Positions 1 to 46,722 of a DNA stretch of 46,722 bases are shown here, in pieces (the stretch's first letter is position 1; every line of letters starts with the position of its first letter). The notes below the pieces were generated by a model. That model did not search any database, had not been told where the DNA came from, and saw nothing but the letters and a program-made list of their open reading frames with translations. Position numbers and translations under genes: made by a program. This stretch comes from Candidatus Levybacteria bacterium RIFCSPLOWO2_02_FULL_37_18 (lineage in GTDB: Bacteria; Patescibacteriota; Microgenomatia; Levybacterales; UBA12049), in NCBI GenBank assembly GCA_001784115.1, contig MFPD01000023.1, forward strand, positions 1 through 46,722, read 5' to 3'.

Positions 1-439
1 TATTACGCTCAAGCTCATCTCAATTCATCCCAATGAAAACGTATACTTCAATCCTCTTATTGGTGGTCTAAGGGGAGCAAAAGAGAGGAATTTGCCGGAC
101 TGGGGAACAACATTAGGGTCTGTGAATAAACAAGGCGTAGATTGGTTAAATGTTTATGCGGAACCAGATGCTAAGCTAACTCTCATAAAAGGATTTACTT
201 CCAATATTCCTCGTACGATGCTTAGAGAGGATATTAATTTTTATGACAAGTATTACTCCGGTAATAAAATGAGAGGAGAGTACCTTATGGAAGTAATTGA
301 TTACCGTTGGAACGAGGATATTCTCGAAGAGAAAAGAAAGTACTTACAGACTCTCAAACCTTTATTTGAAGTTAAGGTTGATGATACAACAATATTAACA
401 ATTTGGAAAAATGATGAAAAGCATTCCGGAAAGAAATAA
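1..439 (+). CDS. C-terminal part of a membrane glycosyltransferase (GT-C/PMT-like), truncated at window start
   Basis: Frame open from base 2 (ITLKLISIHPNENVYFNPLIGGLRGAKERNLPDWG...); the HPNEnVYFNPLIGG motif is typical of C-terminal regions of PMT-like proteins. Confidence 0.6.
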   Translation, partial: ITLKLISIHPNENVYFNPLIGGLRGAKERNLPDWGTTLGSVNKQGVDWLNVYAEPDAKLTLIKGFTSNIPRTMLREDINFYDKYYSGNKMRGEYLMEVIDYRWNEDILEEKRKYLQTLKPLFEVKVDDTTILTIWKNDEKHSGKK

Positions 440-441
440 TA

Positions 442-1011
442 CTATTTTTGAGGAAGATCTTGAGATTTCTGAAAGTCTTCAACAGTTTTCAGATTTCTTT
501 TAGAAAAATCTATTACGGTTTGAAAAGTTTTTCTATCTTTTTGGGGTACTCGGCTAAGTAAACTTTTTAAAACTTCCTGATGTTTTAAAGAAGCTTTTTT
601 TAATTTTGTAAAAAGAGAGTTATTTATTTTCCCCGGTAAGTTCCCAAGTTGGTACGTAAGAAGGGTGAAATTATTTTCTGATTTTAATGCCGTTTCTTTT
701 GCAAGCTCAAACTTTTTTTTATCTATAAGCATAGCAGTTGCCAGTATTCCTTTATCGGTTTGAAGTAAATAAAATTCAATCTTTTTTTGAGGATCAGAAA
801 TAAGAGATGCTGAAATCTTATCCCGTAAGACTTTGAGCTTGTATAGTATACTACCGGGGAGCATTCCTGGATAAGCGAGATCGTATTTGACTATTGCAGA
901 TGTTGTTGCATCAGAAGATTTGGCGTAAGCATCTGACTGAATAGAGAAAAGAGTGAGGAAAACAATTACCCATAGAAATGAGAAAAATATTTTTTGCATT
1001 TTATTTATCAT
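442..1011 (-). CDS. DUF5667-like secreted/membrane-anchored protein
   Basis: N-terminal hydrophobic signal (IFFSFLWVIVFLTLFSIQSDAYA) then YPGMLPGSILYKLKVLRDKI, resembling DUF5667; good promoter upstream. Confidence 0.65.
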   Translation of the reverse strand: MINKMQKIFFSFLWVIVFLTLFSIQSDAYAKSSDATTSAIVKYDLAYPGMLPGSILYKLKVLRDKISASLISDPQKKIEFYLLQTDKGILATAMLIDKKKFELAKETALKSENNFTLLTYQLGNLPGKINNSLFTKLKKASLKHQEVLKSLLSRVPQKDRKTFQTVIDFSKRNLKTVEDFQKSQDLPQK

Positions 1012-1076
1012 TTCGCAGTATAAGAAATGGCAAATCGATTGTCAACCCCTGAAAAGTTTGTTACAATGAATGAATG
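1009..1076. promoter_or_regulatory. Divergent promoter pair with overlapping -35 boxes
   Basis: Plus: TTGTCA (1039-1044)-N17-TACAAT (1062-1067)-N6-ATG 1074. Minus: TTGACA (1040-1045)-N17-TATACT (1017-1022)-N5-ATG 1011. Confidence 0.75.
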
Positions 1077-2018
1077 GCATGCATATTAGTTGTTGGAGGG
1101 GGAGGTTTTATAGGGTCTCATGTTTGTAAAAAACTTATTGATGAAGGACATGAGGTTATCAGTATAGATATTTTTACGACGGGAAATAAAAAAAATATAG
1201 AAGATATTATTGGAAAAAAAAACTTTACTTCCATTCAAGAAGACGTATGCGAGTCCTCAATAATTAAAAAATTCTCAGAAAAAAAAATAGATGAAATATA
1301 TCATCTTGCATCTCCAGCATCCGTTACCTATATTACAGATCATCCCATAGAAGCTGCATTAGCAAATAGTTTGGGAACAAAAAATTTACTAGAACTTGCT
1401 CTTATTCATAAATCTAAAATTCTTTTTGCATCGAGTTCGGAAGCCTACGGAGACCCAAAAGAACATCCTCAAAAAGAATCATATAGAGGAAATGTAAATC
1501 CTGTTGGAGTGCGATCCGGCTACGATGAAGGCAAGCGCTTTGGTGAGGCTTTATGCATGGCCTATCATAGAGAGAAGGGTATTGATGTAAAAATTGTTAG
1601 AATCTTTAATACCTACGGGCCGCGTTCGAGGCCTAATGATACCCGTGTCGTTCCTCAGTTTGCGGTCCAGGCGCTTTCGGGAAAAGATTTAACCGTGCAC
1701 GGGGATGGACAGCAAACACGGTCTTTTTGTTATGTAAGCGATATGGTAGAAGGATTTATTTCCATGATGAAAAGTGCGGAGACCGGGCCAATAAATTTAG
1801 GAAATCCAACAGAGTACAAAATTATTGACGTAGCAAAAAAAATTATTGACCTTACCGGATCTCCATCGAAAATAGCTTTTATAGACAGACCTCCTGATGA
1901 CCCTGCAGTAAGAAGACCAGACATTACTCTTGCAAACGAAAAGTTACACTGGTCTCCGACCGTTTCTTTTGATGATGGCCTTCCTATGACTGTTAAACAC
2001 TTCAGGGAAATTTTATAG
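1074..2018 (+). CDS. NAD-dependent epimerase/dehydratase, UDP-glucuronate decarboxylase-like (extended SDR)
   Basis: GGGGFIGSHV Rossmann motif, YDEGK catalytic YxxxK, FNTYGPRSRPNDTRVVPQF typical of the UXS family. Confidence 0.8.
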   Translation: MACILVVGGGGFIGSHVCKKLIDEGHEVISIDIFTTGNKKNIEDIIGKKNFTSIQEDVCESSIIKKFSEKKIDEIYHLASPASVTYITDHPIEAALANSLGTKNLLELALIHKSKILFASSSEAYGDPKEHPQKESYRGNVNPVGVRSGYDEGKRFGEALCMAYHREKGIDVKIVRIFNTYGPRSRPNDTRVVPQFAVQALSGKDLTVHGDGQQTRSFCYVSDMVEGFISMMKSAETGPINLGNPTEYKIIDVAKKIIDLTGSPSKIAFIDRPPDDPAVRRPDITLANEKLHWSPTVSFDDGLPMTVKHFREIL

Positions 2019-2022
2019 AGGA

Positions 2023-3300
2023 ATGAGAGAGTCTAAATCATTACTTGAAAAAATAAAAAATAAACAGGTAAAAATCGGAGTAATTGGCCTTGGATATGTG
2101 GGCATTCCTCTTGCTATATTACTAGCTAAAAAAAATTTTCATGTAACCGGTTTCGTCAGATCAAAAAATAAAAAGGATGCACTTAATAAAGGCATAAGTT
2201 ACCTTTTAGAAGAATACATGAATGAGGATTTAAAAAAAGTAATAGATTCCGGGAACTTTTCTGCAAAGCTTGTGAGCGATACTGCTTTGGAAAAATGTGA
2301 TGTTTACATTATATGCGTTCCTACTCCAATAAATGAAAAAAAAATGCCGGATTTATCCGATTTAAAGAAAGTAGCAAAAAGACTATCAGAAATAAATCTT
2401 AGAGGAAAACTTGTCATAAACGAATCTACCGTTGCCCCATTTACTACAAGAGATATTTTTGGTTCAATCGGAAAGGACTACTTTCTTGTTTGTTCTCCGG
2501 AAAGAATCGATCCCGGCAGTAATACCAAAACGACAGAGAATATCGCAAAAGTTATTGGAGGCGTTGACGAAGAAAGTTTGGAATTGGGTGTAGTTTTGTA
2601 CAAACAAATATTAAAAGGATCGGTTATTAGAGTCAAAGGTCTTGAGGTCGCAGAAATGGCTAAAATGCTTGAAAATACATATAGGAATGTAAATATTGCC
2701 TTAATAAACGAATTTGCAAAACTTGCGGATAAGTGTGGAATAGATATCCTTGACGTAATTCAGGCTGCAAAAACGAAATGGAGCTACCATTCTCATCATC
2801 CTGGCATTGGCGTTGGAGGACACTGTATACCTGTTGATCCGTATTACATCTTAAAATTAGCAAAGAATAAAGGGATGGATATGGAGGTAGTCAAAAATAG
2901 CTTGAAAGAAAACGAAGAGATGCCGGAATACGTTGCAAAAAAAGTGCTGGACAATTATAAACCCGGCATGAAAGTACTGGTATATGGAATAACGTACAAA
3001 AAAAATGTAGCAGATTTGCGTGAAAGTCCTGTAGAAGTATTTTGTCGGATATTACATAAGAACCAAGTAGATTTTGGTGTGTACGACTCCTTGGTAAGCT
3101 CGGGCCAAATACAAAAATTAAGCTTTAAACAAGGAAGACTTGAAAAAGTGGACATATTTATTGTGGGAACAGATCACGCTGCGTTAGAAGATGATCATTT
3201 ACAATGTATCGGAAAAGATACTGTAGTTATTGACGGAAGAAATTTTTTTAAGCAAAAAGTTGGAAAAAAAGTTATCGGTGTAGGAAGAATACTAGAATGA
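2023..3300 (+). CDS. Nucleotide sugar dehydrogenase (UDP-ManNAcA/UDP-Glc dehydrogenase family)
   Basis: GVIGLGYVGIPLA, VCSPERIDPG, GVGGHCIPVDPYYI motifs. Confidence 0.88.
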   Translation: MRESKSLLEKIKNKQVKIGVIGLGYVGIPLAILLAKKNFHVTGFVRSKNKKDALNKGISYLLEEYMNEDLKKVIDSGNFSAKLVSDTALEKCDVYIICVPTPINEKKMPDLSDLKKVAKRLSEINLRGKLVINESTVAPFTTRDIFGSIGKDYFLVCSPERIDPGSNTKTTENIAKVIGGVDEESLELGVVLYKQILKGSVIRVKGLEVAEMAKMLENTYRNVNIALINEFAKLADKCGIDILDVIQAAKTKWSYHSHHPGIGVGGHCIPVDPYYILKLAKNKGMDMEVVKNSLKENEEMPEYVAKKVLDNYKPGMKVLVYGITYKKNVADLRESPVEVFCRILHKNQVDFGVYDSLVSSGQIQKLSFKQGRLEKVDIFIVGTDHAALEDDHLQCIGKDTVVIDGRNFFKQKVGKKVIGVGRILE

Positions 3301-4133
3301 CGAAACCTCTTGTAACAGTAATTATCCCTGCATTTAATTCTGCTCAGTTTTTGGGTCGCTGTCTTGACAGCGTTAAAAAGCAAACATATAAAAATATAGA
3401 GATTATCGTGGTTGACAGAAATTCATCAGATGGCACACAAGAGATTGCTAAAAAATATACAAAAAGGGTTTACACACATGGACCTGAGAGATCAGCACAA
3501 ATAAATTGTGCTGCTAGTATTGCAAAAGGAAAATATTTATACAGAGTAGATTCAGATTTTATACTTGAACCCGATGTAATTAAGCAGTGTGTTGAGAAAT
3601 GCGAAAAAGACAATCTTGACGGAATCGCGGTTCATAATACGTCAGCCGAAGGTTTAGGATTCTGGGCTGAAGTAAGAAAATATGAACGTAACTCATATAA
3701 GGATGATAATCTGATAGTTGCTGTTAGGTTCTTTACCAAAAAAGCATTGGAAAAGGTTGGAGGATTTGACGAAAGCTTGTGGGGTCCGGAGGACTATGAT
3801 TTTCATAATAGATTTGTAAAAGCGGGTTTTAAATGGGGAAGAATTAAAGCAATAGAAAGACACCTTGGAGAACCAAAAAGTTTATATGATATATGGAAAA
3901 AACACTTTTTCTACGGTAAGCAAATGGTATTTTATTTCAAAAAATATCCTTCTATAGCTACAAAACAATTTATCCCGATAAGAAAAAGCTATCTGCGAAA
4001 CTGGAAAATGTTTTTTTACCATCCTCTGATTTTTTTTGGATTAATTATTATGATAATCGTGAAGTTTACGGCAGGAGGATTGGGTTTTCTCCATGCATTT
4101 CTTTTTAATACGCATTCGGAGAAATTAAGGTAA
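3297..4133 (+). CDS. Glycosyltransferase family 2 with C-terminal membrane segment
   Basis: VTVIIPAFNSAQFLGRCLDSV, YRVDSDF, ATGA overlap with upstream gene. Confidence 0.85.
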   Translation: MTKPLVTVIIPAFNSAQFLGRCLDSVKKQTYKNIEIIVVDRNSSDGTQEIAKKYTKRVYTHGPERSAQINCAASIAKGKYLYRVDSDFILEPDVIKQCVEKCEKDNLDGIAVHNTSAEGLGFWAEVRKYERNSYKDDNLIVAVRFFTKKALEKVGGFDESLWGPEDYDFHNRFVKAGFKWGRIKAIERHLGEPKSLYDIWKKHFFYGKQMVFYFKKYPSIATKQFIPIRKSYLRNWKMFFYHPLIFFGLIIMIIVKFTAGGLGFLHAFLFNTHSEKLR

Positions 4134-4159
4134 TCACATTATAATGTATCGATGTATCG

Positions 4160-5431
4160 TTATTTCTTCCTTGTGTAAATATAATAAAGATACCACTCGG
4201 GTTTTCCCTCTACAAACTCTATTTTTTTTCCTTTCGCGACAGCATCTTTCACTAAAACCCTATAATTGTGTAATCCTACAGGTCTATAAGCAAAGAATTT
4301 AGATAAAGTATTATACGAATAATACAACGTAAAAATAATGAGAGCTAACGTTATTATTTTTTTTCTCAAAGTTAGAAATTGGTATACTATAAAAGCAATA
4401 ATCATAAGCGCTATCGGTCGGTTTACCGTGTAGTAATAGTTACTAATTTCTCCACTATAGAGAGAAAGAAAGAACCAAGGTGCTATAAACCATAAAACGA
4501 CGAGATAGCAGAGCAGAAATCCTTTTCGAGACGGTTTGTTGAGAAAATATATAAGAATAAAAAGAGGAATGAAAAGATATCGGAGAAAACTGATTGGACT
4601 AAATGGTATAAATGAAAAAAATTGATAAAAAGCATCGGGAAATAGTTGAAGAACTCTTGTAAGATGTAAACCATGTATTGAACTATTGGCATAAGCAACC
4701 GAGTTAGAGGCCAGACTAAGCTCCTTTTGCGTACTGGCAACAATTATTGGCATGAGCCATAGAATGAATAAGGGAGCTGAAAAAACCATACATTTGAGCA
4801 TATTTTTATTCTTCGGAAAAAAGGGAAGAGTAGGTAAAGTTATTACAGAGAGAAAAAAAGCTGCCGTGAGGTGTACATGAAATGAAGCACCAAGTGCGAT
4901 TGCAAGCAGGAGTATATATTTTTCATTTTTAGTGATAATTTTATATAAAGAATAAAACACAAGAAGAGAAACTGCGGGAATAAAATTTGGCTCCCACTGG
5001 ATTCGGTCAAATTCTATACCCGTAAGTGAAATTGTGTTAATACATATTGCAATAAGCCCGACGTAGAAAGAAAATAGTCTCTTTACAATTAAAAGAATTG
5101 CAAAAAAAGTAATTATGCTTGTTACTCCCGCAAAATAGGCACCCGCGATTGGATCCATGTTTGTAAAAAAGTAGAATATAGAAATAATATAGTAATATAA
5201 TGGTCCTACAAAGATACCACTTCCCAATTTATTTGCCGGTCCGGCAAGAGGATAATTGTGATCGATAAGAATTCGTTTTGCAGCCCATGCGCTATCAATT
5301 TGATCGTATCCGAATTGAAATCTGTATTCAAGTTGATAAAACCTCAGAAATATATGCAGTAAGAAAATAAGAGACAGGAGAATTATTCCTATGTTTTTTT
5401 TTGCGAAAGATACAATCAATTGAGCGTACAT
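4160..5431 (-). CDS. ArnT/PMT-like GT-C membrane glycosyltransferase
   Basis: Multi-TM; acidic residue after TM1 in FQFGYDQIDSAWAAK. Confidence 0.7.
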   Translation of the reverse strand: MYAQLIVSFAKKNIGIILLSLIFLLHIFLRFYQLEYRFQFGYDQIDSAWAAKRILIDHNYPLAGPANKLGSGIFVGPLYYYIISIFYFFTNMDPIAGAYFAGVTSIITFFAILLIVKRLFSFYVGLIAICINTISLTGIEFDRIQWEPNFIPAVSLLVFYSLYKIITKNEKYILLLAIALGASFHVHLTAAFFLSVITLPTLPFFPKNKNMLKCMVFSAPLFILWLMPIIVASTQKELSLASNSVAYANSSIHGLHLTRVLQLFPDAFYQFFSFIPFSPISFLRYLFIPLFILIYFLNKPSRKGFLLCYLVVLWFIAPWFFLSLYSGEISNYYYTVNRPIALMIIAFIVYQFLTLRKKIITLALIIFTLYYSYNTLSKFFAYRPVGLHNYRVLVKDAVAKGKKIEFVEGKPEWYLYYIYTRKK

Positions 5432-6057
5432 TCAAAAATAATATTAGGAAATGGTCTGCCCGAAGTTTCTTCGGTCACTTTAATTTTAAAACCCAGCTTT
5501 TTGAGGAGACGTATCCACTCGCGTTCTTTTCTAAAATAAGCTTTGGTATAAAATCTCTTTTCAAAGACCCATGGAACTAAGAAATGATCTGCCACCCAAG
5601 CTGCTATGTATTTAATAGTAGGTTTGACATGTACCTCGACAATAATCAATTTCCCGTTTTTTTTTAGAGAGTTTTTAGTTTTTTTTAATACTTGTTCTTG
5701 GTTGATTGTGGAGTTTAAGTGGTGCAAAACATGAAACACTACTACTGCATCTGCATTTGGATAAGACACATCTACAATATCTCCAACGTAAAAAGAAGCA
5801 TTTTTAATTCCTTTTTTGGCAACCGCAAGTCTTTCCGGGGCAAGTTCATACCCTATAACCTTTCTTTTAGGTGAAGAGATGGCCAAATAATTTGACAGGA
5901 GTCCTTCGCCACATCCTAAGTCAATAATCGTTCCATTCAAAGGTACTATTTTATCCACAATCTCGTATGGTTCTTCCCAAAATTTAAATTTTGAAAGAAA
6001 GACTTCCCAGGCATTGTTTGCATACAAGTTAATAGCTTTCTTGCGAGCGTTTTCCAT
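5416..6057 (-). CDS. Class I SAM-dependent methyltransferase (start revised from 6066)
   Basis: IIDLGCGEGLLSNYLA, DAVVVFHVLHHL; upstream ATG at 6066 overlaps the -10 box, so MENARKK at 6057 is the likelier start. Confidence 0.8.
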   Translation of the reverse strand: MENARKKAINLYANNAWEVFLSKFKFWEEPYEIVDKIVPLNGTIIDLGCGEGLLSNYLAISSPKRKVIGYELAPERLAVAKKGIKNASFYVGDIVDVSYPNADAVVVFHVLHHLNSTINQEQVLKKTKNSLKKNGKLIIVEVHVKPTIKYIAAWVADHFLVPWVFEKRFYTKAYFRKEREWIRLLKKLGFKIKVTEETSGRPFPNIIFECTLN

Positions 6058-6093
6058 CTCTAACATTATAAGAGTATTTATTTAGCTTATCAA
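6057..6093 (-). promoter_or_regulatory. Sigma70-type promoter, leaderless spacing
   Basis: TTGATA (6088-6093)-N17-TATAAT (6065-6070)-N7-ATG 6057. Confidence 0.7.
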
Positions 6094-6109
6094 TCTATCA
6101 TTTTCACTC

Positions 6110-6835
6110 ATGAGATTATATAATACGTTTGTGAGTCAACAAAGTCTTTCAATTGTAATCCCAGCTTATAACGAAGAAGAAAGCTTGGGATTTGTATTAA
6201 CAGATGTACTCAGAGATCTTCCGAAAGCTGTTAGGGATTATGAAGTAATTATTATTGATGATGGATCTGACGATAAAACTTCGCAAATAGCAAGCTCTTT
6301 TGCCAAAAAAAATAAACATGTCAGAGCAATCCATCAGATGCACGGTGGGTTCAATAAAGCAATGATTGCGGGTTTGAAAACAGCAAAAAAGGATTATGTC
6401 GCATACATGCATGCGGGCGGTCAAGATTTGATAAGGGATATGATTAACTGTATTAGAATCATGCAAGATTATGATCTTATACTCGGTATTAGAGGAAAAA
6501 GAATAGATTATAACCTGTACCGCCTATTGCTTTCCTACGGGTGTTTAATCCTTTACCGCGTTCTTTTTGGTATAACCTACGAAGATGTACACTGGGTTTA
6601 CGTTTGGAAAACCAAAGAAGTCCAAAAATTAAAACTTGATCCTAAAGGAGGAGTATTTTTGCTTGTTGAGACTTTGGTTAAATTTAAAAGGAAAGGCTTA
6701 AAAGTTGGTGAGGCGTCATCCCCTTATAGACCACGATACGGAGGAGATAATAAAAATACGAGCATTGATGTTATTTGGCGAACCTTCATCAGTATTTTCA
6801 AGCTCTGGTGGAAAATCGTAACTGGAAAAATCTAG
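6110..6835 (+). CDS. Glycosyltransferase family 2 (DPM1-like); start may be GTG 6131
   Basis: SLSIVIPAYNEEESLGFVL, EVIIIDDGSDD; TATAAT at 6119-6124 lies inside the annotated 5' end. Confidence 0.85.
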   Translation: MRLYNTFVSQQSLSIVIPAYNEEESLGFVLTDVLRDLPKAVRDYEVIIIDDGSDDKTSQIASSFAKKNKHVRAIHQMHGGFNKAMIAGLKTAKKDYVAYMHAGGQDLIRDMINCIRIMQDYDLILGIRGKRIDYNLYRLLLSYGCLILYRVLFGITYEDVHWVYVWKTKEVQKLKLDPKGGVFLLVETLVKFKRKGLKVGEASSPYRPRYGGDNKNTSIDVIWRTFISIFKLWWKIVTGKI

Positions 6836-6854
6836 AAAACCTTATAAAAAATAT

Positions 6855-7565
6855 ATGGCTACATCTTTTAAGCTCGGTGAATCGCTTTCTGTAGTTATTC
6901 CTGCATATAACGAGGAAGGTAATTTAATTAATTTGGTCAAACAGACTCTTCAAGATGCCGAAAAAATTACCAGCGATTTTGAAATTTTAGTCATAAACGA
7001 CGGGTCATCGGACAATACAGCAATAGTAGCTGATTCTCTGGCAAAAACTTACAAGAATGTGAAAGTCATCAATCACAAAAAAAATCAAGGACTCGCTCTT
7101 GCTTGGAGGACTGGGATACAAGCTTGCAAGAAAGACATTATTCTTTATATTGAAGGAGATGGACAGCAACCCTTCAAAGATCAGTACGATCTATTGAAAA
7201 AAATAAAACATGCAGATATTGTTTTGGGGACACGTTCGTATAGATTTGACTATACTCCTTTTAGGAAAATCCTATCTTACGGTTATCTTTTCTTGATATG
7301 GTTATTTTTTAACCTTAGATATAAAGATGTTGGTTGGTCCCAGGCTTACCGTCGTAAAATATTCGATACAGTGGAAATAAAATCGGTTACTCCATTTTTT
7401 GACACCGAAGTAATTATTAAAGCTTTACGGAACGGATTTAGGGTTGTCGAAGCTCGCTCATTCTATCGCCCACGCAAAACCGGATCTACAAGTTTGGGAA
7501 ATATCCAAACGGCATATAACATGTTTAAAGAAATGATGAAAATGAGAGTCGGTCTTCTAGATTAA
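6855..7565 (+). CDS. Glycosyltransferase family 2 (DPM1-like)
   Basis: LSVVIPAYNEEGNLINLV, ILVINDGSSDNT, IEGDGQQ. Confidence 0.87.
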   Translation: MATSFKLGESLSVVIPAYNEEGNLINLVKQTLQDAEKITSDFEILVINDGSSDNTAIVADSLAKTYKNVKVINHKKNQGLALAWRTGIQACKKDIILYIEGDGQQPFKDQYDLLKKIKHADIVLGTRSYRFDYTPFRKILSYGYLFLIWLFFNLRYKDVGWSQAYRRKIFDTVEIKSVTPFFDTEVIIKALRNGFRVVEARSFYRPRKTGSTSLGNIQTAYNMFKEMMKMRVGLLD

Positions 7566-7634
7566 TACAAACATAATCCCATCTTTGACTCTAAAAAACA
7601 AATAATGTACTATTGTCAGGTAATTATATAATGT

Positions 7635-8642
7635 ATGTCTAAACTGCTTGTAACGGGGGGTGCTGGATTTATCGGAGCAAACTTTATTCGTTATTGGCTT
7701 TCTAAATATTCTCAAGATTCAATTGTCAATTTAGATAAACTTACATATGCCGGGCATCCTGAGAATCTTTTAAGCTTGGAGAAAAGTTCTCGATACTCAT
7801 TTATCAAAGGCGACATCACAAATAAAGCTGATGTTGATTCTGCTATTAAAAATGTTGATATTGTTGTGCATTTCGCTGCCGAAAGTCATGTTGACAGGTC
7901 TATTGAAGACCCTATGACTTTTATTAAAACAAATGTTTTGGGTACAGGCGTTCTTTTGGATGCATGTCTTAGGCAGGGCAGAAAAAGGTTTCACCATGTT
8001 TCAACAGACGAAGTTTATGGAGAACTTGGACCTAGGGATTTGCCGTTTAATGAAAAATCGCCATTAAATCCAAGAAGTCCTTATGCTGCTTCCAAAGCAG
8101 GATCTGATTTGATAGTTAAGACGTATTACACGGCCTATGGTTTACCGGTAACCATCACCAACTGCGCAAATAATTACGGGCAATACCAGGATTCGGAAAA
8201 ATTGATTCCGCGTTTTATCACTAAACTACTCAGTAACAATAAAGTGCCCTTAATGAGTGAAGGGGAAAATATTAGAAGTTGGTTAGCAGTTGTTGATCAT
8301 TGCAGGGCGATTGATATTGTTTTGAAAAAGGGGAAAATCGGGGAGACCTATTGTGTTGGCGGAGAAGAAAAAACAAATCTTGAGATAACTAAAAGCATAT
8401 TAAAAATTCTGGAGAAAGATGATTTGTGGATAGATTTTGTTTGGAATCGGGCGGTAAACGATTTTAGATACGCACTTGATGATTCAAAAATTAGAAAACT
8501 AGGATGGAAACCAAAACATGACTTTGAGCATTGGTTAAAAGATACAGTTGAGTGGTACAAAAATAATAAGTGGTGGTGGAAAAAGTCGTCTCTTAAGCAA
8601 TCTTTCATTGACTTTAAGAGAACTTTTTTGCATAATAATTAA
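7635..8642 (+). CDS. rfbB: dTDP-glucose 4,6-dehydratase
   Basis: GGAGFIGANFI, YAGHPENL, HVSTDEVYG, SPYAASK, VTITNCANNYG motifs. Confidence 0.85.
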   Translation: MSKLLVTGGAGFIGANFIRYWLSKYSQDSIVNLDKLTYAGHPENLLSLEKSSRYSFIKGDITNKADVDSAIKNVDIVVHFAAESHVDRSIEDPMTFIKTNVLGTGVLLDACLRQGRKRFHHVSTDEVYGELGPRDLPFNEKSPLNPRSPYAASKAGSDLIVKTYYTAYGLPVTITNCANNYGQYQDSEKLIPRFITKLLSNNKVPLMSEGENIRSWLAVVDHCRAIDIVLKKGKIGETYCVGGEEKTNLEITKSILKILEKDDLWIDFVWNRAVNDFRYALDDSKIRKLGWKPKHDFEHWLKDTVEWYKNNKWWWKKSSLKQSFIDFKRTFLHNN

Positions 8643-8649
8643 TTAAAAT

Positions 8650-9039
8650 ATGGCAATAAAAGTTACGCATATAAAGCCGGAATTTGTAGACCAGAGGGGT
8701 GGAATCGCACGTATCGTAGACCAAAATACATTTCCGATACGGGCGGTTTTGAGAATCTTCAGTGTTGCGGGAACTACACGGGCTAACCACGTTCACAAGA
8801 AAGATTATCACTATATCTATATAGAAAGCGGAAAATGCGAATATTCCGAAAAAGATTCAAATAATCGTAGCGTAAAAGCTGAAACTGTCATCTTAGAATC
8901 TGGGGATGTAGTTTTATCACGCCCAGGAAAAATTCATGGTATAAAGTTTTTAGAGGATACTGTTTTTTATGCGTTTACAACCGAGAGGAGAGATCAGGAC
9001 AAGTACGAGAAAGATACAGAAAGAATTAAAATCATTTAA
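8650..9039 (+). CDS. RmlC/WxcM-like cupin, sugar epimerase/isomerase-like
   Basis: DQRGGIARI, TTRANHVHKKDYHYIYI, GDVVLSRPGKIHG; follows rfbB. Confidence 0.65.
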   Translation: MAIKVTHIKPEFVDQRGGIARIVDQNTFPIRAVLRIFSVAGTTRANHVHKKDYHYIYIESGKCEYSEKDSNNRSVKAETVILESGDVVLSRPGKIHGIKFLEDTVFYAFTTERRDQDKYEKDTERIKII

Positions 9040-9059
9040 TAACCCACATTACACAATAT

Positions 9060-9160
9060 CGTCATGCTGGCTTGTGAGAGCTGAGTTCTCTGTCCAGCAT
9101 CTCTAAAACGCCGTTGGAGATTCTGGATGCGGTCGCCTGTGCGATTTTACCAGAATGACG
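9060..9160. repeat. Nested palindromic (REP/MITE-like) intergenic element
   Basis: Outer arms CGTCATGCTGG (9060-9070)/CCAGAATGACG (9150-9160); inner CCAGCATCTC (9094-9103)/GAGATTCTGG (9117-9126); further small hairpins GAGA/TCTC and TCGC/GCGA. Confidence 0.7.
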
Positions 9161-9195
9161 GAGGGTGCGTATAACATGAATTAGTAATTATCAAA

Positions 9196-10437
9196 ATGGA
9201 AAAGGTTAAAAAGCTTGATTTTTGCAGATTGTGCAAGAGTAAAAATCTGGAAAAGGTTTTAGACTTAGGAAAAACGCCACCAGCGAACTCATTTTTAAAA
9301 AAAAGTCAACTTAAAGATAAAGAAGATTTTTTTCCTTTGGTTGTCAATTTTTGTACCGACTGCGGTCAGCTTCAGTTAGGTCATATTGTTAATCCTGAAA
9401 TTCTTTTTCGTCATTATGTTTGGGTGTCTTCTACTTCTTCTGTAACTGTTAGGCATTTTGAAGAATACGCTAATTCTGTCTTTAAAAAAATAAAACTCAA
9501 AAAAGGCGATTTAGTTGTTGAACCAGGAAGCAACGATGGCGTACTTTTAAAACCGTTTAAAAATCTTGGAGCCAACGTATTAGGTGTTGATCCGGCGAGA
9601 AATGTTGCAACTCGGGCAACTAAGGGAGGAATTCCAACACTTCCTCATTTTTTTAGCCTAAAAATAGCCAAACAAATTGCAAAAAAATACGGTAGGGCAA
9701 AAGTTATAACTGCTAATAATTGCTTTGCCCACATTCATGATTTAGATGAGGTAGTAAATGGTGTTAAAGAATTGCTTGATAAAGAAGGCACGTTTGTAAT
9801 TGAAGCTCCTTATAATATTGATTTTTTAGAAAAAAATCTGTTTGATATAGTTTATCATGAACATCTTTCATATATTGCCATCAATCCCCTTGATAAATTT
9901 TTCTATAGTCATGGAATGCGGATATTTGATGTAGTAAAAAGAGACGTTCATGGAGGATCGGTGAGAATTTTTGTAAAGTTTGGCGATGCAAAACATCATA
10001 TTAATAAATCGGTTCAGGAGTTTATAGATAGAGAAAAAAAGAAAAATCTTTCAGACGTTTTTATTTATAAAAAGTTTGCAAAAAAAGTTCAAAAGAACAA
10101 GCTTGAATTAGTAAAACTTCTTAAAAAACTTAAAAAAGAAAAAAAAACTATTGCAGGATATGGAGCGCCCGCAAAATCAACCACCCTTTTGCATTATTTT
10201 GATATAGGGAAAGACACGATTGATTTTATTGTTGATGACAGCCGTTTCAAACATGGACTTTTTACTCCGGGAAAACATATTTCCATTGTTCCAACAGAGC
10301 AGCTTTATATTAGAAAACCAGATTATGTTCTGATTTTAGCTTGGAATTTCGCCGAATCAATTATGAAGATGCATAAAAAATATAAAGATGATGGAGGAAA
10401 ATTCATAATCCCCGTACCAGTTTCTCGAATCATATGA
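9196..10437 (+). CDS. NDP-hexose C-methyltransferase-like protein (zinc-binding N-terminus, SAM domain, C-terminal C-MT domain)
   Basis: CRLCKSKNLEKVLDLGKTPPANSFL...FCTDCGQLQLGH; VVEPGSNDGVLL; GYGAPAKSTTLLHY. Confidence 0.82.
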   Translation: MEKVKKLDFCRLCKSKNLEKVLDLGKTPPANSFLKKSQLKDKEDFFPLVVNFCTDCGQLQLGHIVNPEILFRHYVWVSSTSSVTVRHFEEYANSVFKKIKLKKGDLVVEPGSNDGVLLKPFKNLGANVLGVDPARNVATRATKGGIPTLPHFFSLKIAKQIAKKYGRAKVITANNCFAHIHDLDEVVNGVKELLDKEGTFVIEAPYNIDFLEKNLFDIVYHEHLSYIAINPLDKFFYSHGMRIFDVVKRDVHGGSVRIFVKFGDAKHHINKSVQEFIDREKKKNLSDVFIYKKFAKKVQKNKLELVKLLKKLKKEKKTIAGYGAPAKSTTLLHYFDIGKDTIDFIVDDSRFKHGLFTPGKHISIVPTEQLYIRKPDYVLILAWNFAESIMKMHKKYKDDGGKFIIPVPVSRII

Positions 10438-11993
10438 AAGATCGATTAAAGATTGCTAAAGTTACAACCTTCGATGCTCAGAGCATTTTTTCATTTCATT
10501 ATGAATTTTCCTCCATTTGTAAAAAATATTATTTTGACTTCGTACTCCTGGGTATTATCATTTTTATTTCACTGACTACCTGGTATTCTCTAACAGAAGG
10601 GATTTTAGGGGGTGATAGTTTCTTATACTTGCTATACAGCTATAAAACAGCGTTTTGGAAACAACCATTTGCGATTGGTAGCTTTGAAGCATCTGCTGTT
10701 ACATATGGAAATCTATTCTCTCGACTTTTTGGAGTTACCTTCCCACTTTATTTTTGGGCAGAGCTCATAGTAATGAATATAATTAATATATTATTTTATG
10801 TATTTGTTTTTATTTTGACAAAAAAAAGACTTGTTGCATTTACTGCAACATTATTTCTTGCGGTAAATTATTTTGGAAATTGGGACATGTATTCAAATCA
10901 TTCCTACACATTTTTTCTTGAACGAATAATTAATGCTCCGTGGATGATTTTAAGTTTAATGTTTCTTCATCTTTATCTTACTCAGAATAAGATAAAGTAT
11001 TTTAGTACATCTGTCATATTTTATACCCTAGGAGTTGGGCTTGGGCATTTTAGTATTTTATTTTCACCTACATTTATTTTTTACCCCATTACTTATAAAT
11101 TTTTTAAATCTCAAAAAAATAAATACTCCAAAAGCAATGAAATATGGATAGTAATTATTTATCTATTTACAGGTGCGTCAATCATGTTTTTACAACAACT
11201 TTCTCTGCCCGGGTTTGGTCCTAAGTGGAGTTTTATAGATTTCATGATGCATCCTAATAAGTATCAGCATATTGATAAAATTGTTGCCCAATTAGTTAAC
11301 TGGTCACAGTACCCTATGATTTTAAAGTCTCTAGATAATAATGCAATGAATGGCATTATTAATGTTGGGACAAGAGATACTATATCTCTCTATGTTGTTG
11401 TGATCTATTTTCTTGCCGGCATCCTAATATATAAAAAATTGCAATCCTATAGAGCAATTCTTTTTACGTGCGCTTTTTCTGTAACTGCAATTTTCTATCT
11501 TAATTCTTATTTTAATCAATACGCTATGCTTTACTATACAGGCTCCAGCAGATATCTTTATTATCCAACATTTATTCTTGTACTTTTCTGGGTTCTATTT
11601 TTATGGGCTGCTTTTTTCGATGCAAAGAATGTTTTAGTAAAGCTAGTGGGAATAGGTATAGTTGGTATGTATGTATTAGTTAACATTTCTTTAATACGAG
11701 GAAATTTTGAATGGGTAAACGTATGGAATATTCCAACTAAAAAGATGCATTCTTATATTGTTGATATAAGAGACAGCCTAAAAGAAAATACGCTTGTGGT
11801 AGGGGAATCCCCTTTGATTGGTCATCAAGAGGCGGTATTTTTTACCGAACAACTGGGTAGAGGACAGATTGTATATAGTACAACGAGTAAAAATTATGAC
11901 GATTGGGAAAAACTTGCCTCATCGGCATCGCATCTCATTTTTCTTGTATATAATAATACATGTAAATGTATCATAGAAACAGCAAACAAATAA
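10434..11993 (+). CDS. Polytopic membrane protein, triplicated family copy 1 (possible GT-C fold)
   Basis: Many TM segments; shares FLER, GLGHF, GFGPKWSF, SQYP, YFNQY, SSRYLYYPTF, FFTEQLGRG and CKC tail with the next two ORFs. Confidence 0.7.
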   Translation: MKDRLKIAKVTTFDAQSIFSFHYEFSSICKKYYFDFVLLGIIIFISLTTWYSLTEGILGGDSFLYLLYSYKTAFWKQPFAIGSFEASAVTYGNLFSRLFGVTFPLYFWAELIVMNIINILFYVFVFILTKKRLVAFTATLFLAVNYFGNWDMYSNHSYTFFLERIINAPWMILSLMFLHLYLTQNKIKYFSTSVIFYTLGVGLGHFSILFSPTFIFYPITYKFFKSQKNKYSKSNEIWIVIIYLFTGASIMFLQQLSLPGFGPKWSFIDFMMHPNKYQHIDKIVAQLVNWSQYPMILKSLDNNAMNGIINVGTRDTISLYVVVIYFLAGILIYKKLQSYRAILFTCAFSVTAIFYLNSYFNQYAMLYYTGSSRYLYYPTFILVLFWVLFLWAAFFDAKNVLVKLVGIGIVGMYVLVNISLIRGNFEWVNVWNIPTKKMHSYIVDIRDSLKENTLVVGESPLIGHQEAVFFTEQLGRGQIVYSTTSKNYDDWEKLASSASHLIFLVYNNTCKCIIETANK

Positions 11994-13486
11994 TAGGGAG
12001 AAAGCTTTTTAAAAAAATTAAAAAAGATCTTGGACTGATTTTAATAATCAACATACTAGCGTATTTTGCCTGGAGATTTTTACCTACGGTAACAATTCGA
12101 CATGACGGTTTTGTATACATGCTAAACAATTCTCATACATGGTTTTTTAGCATGCCGCTCTTTTTTACCGGATATGAGAATTCGGCAATGATGGTAGGTT
12201 TCCTCCTTCCAAAATTATTCGGCGTCAATTTACCTTTGTATTACTGGACCGTACTTGTGTTTATGTTGACAATCGACGTACTGCTTTATGTTGTCATTAA
12301 GCTTGTGACCAAGAGAAGTATTGTAGCGTTTGCCGCATCGCTCATTTTTGCGGTGCATTATTTTGGGAATTGGGATATGGTGACAACTCATTGCTATTGT
12401 TTTTTTCTTGAAAGAATAATTCCGACTGTTTTGCTTGTTCCAAGCTTTCTGTTTCTCCATCTCTTTTTGGAAAAAATGAAGAAGAAATTTTTTATACTAT
12501 CATCCCTCTTTTATTTCCTAGGCGTTGGTATTGGTCATTTTACTGTACTCTTTACCCCACTCTTTTTGTTTTATCCAATTTTTTGGTGCCTGTTTAAAGA
12601 GAAGAAAATCAAAAGAAAAATCGTTGGGATCGCGATTGGTTTATCATTTCTCTTCCAGAGTACTTTTTTTGTCGCAATTCAGCAGATTAATGAGAGTGGT
12701 TTAGGACCTCAAAAATGGACGTTTACAGAATTTCTTTTTCATCCAGAAAAATATCTCTATTTTAAAAAAATAGCTCTTCAGTTTGTTTATTGGTCTCAAT
12801 ACCCTGTACTTTTAAAAAATTATGCTGGTGATTCACTGCAAGCAATCATTGAAACAAAAACTGCGGAGTCACTCATTCCTCACTTTCTGATTGCCTACGC
12901 AGTTGCCGCACTCATCATTTACAAACGTCTTCCAAAGCAAAGACCCATGCTTTTCACTACTCTTTTGGGTACAACTGTCATTTTTTATCTCAATGCTTAT
13001 TTTAATCAATACGATATGCTTTATTTTTCAGGAGCTAGCAGGTATTTGTATTTTCCGACATTTTTACTTGCAATATTTTGGTCATATTTTATCTGGGCAA
13101 TTTTTTGGCGGAAGAAAAATATTTTTGCGATAGTTGGTATCTTTCTTTTAGTCGGATATTATATTATCAATTTTTTGTTAATCGATGCAGCATTTATTCG
13201 ACTTTCGGGTTTGAATAGGTCAACTCGTGCAGTTTTTGATCACATTATTAAAACTCGGGATCAGCTTTCAAAAAATACGTTAGTAATTGCTCCCTATCCT
13301 GAATTTTGGGTACAAGAATCGCAGTTCTTTACCGAACGACTGGGAAAAGGGGAAGTGCGGTATATATCGGAGCAAAATCATAATGATATCGATACGTGGG
13401 AGAAGGCAGCATCTTCCTCTTCTCAGGTGATAAAGTTGATGTATAGCAGAGATTGCGGCTGTATAAAAGAAGAAAGGCTAAAATAA
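11966..13486 (+). CDS. Polytopic membrane protein, triplicated family copy 2
   Basis: Paralog of flanking ORFs; C-terminal CGCIKEE. Confidence 0.7.
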   Translation: MYHRNSKQIIGRKLFKKIKKDLGLILIINILAYFAWRFLPTVTIRHDGFVYMLNNSHTWFFSMPLFFTGYENSAMMVGFLLPKLFGVNLPLYYWTVLVFMLTIDVLLYVVIKLVTKRSIVAFAASLIFAVHYFGNWDMVTTHCYCFFLERIIPTVLLVPSFLFLHLFLEKMKKKFFILSSLFYFLGVGIGHFTVLFTPLFLFYPIFWCLFKEKKIKRKIVGIAIGLSFLFQSTFFVAIQQINESGLGPQKWTFTEFLFHPEKYLYFKKIALQFVYWSQYPVLLKNYAGDSLQAIIETKTAESLIPHFLIAYAVAALIIYKRLPKQRPMLFTTLLGTTVIFYLNAYFNQYDMLYFSGASRYLYFPTFLLAIFWSYFIWAIFWRKKNIFAIVGIFLLVGYYIINFLLIDAAFIRLSGLNRSTRAVFDHIIKTRDQLSKNTLVIAPYPEFWVQESQFFTERLGKGEVRYISEQNHNDIDTWEKAASSSSQVIKLMYSRDCGCIKEERLK

Positions 13487-15003
13487 TGAAAAAAAAGCAT
13501 GGCATTGGTTATAAAATAGATCTAGGACTGATTTCAATAATCAACATACTAGCGTATTTTGCGTGGAGTTTTCTACCTACAGTAACAATTAGAAGCGACG
13601 GTTTTGTCTATATGTTGTCACAAACATATAAAGGATTCGTTCAACGCTCCTTCTTTTATACTAGTTATCAAAATTCAGGAATGTTGTTTGGTTTTCTATT
13701 TTCAAAATTATTTGGTGTAAAAATGGAGCTTTATTTTTGGGCGGAACTAGTTGTAATGCTGCTAATAAATGTTCTGTTTTACCTGTTAGTTAAAGTGGTA
13801 ACAAAAAACAGAATTATTGCGTTTTCGGCATCTCTTATGTTTGCGACGAGTTATTTTGGATTATGGGATATGTTTACAAATCATTGCTATTGTTTTTTCC
13901 TTGAACGTCCAATTGTTGCGATATTACTGCTGCCAAGTTTTATGTTTTTACATGTATTTTTACAACATTCAAAAAGAAAATATTATGCTTTTTCTTTAAT
14001 TCTGTATTTTTTGGCGATTGGGCTTGCACATTTTGCTATTCTTTTTACCGGCCCTTATTTAACGTACCCATTCTTTTACAGGATTTTTGAAGTGGGTAAA
14101 ACAAAAAGAAGCATTATGAGTGGGTTACTATATGGATTATCGTACTTATTAATCAGCGGTCTGTTTGTTTTGCTTCAGCAGGTAAATGAGTCAGGCTTTG
14201 GTCCGCATAAGTGGACCTTTTTAGAATTTTTAACACATCCTGGGTTATATAAGTATCCTGAAAAAATGACCTTAGAACTAGTTTACTGGACACAATATCC
14301 AACATTTCTAAAAGATATTGCCACAAATCCCCTACAAAATCTGCTTGATATTAAATCTGCTTACATATATGCTCCGTACATACTAGCTTTATATACAATC
14401 TGCAGCGTTATAATCTTTAAAACCTTACCTAAATTTAGAGCTTTATTGTTTTCTGTTATTTTTGGTATTGCAGGAAACTTTTATTTAAACGCGTATTTTA
14501 ATCAATGGGATATTTTATCACAGCCGGACTCGAGCAGATATCTTTTTTACCCATCGTTTTTACTCGTTATTTTTTGGTCTTTGTTTTTTTGGTCAATATT
14601 TTGGTCAAGAAGGAAAGCATTTTATCACGCAGGATTTTTCCTACTGGGTTTTTATGTTTGGATAAATATTTGGTTAATAAACGCACATGTTACATGGATT
14701 ACAAAGTGGGATAAATCAACAAAAGCAATTCAAGAATACCTCATTAAGAATAGAGATAGTCTTAGGAAAAATACACTGGTAATAGGACCTTATCCTGAAA
14801 TAGGCATACAGGAATCAATTTTCTTTACCGAACAGCTTGGGAGGGGAAAAGTTCGTTATATGAGTGAAAATACGAATTATGATAACTGGAAAGATGTTGC
14901 CCCTTCCTTTTCTCATATAATTAGATTACATTATGATGAAAAATGTGGTTGTGTTGCCGAAGAAAAAATTAGACAGAGTGCGATCTCTACTAGTCGATTT
15001 TAA
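13486..15003 (+). CDS. Polytopic membrane protein, triplicated family copy 3 (start revised from 13453)
   Basis: TAATG overlap: stop of copy 2 at 13484-13486 and ATG at 13486 in frame; C-terminal CGCVAEE. Confidence 0.7.
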   Translation: MKKKHGIGYKIDLGLISIINILAYFAWSFLPTVTIRSDGFVYMLSQTYKGFVQRSFFYTSYQNSGMLFGFLFSKLFGVKMELYFWAELVVMLLINVLFYLLVKVVTKNRIIAFSASLMFATSYFGLWDMFTNHCYCFFLERPIVAILLLPSFMFLHVFLQHSKRKYYAFSLILYFLAIGLAHFAILFTGPYLTYPFFYRIFEVGKTKRSIMSGLLYGLSYLLISGLFVLLQQVNESGFGPHKWTFLEFLTHPGLYKYPEKMTLELVYWTQYPTFLKDIATNPLQNLLDIKSAYIYAPYILALYTICSVIIFKTLPKFRALLFSVIFGIAGNFYLNAYFNQWDILSQPDSSRYLFYPSFLLVIFWSLFFWSIFWSRRKAFYHAGFFLLGFYVWINIWLINAHVTWITKWDKSTKAIQEYLIKNRDSLRKNTLVIGPYPEIGIQESIFFTEQLGRGKVRYMSENTNYDNWKDVAPSFSHIIRLHYDEKCGCVAEEKIRQSAISTSRF

Positions 15004-15715
15004 ATCCGAAACTCCTTTTAATTCTGTAATCTAAAATTAGAAAAAGCATCATTGTGCCAACATACATTGCCCTTTTTAAAGAACCGGTTATCTTTGAATA
15101 TCCTAATCTTTTTCTATAGTGCACGGGTATTTCGATAAAAGATTTATGAGCAAAAATACTAAGAATTACTGTTTCCGGTAAAAAATGCGACTGGCCAACT
15201 GTTAAAAAAGGCAATATTTTTTGTATAACGTCTTTTCTAAAAATTCGATACGTGCATCCGCAATCAGAAAGTGTATTACTTGCATATAATATTTGCATAC
15301 ATTTCGCGAGCAGTACATTCCCAATTCTAATAAGAAAACCCATGTTTGAATCTTTATCAATAAAATCAGGGTGAGTTCTTGATCCAATAACTACATCATA
15401 GGTATCAATATGTTCAAGAAGTCTTAATGTATCTTCTGCATCAAATGTCCCGTCTGGTTCGCATAAAATAATAATTGCGCCTGATGCTTCATGGAGACCT
15501 TTCTGCAATGTATGGCCAAATCCTTGTTTTTCTTCTTTTATAACTTTAGCACCAGCTCTTTTTGCGTAGCGCTTCGTGTTATCATTAGAATTATTGTTTA
15601 CCACAATAATTTCATCAATGATATTAAGAGACTGAAAATTTTTAATTATTTTTTCTATTGCCTTTTCCTCATTATAAGCTGGGAGAATTAAACTGGTCTT
15701 TTTTCGCTTATACAT
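14990..15715 (-). CDS. Glycosyltransferase family 2
   Basis: TSLILPAYNEEKAIEKII, EIIVVNNNSNDNT, LCEPDGTF. Confidence 0.85.
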   Translation of the reverse strand: MYKRKKTSLILPAYNEEKAIEKIIKNFQSLNIIDEIIVVNNNSNDNTKRYAKRAGAKVIKEEKQGFGHTLQKGLHEASGAIIILCEPDGTFDAEDTLRLLEHIDTYDVVIGSRTHPDFIDKDSNMGFLIRIGNVLLAKCMQILYASNTLSDCGCTYRIFRKDVIQKILPFLTVGQSHFLPETVILSIFAHKSFIEIPVHYRKRLGYSKITGSLKRAMYVGTMMLFLILDYRIKRSFGFKID

Positions 15716-15750
15716 GAAAGTATTATAACGAAATCAGAATCTAGAAACAA
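15715..15750 (-). promoter_or_regulatory. Sigma70-type promoter, leaderless spacing
   Basis: TTGTTT (15745-15750)-N17-TATAAT (15722-15727)-N6-ATG 15715. Confidence 0.6.
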
Positions 15751-15765
15751 TTAATATTGAAGCGA

Positions 15766-15804
15766 TTGGTATTTATTTGTTTTTTTTGTATAATGCTGAG
15801 TATG
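15766..15804 (+). promoter_or_regulatory. Sigma70-type promoter, leaderless spacing
   Basis: TTGGTA (15766-15771)-N17-TATAAT (15789-15794)-N7-ATG 15802. Confidence 0.65.
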
Positions 15805-16836
15805 AAAAATAATAGGATTCTTGTAACCGGGGCAGGCGGATTTATGGGCAGTCATCTTGTGAATTATATCATATCTAAAAATCATAAAAAAGTATACGGT
15901 GTTGATGATCTTTCTGGGGGATTTCGTCAAAACGTGCACCCAAAAAGTATTTTTACTAAGTTAGATCTAAGGGATAAGAAAAAAACTTCAAAATATATAT
16001 CTTCCGTAAAACCAGATATTATCTTTCATCTTGCCGCTGATGCTACAGAAGGACGGAGTCAATTTACTCCAATAGAGTGTACAGAAAGGAATTATGGAGC
16101 ATATCTTAATCTCCTTATACCGGCTATCAAAAATGGTCTTATAGAAATTATTCTAACGAGTTCTATGAGTGTTTATGGTTCGCAGAGGCCTCCTTTTTCA
16201 GAAAACATGAGGCGGGATCCGGATGACATTTATGGAATTTCAAAAGCGGCAATGGAGAGAGCAACCGAAATATTAGCATCGGTACATGGATTTCAATATG
16301 TAATAATAAGACCTCATAACGTGTATGGTCCCCGCCAAAATCTTTCCGACCCCTATAGAAATGTTGTTGCCATTTTTGTTAACTGTTTGTTAAATAACAA
16401 AAATTTCTATATCTATAGTGATGGTAACCAGAAAAGAGCTTTTTCCTACATTGATGATTTTACTCCTTACATTTATAAAGCGGCTTTTTTGAAAAAAGCA
16501 GAAAGAGAAATTTTTAATATCGGACCTGTTGAAGAATGCACCATTAATCAACTCGCAAAAATAGTTTTGAAAAATTTCTTTCCTGACGGAAGGATTCCTA
16601 ATAATCTATTACCAGAGTACTTGCCTGCTCGTCCTTTAGAGGTTAAGAATGCTTGGTGCACTGTTGACAAAGCGCAAAAAATATTAGGATACAAAACTAC
16701 GATTAGTATTGAAGATGGTATTAGAAAGATGATTGAGTGGGCTAAAACAAGAGGGCCACAAAAGTTTAAATATTTAGATTCTTTAGAAATAGAAAATACA
16801 AAAACACCAAAACTATGGAAAAAGAAACTTATCTAA
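15802..16836 (+). CDS. NAD-dependent epimerase/dehydratase (start revised from 15757)
   Basis: RILVTGAGGFMGSHLVNYI, IYGISK catalytic motif, RPHNVYGPRQ; the annotated 5' extension contains the promoter. Confidence 0.82.
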   Translation: MKNNRILVTGAGGFMGSHLVNYIISKNHKKVYGVDDLSGGFRQNVHPKSIFTKLDLRDKKKTSKYISSVKPDIIFHLAADATEGRSQFTPIECTERNYGAYLNLLIPAIKNGLIEIILTSSMSVYGSQRPPFSENMRRDPDDIYGISKAAMERATEILASVHGFQYVIIRPHNVYGPRQNLSDPYRNVVAIFVNCLLNNKNFYIYSDGNQKRAFSYIDDFTPYIYKAAFLKKAEREIFNIGPVEECTINQLAKIVLKNFFPDGRIPNNLLPEYLPARPLEVKNAWCTVDKAQKILGYKTTISIEDGIRKMIEWAKTRGPQKFKYLDSLEIENTKTPKLWKKKLI

Positions 16837-17738
16837 ACAACTGTCCTTTATGCGGTAGTCGAGTTATTAATGGAATGTATGGTTTATCCGGATATCTCAT
16901 GTGCAACAATTGTTTATTGGGATGGAAAAAAAAACTCAAAAGCACAGAATATGTAACAGAATACTACGTAGGTAAGTCTACATTGGCACGACGGCTATTT
17001 ACTCCCTTACAAAACTTTTTCTATTCTATTCGTCAGTGGTATGCAGGAAGGCAAAAAAAGAAATTGTGGATTGATGTTGGAGCAGGCGAAGGAGGTTTTT
17101 TAAAAACAGTAAAGGCAAAACGACGAATTGGCGTTGAAATATCATCTTCTGGAAAGAAAATGATGAAAGAGAGCGGGTTGGATACTTTATCAGATAAGGA
17201 ATTTATTAGGACAAAGGGGCTTGGGGCGGATGTTATTAGTTTTTGGCATGTTTTAGAACATGTCGAAAAACCAGAAGAGTATTTGGATGCAGCAAGAAAT
17301 AATTTAAAAAAAGGAGGAAAAATAATAATAGGAGTTCCAAACATCGACAGTTTTGAATTTAAATTTAGCAAACAGTATTGGTTTCATCTTCAACCACAAT
17401 TTCATCTCTGGCATTATTCCCCCAGCTCTCTGAAAAAATTATTACAAAAATCCAAGTTCAAAATTAATACTATTGATTATTGGTCTATAGAACACCATCT
17501 TACCGGAGTTTTGCAAACGTTTATAAATAAATTTTCCGGATCAAAAGAAAATGTTTTACATAGATTAGTAAAAAGAAGTGCTGGGGGCTCAAAAGTAAGG
17601 CTAGGAGATATTTTTTGGTCGGGGTTTTTTTTGACACTTGGTGCACCAATTATTGTTCTTTTCTGGACCATAGGTTCTATATTTAGAAGGTCTGGAACAA
17701 TTGTAGTTGTTGCATCTACTGGTCGTAAAACTCCCTGA
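16815..17738 (+). CDS. SAM-dependent methyltransferase with N-terminal zinc-finger-like motif
   Basis: CPLCGSRV...CNNC; WIDVGAGEGGFL; ISFWHVLEHVEKP. Confidence 0.8.
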   Translation: MEKETYLNNCPLCGSRVINGMYGLSGYLMCNNCLLGWKKKLKSTEYVTEYYVGKSTLARRLFTPLQNFFYSIRQWYAGRQKKKLWIDVGAGEGGFLKTVKAKRRIGVEISSSGKKMMKESGLDTLSDKEFIRTKGLGADVISFWHVLEHVEKPEEYLDAARNNLKKGGKIIIGVPNIDSFEFKFSKQYWFHLQPQFHLWHYSPSSLKKLLQKSKFKINTIDYWSIEHHLTGVLQTFINKFSGSKENVLHRLVKRSAGGSKVRLGDIFWSGFFLTLGAPIIVLFWTIGSIFRRSGTIVVVASTGRKTP

Positions 17739-18819
17739 TTAAACTGCAGATATAATTAATTTCTTCATAGGTAAGTTCGGGAAACATGGGAAGAGATAGG
17801 ATAGATTTGGCAAGCTGTTCGCTTATCGGAAAATCTCCTTTTTTATAACCCATTGATTTGTAAGCTTTTTGGAGATGAATAGGAGTTGGGTAATGGATTA
17901 CGGTTTTCACACCTTTTTCTTTTAGGAATTTACCTAAATCATCTCTTCTTTGAGCTTGAATCATATATATATGGTATACATGATATGCGTATTCCATTTC
18001 TTTTGGAAGAGTTATTTGTGGAATAGATGATAGAAGTTTGTTATATATGTTTGCGTGTTGTCTTCTTTTTTGAGTGAAATCATCAAGATGTTTTAGTTTT
18101 ACATTGAGGATTGCTGCCTGAAGTGTATCGAGCCTGCTTTTGTATCCAAACATTGCATGTACATATTTTTTAATTGATCCATCATTCCGTAAGTACTCGA
18201 GTTTTTCTTTGATTTCCCAATTATTTGTTACTACTGCTCCACCGTCTCCAAATGCACCTACATTTTTTCCCGGATAAAAGGAAAAAGCTCCTGTTTTACC
18301 GGCAGGAACTTTTTTTCCTTTATATTTTGCACCGTGTGCCTGACAACAATCTTCAATAATAATTAGGTTGTATTTCTTGGCAATAGCAATAATCGGGTCC
18401 ATATCTGCTGGTTGTCCGTATAAATGGACCGGAATAATAGCTTTTGTTCTCTTGGTTATCGCGGCTTCTATTTTTGTTGGGTCAATATTGTAGCTTTTAG
18501 AATCTACGTCGACAAATACTGGTTCTGCGCCTACGTTTGATACAGTCATTGCTGTGGCAATGTAACTATTTGGCGCAGTAATTACTTCATCTCCTCTTCC
18601 TATTCCATGTGACAAAAGAGTAAGAAATAACGCATCTGTTCCAGAATTTAATCCAACTGCATATTTCTTGTTGCAAAAGGCAGCAAAATTTCTCTCAAAC
18701 TGCTCAAGAGGTTCTCCATCAATAAATACAGCATTATCGAAAACTTGCTCAATTACCTCTATAAATTCTTTTTTATACATTTTATTTTGCCTTTTTAAAT
18801 CAACAAAATTTATAATCAT
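17716..18819 (-). CDS. DegT/DnrJ/EryC1/StrS-family PLP aminotransferase (start revised from 18837)
   Basis: GLNSGTDALFLTL, EDCCQAHGAKYKGKK, FSFYPGKNVGAFGDGGA with PLP Lys. Confidence 0.9.
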   Translation of the reverse strand: MIINFVDLKRQNKMYKKEFIEVIEQVFDNAVFIDGEPLEQFERNFAAFCNKKYAVGLNSGTDALFLTLLSHGIGRGDEVITAPNSYIATAMTVSNVGAEPVFVDVDSKSYNIDPTKIEAAITKRTKAIIPVHLYGQPADMDPIIAIAKKYNLIIIEDCCQAHGAKYKGKKVPAGKTGAFSFYPGKNVGAFGDGGAVVTNNWEIKEKLEYLRNDGSIKKYVHAMFGYKSRLDTLQAAILNVKLKHLDDFTQKRRQHANIYNKLLSSIPQITLPKEMEYAYHVYHIYMIQAQRRDDLGKFLKEKGVKTVIHYPTPIHLQKAYKSMGYKKGDFPISEQLAKSILSLPMFPELTYEEINYICSLIREFYDQ

Positions 18820-18854
18820 GGGAGTATAATAGCACAAGAAAAGTTTGAAACCAA
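18819..18854 (-). promoter_or_regulatory. Sigma70-type promoter, leaderless spacing
   Basis: TTGGTT (18849-18854)-N17-TATTAT (18826-18831)-N6-ATG 18819. Confidence 0.55.
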
Positions 18855-18916
18855 GAAAAAAAGAATAGTCTTAATCTTCGTTGATTTTTAGAATAACGTA
18901 TGTTACGCTCGTTACT

Positions 18917-19645
18917 ATGCTTAAAACCAAGTATAAAAACATTTTCGATCATCAAGATTCTTACTGGTGGTATAAGGGTATGGCAGCAATTAATATACTT
19001 CTTCTTAAGAAATATCTCCCCAAAAAAAATAATCTTAAAATATTGGATATTGGTTGTGGTACCGGTGCTGCCTTGCTTTATCTCTCTGACTTTGGTGACG
19101 TAATAGGAGTTGATAAATCAGATGAGGCGTTAAAATTTGCAAAAACACGAGGGAAGGTGATGAAGGGAGATATTGCATCACTTCCGTTTAAAGATGATAC
19201 ATTTGATCTTGTAGTATGTTTGGATGTGTTGTACCATGAATGGGTACATACAAAAAAAGCATTTTTAGAAATAAAACGAGTGGTTAAGCCGGGAGGGATT
19301 GTGTTGATACGAGAGCCGGCATTTGACTGGTTTCGAAGCAGCGAGGACATTGCCTCCCAAACAAAGCATAGATTTACAACAAACGAACTAAAAAGAGAGT
19401 TAATGCAGTCATTTGACATAGTAAAGCTTACGTATCTCAATTTTTTTCTTTTTCCAATTGCGTTTCTTAAACGCTTGCCCGAAATTATAGGTATTAAAAA
19501 GAAAAAAGGAATAAGCGATGCATCTTCCATCTCGCCAGTGTGTAATAACATACTATTTTATATTTTCCTAACCGAACCCATGGTGCTTAACTACATCAAT
19601 TTTCCATTTGGTACATCAGCGTTGTGCGTGGCAAGGAAAAAATGA
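18917..19645 (+). CDS. Class I SAM-dependent methyltransferase (start revised from TTG 18881)
   Basis: LKILDIGCGTGAALLYL, DLVVCLDVLYH. Confidence 0.8.
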   Translation: MLKTKYKNIFDHQDSYWWYKGMAAINILLLKKYLPKKNNLKILDIGCGTGAALLYLSDFGDVIGVDKSDEALKFAKTRGKVMKGDIASLPFKDDTFDLVVCLDVLYHEWVHTKKAFLEIKRVVKPGGIVLIREPAFDWFRSSEDIASQTKHRFTTNELKRELMQSFDIVKLTYLNFFLFPIAFLKRLPEIIGIKKKKGISDASSISPVCNNILFYIFLTEPMVLNYINFPFGTSALCVARKK

Positions 19646-21954
19646 TACGCTTACATATGTTCAAAATTGTAGGGAAAAGAGTTAAAGCAATCTCTGCAAA
19701 TTCTCTCAAAAATTTTTTAAAAGAAAATTTCTTGATTCTTGTTATCATTCTACTCGCGTTTGGCCTCAGAGCTTTCGGTGTCTACCCCGGTTATCCGCAA
19801 ATTCATCCGGACGAAGGAACCAGTTATTATACAGCGATACATCTTTTATATAATTGGTTTGAGCCTGGCAGATTTGACTATCCTGCAGGAATGCCTTTAA
19901 TTCATGCATTGATTTACGTAGTTTTATTCATCCCTATTATGGTGGGAAAGACTATCCTAACAAATCCCCAAAGCATTATTGAGCTTTTGTTTAATCCATC
20001 ACATTTTTTTACCCAGTATAAAGATGCAATTTTTGGCTTAAGAGATATTAATGCCTTTTTTTGGTCAAGGTATATAGCGGCAACATTTGGAACACTGGCT
20101 GTGGGAATGGTATACATAACTGCCAAGAGATTATTCAACAGAGAGGTAGGTCTTTTTGCCGCAGTTTTTTTAGCGTTTAATTTTCGTCATGTCCTTGGTA
20201 GCCATTTTGGTCTTCCCGATGTGCACAATAGCTTTTTTGCCATGCTTACGTTGTATGCGTCTGTGTTGCTATTTGAAAAAAATACCAGGAAAAGATACAT
20301 ATTTGCGGGAATTGCCGCAGCGATTTCTTTTTCTTTAAAATATCAACCGTTTGCTTTTTTACCTTTTTTTCTCACGCACATTATTTGGGCGTTTAGAAAA
20401 AAGAGCGTATGGTACATCTTCCATTCCAATATGATTCTTGCGGGCATATGTTCGATAGCTACGTTTTTAATTATTAACCCGTATTATATTTTTAATATCG
20501 GCGAGGCAATGTATCAAAATAGCAGGGACTACTTGCGGTATCAAATGGGTATCCTTCATTTTAGAGTCTACCCTTATTTCTACTTATTTCATTGGGGTAT
20601 TGGAGAGTTGCCATTCATTTCGATTCTTGGAGGTTTAATAGCTATGTTATTCAAAAGTCCCAAAAAGTTTATCCTTCCATTTTCGTTTGCATTTGTTTTT
20701 ATGTTTGTTATGACTGTCTATAGTAATGGCGGTATTTATCCTCGTAACTTTACTACGGTTATGCCATATCTTATGATATTTGCTGGTTATTTAATGTACA
20801 TACTCCACGTTATTCTTAGAAAATTTTTGAAAAAAGGCGTAAGTTTAAACATGATTATTATGCTTCTTATTGTTATAAATTTTTCTCCCGCTAAGGATTC
20901 GTTTATTTCAAGTTATGAGTATTCCAAACCTTGGACTTTTGTTCCGCTTTCTAAGTGGCTTGACAAAAATATACCAAAGGACGTCTTTATACGAAATTAC
21001 CTGTTGTTTCTTCCTTACAAAACAGTTGCAGGTTTAAGAGAGAAAAATGTTACACAATTAGAGTGGAGTTATGATAAGGGACCCAATTCACTTGCTGAGT
21101 TTCAGGAAGAAGGAGCTGATTTTTCAATCATAAACTCATACATCTATCAAAGCGGAATCTACCAATGGAGAGAATTTTCAGATTCTAAAATGTACTTAAA
21201 GTACAATACTGTTCCGTTTGACTATTTAGAAAATTCGTTTTTGGGTCTGGCTGTAAAAGAACTTATGCAATATACGGTTTTTGAAGCATATAAACAGTGG
21301 CAAGCACAGGAAACCAGTAATTATGTTGTATTTAAAATTCCCTCAAAACCCAAAGAGATTGGAAATAAAATTCTAAGTTTTACATTCGACAAAAAAGAAA
21401 CCGCATGGAAATTAAGAAGCACTTTGGGTTTTGATCCTATTAAATCTGTTTGGGACGGAATGACAGGCAGAACGGAAAAAGGTTCAATAAAAATATCCGG
21501 AACAGGGAACCGTACTGTTCCTTCCAGGGTAGGAGGCTCTCCAATTCAAATTACAGGGGGAAAGTTATATACGGTCACGGGTTGGGTAAAAAACTCTCCT
21601 CCTAAATTTCATATATATCCAGAAGAAGATGGATATCTTCGATTAGATTTTTATAGAAGTAATAACGAAAAAGAGCTTGATACGCTAGGATTATTAGGCG
21701 TTGCCATTTCGCAAAGGGCAAAGGTGACAACAGATGGCGAATGGATACAAGTACAAGTAAGTATGGTTGCTCCCAAAGATGCAAAGTATCTTACCATTAG
21801 CTTTCAACCCACAGAAAGCATACTTTACAATCTTTATTTAGATGATGTTGATTTATACAAAACAGATAACATTCCCAGTGAGCCATTTAAAGAAATTCCA
21901 TATATAAAATCCACGATTCCGAAAGAAAGCCTATATTTTAATGGTTTTCTCTAG
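19624..21954 (+). CDS. PMT/GT39-like GT-C glycosyltransferase with C-terminal jelly-roll/CBM-like domain, copy 1
   Basis: YPGYPQIHPDEGTSYYTA (DE motif after TM1), many TMs; C-term GGKLYTVTGWVK...DGEWIQVQVSMVAPKDAKYLTISFQ...YLDDVDLY. Confidence 0.75.
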   Translation: MRGKEKMIRLHMFKIVGKRVKAISANSLKNFLKENFLILVIILLAFGLRAFGVYPGYPQIHPDEGTSYYTAIHLLYNWFEPGRFDYPAGMPLIHALIYVVLFIPIMVGKTILTNPQSIIELLFNPSHFFTQYKDAIFGLRDINAFFWSRYIAATFGTLAVGMVYITAKRLFNREVGLFAAVFLAFNFRHVLGSHFGLPDVHNSFFAMLTLYASVLLFEKNTRKRYIFAGIAAAISFSLKYQPFAFLPFFLTHIIWAFRKKSVWYIFHSNMILAGICSIATFLIINPYYIFNIGEAMYQNSRDYLRYQMGILHFRVYPYFYLFHWGIGELPFISILGGLIAMLFKSPKKFILPFSFAFVFMFVMTVYSNGGIYPRNFTTVMPYLMIFAGYLMYILHVILRKFLKKGVSLNMIIMLLIVINFSPAKDSFISSYEYSKPWTFVPLSKWLDKNIPKDVFIRNYLLFLPYKTVAGLREKNVTQLEWSYDKGPNSLAEFQEEGADFSIINSYIYQSGIYQWREFSDSKMYLKYNTVPFDYLENSFLGLAVKELMQYTVFEAYKQWQAQETSNYVVFKIPSKPKEIGNKILSFTFDKKETAWKLRSTLGFDPIKSVWDGMTGRTEKGSIKISGTGNRTVPSRVGGSPIQITGGKLYTVTGWVKNSPPKFHIYPEEDGYLRLDFYRSNNEKELDTLGLLGVAISQRAKVTTDGEWIQVQVSMVAPKDAKYLTISFQPTESILYNLYLDDVDLYKTDNIPSEPFKEIPYIKSTIPKESLYFNGFL

Positions 21955-21959
21955 CTGTA

Positions 21960-24266
21960 ATGAGAAAAATTAAATCCTTTTTCTATCCTAAAGGACAATT
22001 CAGCGTTTTTAGAACTGTATTGGTTCTCATTTTTTTACTGGGATTTGTGCTAAGAATTATCGGGACAAATCCGGGATATCCTCCTACTCATCCTGACGAG
22101 CCGGTAATGTATGCTACATCTGCGTATTTGGTTGTTAACAATACACTTGATCCATTTTTAGCCCCCACATATAGATTTCAATATCCCGGATTATTCATAT
22201 ATCTTTACGCATTTCTTTTTAAGTTTATATTTATTCCTTTAAGCGTATTTACATACGCAGTATTACTTCCGGAGGAAGTATCCAGAAATATCTACCGTAT
22301 GCAGGAGTTTGTTAACAATGTTGTTGTAGGAACAGGATATATAAACGCGATGTTTTGGGCAAGGTATATAACAGCGTTTGTAAGCTTCTTTTCTGTTCCA
22401 TTAACGTATCTGATAGGAAAGAGAATGTTTAATACGTACGTTGGATTACTCGCCGCATTCTTTGTCGCCGTAAACTACCGTCATGTTTTATCAAGTCATT
22501 TTAGTCTACCTGATGCTCCAAATGCTACCCTTGCTTTGCTTGTTTTGTATGTATCACTTCTTGTCTACAAGAATCCCACTCTTCGAAATTATCTCATTTT
22601 AGGAATTTCACTTTCTTTGTCTCTAGCAACGAAACTATATGTTTTTTCAATAATTGCATTTTTATTAACTCATCTTCTTGTCCTTCTTAAAAAGAAGAAC
22701 AAGCAACCTGTCTTTAAGAGATTTTTTTCGTTACATTTTTTACTTTCCCGGGAAAACAAAAATTTTTTGTATGCGGGATGTCTCTCTGTTGTTATATTTT
22801 TCTTGCTTAACCCATTTCTTGTTTCCTACCTACATGTAGCAAAACGTACTCACCAGCTTAATAATTTGCGATATGGGTTATTCTATCCACCGTTTGAAAT
22901 AATATTTCCACCACTTTGGTATTTGTATGAAATAGGTTTCGGAGAAATGATGTCAATTCTATTTCTTGTGGGGGTTTTGCTTTTGATTGTAATCAGAAGA
23001 TATTGGATTAATGGTATATATTTATCATTGTTTATTCTATTGCCCTGCGCTATTCTTTTTTATTTTTCTCATGGAGCAGCGTATGTTCGCAACTTCACCA
23101 GCATTGTTCCTTTCGCAATTATTGTAGGGGCGCTTACACTTTGGACAATTTTTGACAAGGTTTGGGGATTTTTTACGAGGAACAAAAAATATTATCTTTT
23201 TACACTTATTGTAATAGCCTGTATAGTTTCATACGGTCAGGTAGTTAACTCCTTAAAACTTGATTATTTTGCTATCAAACCATGGAATTCTACGTGCATA
23301 CAGCAATGGATGGATGAAAATATAAAGAAAGGTGATGTTGTTGCAGTTAACAATCTTGTGCCCAAGAGCAAAAATGAAGGGGTTTCTTATGTTGTTTTTG
23401 GCAATACTGAAAATTATAAAAATGACTTTACGTCAACAGCGCTACAAGAAGAAAAAATTGACTATGTTGTAGCGGACATAGAGTATTTGCGTGGGCGGTT
23501 TAATTGGTGGGTTTCTTCCAGTGATATCTATTGGGGTCAACCCGTGGCTTTATTCGATAACTCATTTGATGGATTAGCACTGAAAGAACTTAGCAGATAT
23601 ATTGTAAAAAGTTGTATCCGACCGTGGCAAAGCCCAGGAGACAACTACATCGCGATTAAGATCCCGCCGCCTGTCTTATCAAATGATCTAGAGTTGATTA
23701 ATGACCACAATTTTATGTATCAATCTCTTAAAATAATAAAGTTTTCATCTTTATACCCAAGCTTTGGTCCTGATGAAGTCGTTGTGATTCATTCAAGCGA
23801 TTGCCTGGTTGATTCTTGTCTTAAGATTAGAGGAAAAAGTATATCTCCGGCACGCAATAAAATAGTAATTGAGGATCGTATTCCTGTAGTAGCTGGAAAA
23901 CGGTATGTTGTAAAAGGCAAAATAAGATCAAAAAACGAGATTGGAGCAGAATCCAGAGACGGATTTCTTCGTATCGACTATTACAGTAGTAAAGTTATTT
24001 ACAGTACAAAGCGGGGGATGCTTGCGTCCATTTCTAGACGGTATTATGGTGACGGTTCATGGAAAGAATTTCAGGTTTCTCAAGTTGCCCCAAACGGCGC
24101 CGCATATATGCAGGTTAGTTTTCAGGTGGAAAGATATGATAAGACATTTTTTCTTGACGAAGTGAAAGTATATCGGATACAACAAGACCCATCAGATACG
24201 GAAATACAAGCATCGAACAAAAAAGAAATTGATAATGTTGTGTTGTACCCGCTTTCACTGTTGTAG
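21960..24266 (+). CDS. PMT/GT39-like GT-C glycosyltransferase with C-terminal jelly-roll/CBM-like domain, copy 2
   Basis: NPGYPPTHPDEPVMYATSAY; paralog of the preceding ORF; C-term AGKRYVVKGKIR...DGSWKEFQVSQVAPNGAAYMQVSFQ...FLDEVKVY. Confidence 0.75.
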   Translation: MRKIKSFFYPKGQFSVFRTVLVLIFLLGFVLRIIGTNPGYPPTHPDEPVMYATSAYLVVNNTLDPFLAPTYRFQYPGLFIYLYAFLFKFIFIPLSVFTYAVLLPEEVSRNIYRMQEFVNNVVVGTGYINAMFWARYITAFVSFFSVPLTYLIGKRMFNTYVGLLAAFFVAVNYRHVLSSHFSLPDAPNATLALLVLYVSLLVYKNPTLRNYLILGISLSLSLATKLYVFSIIAFLLTHLLVLLKKKNKQPVFKRFFSLHFLLSRENKNFLYAGCLSVVIFFLLNPFLVSYLHVAKRTHQLNNLRYGLFYPPFEIIFPPLWYLYEIGFGEMMSILFLVGVLLLIVIRRYWINGIYLSLFILLPCAILFYFSHGAAYVRNFTSIVPFAIIVGALTLWTIFDKVWGFFTRNKKYYLFTLIVIACIVSYGQVVNSLKLDYFAIKPWNSTCIQQWMDENIKKGDVVAVNNLVPKSKNEGVSYVVFGNTENYKNDFTSTALQEEKIDYVVADIEYLRGRFNWWVSSSDIYWGQPVALFDNSFDGLALKELSRYIVKSCIRPWQSPGDNYIAIKIPPPVLSNDLELINDHNFMYQSLKIIKFSSLYPSFGPDEVVVIHSSDCLVDSCLKIRGKSISPARNKIVIEDRIPVVAGKRYVVKGKIRSKNEIGAESRDGFLRIDYYSSKVIYSTKRGMLASISRRYYGDGSWKEFQVSQVAPNGAAYMQVSFQVERYDKTFFLDEVKVYRIQQDPSDTEIQASNKKEIDNVVLYPLSLL

Positions 24267-24283
24267 TTTTTTTGATCTGTTTT

Positions 24284-25000
24284 ATGTTAACAAATAAAAA
24301 AATTTCAATTACTCTTCCAGCGTATAATGAAGAACAGACTATTGAGCAGGTGGCAAGGAATGCTTTACACGCTGTTTTAGGGTTGACCAGAAAATACCAA
24401 ATCTTACTTGTTAATGATGGTTCTTATGATAAAACCGGAGAAATTATGAATAGGATTAAAAAAGAATTCGGAAGCAATATTTCCGTAGTTCATCATAAAA
24501 AAAATAAAGGATTTACCGGAGCAATGAAATCATGTTATGAGAATGCAAACGGCGACTTAATTTTTCTTGGTCCCGCGGACGGCCAGTTTGATTATTTAGA
24601 ACTTACATTATTTATTGAAGCAATTAAAGATAATGATATTGTTGTTGCATATAGAGCCGTTAATCAAGAAGGGTTTATTCGAAAATTCTACTCATTCCTT
24701 TTTCATTTAATTACGAAACTTCTTTTTGGAATAAGATTGAGAGAGTTTTCAAGCTGCATTCTATATACTAGGGAAGTAAGAAATTCCATTTCAATAACCT
24801 CTGATCCGTTTTCCTGTTTATTTTTACCGGAATTTATTTATAGGTCAATGAAAAAAGGATATAGGATTGGAGAAGTCCCAATACATTTTTATAAACGAAA
24901 AGGGGGGGTACGAAAAGGGACAAATTTTAGAATGATAGTAAAGACCTTGTTTGAGATAACCAAATTCTGGTTTGATATTAGATTAAGGCGAGTTCGCTAA
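24284..25000 (+). CDS. Glycosyltransferase family 2 (DPM1-like); start possibly 24272
   Basis: ISITLPAYNEEQTIEQVA, LLVNDGSYDKT, GPADGQF. Confidence 0.83.
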   Translation: MLTNKKISITLPAYNEEQTIEQVARNALHAVLGLTRKYQILLVNDGSYDKTGEIMNRIKKEFGSNISVVHHKKNKGFTGAMKSCYENANGDLIFLGPADGQFDYLELTLFIEAIKDNDIVVAYRAVNQEGFIRKFYSFLFHLITKLLFGIRLREFSSCILYTREVRNSISITSDPFSCLFLPEFIYRSMKKGYRIGEVPIHFYKRKGGVRKGTNFRMIVKTLFEITKFWFDIRLRRVR

Positions 25001-25579
25001 AACAAATACTCCATAATCTACAATTCCTCCACGCTGTCTGTATGCTTTCTTGATTGTGAATTTTTTTTTAAACATTACATTATAATCTTGAAAATTGCGA
25101 ATATGATGTCCTTCGTCAAAATAACGAAGAAGACGACCTGGGAAATTTATTGCGTCTATAGGCGGAATTGCTTCAATAATTAAGGCTTTCCCATTTTTCC
25201 TTAGAATTCTTTTCATATGAAGAAGGACATTTGTTGACACATTATTATTCATGTGATGAATAACTCCTACAATTAAAATTGCATCAAATGAATTACTTGG
25301 AAAGGTGATTTTATCACCACTCATTGTTATAAACTTATAAGGATACTTTTTCTTGGCAAAATCGATCAGGTTTTGATCTATATCAATACCAATATAATCT
25401 GCATTTGAAAAATATTGAGAAAGAATTCCTGTTCCACAACCAATATCAAGAATTTTTGTGTTATTTCTTATCGGCAACTCTTTACGAATTATTTTTTTTA
25501 AGATAAGGTAATTTGCCGTTATAAATCGTATAATAAATTCTTTTAATAAAATTGTACCATCGTTTCTTGAATAGAGCAT
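24983..25579 (-). CDS. Class I SAM-dependent methyltransferase (start revised from TTG 25594)
   Basis: KILDIGCGTGILSQYFS, DAILIVGVIHHM; TTGAAT (25617-25622)-N17-TATAAT (25594-25599) upstream. Confidence 0.78.
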   Translation of the reverse strand: MLYSRNDGTILLKEFIIRFITANYLILKKIIRKELPIRNNTKILDIGCGTGILSQYFSNADYIGIDIDQNLIDFAKKKYPYKFITMSGDKITFPSNSFDAILIVGVIHHMNNNVSTNVLLHMKRILRKNGKALIIEAIPPIDAINFPGRLLRYFDEGHHIRNFQDYNVMFKKKFTIKKAYRQRGGIVDYGVFVLANSP

Positions 25580-25641
25580 AACAATATGAGACAATTATAA
25601 ATATTCTATACAAGAAATTCAAACGAGATTAGAACGTATTT

Positions 25642-26673
25642 ATGGAAAAAACTCAGAAATCTTTTATAAATGTAGCACTCGTTGGTTATGGATATTGGGG
25701 CCCAAACTTACTTAGAGTTTTTAGCGAGTGCGATGCTGTAAAAGTACTCTGGTGTTGTGATAAAAGAGTAGAAAGATTAAAGATTGTAAAAAGAAAATTT
25801 CCCGCTGTAAAAACAACGAGAAAAATAGAAAACATTTTACAGGACGACAAGGTAGATGCGGTAATTATAGCAACCCCATTGTCAACACATTTTATACTGG
25901 CAAAAAAAATACTGTTATTTAACAAGCATGTATGGTTAGAAAAACCAATGACTGAAAATTCTGCCCAAGCTGCCCAGCTTATTGCGTTGGCAAAATCTAA
26001 AAATAAAGTATTATTTGTGGATCACATTTTTCTGTACACACAACCAGTTTCTTACTTAAAAAAAATAATCGATGAAAACGTAATTGGAAAAATATATCAT
26101 CTGGATTCTTCCCGAATTAATTTAGGATTATTTCAACCGGATACAAACGTGATATGGGATTTAGCAATTCATGATATAACAATTATGCTTTACCTTTTTG
26201 GTAAAAATCCTAAGAGTGTTTTCGCGTTTGGTAATTCTCATATTAGAAAAGGACTTGACGATACTGCTTACCTACGTTTTACATTTGACAAAAAAACTTC
26301 GGCTTATATCCGAGTGAGTTGGTTGTCTCCGCTTAAAATTCGCAGAACTATTATTAGTGGTAACAAAAAAATGATTTTATATGATGATTTAGAAACATCA
26401 GAAAAAGTAAAAATTTATGACTACAGAGTTTCGATCAACAAGAATTACAAGCCGTGGTCTTCTACTTCTGGATATCAATATAGAACCGGTGACATTCATA
26501 CACCGGCATTGGAAAATAAAGAGGCGCTAAAAACCGCATGTGAGCATTTTATCGACTGCATACTCAGGAATAAAATACCTTTAACCAGTGGTGAGGCCGG
26601 ATTGAATTGCGTAAAAATTCTTGAAGCAGCTTCATTTTCCTTGAAAAATAAGGGCGCAGAACAAATACTATGA
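25642..26673 (+). CDS. Gfo/Idh/MocA-family oxidoreductase
   Basis: VALVGYGYWGPNLLRVF, HVWLEKPMTEN (EKP motif), WDLAIHDI. Confidence 0.88.
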   Translation: MEKTQKSFINVALVGYGYWGPNLLRVFSECDAVKVLWCCDKRVERLKIVKRKFPAVKTTRKIENILQDDKVDAVIIATPLSTHFILAKKILLFNKHVWLEKPMTENSAQAAQLIALAKSKNKVLFVDHIFLYTQPVSYLKKIIDENVIGKIYHLDSSRINLGLFQPDTNVIWDLAIHDITIMLYLFGKNPKSVFAFGNSHIRKGLDDTAYLRFTFDKKTSAYIRVSWLSPLKIRRTIISGNKKMILYDDLETSEKVKIYDYRVSINKNYKPWSSTSGYQYRTGDIHTPALENKEALKTACEHFIDCILRNKIPLTSGEAGLNCVKILEAASFSLKNKGAEQIL

Positions 26674-27665
26674 AAATGTACGGGAAGCAAGTTCTTGTAA
26701 CAGGCGGAGCAGGTTTTATAGGGAGTAATTTGGTACGAGCTTTGTTAGCAAAAAATAATTCCGTTTTGGTGGTAGACAACTTTTCTGTTGGATCTATCAA
26801 TAATTTAAAAGATGTAAAGGCAAATAAAAATCTTAAAGTAATCAATGCGGATATTTTGCATAAGCGCACGATGGAAAGTCTCACAAAAGGAATAGATGTT
26901 ATTTTTCATTTGGCTGTTGTGTGCTTGAGAGTATCGTTTAAAGATCCGTTTCTTGTTAATGAGGTAAATTCCACTGGAACTTTATCCATGCTGTGGGCAG
27001 CACATAAAGCAAATGTAAAAAAATTTGTATATTGTTCGTCTTCGGAGGTATATGGTACTGCGGTAACGGCACCAATGAGTGAGATGCATCCTTTACGACC
27101 AACTACGATTTACGGCGCCAGCAAGTTGCAGGGCGAGATATACACAAAATGTTTTAACGATAATTTTGGATTACCCACAGTCATTGTGCGGCCGTTTAAT
27201 ACGTACGGATATCATGAACATGTCTCAGGTCCATATGGTGAAGTGATTCCTCGATTTGTTATACGGATAAAAAATAATTTATCGCCAATTATTTTTGGTG
27301 ACGGTAAGCAGACTCGTGATTTTACGTTCGTTACAGATACGGTGGTTGGCATGATTATGGCCGCGGAAAACGATAGACTAAATGGTGATGTGGTAAACAT
27401 CGCGCGAGGACATGAAGTAACGATTAATGATGTGGCAAAAACCATAATAAAGCAGCTTAATAATGAAGTAAAGATTACATACGTGTCCCCTAGGCCATCT
27501 GATGTTAGAAGACATTTTGCTGATATTACTAAAGCAAAAAAAATCTTGAATTTCATGCCGAAAATTTCTATTGAAGAAGGTCTTGAGATGTATTTAGCAT
27601 ATCTTGAAAATGAAAAGATAGATTTTAAGACAGCGTTAAAACCTGTTCCGGAAAGGAATTGGTAA
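26670..27665 (+). CDS. NAD-dependent epimerase/dehydratase (extended SDR)
   Basis: VLVTGGAGFIGSNLVRAL, CSSSEVYG, IYGASK, RPFNTYG. Confidence 0.85.
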   Translation: MKMYGKQVLVTGGAGFIGSNLVRALLAKNNSVLVVDNFSVGSINNLKDVKANKNLKVINADILHKRTMESLTKGIDVIFHLAVVCLRVSFKDPFLVNEVNSTGTLSMLWAAHKANVKKFVYCSSSEVYGTAVTAPMSEMHPLRPTTIYGASKLQGEIYTKCFNDNFGLPTVIVRPFNTYGYHEHVSGPYGEVIPRFVIRIKNNLSPIIFGDGKQTRDFTFVTDTVVGMIMAAENDRLNGDVVNIARGHEVTINDVAKTIIKQLNNEVKITYVSPRPSDVRRHFADITKAKKILNFMPKISIEEGLEMYLAYLENEKIDFKTALKPVPERNW

Positions 27666-27668
27666 ACA

Positions 27669-28799
27669 ATGATTGTTCCTCTTACAAAACCATTTCTTGA
27701 CAGGAATGAAGAAGAAGCAGTGGTAAAGGTTTTGCGCAGCGGATGGCATACGCAAGGGCCTCAAGTGGAAATATTAGAAAAAGAGTTTTGTGCTTATACA
27801 AAAGTAAAACATGCGGTAGCGGTTTCAAGTTGTACAACCGGACTTTATTTGTCGCTTTTGATAGCAGGAATCGGAAAACATGATGAAGTGTTGGTTCCAT
27901 CTTTCACTTTTATTGCCACCGTCAACGTAATCGTTCAGGCAGGAGCAGTTCCCGTATTTGTTGAAGTTGACAGAAACTCATTCAATATAGATCCAAACCA
28001 ACTAGAAAAAAAAATTACAAAGAAAACAAAGTCAATTATAGTCGTTGATCAAGTTGGAAATCCATGTGATCTTGATAGAGTAAAAAAAATTGCAAGAAAA
28101 CATGGCCTTTTTATTATCCAGGATGCGGCATGTTCGCTTGGGTCATTGTACAAAAATAAAAGAATTGGAGGATTGGCAGACGTAACTTGTTTTAGTTTTC
28201 ATCCTCGGAAAGTAATAAGCTCTGGCGAGGGAGGAATGATTACTACCAACATAAAAAGTATTGCACAACAAGCCAAAATACTGCGTACGCATGGAGCGTC
28301 GATATCAGATTATAAGCGGCACAACACAATAAAAATTACAGCGGAGTCATATAGTGTTGCAGGATTCAACTATCGGTTAACAGATATTCAAGCAGCAATT
28401 GTAATTGCCCAGATGAAAAAACTCCCCAGTATTATAAAAAAACGTACGTATCTGGCAAATAGATATACTAATTTTCTCGCATCTATTAGAAGTATTCGCA
28501 CGCCATATACTCCTTCGTATGCGATTCCCAACTGGCAGTCATATATTATTACATTGCTTCCTGGCGCATCGTTATTACAAGAAGAACTAATGCAAAAACT
28601 GCTAGATCGGGGAATTGTTACTCGTAGGGGGGTCATGGCCTGTCATCTAGAACCATATTACAAAAATAGTATTAGAAACTGTTCGCTTCCTATTACGGAA
28701 ATGCTTACAAAAAACACGGTAACCTTACCTCTTTTTCCTGAGTTGACTGTTAAACAGCAAGATTATGTGATAGGGTCACTTAAACTACTTCTGAAATGA
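27669..28799 (+). CDS. DegT/DnrJ-family aminotransferase
   Basis: AVSSCTTGLYLSLL, QDAACSLGSLYKNKR, FSFHPRKVISSGEGGMI. Confidence 0.9.
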   Translation: MIVPLTKPFLDRNEEEAVVKVLRSGWHTQGPQVEILEKEFCAYTKVKHAVAVSSCTTGLYLSLLIAGIGKHDEVLVPSFTFIATVNVIVQAGAVPVFVEVDRNSFNIDPNQLEKKITKKTKSIIVVDQVGNPCDLDRVKKIARKHGLFIIQDAACSLGSLYKNKRIGGLADVTCFSFHPRKVISSGEGGMITTNIKSIAQQAKILRTHGASISDYKRHNTIKITAESYSVAGFNYRLTDIQAAIVIAQMKKLPSIIKKRTYLANRYTNFLASIRSIRTPYTPSYAIPNWQSYIITLLPGASLLQEELMQKLLDRGIVTRRGVMACHLEPYYKNSIRNCSLPITEMLTKNTVTLPLFPELTVKQQDYVIGSLKLLLK

Positions 28800-29734
28800 A
28801 AAAAACAAACACCCCCATTTTTTTTATCGGAGGAAAAGATAGAGGACTGTCTGTTATTACCTGCATGTTGGAGATGAATGAAAACCTGGTTGGAGGATGT
28901 ATCCTTAATGAGGATATTCATGAGCACGAAAAAAAATCAGAGCAAATCGAAAAGTTATTACAATCAAAAAAAATCCCCTATTTGTTGACTAAGTCGGTTA
29001 AAACAAAAGAGCAGATTACTTTTATAAAAAATCGAAAGCCAAAACTAATAGTTGTAGTTGGATGGCGGTCCATTATTCCGCCGGAAGTTTTATCAATTCC
29101 GGTTTTTGGATGCGTGGCAATACATGAATCTCTCCTTCCAAAATATCGAGGATTCGCCCCTGTAAATTGGGCGGTAATAAATGGAGAGAAACAGACAGGG
29201 ACTACGCTGTTTTTTTTGGATGAGGGCCTAGATAGTGGAGATATTGTCGCACAAAAAAAAATTAAGATCTCTTTATATGATTCTGTTTGGGATGTATATA
29301 AAAAGACGAGCAGCGAAACTCTAGAGCTTTTTAAGCAGTATCTTCCTCTACTAAAAAAAAACCAGGCACCACGCAAAAAACAATCCGAAGAGATCGCAAC
29401 ATATACGTGCGCTCGAACCCCCAACGATGGACTTATCAATTGGAATAATTCGACTCTGGGAATATATAACCTTATTCGTGGTTTACATTACCCTTATCCT
29501 GGAGCTTTTACATATTACAAGGGCAAAAAACTTTTCATATGGAGAGCATCAATACCCACGCAACGAATGTATGTCGGAAGAATTCCTGGAAAGATCGTAT
29601 CTTTGATCAAAAGGATTGGAGTTGAAGTGCTTACCGGTGATGGAATTATATTGCTCGAACAGGTGCAGTTTGAGAACCAGAAAAAAGTCAATGCTTGTGA
29701 AATTATTTCTTCAATTAAAGATTCGTTGGGTTGA
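28796..29734 (+). CDS. Formyltransferase-domain protein (sugar N-formyltransferase candidate)
   Basis: GCVAIHESLLPKYRGFAPVNWAVINGEKQTGTTLFFLDEGLDSGDIV; C-terminal FMT-C-like part; adjacent to an aminotransferase. Confidence 0.78.
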   Translation: MKKTNTPIFFIGGKDRGLSVITCMLEMNENLVGGCILNEDIHEHEKKSEQIEKLLQSKKIPYLLTKSVKTKEQITFIKNRKPKLIVVVGWRSIIPPEVLSIPVFGCVAIHESLLPKYRGFAPVNWAVINGEKQTGTTLFFLDEGLDSGDIVAQKKIKISLYDSVWDVYKKTSSETLELFKQYLPLLKKNQAPRKKQSEEIATYTCARTPNDGLINWNNSTLGIYNLIRGLHYPYPGAFTYYKGKKLFIWRASIPTQRMYVGRIPGKIVSLIKRIGVEVLTGDGIILLEQVQFENQKKVNACEIISSIKDSLG

Positions 29735-29784
29735 CTTATTTTTCACTGTATATTTGACATTTATCCATTGTTAAGATAAAGTGT

Positions 29785-29799
29785 TACAATAAATTTATG
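29785..29799 (+). promoter_or_regulatory. -10 box with leaderless spacing
   Basis: TACAAT (29785-29790)-N6-ATG 29797; no well-placed -35 (TTGACA at 29754-29759 is 25 bp away). Confidence 0.4.
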
Positions 29800-30420
29800 A
29801 CTAAAGTTAGCAGGAAGTATCAGGATCGCGTCCGAAAACGCTTATTGGAAAGTGCTGATGTTAAAAAAAAAGTAGCGCAAGATTGTCTGGAATCAATTTT
29901 AGCCGCAACACAGCTGATAGTTGATACATTTGAATCCGGTGGTAAGGTAATGATTTGCGGAAATGGCGGTAGTGCAGCCGACTCTCAACATATGGCTGGC
30001 GAACTGATTTGCGTTTTAAACAAAGCGTTTGATAGACCCGGTCTTCCTGCCATTGCTTTAACTACCGATACCTCTATTTTAACAGCGTCAGCCAATGACA
30101 TGGGTTTTGAAAATGTCTACAAACGTCAGGTTCTCACGTTAGGCAGGCCCGGTGATCTTTTGATTGCTATTTCAACCAGCGGTAATTCTCCAAATATACT
30201 TGCCGCGGCCCAAGCAGCCAGGGAAGCTTTGATACATACAATAGCCCTAACCGGCAAGGAGGGTAAACTACAAAAAATAGCCGATATAGCAGTATGTGTC
30301 CCGAGTAACATGACTCAATGCATTCAAGAATCCCATATAGCCATAGAACATATAATCTGTGAGTTGGTAGAACATCATTTCTTTGGTTCAAAAATAGGTA
30401 AAAATAAGGCATGGTTATAA
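29797..30420 (+). CDS. gmhA: Sedoheptulose-7-phosphate isomerase (phosphoheptose isomerase)
   Basis: KVMICGNGGSAADSQHMAGELICVL, ALTTDTSILTASANDMGFENVYKRQV, ISTSGNSPNIL. Confidence 0.85.
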   Translation: MTKVSRKYQDRVRKRLLESADVKKKVAQDCLESILAATQLIVDTFESGGKVMICGNGGSAADSQHMAGELICVLNKAFDRPGLPAIALTTDTSILTASANDMGFENVYKRQVLTLGRPGDLLIAISTSGNSPNILAAAQAAREALIHTIALTGKEGKLQKIADIAVCVPSNMTQCIQESHIAIEHIICELVEHHFFGSKIGKNKAWL

Positions 30421-31412
30421 GCAGAACTCCCTTTCGAATTTCTTTTTTTGGCGGAGGAACAGACTATCCTACCTGGTATAAAAAATATGGCGGTTCTGTT
30501 TTGGCTACTGCTATAAATAAATATTGCTATCTCTCAGTAAGATACTTACCACCATTCTTTGAACATAAATATAGTATTGTTTATTCCAAGATTGAAAGCT
30601 GTGATGAAATCGATGAGATCGTCCATCCTTCCGTGCGGACGGTTCTACAATATCTCAAGATAAATCAAGGTTTGAAAATTCACCATGACGGTGACTTGCC
30701 TGCCCGAAGTGGATTAGGCTCCAGCTCAGCCTTTACTGTTGGGCTTTTAAATGCTTTATATGCACTTGGAGGTAAAATGATCAATAAAAAGCAATTAGCC
30801 AAAGAGAGTACTTATATTGAGCAAGAGGTTTTAAAAGAGACAGTTGGATCACAAGATCAAGTGTTAGCATCGTATGGAGGATTTAACCTGATTACTTTTC
30901 ATACAGATGGGGAAATAACACTAAAACCCATGACCATCTCTTCCAAACGTGTTGAAGATCTGCAAAAGCATTTAATGCTTTTCTATACAGGAATAGCGCG
31001 GACAGCCTCTGACATTGCTAAGAGTTATGTCAATAATATGAAAAGTAGGCAAAAACAGCTGGATCGTTTGCAGGAGCTGGTATCAGATGCTTTTGAGCTT
31101 CTTAATAGCAGAAAAGATATAAAAGATTTCGGCAAACTTTTAAACGAATCTTGGCAAATCAAACGAACACTTAGTTCTACAGTCTCTAATCCCAAAATAG
31201 ATGAACTTTACAAAAGAGCTTTATCAACAGGAGCTTTAGGAGGAAAGCTAACCGGTGCAGGTGGCGGGGGTTTTCTACTTCTTTTTGTTCCACCTTCCCA
31301 TCAAGCTAAAGTAAGAAAAGAATTCAAAAAACTTATTTATGTTCCTTTCAAATTTGAGCGTGAAGGATCTCAAATAATTTTTTTTGATCAGCAGGAGAAT
31401 TATTCTTTTTAA
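30411..31412 (+). CDS. hddA: GHMP kinase, D-glycero-D-manno-heptose 7-phosphate kinase-like
   Basis: ISRTPFRISFFGGGTDYPTWY, DLPARSGLGSSSAFTVGLL, GGKLTGAGGGGFLLLF. Confidence 0.75.
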   Translation: MVISRTPFRISFFGGGTDYPTWYKKYGGSVLATAINKYCYLSVRYLPPFFEHKYSIVYSKIESCDEIDEIVHPSVRTVLQYLKINQGLKIHHDGDLPARSGLGSSSAFTVGLLNALYALGGKMINKKQLAKESTYIEQEVLKETVGSQDQVLASYGGFNLITFHTDGEITLKPMTISSKRVEDLQKHLMLFYTGIARTASDIAKSYVNNMKSRQKQLDRLQELVSDAFELLNSRKDIKDFGKLLNESWQIKRTLSSTVSNPKIDELYKRALSTGALGGKLTGAGGGGFLLLFVPPSHQAKVRKEFKKLIYVPFKFEREGSQIIFFDQQENYSF

Positions 31413-31417
31413 GACAT

Positions 31418-32410
31418 ATGAGTTTTTTTAAAAATAAAAAGGTGTTAGTTACAGGCGGGACCGGCTTGATTGGTAGACCATTAGTTGAGAAGCTTATAAA
31501 AGAAGACGCCAAAGTAACAGTAGTCTCTTTAGATGATTCCAGTCTGGCACCAAAAGGAGTTACGTTTGCGAGAGTTGACTTGCGGGAATTTAACAATTGT
31601 ATGGATGTCTGTAAGGGTAAAGATATAGTTTTTAATTTGGCAGGTATTAAAGGTTCTCCCATGTTGAATCAGAAGAAACCGGCCAGCTTTTTTGTTCCCA
31701 CCATTTCTTTTAATACCAACATGATGGAAGCTAGCCGTCGTCGAGGGGTTCCTAGATTCTTATATGCTAGCACAGTCGGTGTATATGCGCCTGCTGAAAT
31801 TTTTCATGAAGATGATGTATGGAAAACTTTTCCTTCAGAGAATGACCGTTTTGCCGGCTGGGCCAAAAGAATGGGTGAGATACAAGCTGAAAGTTATAAA
31901 ATTGAATACGGATGGGATAAAATCTCTATAGTAAGGCCAGCAAATGTGTATGGTCCATATGACAACTTTGATCCCAAAACCGCTATGGTTATTCCTTCGC
32001 TAATACATCGAGCTATGTCCGGAGAAAATCCATTAACTGTTTGGGGTGATGGAACGCCCGTCAGGGACTTTATTTATTCCAAAGACGTAGCAGAAGGCAT
32101 GATGTTGGTAGTAGAAAAAGGAATCAATGTACCAATTAATCTAGGAAGCGGAACAGGGATTACCATTAAAGAAATCGCGCAAACGATTGCAAAAAATGTT
32201 CCTCATGGGAAAGTTAAGATAGTATGGGACAAAAGTAAACCTACGGGAGATGCTAAACGCTTAATGGATATAACCAGGGCCAAAAAATTATTAGGCTTTA
32301 AACAAAGGTACTCATTAGAAGATGGTATTAAAGAAACAATTGAATGGTATATAAAAAATAAAGATAATTTAGATAAAAGATACAATGTCTTTTACGAGAA
32401 TAAAACTTAA
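31418..32410 (+). CDS. GDP-L-fucose synthase-like SDR lacking the catalytic Tyr
   Basis: VLVTGGTGLIGRPLV, PANVYGPYDNFDPKTAMVIP, DKSKPTGDAKRLMD; FAGWAKRMGE in place of YxxxK. Confidence 0.75.
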   Translation: MSFFKNKKVLVTGGTGLIGRPLVEKLIKEDAKVTVVSLDDSSLAPKGVTFARVDLREFNNCMDVCKGKDIVFNLAGIKGSPMLNQKKPASFFVPTISFNTNMMEASRRRGVPRFLYASTVGVYAPAEIFHEDDVWKTFPSENDRFAGWAKRMGEIQAESYKIEYGWDKISIVRPANVYGPYDNFDPKTAMVIPSLIHRAMSGENPLTVWGDGTPVRDFIYSKDVAEGMMLVVEKGINVPINLGSGTGITIKEIAQTIAKNVPHGKVKIVWDKSKPTGDAKRLMDITRAKKLLGFKQRYSLEDGIKETIEWYIKNKDNLDKRYNVFYENKT

Positions 32411-32453
32411 TAACCGGAATATCAAAAAGTATCGTGAGGGTTTCTAGGCGAGT

Positions 32454-33509
32454 TTATTTAGAATCAATTATTTTTCGTACCTCTTTTGCAGATTCAATAC
32501 AATTTGCAATCTTTCCCGCAAATACGGTAGTAATTTTCCTGTTTATTTGTTGCACATGGTGGAGGCGTTCGTCTGTTGCTTCTTTGTTAGGCAACACTGC
32601 TCTTATAGTGTACATGGAACCTACGTGTCTTGCTTTTTTAATCATGGGAATAAAAATTGCTGCGCTATCAATAAATGATTGATAGTTGGTTATTGGAGGA
32701 TTTTTAATAATTTTGGCATTTAACAACGTTTTGTATTTGTTAGGAATGACAGGGTGTATTCCGACATTCATTTGATGAACGGCGTGAACAACATTTCCCA
32801 TTAAAAAGCAAGACGATTTTCCATAGGGGTCTATACAAAAGAAAGGACCATCCATAATGATAATACTTTTGTTTTTAAATTTATTTGGAAGCTCAACAAT
32901 TATTTTTTCACAGAGTTGGTACTTATATCTTCTCCGTTTTGTTTTATATCTAGAAAGAAGATTATTAATGGAAGCATACGTGCATATAACTGTATGGTCA
33001 TATAAGTTTAGATAGCTTGAGTTAGCTTTTTTATTAAGTAATACTCGCACATTTTTTCCTTTCAACCGTTCCCAACAAGTTCTATATAGAATTTCTGGAT
33101 CAATAGAACTTTCTTTAACTTTTATACAAAGATCAATAGTTTTTTTATCGATAACACCAGGATTTTTATATGAAAATTCTAACGAAAACTGTTCCAAAAA
33201 TCTAATAAACTTATCAGCCGGAGTAAGACTATTTTCTTTTGCGATACAGTAAAATCGTTCAATAGAGTCAATGACTGCATCAGGATATTCTTTTTTAAAT
33301 TCCTCAGTAGATTTAAGAGATGAGATAACAGTTTCGGGGCTGCGGGGATAATGATAGCCTTTGTGGAGCCTAAGTTGATTTACTGCCGATGCAGACGTTA
33401 AGATGTCATCTTGCATTTCGATTAGGTCTACGATATATTTATCAGCAAGATAGAGGGCAGCAGTAATTCCATAAATTCCACCACCAATAACAGCTATTCT
33501 CTTTTTCAT
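32454..33509 (-). CDS. FAD-dependent oxidoreductase (DAO-like)
   Basis: RIAVIGGGIYGITAALYLAD, dinucleotide-binding acidic residue in VDLIEMQDD, NQLRLHKGYHYPRS. Confidence 0.72.
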   Translation of the reverse strand: MKKRIAVIGGGIYGITAALYLADKYIVDLIEMQDDILTSASAVNQLRLHKGYHYPRSPETVISSLKSTEEFKKEYPDAVIDSIERFYCIAKENSLTPADKFIRFLEQFSLEFSYKNPGVIDKKTIDLCIKVKESSIDPEILYRTCWERLKGKNVRVLLNKKANSSYLNLYDHTVICTYASINNLLSRYKTKRRRYKYQLCEKIIVELPNKFKNKSIIIMDGPFFCIDPYGKSSCFLMGNVVHAVHQMNVGIHPVIPNKYKTLLNAKIIKNPPITNYQSFIDSAAIFIPMIKKARHVGSMYTIRAVLPNKEATDERLHHVQQINRKITTVFAGKIANCIESAKEVRKIIDSK

Positions 33510-33617
33510 TTGTTATAATAAAAGGAAAAGTTTATGGCCGTCATAAAAGTGTTACAACGTAGAAGATTATACATTAAATTTTGGGATTAACCAATAAACC
33601 ACTGCTCATGTAAAAAT

Positions 33618-34517
33618 ATGAACAATATTGCCTTGGTAGGTTTAGGAGTTTGGGGGAAAAAACTACTTAGAACTTTCTCAGAGATATGTAGCATAGGATT
33701 TGTTTGTACAACCGGCAAAGATGAAAATATTTCTTGGTTGAAAGATAATCATCCTGGCATTTTGCATACAACAGACTATGAAACACTTCTTGCAAGAGAC
33801 GATATTGATGCTGTTATTATTGCCACGCCAATTAACACTCATTATATGCTTGCGAAAAAAGCACTTAAGGCAAATAAACACATATTTCTCGAAAAACCCT
33901 TAACGAATAATATTTTAGAAGCAGAAGAACTTCTTGATTTATCAAAAAAAAACAAAAAATTGCTTTTTGTGGGGAATGTTTTCTTATATCACAGTGCATT
34001 TCAAGAAATAAAAGACATCTTAAATGGTCAAAAAATTGAATATATCTATGCATCATGGGAAAAATTTGGTTCGTTTGGAGAAGACTTATTATGGAATCTC
34101 CTTCCTCATGATTTAGGGATAATTTTCTTGTTAATGGGATATCCAAGCAAATTTGAGATTATTGAACAGAAAGGTTTTATTACAGATATTGATATTCTTG
34201 TTTTACGTTTAAAATATGAAGATGGAAGGAGTTGTCTTTTGCAATATAATAGAATAGCTGATAAAAAAAATAAAAGATTGACCATAATTACCGATACGAT
34301 GAGTTTTGCTTGGAGCAACAATGACCTTTTTACCATAACTAAAGAAAATTTACAAAACACGCTTACTCATTCAAGTGATAAAGATCCTTTAGTGCTGGAA
34401 GCTCAAGAATTTTTGTCTTTACTTGAAAAAAAAGAATATAGAAATGATCTTTCTAATCTAGACCTTGATGTTGTAAGATTGCTTTCTGCTATTAATAATA
34501 GTTTAACTAAAGAATAA
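33618..34517 (+). CDS. Gfo/Idh/MocA-family oxidoreductase
   Basis: IALVGLGVWGKKLLRTF, HIFLEKPLTNN, LLPHDLGII. Confidence 0.85.
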   Translation: MNNIALVGLGVWGKKLLRTFSEICSIGFVCTTGKDENISWLKDNHPGILHTTDYETLLARDDIDAVIIATPINTHYMLAKKALKANKHIFLEKPLTNNILEAEELLDLSKKNKKLLFVGNVFLYHSAFQEIKDILNGQKIEYIYASWEKFGSFGEDLLWNLLPHDLGIIFLLMGYPSKFEIIEQKGFITDIDILVLRLKYEDGRSCLLQYNRIADKKNKRLTIITDTMSFAWSNNDLFTITKENLQNTLTHSSDKDPLVLEAQEFLSLLEKKEYRNDLSNLDLDVVRLLSAINNSLTKE

Positions 34518-34532
34518 CTATGGAAGAACCAT

Positions 34533-35243
34533 TTACATCTGATATTGAGCAAAGAATTGCTCAGCTTGTTCGTAATTCTCAGGCGTTCCTATGTCTATGA
34601 AATTGTTATTATCCCTATATCCATAAAATCCTTTACCAATCCAAATAGGGAATACCTCATGTTCTAAGGATAGTTTTTTTTCTTGAAGCAGTTGTTCAAT
34701 TAGCTTTTTTTTAATTAAATAAATTCCTGCATTAATCAATCCTGTTCCAGCTTTTTTTTCTTGAAATCCAATAATACCATTATCACTTCCAAGTTCAACT
34801 TTTCCAAAACTACTTGTGTCTAAAACCGAAGCAAGAACTATGCTTGCATTGGAATATTCTTCTCTATGAAACTTATAAAATTTTTCAAAATCCACAACGC
34901 AGAAAGAATCTCCATTCATAACTAATATTGTTTCGGAATTTAAGAGCGGGAGAGCATTTCTCAGGCTACCTGCTGTGCCTAAAGGTTTTTGTTCTTGTGA
35001 GTAAAATAGACGAAGATTTTTATACTTCTTCCCGAATGTTTTCTCAATCTGATCACTTAAGTATCCTGTACAAAGAACGATGTTTTTAAAATTAGCTTGA
35101 TTTAGTTGGTGTAGTAAATATTCTAAAAAAGGATGATCTTTAACTTCTGCTAAAACCTTAGGCTTTTGGTCTACCACTGATCGAAGTCTGGTTCCATGTC
35201 CTCCTGCTAAAATTGCTACAGTAATTTCTGAAAGATTAGTCAT
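34533..35243 (-). CDS. hddC: Sugar nucleotidyltransferase, HddC-like (start probably MTNLSEITVAIL, annotated ORF starts 35273)
   Basis: VAILAGGHGTRLRSVVDQKPKVLAEV, LVMNGDSFCVVD; heptose-pathway context. Confidence 0.65.
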   Translation of the reverse strand: MTNLSEITVAILAGGHGTRLRSVVDQKPKVLAEVKDHPFLEYLLHQLNQANFKNIVLCTGYLSDQIEKTFGKKYKNLRLFYSQEQKPLGTAGSLRNALPLLNSETILVMNGDSFCVVDFEKFYKFHREEYSNASIVLASVLDTSSFGKVELGSDNGIIGFQEKKAGTGLINAGIYLIKKKLIEQLLQEKKLSLEHEVFPIWIGKGFYGYRDNNNFIDIGTPENYEQAEQFFAQYQM

Positions 35244-36207
35244 TTCTATATATTGATGTTTTATACCAATCAACTGTTTTTTTTATTCCTATTTCAATGG
35301 AAGTTTTAGGCGAAAAACCTAAAATATTCCTGGCCTTGTCAATATTAATCAATCTGATGGGGATCATTGTTGGTTTTAAACTGTTAAAAACAATTTTTGG
35401 GTTTTTATAATTTTCTACCCTTAGAATTGTTTGTAGAACATACCGAATAGCAGTTGGTTTTCCAGAAGCTATGTTAACTGGATCAAAAGTATTTATTTTT
35501 TCCATTGCCAGTAATAATCCATCCACTAAATCCTCAGCATATATAAAATCTTTGATATCATTTCCATCTCCCCATACTTCTAGTGGTGTTTGTTTTTCTA
35601 TGACTTTTTTAATAAGAGCAGGAATTACATGGGAGCTTTCTAAATCAAAGTGATCATACGGGCCATAAATATTGCCTGGTCTTACTACAATTGTCGTCAT
35701 AGGATTTTTAATTTTAGTTGAGTACATTTCACACATTTTTTCAGTAAAAAGCTTCATCCATCCAACAGGGAAATATTTCTCATAGAGAGTGTAATTTACG
35801 TCATCTTCATCAACTGCATAATCGGTTAAAGGATAAACAGTATTGCTGGAGATAAATAGAAATTTTTTGACATTTGCTTTATGAGCTGCCTCAAGCATTA
35901 AAGAGTTCATGATTACATTCGGGGTTACATGAGCTAGGGGAGTTTTTTCGATTACCGCTGCTCCCGATGTATTGGCAGCGCACATAAATACATGGTCAAT
36001 TCCCCTAACTACTCTTTTACAATCAGCTGGTTTAGTCAAGTCGGCTTTTACAAATTCAACTTTTAAATCTTTAATTTGAGAAGGTTTTTTATGAATGGTT
36101 GCTCGAACTGTTGCTCCTTTTTCAAGCAATTTTAATAGTAAGTTAGTACCTATAAAGCCAGCACCTCCAGTTACCAATACTTTTTTACTTTCGAAAAATT
36201 GATTCAT
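35236..36207 (-). CDS. GDP-L-fucose synthase-like SDR lacking the catalytic Tyr (start revised from 36264)
   Basis: VLVTGGAGFIGTNLLLKL, RPGNIYGPYDHFDLESSHVIPALI; PVGWMK in place of YxxxK; TAATG overlap with upstream gene. Confidence 0.77.
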   Translation of the reverse strand: MNQFFESKKVLVTGGAGFIGTNLLLKLLEKGATVRATIHKKPSQIKDLKVEFVKADLTKPADCKRVVRGIDHVFMCAANTSGAAVIEKTPLAHVTPNVIMNSLMLEAAHKANVKKFLFISSNTVYPLTDYAVDEDDVNYTLYEKYFPVGWMKLFTEKMCEMYSTKIKNPMTTIVVRPGNIYGPYDHFDLESSHVIPALIKKVIEKQTPLEVWGDGNDIKDFIYAEDLVDGLLLAMEKINTFDPVNIASGKPTAIRYVLQTILRVENYKNPKIVFNSLKPTMIPIRLINIDKARNILGFSPKTSIEIGIKKTVDWYKTSIYRND

Positions 36208-36761
36208 TACACTCTTTTGCCTAGTTTGTCTCTTGGTGAAAGTATCGGATTTTTTACTGGCCATCTAATTTTAAACTTGGGATCGTCCCATTTAATCGTA
36301 AATTGGCTCTCTGGATGATAGTATGAAGATTGTTTGTAATGGTATATATCATATTCAGACAAGACTAGATGTCCATTGCCATACATTGGTGGAATTAAAA
36401 CTTGAAATCTATTTTTGTCAGATAAAGTAAATGCTTCCCATTTACCGTAATCTTTAGATTTTGGGTTGTTATTTAATGCAACTAGATAAAATTTCCCAAA
36501 TAAACACTGGACCAGTTTCCAGGTTTTTGCATCCCCATGTATTCCTTTTAAAACCCCCCGTCTACCAGTTGAGATATCGTCTTCAACAAAATGTAAATTT
36601 GAAGCTTCTTTTTGATACATAGTTCCTCTTAAATTCTTTGCAATTTCTTGCATGTACTTTTTTTCATTAAATATCTCAACATACTCTCCCCGAAAATCTT
36701 CAAAAGGCTCGGGCGAAATTCGTAAAACACCTTCTAATGTTGTTTTAGAGATTTTAATCAT
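36207..36761 (-). CDS. dTDP-4-dehydrorhamnose 3,5-epimerase-like (RmlC family)
   Basis: FEDFRGEYVEIFNEKKY, GVLKGIHGDAKTWKLVQCLFGKFYLVALN, PPMYGNGHLVLSE. Confidence 0.8.
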   Translation of the reverse strand: MIKISKTTLEGVLRISPEPFEDFRGEYVEIFNEKKYMQEIAKNLRGTMYQKEASNLHFVEDDISTGRRGVLKGIHGDAKTWKLVQCLFGKFYLVALNNNPKSKDYGKWEAFTLSDKNRFQVLIPPMYGNGHLVLSEYDIYHYKQSSYYHPESQFTIKWDDPKFKIRWPVKNPILSPRDKLGKRV

Positions 36762-36764
36762 TTT

Positions 36765-37526
36765 TTATTCAACTACAAAATATGACGTGCGGGAAGTGAA
36801 CCTATGTCTTTTAAGATGAATATTATTCAACCCAAAAACCTCATCTAAAGCCATGGTTTCTCCTGGAGAATCAGGATCATTGAGTTCATCAAAACACAAA
36901 ATACTCCCCTTTACTAAATGCGGCTTAATGGTTTGCAGACATTTTTTTGTAGGTTTATAAATATCAAAATCAAAAAAAGCCAAAGCCACAATTGTTTCCG
37001 GGTGTTCTTTGAAATATGTAATAATTTCTAAATTAGCGTCGCCTTTTATTAGTTCATATTTTTTAATATGCGAAAGCGGATTTTCTTGTTCATGATACTC
37101 CATAATTTCTGCTAAATATTCGTAGTAATCTTTAGTTAAGATTAAGTTGCCTTTTTGCATCATCTCTGACTTTCCATCTTCAAGGCTTACTTCCGGAAAA
37201 CCCGTAAAGGTGTCAAATCCGACAATTTTTCTGTGTCTATTAAATGGATCATAAATTCCTCGGAGTGCTGAAAAAAGTGCTACATTCTGTCCCCATCTTG
37301 TACCAAACTCAAAAACAGCTCCGGGGACATCCACAATTAGTTTAAAAATATGATCCATAAAAAGTATACGGGATAAATTTTTAGAATTTATAAAAAGACC
37401 TAAATTAGGCATTAATTGATCATCAGGAATAGGACAATTTTTAAAAAGCTCAACAATTTTTTGCCGGATTTTTGTTTCTTTATCACTTTCGTATGCTTTA
37501 ATTTTAGTTAAATCCTTCTTTGTCAT
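36765..37526 (-). CDS. TylF/MycF-like methyltransferase-family protein
   Basis: VPGAVFEFGTRWGQNVALF, KIVGFDTFTGFPEV, ALAFFDFDIYKPTKKCLQTI. Confidence 0.7.
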   Translation of the reverse strand: MTKKDLTKIKAYESDKETKIRQKIVELFKNCPIPDDQLMPNLGLFINSKNLSRILFMDHIFKLIVDVPGAVFEFGTRWGQNVALFSALRGIYDPFNRHRKIVGFDTFTGFPEVSLEDGKSEMMQKGNLILTKDYYEYLAEIMEYHEQENPLSHIKKYELIKGDANLEIITYFKEHPETIVALAFFDFDIYKPTKKCLQTIKPHLVKGSILCFDELNDPDSPGETMALDEVFGLNNIHLKRHRFTSRTSYFVVE

Positions 37527-37529
37527 TTT

Positions 37530-38636
37530 TTAATCCTCAACTATAGCCGGAATGGGTTTTTTACCATTGAAAGCTATAACCCATGCCCAGTACCGTATTC
37601 TACCATTTATTAATTCATATTCAAAGATTCTATCTTTTTTTTGTACCGTCCTTATCCTAACCGGTTTCAAAAAATCTCCTTTTTGTATATCTTTCGAAAG
37701 CATCGCGGGAGATGGAAAGAAGTTTAGCTTATTACTTAGTGCTTCTTCGACTGTTTTGTAAGCAGCATGGTCAGTAATAGATACAACCCTAATTTTTCCG
37801 GTATCTATGTTTATTACTTTACTAGTAAATGTTTTTGCAAGAAGATCAATATCACTTTTTTCCAGCACAAACTCAGTAGACTTTGCGTTTCCCTCTAAAT
37901 GAATGATGTTAGTTGTTGCAGGTATGGCAACAACAGATGGATGAGAAATTAAAAAGTTTAATATTATTTGGGAGGCAGTCCTATCATATTTTTTAGACAG
38001 ATTTAAAAATATCTTTGAGTATTTTTCTGTTTTTAAAATAGTACCTGAATTTAGGGGCGTATAGGCGATAGTAGTAATTTTATTTTTTTCGCAGTAGGGA
38101 AGTAGATCGTATTCTATTGTCCGCTCAAGCAAATTATATTCTATTTCCAAAGAGACAATTGGTAATGTAGATGCTTTTTGGATATCTTTTAGAAGTCTTT
38201 GAGAGAAATTACAAACACCGATATGTCTTATCTTTCCAGCTTTAATTAATTTTTCTAAAGCTTTTAGTGTTTCTTCAATAGGAACAATGGGATTTGGCCA
38301 ATGGATTTGATAGAGATCGATATAATCAGTTTGTAATCTTTTTAAACTGCCTTCTGCAGTTTTTAAAACATCTTTGTAACTAGAATGTTCGGAAGAGAAC
38401 TTGGTTGCTATGACAACCTTATCTCGCATTCTCTTGAAAGCTTTTCCTACTAGTATTTCAGAGTAGCCATTATGATAAACTTCTGCAGTGTCAAAAAAAT
38501 TTATGCTCTTATCTAAGGCCTTTTGCATAAGATACATTAATTTTTTTTCGTCTTTTTGAATATTAGCAACAAAATTAGTTCCCAAACCGATACTGCTTAT
38601 TTTAATTTTACTTTTACCTAAATTCTTATACTTCAT
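37530..38636 (-). CDS. Aldo/keto reductase with ParB/Srx-like C-terminal domain
   Basis: AKR: FFDTAEVYHNG, VVIATKF, YQIHWPNP. C-term: FLKPVRIRTVQKKDRIFEYELINGRIRYWAWVIAFNGKKPIPAIVED. Confidence 0.78.
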   Translation of the reverse strand: MKYKNLGKSKIKISSIGLGTNFVANIQKDEKKLMYLMQKALDKSINFFDTAEVYHNGYSEILVGKAFKRMRDKVVIATKFSSEHSSYKDVLKTAEGSLKRLQTDYIDLYQIHWPNPIVPIEETLKALEKLIKAGKIRHIGVCNFSQRLLKDIQKASTLPIVSLEIEYNLLERTIEYDLLPYCEKNKITTIAYTPLNSGTILKTEKYSKIFLNLSKKYDRTASQIILNFLISHPSVVAIPATTNIIHLEGNAKSTEFVLEKSDIDLLAKTFTSKVINIDTGKIRVVSITDHAAYKTVEEALSNKLNFFPSPAMLSKDIQKGDFLKPVRIRTVQKKDRIFEYELINGRIRYWAWVIAFNGKKPIPAIVED

Positions 38637-38638
38637 CT

Positions 38639-39766
38639 TTAAAATACAATTGACGGGATTGGTTTTGAAAAATCATATAAGATCCTCCAGGCTAGGTATT
38701 TTTTTAGTTCTCCATAAAAGTCATAGCTATCCAAATAATAATAATCATTCTTTTCTAATAACTTCAGCGGTTTGAAGTAATTATATTTAACAAAAGTTTG
38801 AGCAATTGTTAGGGGAGAAGGAATTAAATTATTTTGATTTTTAAAAATCTCAAAGTTATTAAACTTCTTAAATTGCTGTGGTATTTTAATTTTTTCCATG
38901 GGTATAGTTTGAACTTTATACTGAAACAACTTATAAAATTGTTGACGTTGTTTTGCTGTCAAATTAAAATCAAAAGAGCCTACATTAGTTTTTAAATGTT
39001 CGATGTTATCAGTTCTTGAAAGGAGTATGATACTTTCTAAAGAAGTAAAATATCTAATTAAGATTTGCGATAATGTTTTGTTATATTCCTTCTGTAGGTC
39101 ATCTAAAAATGCTTGCTGTTTTTTAGTGAAATTTAAGTTTAAATGATTTAATACACCATACCCAATAATAGATATTTTATTTTCTTGATAATAATGTAAG
39201 TTTTTCAGAGCTTCATATTGGTTAAAAAGATTAATCTCAATGTGATTGGAAGATATTTTAATTTTTTTTAAGTATTTACTTGTTTGAGCAACCATAGAAA
39301 TGGAAAAGTTGCAAACACCTATAGCTCTAATATATCCTGCTAAAACAAGTTCTTCTAGGATTGTAAAAGTTTCCTCAAGTTCTACGAAAGGATTTATCCA
39401 GTGAATTTGATAGAGATCAATGTAATCAGTTCCTAATCTTTTAATGCTTTCTTTAATGGATCTTTTCAAGCCAAAATGAGTGCAATTGTCCGGGTTTACT
39501 TTACTTGATATTACAATCTGTTCCCTTTTTTTCTTAAATGTCTCTCCTAAAATAAATTCAGCATATCCTTCTCCGTAAAGCTCTGCGGTATCAAATAGAT
39601 TGATACCCCTTTCTAAGGCGAATTGATAGATTTTTTGCCGATTATGAGTTTTATCGGGGTTGTTATTTTGAAAATTGCCTATACCATTTGTTCCAAGCCC
39701 AAGTGTTGAGACTCTAATATTAGAAGAACCTAAATTTTTATAAATCATTCGATCGATATCTCCCAA
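38639..39766 (-). CDS. Aldo/keto reductase with degenerate ParB/Srx-like C-terminal domain
   Basis: LFDTAELYGEG, IVISSKV, YQIHWINP; C-term YFKPLKLLEKNDYYYLDSYDFYGELKKYLAWRILYDFSKPIPSIVF. Confidence 0.75.
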   Translation of the reverse strand: MGDIDRMIYKNLGSSNIRVSTLGLGTNGIGNFQNNNPDKTHNRQKIYQFALERGINLFDTAELYGEGYAEFILGETFKKKREQIVISSKVNPDNCTHFGLKRSIKESIKRLGTDYIDLYQIHWINPFVELEETFTILEELVLAGYIRAIGVCNFSISMVAQTSKYLKKIKISSNHIEINLFNQYEALKNLHYYQENKISIIGYGVLNHLNLNFTKKQQAFLDDLQKEYNKTLSQILIRYFTSLESIILLSRTDNIEHLKTNVGSFDFNLTAKQRQQFYKLFQYKVQTIPMEKIKIPQQFKKFNNFEIFKNQNNLIPSPLTIAQTFVKYNYFKPLKLLEKNDYYYLDSYDFYGELKKYLAWRILYDFSKPIPSIVF

Positions 39767-40176
39767 CCTTTAAAATCATCAGTTTCTACATTTGTCCTTT
39801 TTTTACTTGGTTCAACTTCATCGCTTTGCTCCAGAATTAGATTTTTTATTCTATTTCTAATTCCATTTAATTGATGTGCCATTTTTAGTAAATCATTATA
39901 ATGCTTAGGGTCCTCTTGCATTTTGTCTTTATTATTCCAAATAAATAAATTCATTTGAGCAATAACAATTATCATTCTGATTAACTTGGCAGAAAGCTTT
40001 ATCTGTTTTTGGGAGATTAGCATATCAATATCATAAGAAATTTTTTTAATTTCCAAAGCATAACTTTGTTTGTTATCTAATTTAATTTCTTTAATCTGAT
40101 CAATAGATAACGCATCAATTAAATCAGCAAGAGTCGGCAGATATTTACGATCTGTATTAGTTTTTGTTTTTTTCAT
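39745..40176 (-). CDS. Small helical protein of unknown function
   Basis: 143 aa, starts KYLPTLADLIDALSIDQIKEIKL; packed in the operon with short overlaps on both sides. Confidence 0.6.
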   Translation of the reverse strand: MKKTKTNTDRKYLPTLADLIDALSIDQIKEIKLDNKQSYALEIKKISYDIDMLISQKQIKLSAKLIRMIIVIAQMNLFIWNNKDKMQEDPKHYNDLLKMAHQLNGIRNRIKNLILEQSDEVEPSKKRTNVETDDFKGWEISIE

Positions 40177-41143
40177 ACCAGTCGGATTTGAGATACTGTT
40201 CTACAGTATTTTTAATACCATCCTCAAGAGAGGTCTTTGCGGCAAATCCAAGTAAGTTTTCTGCTCTTTTCATAGAAAGTACTCGAACAGGGTCACCTGT
40301 TGGTTTACTTGTATCCCAACTAAGTTTTGGTTTGGTAGAGATAGTATTGGCAATAGTTTGGGCAATTTTTTTTATCGTTACCCCAATGCCTGCTCCTAGA
40401 TTAATAGGTACACAAGGTGGGGCTAATTCTTGCGCTAGAAGCATTCCTTCCACAACGTCATCTACAAAGATAAAATCGCGAGTTGCATTACCATCTCCCC
40501 AAATCTTTACGGGATTTTCACCACTTACCATCCTGGCAATTAGAGCCGGAATAACTTGAGCTGTTTTGGGGTTAAAATCATCGTGAGGGCCATACACGTT
40601 TGATGGGCGAACTATTTTAGGAGCTTGCCAATTATATTCAAGCAAATAGCTTTCCGCCTGTACTTCGCCAATTCTTTTTGCAAGCCCCGGAATACGGTCA
40701 TTTTGTTTTGGCTGTCCATCCCAGACACTATCTTCAGTTTTCGGTTTATTCGATTGTGGGTAGGCACAAATACTGCTTACAAAAAGAAAACCTTTTACAT
40801 CATTTTTAAATGCCCCGTCCATTACATTAGTCTGAAAACGAAGCATTGGTACTAAAAAGCTTGCTGCTTTTGTATGTCCTATACCGACAGATCCTTTAAT
40901 TCCCACAAGATTAAAAACTAAATCCTGACCTTTGGTTATCTTCAAACAATTATCAAATTCTGTCAGATCGGTTTGGAAAAATTTAACTTTTTTGCCAAAT
41001 AATTTTTCTGCGTACTCTTTTGATTCCAAAGATGCAATGGTTATTTCACAATCATACTGTAAAAGCTTATTTACCATACAAATTCCAATCATTCCCGTAC
41101 CGCCTGCTACCAAAACTTTTTTTCTTTTATAAAATTTGCTCAT
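40157..41143 (-). CDS. GDP-L-fucose synthase-like SDR lacking the catalytic Tyr
   Basis: VLVAGGTGMIGICMV, PSNVYGPHDDFNPKTAQVIPALI, DTSKPTGDPVRVLSM; IPGLAKRIGE in place of YxxxK. Confidence 0.77.
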   Translation of the reverse strand: MSKFYKRKKVLVAGGTGMIGICMVNKLLQYDCEITIASLESKEYAEKLFGKKVKFFQTDLTEFDNCLKITKGQDLVFNLVGIKGSVGIGHTKAASFLVPMLRFQTNVMDGAFKNDVKGFLFVSSICAYPQSNKPKTEDSVWDGQPKQNDRIPGLAKRIGEVQAESYLLEYNWQAPKIVRPSNVYGPHDDFNPKTAQVIPALIARMVSGENPVKIWGDGNATRDFIFVDDVVEGMLLAQELAPPCVPINLGAGIGVTIKKIAQTIANTISTKPKLSWDTSKPTGDPVRVLSMKRAENLLGFAAKTSLEDGIKNTVEQYLKSDWYEKNKN

Positions 41144-41144
41144 T

Positions 41145-42092
41145 TTAAATTGGTTTCCAAACTATATAAGAGTAACCATCGTGATAAAAAGAACCAAACG
41201 TTCTTCTTATATCAAGAATTTTAATTTTCTTTTTTGCCTGAAGACTTTTTAAATAAGGCAGAAAACCTCTTAAGTAATTTCTCTTATCCAAATATTTTAC
41301 TGCCAAATAATCTAATAAATTATCCTGATTGTAAATTTCGTAAAGTGTCTCCACATTTATACAAGCCTTAGGTTTCTTCTTTAGAAGATAGTTTATAAAA
41401 GGTTTAAAATTTTCTCCCAGTTGTTCAAGAGTACCAATAGTTAAAACACCAGAATCTTTATCAAGCCGATATTTTTCATCTGGATTAAAAAGATCAAAAA
41501 ACTTTGCAGAAATATTTATATTAAGTTTTTCTTTTAAGGTATTAATAATATTTATAGATGATTTTGCCCAATCCAGGCCAACCAATTTCATATTAGGGAA
41601 AATTTCTGATGCTGCTACTAAATTTAACCCTGTTCCTGCGCCAAATTCATACAAAGTATTTATTCCTTTGTAATATTTATTGAAAAGATAATATCTCATC
41701 ACAATTACAAAGTCTGTTTCAAATGAATTGCTTTGAGGATCGATAAAATTATCTTGGAATCTTATGTATTCTCCCTCTTTTACAAATTTAGGAATGAGTT
41801 GATTTAAATCATAACCACTTCGTTTAAATTCCGTTAAATTCTCTTCCCAACCTTTTTCCCAATCATTCAGCCTGTGGGGTCCGGAAGTTTTTAAGTTTTT
41901 TGAATCTAAGGTTTTAATTATCCGCAAAATTGCCCTATCGTATTCTTTGCCTTCGACGATTTGATATTTAGAATTTGCTTTTGATATTACTTGTTTAGCA
42001 AGGGATGGGAAATCATTTTCTTTTGCATTAAAAATTTTAGCAAAAAATTTATAATCTAAATTATATGTATTACATGCTTTTTTCGTATTCAT
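41145..42092 (-). CDS. SAM-dependent methyltransferase-like protein (putative sugar methyltransferase)
   Basis: TLYEFGAGTGLNLVAASEIFPNMKLVGLDWAKSS, GVLTIGTLEQLG. Confidence 0.65.
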   Translation of the reverse strand: MNTKKACNTYNLDYKFFAKIFNAKENDFPSLAKQVISKANSKYQIVEGKEYDRAILRIIKTLDSKNLKTSGPHRLNDWEKGWEENLTEFKRSGYDLNQLIPKFVKEGEYIRFQDNFIDPQSNSFETDFVIVMRYYLFNKYYKGINTLYEFGAGTGLNLVAASEIFPNMKLVGLDWAKSSINIINTLKEKLNINISAKFFDLFNPDEKYRLDKDSGVLTIGTLEQLGENFKPFINYLLKKKPKACINVETLYEIYNQDNLLDYLAVKYLDKRNYLRGFLPYLKSLQAKKKIKILDIRRTFGSFYHDGYSYIVWKPI

Positions 42093-43057
42093 CGGCTTTT
42101 AAGAAATCTGTCAATTTTTCTAATAACGTGATTTGATGCTATGCCAATATGTTTATGCATGTAGTTTCTATCTCCATAAATAAAGCAGTGTCCATCTGGC
42201 AGCCCAATCCTTAGGAAATCTATCTTAATAGAGTGATCTACTAAGAAATCTGCAACTATTGTTCCTAAACCTCCATACGAAAGATGCTCTTCGAGCGTAA
42301 ATACAACTTCAAATGGTTTAATAAGTTTTTTTAAAAGCTTTTCGTTTAGGGGTTTAAGTTGATAAATATCGATTACCGCCATATCTAAACCTCTTTTATC
42401 TTTTAAATAGTTTGCAATGTCAATAGCTTTATGAGTTATTGTACCTGTTGTGATCAAGCAAGACTTTTTACCAGGTTTGAGCATTACTAAACCATCTGGA
42501 ATACTATCCATTCTTGATGAGTAAAGATCTGGGAAATTGCCCTTTTCAAAACGAATATAAGTCAACTGAGGCTTAGAATAAGCAAAGTGAGGAAATACTG
42601 CAAGATTGAAAAAATCTGTAGCGTTTAAGATTCTCATATGAGGTATGGCTCTCATAATTGCTATGTCTTGGTTGCTATGATGAGTTGGCCCATCAGCTCC
42701 ATAAGTAAAACCCGGACCAATTCCTGCTATAATTACAGGCAGATTCATAATACTTAAGTCGACTTTAATTTGTTCGTAGCAACGAAGTGTTAAAAAGGTA
42801 GAGATTGCGTGCACAAAAACTTTTTTTCCTGAAAGTGCCAATCCTGCTGCGACACTAATCATGTTTTGTTCTGCAACTCCAACATTAATTATTTGTTTAG
42901 GTAAACTTGAGTAAAATTTTTGAAAAGCGTAGGCTCCTTGATCAGCATGGAGAAGAATTACATCGTGGTCATGTGAGGCTATTTGGAAAAGCTCTTCAAA
43001 AAAGGCATCTCTCATCTCTGTATAAGCAGTATGTGGTTTTAAAAATTTTTTCATCAA
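42089..43057 (-). CDS. Transketolase C-terminal subunit (split transketolase)
   Basis: VILLHADQGAYAFQKF, NVGVAEQNMISVAAGLALSGKKVFVHAI, FTYGADGPTHHSNQDIAIMRAIP. Confidence 0.85.
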   Translation of the reverse strand: MMKKFLKPHTAYTEMRDAFFEELFQIASHDHDVILLHADQGAYAFQKFYSSLPKQIINVGVAEQNMISVAAGLALSGKKVFVHAISTFLTLRCYEQIKVDLSIMNLPVIIAGIGPGFTYGADGPTHHSNQDIAIMRAIPHMRILNATDFFNLAVFPHFAYSKPQLTYIRFEKGNFPDLYSSRMDSIPDGLVMLKPGKKSCLITTGTITHKAIDIANYLKDKRGLDMAVIDIYQLKPLNEKLLKKLIKPFEVVFTLEEHLSYGGLGTIVADFLVDHSIKIDFLRIGLPDGHCFIYGDRNYMHKHIGIASNHVIRKIDRFLKSR

Positions 43058-43872
43058 ACTAACCCTAAGTCCTTTTTAGCTAATTGTATTTGTTCTCCTT
43101 TGGGCACTCCATGGTGCCAATGATAATCATTTTCCATAAAAGAAATCCCTTTACCTTTTACGGTATCAGCGACAATAACAGAGGGTTTGGAATTCTTCAT
43201 TTGCTTAAGTTTTTTAAGCGAATTTATTATTTGTTTGAAATTATGTCCATCTATTTGAATCGTATTCCAGCCAAATGATTTCCATTTCGAAGCCAACGAG
43301 AAATTACCTGTAAAGTTCCTTGTAAAAGCGGTAGCAGCAACTTTATTATTGTCAACAATAGCTATTAAATTAGATAATTTTTGTTGTGTAGCAAATGATG
43401 CTCCTTCCCAGATAGATCCCTCATTGCATTCACCATCCCCCAATATTACTAAAGTCGAAAAACTTTTTTTATCTAACTTTGCAGATAGGGCAAGTCCACA
43501 ACCAATTCCAAGTCCATGTCCTAAAGAACCAGATGAGACCTCAACGCCTGGGATAAAATGATCAGGGTGGCCCCCTAAGATTGTTCCATTTTGTCCATGT
43601 TTGTCTAACTGCTCTTTTGGAAAGTAGCCTTTATCAGCTAGTACACAATAAAGCGCCAGACATGCATGGCCTTTACTGAAGATAATTCTGTCTCTTTCAG
43701 GATCCCCCTTTTTTTTAGGAGATAGATTAAATATTCCGGAGCAATAGATAGCAACCAGTATATCTGTTATCGAGAGCGCACCACCTAAGTGACCTTTTCC
43801 AGCACTAATTTGCATTTGAAAGGATTTTTGTCTTACCCAGTTAGCCTTTTGTTTTAAAGTATTAATATCCAT
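43054..43872 (-). CDS. Transketolase N-terminal (TPP-binding) subunit
   Basis: GKGHLGGALSITDILVAIY, GDGECNEGSIWEGASFATQQKLSNLIAIVDNN TPP motif. Confidence 0.87.
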   Translation of the reverse strand: MDINTLKQKANWVRQKSFQMQISAGKGHLGGALSITDILVAIYCSGIFNLSPKKKGDPERDRIIFSKGHACLALYCVLADKGYFPKEQLDKHGQNGTILGGHPDHFIPGVEVSSGSLGHGLGIGCGLALSAKLDKKSFSTLVILGDGECNEGSIWEGASFATQQKLSNLIAIVDNNKVAATAFTRNFTGNFSLASKWKSFGWNTIQIDGHNFKQIINSLKKLKQMKNSKPSVIVADTVKGKGISFMENDYHWHHGVPKGEQIQLAKKDLGLV

Positions 43873-44915
43873 TAGAAAGGTCCTCGGAATTTGTTTTCAT
43901 AACTATAAAAAGTTTCTTGCGATAAATCCATTTTGGCAAGTTTTAGTTTTTGTTCAACAGCTCTTATAAGTTTAATGGCATCTGTATAGAACTCATTTTC
44001 TAGTGGTCTGCAACTGGGACAATGCGTGTGAGCGAATCCGAGTCGCGTAATTTGGGATTTTAATTTATGAGATAACTTATCATAAATTCTGGTGGCAAGT
44101 TCCGCAGAAAAACCACAAAAAATCCAATCATAATCTGCAATAATTAAGTTACGTGTTTTCTCAACAGATTTTATTATCAACTCTTCATCTAAAGGAAATA
44201 TAGAGCGCGGGTCAACTACTTCAACGCTTATTCCTTGTTTTTCTAGAACTTCGCTAGCTTTTATTGCCTCAACAGCAGAATATGAAGTGGCAACAATAGT
44301 AATGTCTTTTCCTGTTTTAAGAATTTGTCCTTTGCCAATTGTAGTGGGGATAGGTTCAATAGGTACCTCATCTTCAACATCATAAAGCATCCGATGTTCT
44401 AAAACCACAACTGGATTATTATCTCGTATTGCAGATATCAATAGTCCCTTCGCATCAGCTGGCGTTGTTGGCATAACTACTTTTAGGCCTGGGATGTGAG
44501 CAAAAAATGATTGCAAGCTCTTACTGTGTTGGTATGACTGGCCCCAGCCTTTACCGATAATTGCCCGGATAACTAAAGGTACTTGTAATTTTCCATCCGA
44601 ACCGTAGCGATAACTTGCAACCATATTTACAAGTTGGTTAATAGCTAAAAGCAGAAAATCAACTCTCATATGGACATTAATTGGTCGCAGTCCACAAATT
44701 GCTGCTCCTAAACCAAAGCCCAATAGTGCTTCCTCAGAGAGAGGAGTAGAAAAAACACGCTTTGGACCAAACTTTTCCATAAGGCCTGCTGTTGAACCAA
44801 ATATTCTCTTATGATCTGCCACATCAATTCCATAGATAAAAATTGAGTTATCCCGCTCCATTTCCTGATGAAGGGCTTGGTTAATGGCATCCCGGTAAGA
44901 AACTTTTTTATTCAT
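43872..44915 (-). CDS. 2-oxoacid dehydrogenase-like E1 beta subunit
   Basis: MNKKVSYRDAINQALHQEMERDNSIFIYGIDVA, LSEEALLGFGLGAAICGLRPI, DITIVATSYSAVEAI. Confidence 0.83.
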   Translation of the reverse strand: MNKKVSYRDAINQALHQEMERDNSIFIYGIDVADHKRIFGSTAGLMEKFGPKRVFSTPLSEEALLGFGLGAAICGLRPINVHMRVDFLLLAINQLVNMVASYRYGSDGKLQVPLVIRAIIGKGWGQSYQHSKSLQSFFAHIPGLKVVMPTTPADAKGLLISAIRDNNPVVVLEHRMLYDVEDEVPIEPIPTTIGKGQILKTGKDITIVATSYSAVEAIKASEVLEKQGISVEVVDPRSIFPLDEELIIKSVEKTRNLIIADYDWIFCGFSAELATRIYDKLSHKLKSQITRLGFAHTHCPSCRPLENEFYTDAIKLIRAVEQKLKLAKMDLSQETFYSYENKFRGPF

Positions 44916-45873
44916 AAAATGTGTTTTTCAACAGTTCATAAGAATCAGGAAATGGGGCATCGATAGCCTTTTGAAAACTCTCATTTACTTGTTTGTCGAT
45001 ACGCTTCTCAAGTTTTAGAATCTCTATATCGCTCACCTTTATTCTTTTTAATTTACCTCTAAGTAACTTAACCGGGTCCTTTTTTTGCCAGCCTATAAAC
45101 TCTTTTTTATTTCTATAGCCTGCATTAAAATCTTCATGTACACCGACATGTTCTAAATAACGATAGTATTTTAGATGCAAAAATGCAGGCATATGGTCCT
45201 TTTTGATTGAATTAATTGCTTGCAAAGTTAGGTTATAAATTTGCTCTGCATCTGTAGTTTCTTTCTCAAAAACAGAAATATAATATTGTTTAATTATATT
45301 AACCAAATTTTTGTACCCGCGTCTTAATATAGGAGGATTATGGACTGCAAAACCATTATCTTCACAAACAAAAAGTACCGGAAGGCGCTTTAGGCAGGCA
45401 ATGTTTAGACTTTCCCAAAAAACACCCTCATCAACTGCCCCATCGCCAAAAAATACTGTCACTATCTGCTTCTTTTTAAGATAAACACCGGCAAACGCTG
45501 CGCCGACTGCCAAGGGTATAGTACTGCCAACAACCGCAGAAATTCCCAGTAACCCATCATTTGGTGATAAAAGGTGCATGGAGCCCCCTTTTCCTTTTAA
45601 AACACCAGTAACCTTGCCAAGCATTTCGGCAAAAAATTTGTCAGTTTCTTCTGTTGCTGCTAAGTACAAACCATGACTTCTATAAGTGCCAAAAGTAAGA
45701 CTATTTTGACCTAAGGCAGTATATACACCAGAGACTATAGCTTCTTCTCCCATCGACATATGCATCGGTGTTTTCATCTCGTTATTGTCATAATGTTTAA
45801 TGATTAACTCCTCAGCAGTCCTGATTAAATAAACTTTTTTATAAAGATTTAAAATCAATTTTTTTCTATTCAT
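44908..45873 (-). CDS. 2-oxoacid dehydrogenase-like E1 alpha subunit (TPP-dependent)
   Basis: LIRTAEELIIKHY, HMSMGEEAIVSGV, GKGGSMHL, FFGDGAVDEGVFWESLNIACLKRLPVLFVCEDN. Confidence 0.87.
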   Translation of the reverse strand: MNRKKLILNLYKKVYLIRTAEELIIKHYDNNEMKTPMHMSMGEEAIVSGVYTALGQNSLTFGTYRSHGLYLAATEETDKFFAEMLGKVTGVLKGKGGSMHLLSPNDGLLGISAVVGSTIPLAVGAAFAGVYLKKKQIVTVFFGDGAVDEGVFWESLNIACLKRLPVLFVCEDNGFAVHNPPILRRGYKNLVNIIKQYYISVFEKETTDAEQIYNLTLQAINSIKKDHMPAFLHLKYYRYLEHVGVHEDFNAGYRNKKEFIGWQKKDPVKLLRGKLKRIKVSDIEILKLEKRIDKQVNESFQKAIDAPFPDSYELLKNTFYE

Positions 45874-46722
45874 AAATTTTTCTTATAATAATTTCTCCAG
45901 TAATTCAGCATATCTTTTAAAGTTTGGTCGAACTTTATTTTTGGCTTCCAACCGGTTTGCCTAACAAACTTTTCAACTGATGGAATTTGTAGAGTAACAT
46001 CAGAGGGACGTAAGCGTTTGGGATCTGCTTCTATTTTGATATTCTTTCTTTTAGAAAAACGAATGAGTTTATTTAACATATCTCCAATTGTCATAGTTTC
46101 TACACCTCCGATGTTGTAAACTTCTCCCTGGGTGCATTTATTAACAAGCAACCAATATGCCCTTACAGCATCCCGTACATCCATAAAAGTTCTAACACTG
46201 TTTAAATTCCCGACCGCTACCACTGGTTTTTGTTTACCCGCTTCTATTGCAGCAATTTGTTTTGCAAAATTGGAAGGAGCAAAAACTTCTCCTCTTCGTG
46301 GCCCTTCATGGGTAAACATTCTTGTGCGAATTGTTTTTATACCCCAAGAAAGAAAGTATTGAAGAGCTAACATATCCTCTCCAACTTTCGAAACAGCATA
46401 AGGCGATGCAGGTCGAAAGGGATTTGTTTCTTTGATTGGAATTTCATCTTCCTTAACTTGTCCATACACCTCAGAAGAACTGCAAATATGAATAATTGGA
46501 TCATACTTTTCTTGCAATTTAAGAGTTTTAATTGCCTCGAGTAAATTGGCGGTACCGACTACATTTGTTTGTAAAGTTGAGATAGGGGATACAAAACTAA
46601 AATCAACATATGATTGAGCAGCAAGATGAAAAATAACATCGGGTTTTACCGTAGAGAGAATTTTTTCCAAAGAACTATAATCCTCCAAGTCTCCATAACA
46701 AAGATTAATATAATCAATGATC
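45870..46722 (-). CDS. GDP-mannose 4,6-dehydratase-like SDR, N-terminus truncated at window edge
   Basis: Frame open to window end (IIDYINLCYGDLEDYSSLEKIL); IFHLAAQSYVDFSF, CSSSEVYG, SPYAVSK, MFTHEGPRRGEVFAPSNFAKQIA. Confidence 0.8.
   Translation of the reverse strand, partial: IIDYINLCYGDLEDYSSLEKILSTVKPDVIFHLAAQSYVDFSFVSPISTLQTNVVGTANLLEAIKTLKLQEKYDPIIHICSSSEVYGQVKEDEIPIKETNPFRPASPYAVSKVGEDMLALQYFLSWGIKTIRTRMFTHEGPRRGEVFAPSNFAKQIAAIEAGKQKPVVAVGNLNSVRTFMDVRDAVRAYWLLVNKCTQGEVYNIGGVETMTIGDMLNKLIRFSKRKNIKIEADPKRLRPSDVTLQIPSVEKFVRQTGWKPKIKFDQTLKDMLNYWRNYYKKNL

Follow-up and report, generated by a model that had tools for sequence, protein, structure and literature searches.

Two ThDP-dependent candidate carboligases in a nucleotide-sugar operon of a small Patescibacteria genome

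Sugars carrying a two-carbon (C2) branch occur in antibiotics, where E1-type enzymes are responsible, and in O-antigens, where YerE is. In antibiotic sugars, the branch is added by E1 pairs (with pyruvate, this has been seen in vitro for KbDH), and in paulomycin it is reduced by the aldo/keto reductase (AKR) Pau7. In yersiniose, RfbH-type 3-dehydratases make the acceptor that YerE then C2-branches (PMC12247030). Branching of the E1 and transketolase types has been linked mainly to specialised natural products, and the 13 candidate branching transketolases all come from Streptomycetes, none of them having been assayed in vitro (PMC12247030). Before this work, E1-type branching enzymes were known for antibiotics, and split transketolases had been proposed for antibiotics, but what is new here is that both occur together in a surface-glycan operon. 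A literature search for O-antigen clusters with E1 or transketolase genes, which covered few subscription articles, found nothing relevant.

The window, that is, the whole stretch of 46,722 nt analysed here, comes from the very small draft genome of Candidatus Levybacteria bacterium RIFCSPLOWO2_02_FULL_37_18 (Patescibacteria). It contains a 14-gene nucleotide-sugar operon (46722 to 34533) in which neighbouring genes overlap or are separated by at most 3 nt (Table 1), and since the window ends where the contig does, the first gene is cut at its 5' side. ORF calls and Pfam matches, which are above the curated cut-offs for all four chains, define two two-subunit ThDP enzymes encoded by four intact genes. 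The original prediction of an E1-alpha/beta pair (45873-43872) and a split transketolase (43872-42089) with intact ThDP motifs, within a nucleotide-sugar operon, is confirmed by ORFs, Pfam matches, gene spacing and motifs alike, whereas the SDRs that it called Fcl-like are generic extended SDRs (PF01370).

Table 1. Genes of the operon and of the neighbouring divergent cluster (bit scores; cut-offs are those of the respective models).
Feature	Position	Strand	Basis
GMD-like NDP-sugar 4,6-dehydratase, 5' end cut by contig end	45870..46722	-	PF16363 244 bits; best NCBIfam match TIGR01472 gmd 160 vs cut-off 415
E1-alpha-like subunit, 321 aa, ThDP-binding half of proposed acetyl-transferring carboligase	44908..45873	-	PF00676 (E1_dh) 161 bits
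E1-beta-like subunit, 347 aa, C-terminal F-x-G-P-F tail	43872..44915	-	PF02779 (Transket_pyr) 121, PF02780 (Transketolase_C) 102 bits
Split transketolase, N-terminal ThDP-binding chain (TK-N), 272 aa	43054..43872	-	PF00456 (Transketolase_N) 133 bits
Split transketolase, C-terminal chain (TK-C), glycan type, 322 aa, TTG start	42089..43057	-	PF02779 (Transket_pyr) 98, PF02780 (Transketolase_C) 62 bits
Probable SAM-dependent methyltransferase	41145..42092	-	weak Methyltransf_31/25 matches below cut-off; conserved in loci L005, L012
Extended SDR, epimerase/dehydratase family	40157..41143	-	PF01370 146 bits
Conserved small protein, 143 aa, no family	39745..40176	-	no Pfam match; 64-70% identical in loci L005, L012
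Aldo/keto reductase 1, candidate branch-ketone reductase	38639..39766	-	PF00248 181 bits; DTAE-Y and IHW motifs present
Aldo/keto reductase 2, candidate branch-ketone reductase	37530..38636	-	PF00248 225 bits; DTAE-Y and IHW motifs present
Putative TylF-like O-methyltransferase	36765..37526	-	weak Methyltransf_24 match; 35-36% identity to proteins annotated as TylF/MycF/NovP-related
RmlC-like 3,5-epimerase	36207..36761	-	PF00908 137 bits; TIGR01221 130 vs cut-off 156
Extended SDR	35236..36264	-	PF01370 169 bits
Sugar-1-phosphate nucleotidyltransferase, HddC/ManC-like	34533..35273	-	PF00483; NF052502 156, HddC NF049965 150, both below cut-off
HddA-like GHMP sugar kinase, neighbouring divergent cluster	30411..31412	+	NF049969 172 vs cut-off 600
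GmhA-like SIS isomerase, neighbouring divergent cluster	29797..30420	+	TIGR00441 186 vs cut-off 209

In gene content and domain make-up, the E1 pair is like the alphaKADH2 E1-like carboligases (AviB1/AviB2, Pau11/Pau12, KbDH-alpha/beta), being an E1-alpha/beta heterodimer without E2/E3 in a nucleotide-sugar cluster, with an intact ThDP motif (GDG...EDN in E1-alpha), a presumed pyruvate donor, a presumed C2 branch and, as in paulomycin, an AKR as candidate reductase. It differs from them by its surface-glycan setting, its hosts (small-genome Patescibacteria and other non-actinobacterial organisms) and its association with a split transketolase. The pair retains the E1 active-site His positions, and both pyrimidine-domain chains (E1-beta and TK-C) have the catalytic Glu.

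A scan of genome contigs with the window E1-beta found mainly close relatives. In several phyla, relatives of the pair lie within sugar gene clusters, beside sugar kinases and SDRs (homologues of the HddA-like kinase adjoin E1 pairs in loci L008-L011, L014, L016 and L017), and the same context without E2 recurs in many genomes. At eight E1 loci there is an accompanying DegT protein with His at the PLP Lys position, as in RfbH-type 3-dehydratases, and RfbH was the best match for all five DegT proteins tested (four beside E1, one in locus L050); on the other side of the balance, an RfbH-type gene is missing from the window operon. The reaction proposed for the E1 pair is that of YerE and its relatives (yersiniose, erwiniose), which follow an RfbH-type 3-dehydratase, use an NDP-4-keto sugar and serve a surface polysaccharide. 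However, YerE belongs to the decarboxylase superfamily and consists of one chain, whereas the E1 and the transketolase of the window have two chains each and a domain make-up that sets them outside the YerE family.

The split transketolase, whose ThDP motif is intact in TK-N (GDG...VDNN), shows the same chain split as the Carboxydothermus hydrogenoformans enzyme (6yaj/6yak), which is the best solved match of both chains (for TK-N, the N chain of 6yak). Of the four phosphate contacts of housekeeping transketolases, numbered after E. coli TktA (reference sequence 100% identical to E. coli records), TK-C keeps R358 only, with S385 replaced by Tyr, H461 by Gly and R520 by Lys, whereas the C. hydrogenoformans enzyme retains His at the position equivalent to H461. 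These changes are typical of glycan-type split transketolases, in which phosphate-binding residues are altered (TktA H461 is Gly, S385 and R520 are often changed) and which, TK-C included, form one clade in the tree (support 99/95). The host genome has a second, full-length transketolase (628 aa, contig 13) with Ser, His and Arg kept at S385, H461 and R520, which rules out the window enzyme as the sole housekeeping copy, and a third, shortened split copy on contig 17.

On a Methylovirgula plasmid, a glycan-type transketolase pair lies directly after rfbF-rfbG-rfbH, in the slot expected for a YerE-type enzyme, and in locus L097 such a transketolase occupies the E1 slot of a kinase-nucleotidyltransferase-RfbH cluster. 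Against a branching role, two glycan-type transketolase loci have Lys-type DegT neighbours. In loci L105 and L107 the neighbours include TylF/MycF/NovP-related-annotated homologues of the TylF-like protein. Because phosphate-binding residues are altered and relatives lie directly after rfbH, the split transketolase is more likely to be a second branching enzyme than the supplier or consumer of C2 units originally suggested. Since R358 is kept and the donor sugar, too, normally carries a phosphate, the altered contacts do not decide between donors or acceptors. As a putative branching enzyme it is, by description, like the proposed miharamycin/amipurimycin transketolases, which are encoded by two genes in keto-sugar clusters and thought to put hydroxyacetyl on a keto sugar; descriptions of these are limited to Streptomycetes and lack proof in vitro, whereas here the surface-glycan loci are in Patescibacteria, Alphaproteobacteria and Paenibacillus.

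GmhA enzymes use sedoheptulose-7-phosphate, and the presence of GmhA-, HddA- and HddC-like genes in the window raises an alternative, in which sugar branching falls to the E1 pair alone and the split transketolase is a dedicated sedoheptulose-7-phosphate supplier for the adjoining GmhA/HddA/HddC-like route. We regard this as unlikely, since a canonical transketolase is already in the genome, the split enzyme has altered phosphate-binding residues and its relatives lie behind rfbF-rfbG-rfbH, genes of a route without heptose. Moreover, with respect to the GDP-D,D-heptose pathway (GmhA-HddA-GmhB-HddC), the GmhA, HddA and HddC homologues score below cut-offs and a search for GmhB did not find it. 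It is quite improbable that both ThDP enzymes act instead on free or phosphorylated aldoses, giving deoxyketoses or chain-extended sugars that would be nucleotide-activated only afterwards, with no branching of NDP-keto sugars. Aldehydes do undergo such chemistry with DXS and transketolase, and DXS and transketolase models fit TK-C about equally well, but the repeated association with RfbH-type and 4,6-dehydratase genes, which act on NDP sugars, and the altered phosphate-binding residues speak against it. A chain-extended sugar, which the original prediction had offered as an option, gained no specific support.

The absence of E2 and E3 genes, originally noted for the window, extends to the whole draft genome, in which family searches found no 2-oxoacid_dh E2 (positive in 10 of 14 control genomes), no biotin/lipoyl domain and no E3 dimerisation domain (each positive in 14/14). 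In trees, the E2-less E1 branch is separate from pyruvate and acetoin dehydrogenases. The window E1-beta falls in this clade with a support of 100/99, also when the tail is left out, and E1-alpha is on the same side with moderate support (92/91); an uncharacterised Streptomyces E1 pair (locus L018) belongs to the same group. Residues H82, R84, W124 and R175 of E1-beta are fixed in, and diagnostic for, the E2-less branch, in which the C-terminal F-x-G-P-F tail is usual, with few exceptions. An ordinary pyruvate or acetoin dehydrogenase is hence rejected, and that E2/E3 genes of a 2-oxoacid dehydrogenase lie in an assembly gap, for which a draft of 31 contigs (96.5% complete) leaves some room, is hardly credible given the clade apart from all E2-linked E1s, the E2-free context in many genomes and a PDH E1-alpha model score of 245 against a cut-off of 394.

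We consider it probable that the operon serves a surface glycan by making one branched nucleotide sugar or two, the E1 pair and the split transketolase being C2 carboligases acting on NDP-keto sugars. In the proposed pathway, of which donors, acceptors, nucleotide, product and order of steps are all putative (GDP is a possible nucleotide and a heptose a possible sugar), (i) a kinase, the nucleotidyltransferase and the GMD-like 4,6-dehydratase would make an NDP-6-deoxy-4-keto sugar, (ii) the RmlC-like epimerase and SDRs would adjust it, (iii) the E1 pair would use its ThDP to decarboxylate pyruvate and, in the absence of a lipoyl partner, pass the C2 unit to the keto carbon, giving an acetyl branch, (iv) the split transketolase, as second carboligase, would take a unit, probably hydroxyacetyl, from hydroxypyruvate or from a ketose and attach it to this NDP-keto sugar or to a different one, (v) AKRs or SDRs would reduce the branch ketones and (vi) methyltransferases would complete the branched sugar. 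Of the original prediction, an E2/E3-free E1 pair placing a C2 branch on a nucleotide sugar passed every test run, and the transketolase as C2 supplier became the less likely role.

Among 380 Patescibacteria genomes, an E2-less E1 and a glycan-type transketolase occur together in 3 and only one of them in 4 and 7, with a Fisher p of about 4e-4 that is rough because classified loci are the top-ranked only and the genomes are not independent by descent. A viral origin was rejected: viral contigs, when scanned, yielded no relative, and the phage-collection matches examined were either short records without annotation or a phage-labelled record that holds a host acetoin operon.

These findings place candidate branching enzymes of both the E1 and the transketolase type in clusters for surface glycans across several phyla, one of the genomes being very small, and provide signatures to find more of them, i.e. 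the FxGPF tail in E1-beta and Gly at TktA 461 in transketolases. Sequenced loci in named strains (Methylovirgula sp. HY1, Solidesulfovibrio magneticus RS-1 and Azospirillum sp. B510) bear directly on whether transketolases accept keto sugars. A bolder reading, which we advance only tentatively, is that two unrelated ThDP carboligases of one operon would put acetyl and hydroxyacetyl branches on nucleotide-bound keto sugars, an undescribed type of surface sugar, and that glycan-type split transketolases may be a widespread family no longer using sugar-phosphate acceptors.

The four ORFs originally predicted to encode an E1-alpha/E1-beta pair and a split transketolase (TK-N and TK-C) were recovered at their predicted positions, each scoring well over the cut-off for the Pfam domains expected of it, and the TPP motifs reported as intact are so, the complete ThDP motif being present in E1-alpha and TK-N. 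These ORFs occupy places 2-5 in an operon of 14 genes, in which adjacent genes overlap or are at most 3 nt apart, and whose first gene, encoding a GMD-like 4,6-dehydratase, is cut by the contig end at 46722. The closest relatives of this operon are in MAGs of Microgenomates and 'Levyibacteriota', which suggests a draft genome from the Patescibacteria.

Location of the operon, its ThDP-enzyme genes and other features of the window and of loci with E1 or transketolase relatives (L-numbers)
Feature	Locus	Coordinates	Remark
Operon	window	46722-34533	minus strand
E1-alpha	window	45873-44908	minus strand
E1-beta	window	44915-43872	minus strand
TK-N	window	43872-43054	minus strand
TK-C	window	43057-42089	minus strand
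Small protein	window	39745-40176	no family; conserved in L005 and L012 at the matching position
C-terminal extension of aldo/keto reductase 2	window	37530-37760	weak ParB_N likeness, E 0.0065, below cut-off
Three tandem membrane proteins	window	10434-15003	~500 aa each, mutual identity 41-50%
Shortened split transketolase	L060 (same genome, contig 17)	8562-9937	adjoins SDR; C chain only 158 aa, without C-terminal domain, Gly at H461 position
Transketolase pair	L005	7992-9763	far more diverged than the E1 pair of its operon; perhaps exchanged
SDR-TKn fusion	L107	4097-6004	Paenibacillus cellulosilyticus plasmid
Radical SAM protein (~500 aa)	L010	4481-5989	B12-binding domain
Radical SAM protein (~500 aa)	L011	10177	
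Radical SAM protein (~500 aa)	L014	10381	
Radical SAM protein (~500 aa)	L016	10925-12430	
Radical SAM protein (~500 aa)	L097	4246-5736	B12-binding domain

An ordinary pyruvate dehydrogenase (PDH) with E2/E3 genes just outside the window was one alternative. Family searches of the genome (1.11 Mb, 31 contigs, 96.5% complete) found no 2-oxoacid dehydrogenase E2, biotin/lipoyl domain or E3 dimerisation domain, which were detected in 10, 14 and 14 of 14 control genomes, respectively, so this alternative fails within draft-genome limits. Within the same limits, the operon's genes are not the only housekeeping copies either, since Transket_pyr proteins (four in the genome) include, besides E1-beta, TK-C and the contig-17 pair, a separate full-length transketolase on contig 13.

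Relatives of the E1 pair occur in Microgenomates, Bacteroidota, Omnitrophota, Acidobacteriota, MAGs titled Deltaproteobacteria (placed in Myxococcota) and plasmids of Solidesulfovibrio and Azospirillum, none with an E2 gene beside the pair, unlike control pyruvate/acetoin dehydrogenase operons. When trees are built together with E2-linked references, these E2-less sequences form one side of a branch, with support of 100/99 for E1-beta (also with the tail removed) and 92/91 for E1-alpha. This split is not taxonomic because three Patescibacteria loci with E1 adjoining E2 (L053, L055 and L056) group with PDH. Residues H82, R84, W124 and R175 are invariant in the 17 E2-less betas compared and missing from E2-linked betas. 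Most E2-less betas end in F-x-G-P-F; L018 ends in FAGPY and L050 in FTGSF, and the tail is missing in Solidesulfovibrio and the two divergent Patescibacteria pairs L054 and L057. A phage-labelled record (L065, CAKLQH020000018.1, 'Acinetobacter phage MD-2021a') carries an entire host-type acetoin dehydrogenase operon.

When aligned to E. coli TktA, TK-C of the split transketolase and its sugar-cluster relatives (glycan-type) carry Gly in place of H461 and Ile in place of F434, while S385 and R520 are often changed (Tyr and Lys in the window; some relatives still have Ser or Arg). Housekeeping-type transketolases of the same phylum, which separate from the glycan-type in the tree (support 99/95), retain His and Ser and, for the most part, Arg. 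The substrate phosphate is contacted by R358, S385, H461 and R520 in yeast and E. coli structures. Catabolic split transketolases (Agrobacterium and Monoglobus plasmids) differ again, with Ser rather than Gly at 461 and R520 kept. In a phage collection, 14 Campylobacter phage records match the C chain.

Nearly the whole operon is common to the window, L005 and L012, and remoter loci retain the E1 pair, SDRs, an HddA-like kinase and often the GMD-like dehydratase. A DegT-fold protein accompanies the E1 pair in eight loci, always with the PLP-binding Lys replaced by His, and RfbH is the best NCBIfam match, below cut-off, for all five tested; the window's two DegT proteins, which lie outside the operon, keep the lysine. 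Proteins of the RfbH and ColD types take the 3-hydroxyl off NDP-4-keto sugars. The dehydration product, CDP-3,6-dideoxy-4-keto-glucose, is branched by YerE (PMC12247030). The E1 pair thus occupies the place where a branching enzyme would be expected. Glycan-type transketolases in Patescibacteria have a His-type DegT nearby in four loci and a Lys-type in two. The order is rfbF-rfbG-SDR-rfbH-TKn-TKc on a Methylovirgula plasmid (RfbH motif His) and rfbF-rfbG-methyltransferase-(SDR fused to TKn)-TKc-TylF in Paenibacillus, while in Azospirillum B510 a kinase adjoins TKn-TKc-SDR-AKR-TylF, gene types common to the window. L097 (NTase, HddA-like kinase, B12-type radical SAM protein, SDR, RfbH and transketolase pair) is laid out like the E1 loci, except that the transketolase stands where the E1 pair would be. 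This interchangeability argues most strongly for a similar role of the two enzymes. The recurring radical SAM protein is absent from the window operon.

The window, L005, L012 and L006 each have the E1 pair and the glycan-type transketolase in one operon, and the two are ~14 kb apart in genome G001; L005 and the window are 62-64% identical in transketolase chains and 82-88% in E1 chains. From this gene content we infer two C2 transfers. In the most likely scheme, a sugar would be activated, lose water to give a 4-keto-6-deoxy form and be epimerised. E1 would attach an acetyl unit taken from pyruvate, and the transketolase a hydroxyacetyl unit, either on that keto sugar or on a second one. AKRs would reduce the branch ketones, in the way that Pau7 acts in making paulomycose (PMC4753412), and methyltransferases would complete the sugar. 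With no RfbH-type gene in the operon, the 3-hydroxyl of its sugar is probably retained. GDP as nucleotide and heptose as sugar are guesses, because GDP-heptose pathway homologues in the window fall below family cut-offs and a search for GmhB found none.

Enzymes of the AviB1/B2 type and YerE were already on record, and branching transketolases had been proposed. As far as the literature found shows, what is new is the surface-glycan setting of these E1 and transketolase types across phyla, the occurrence of both in a single operon, and their sequence signatures.
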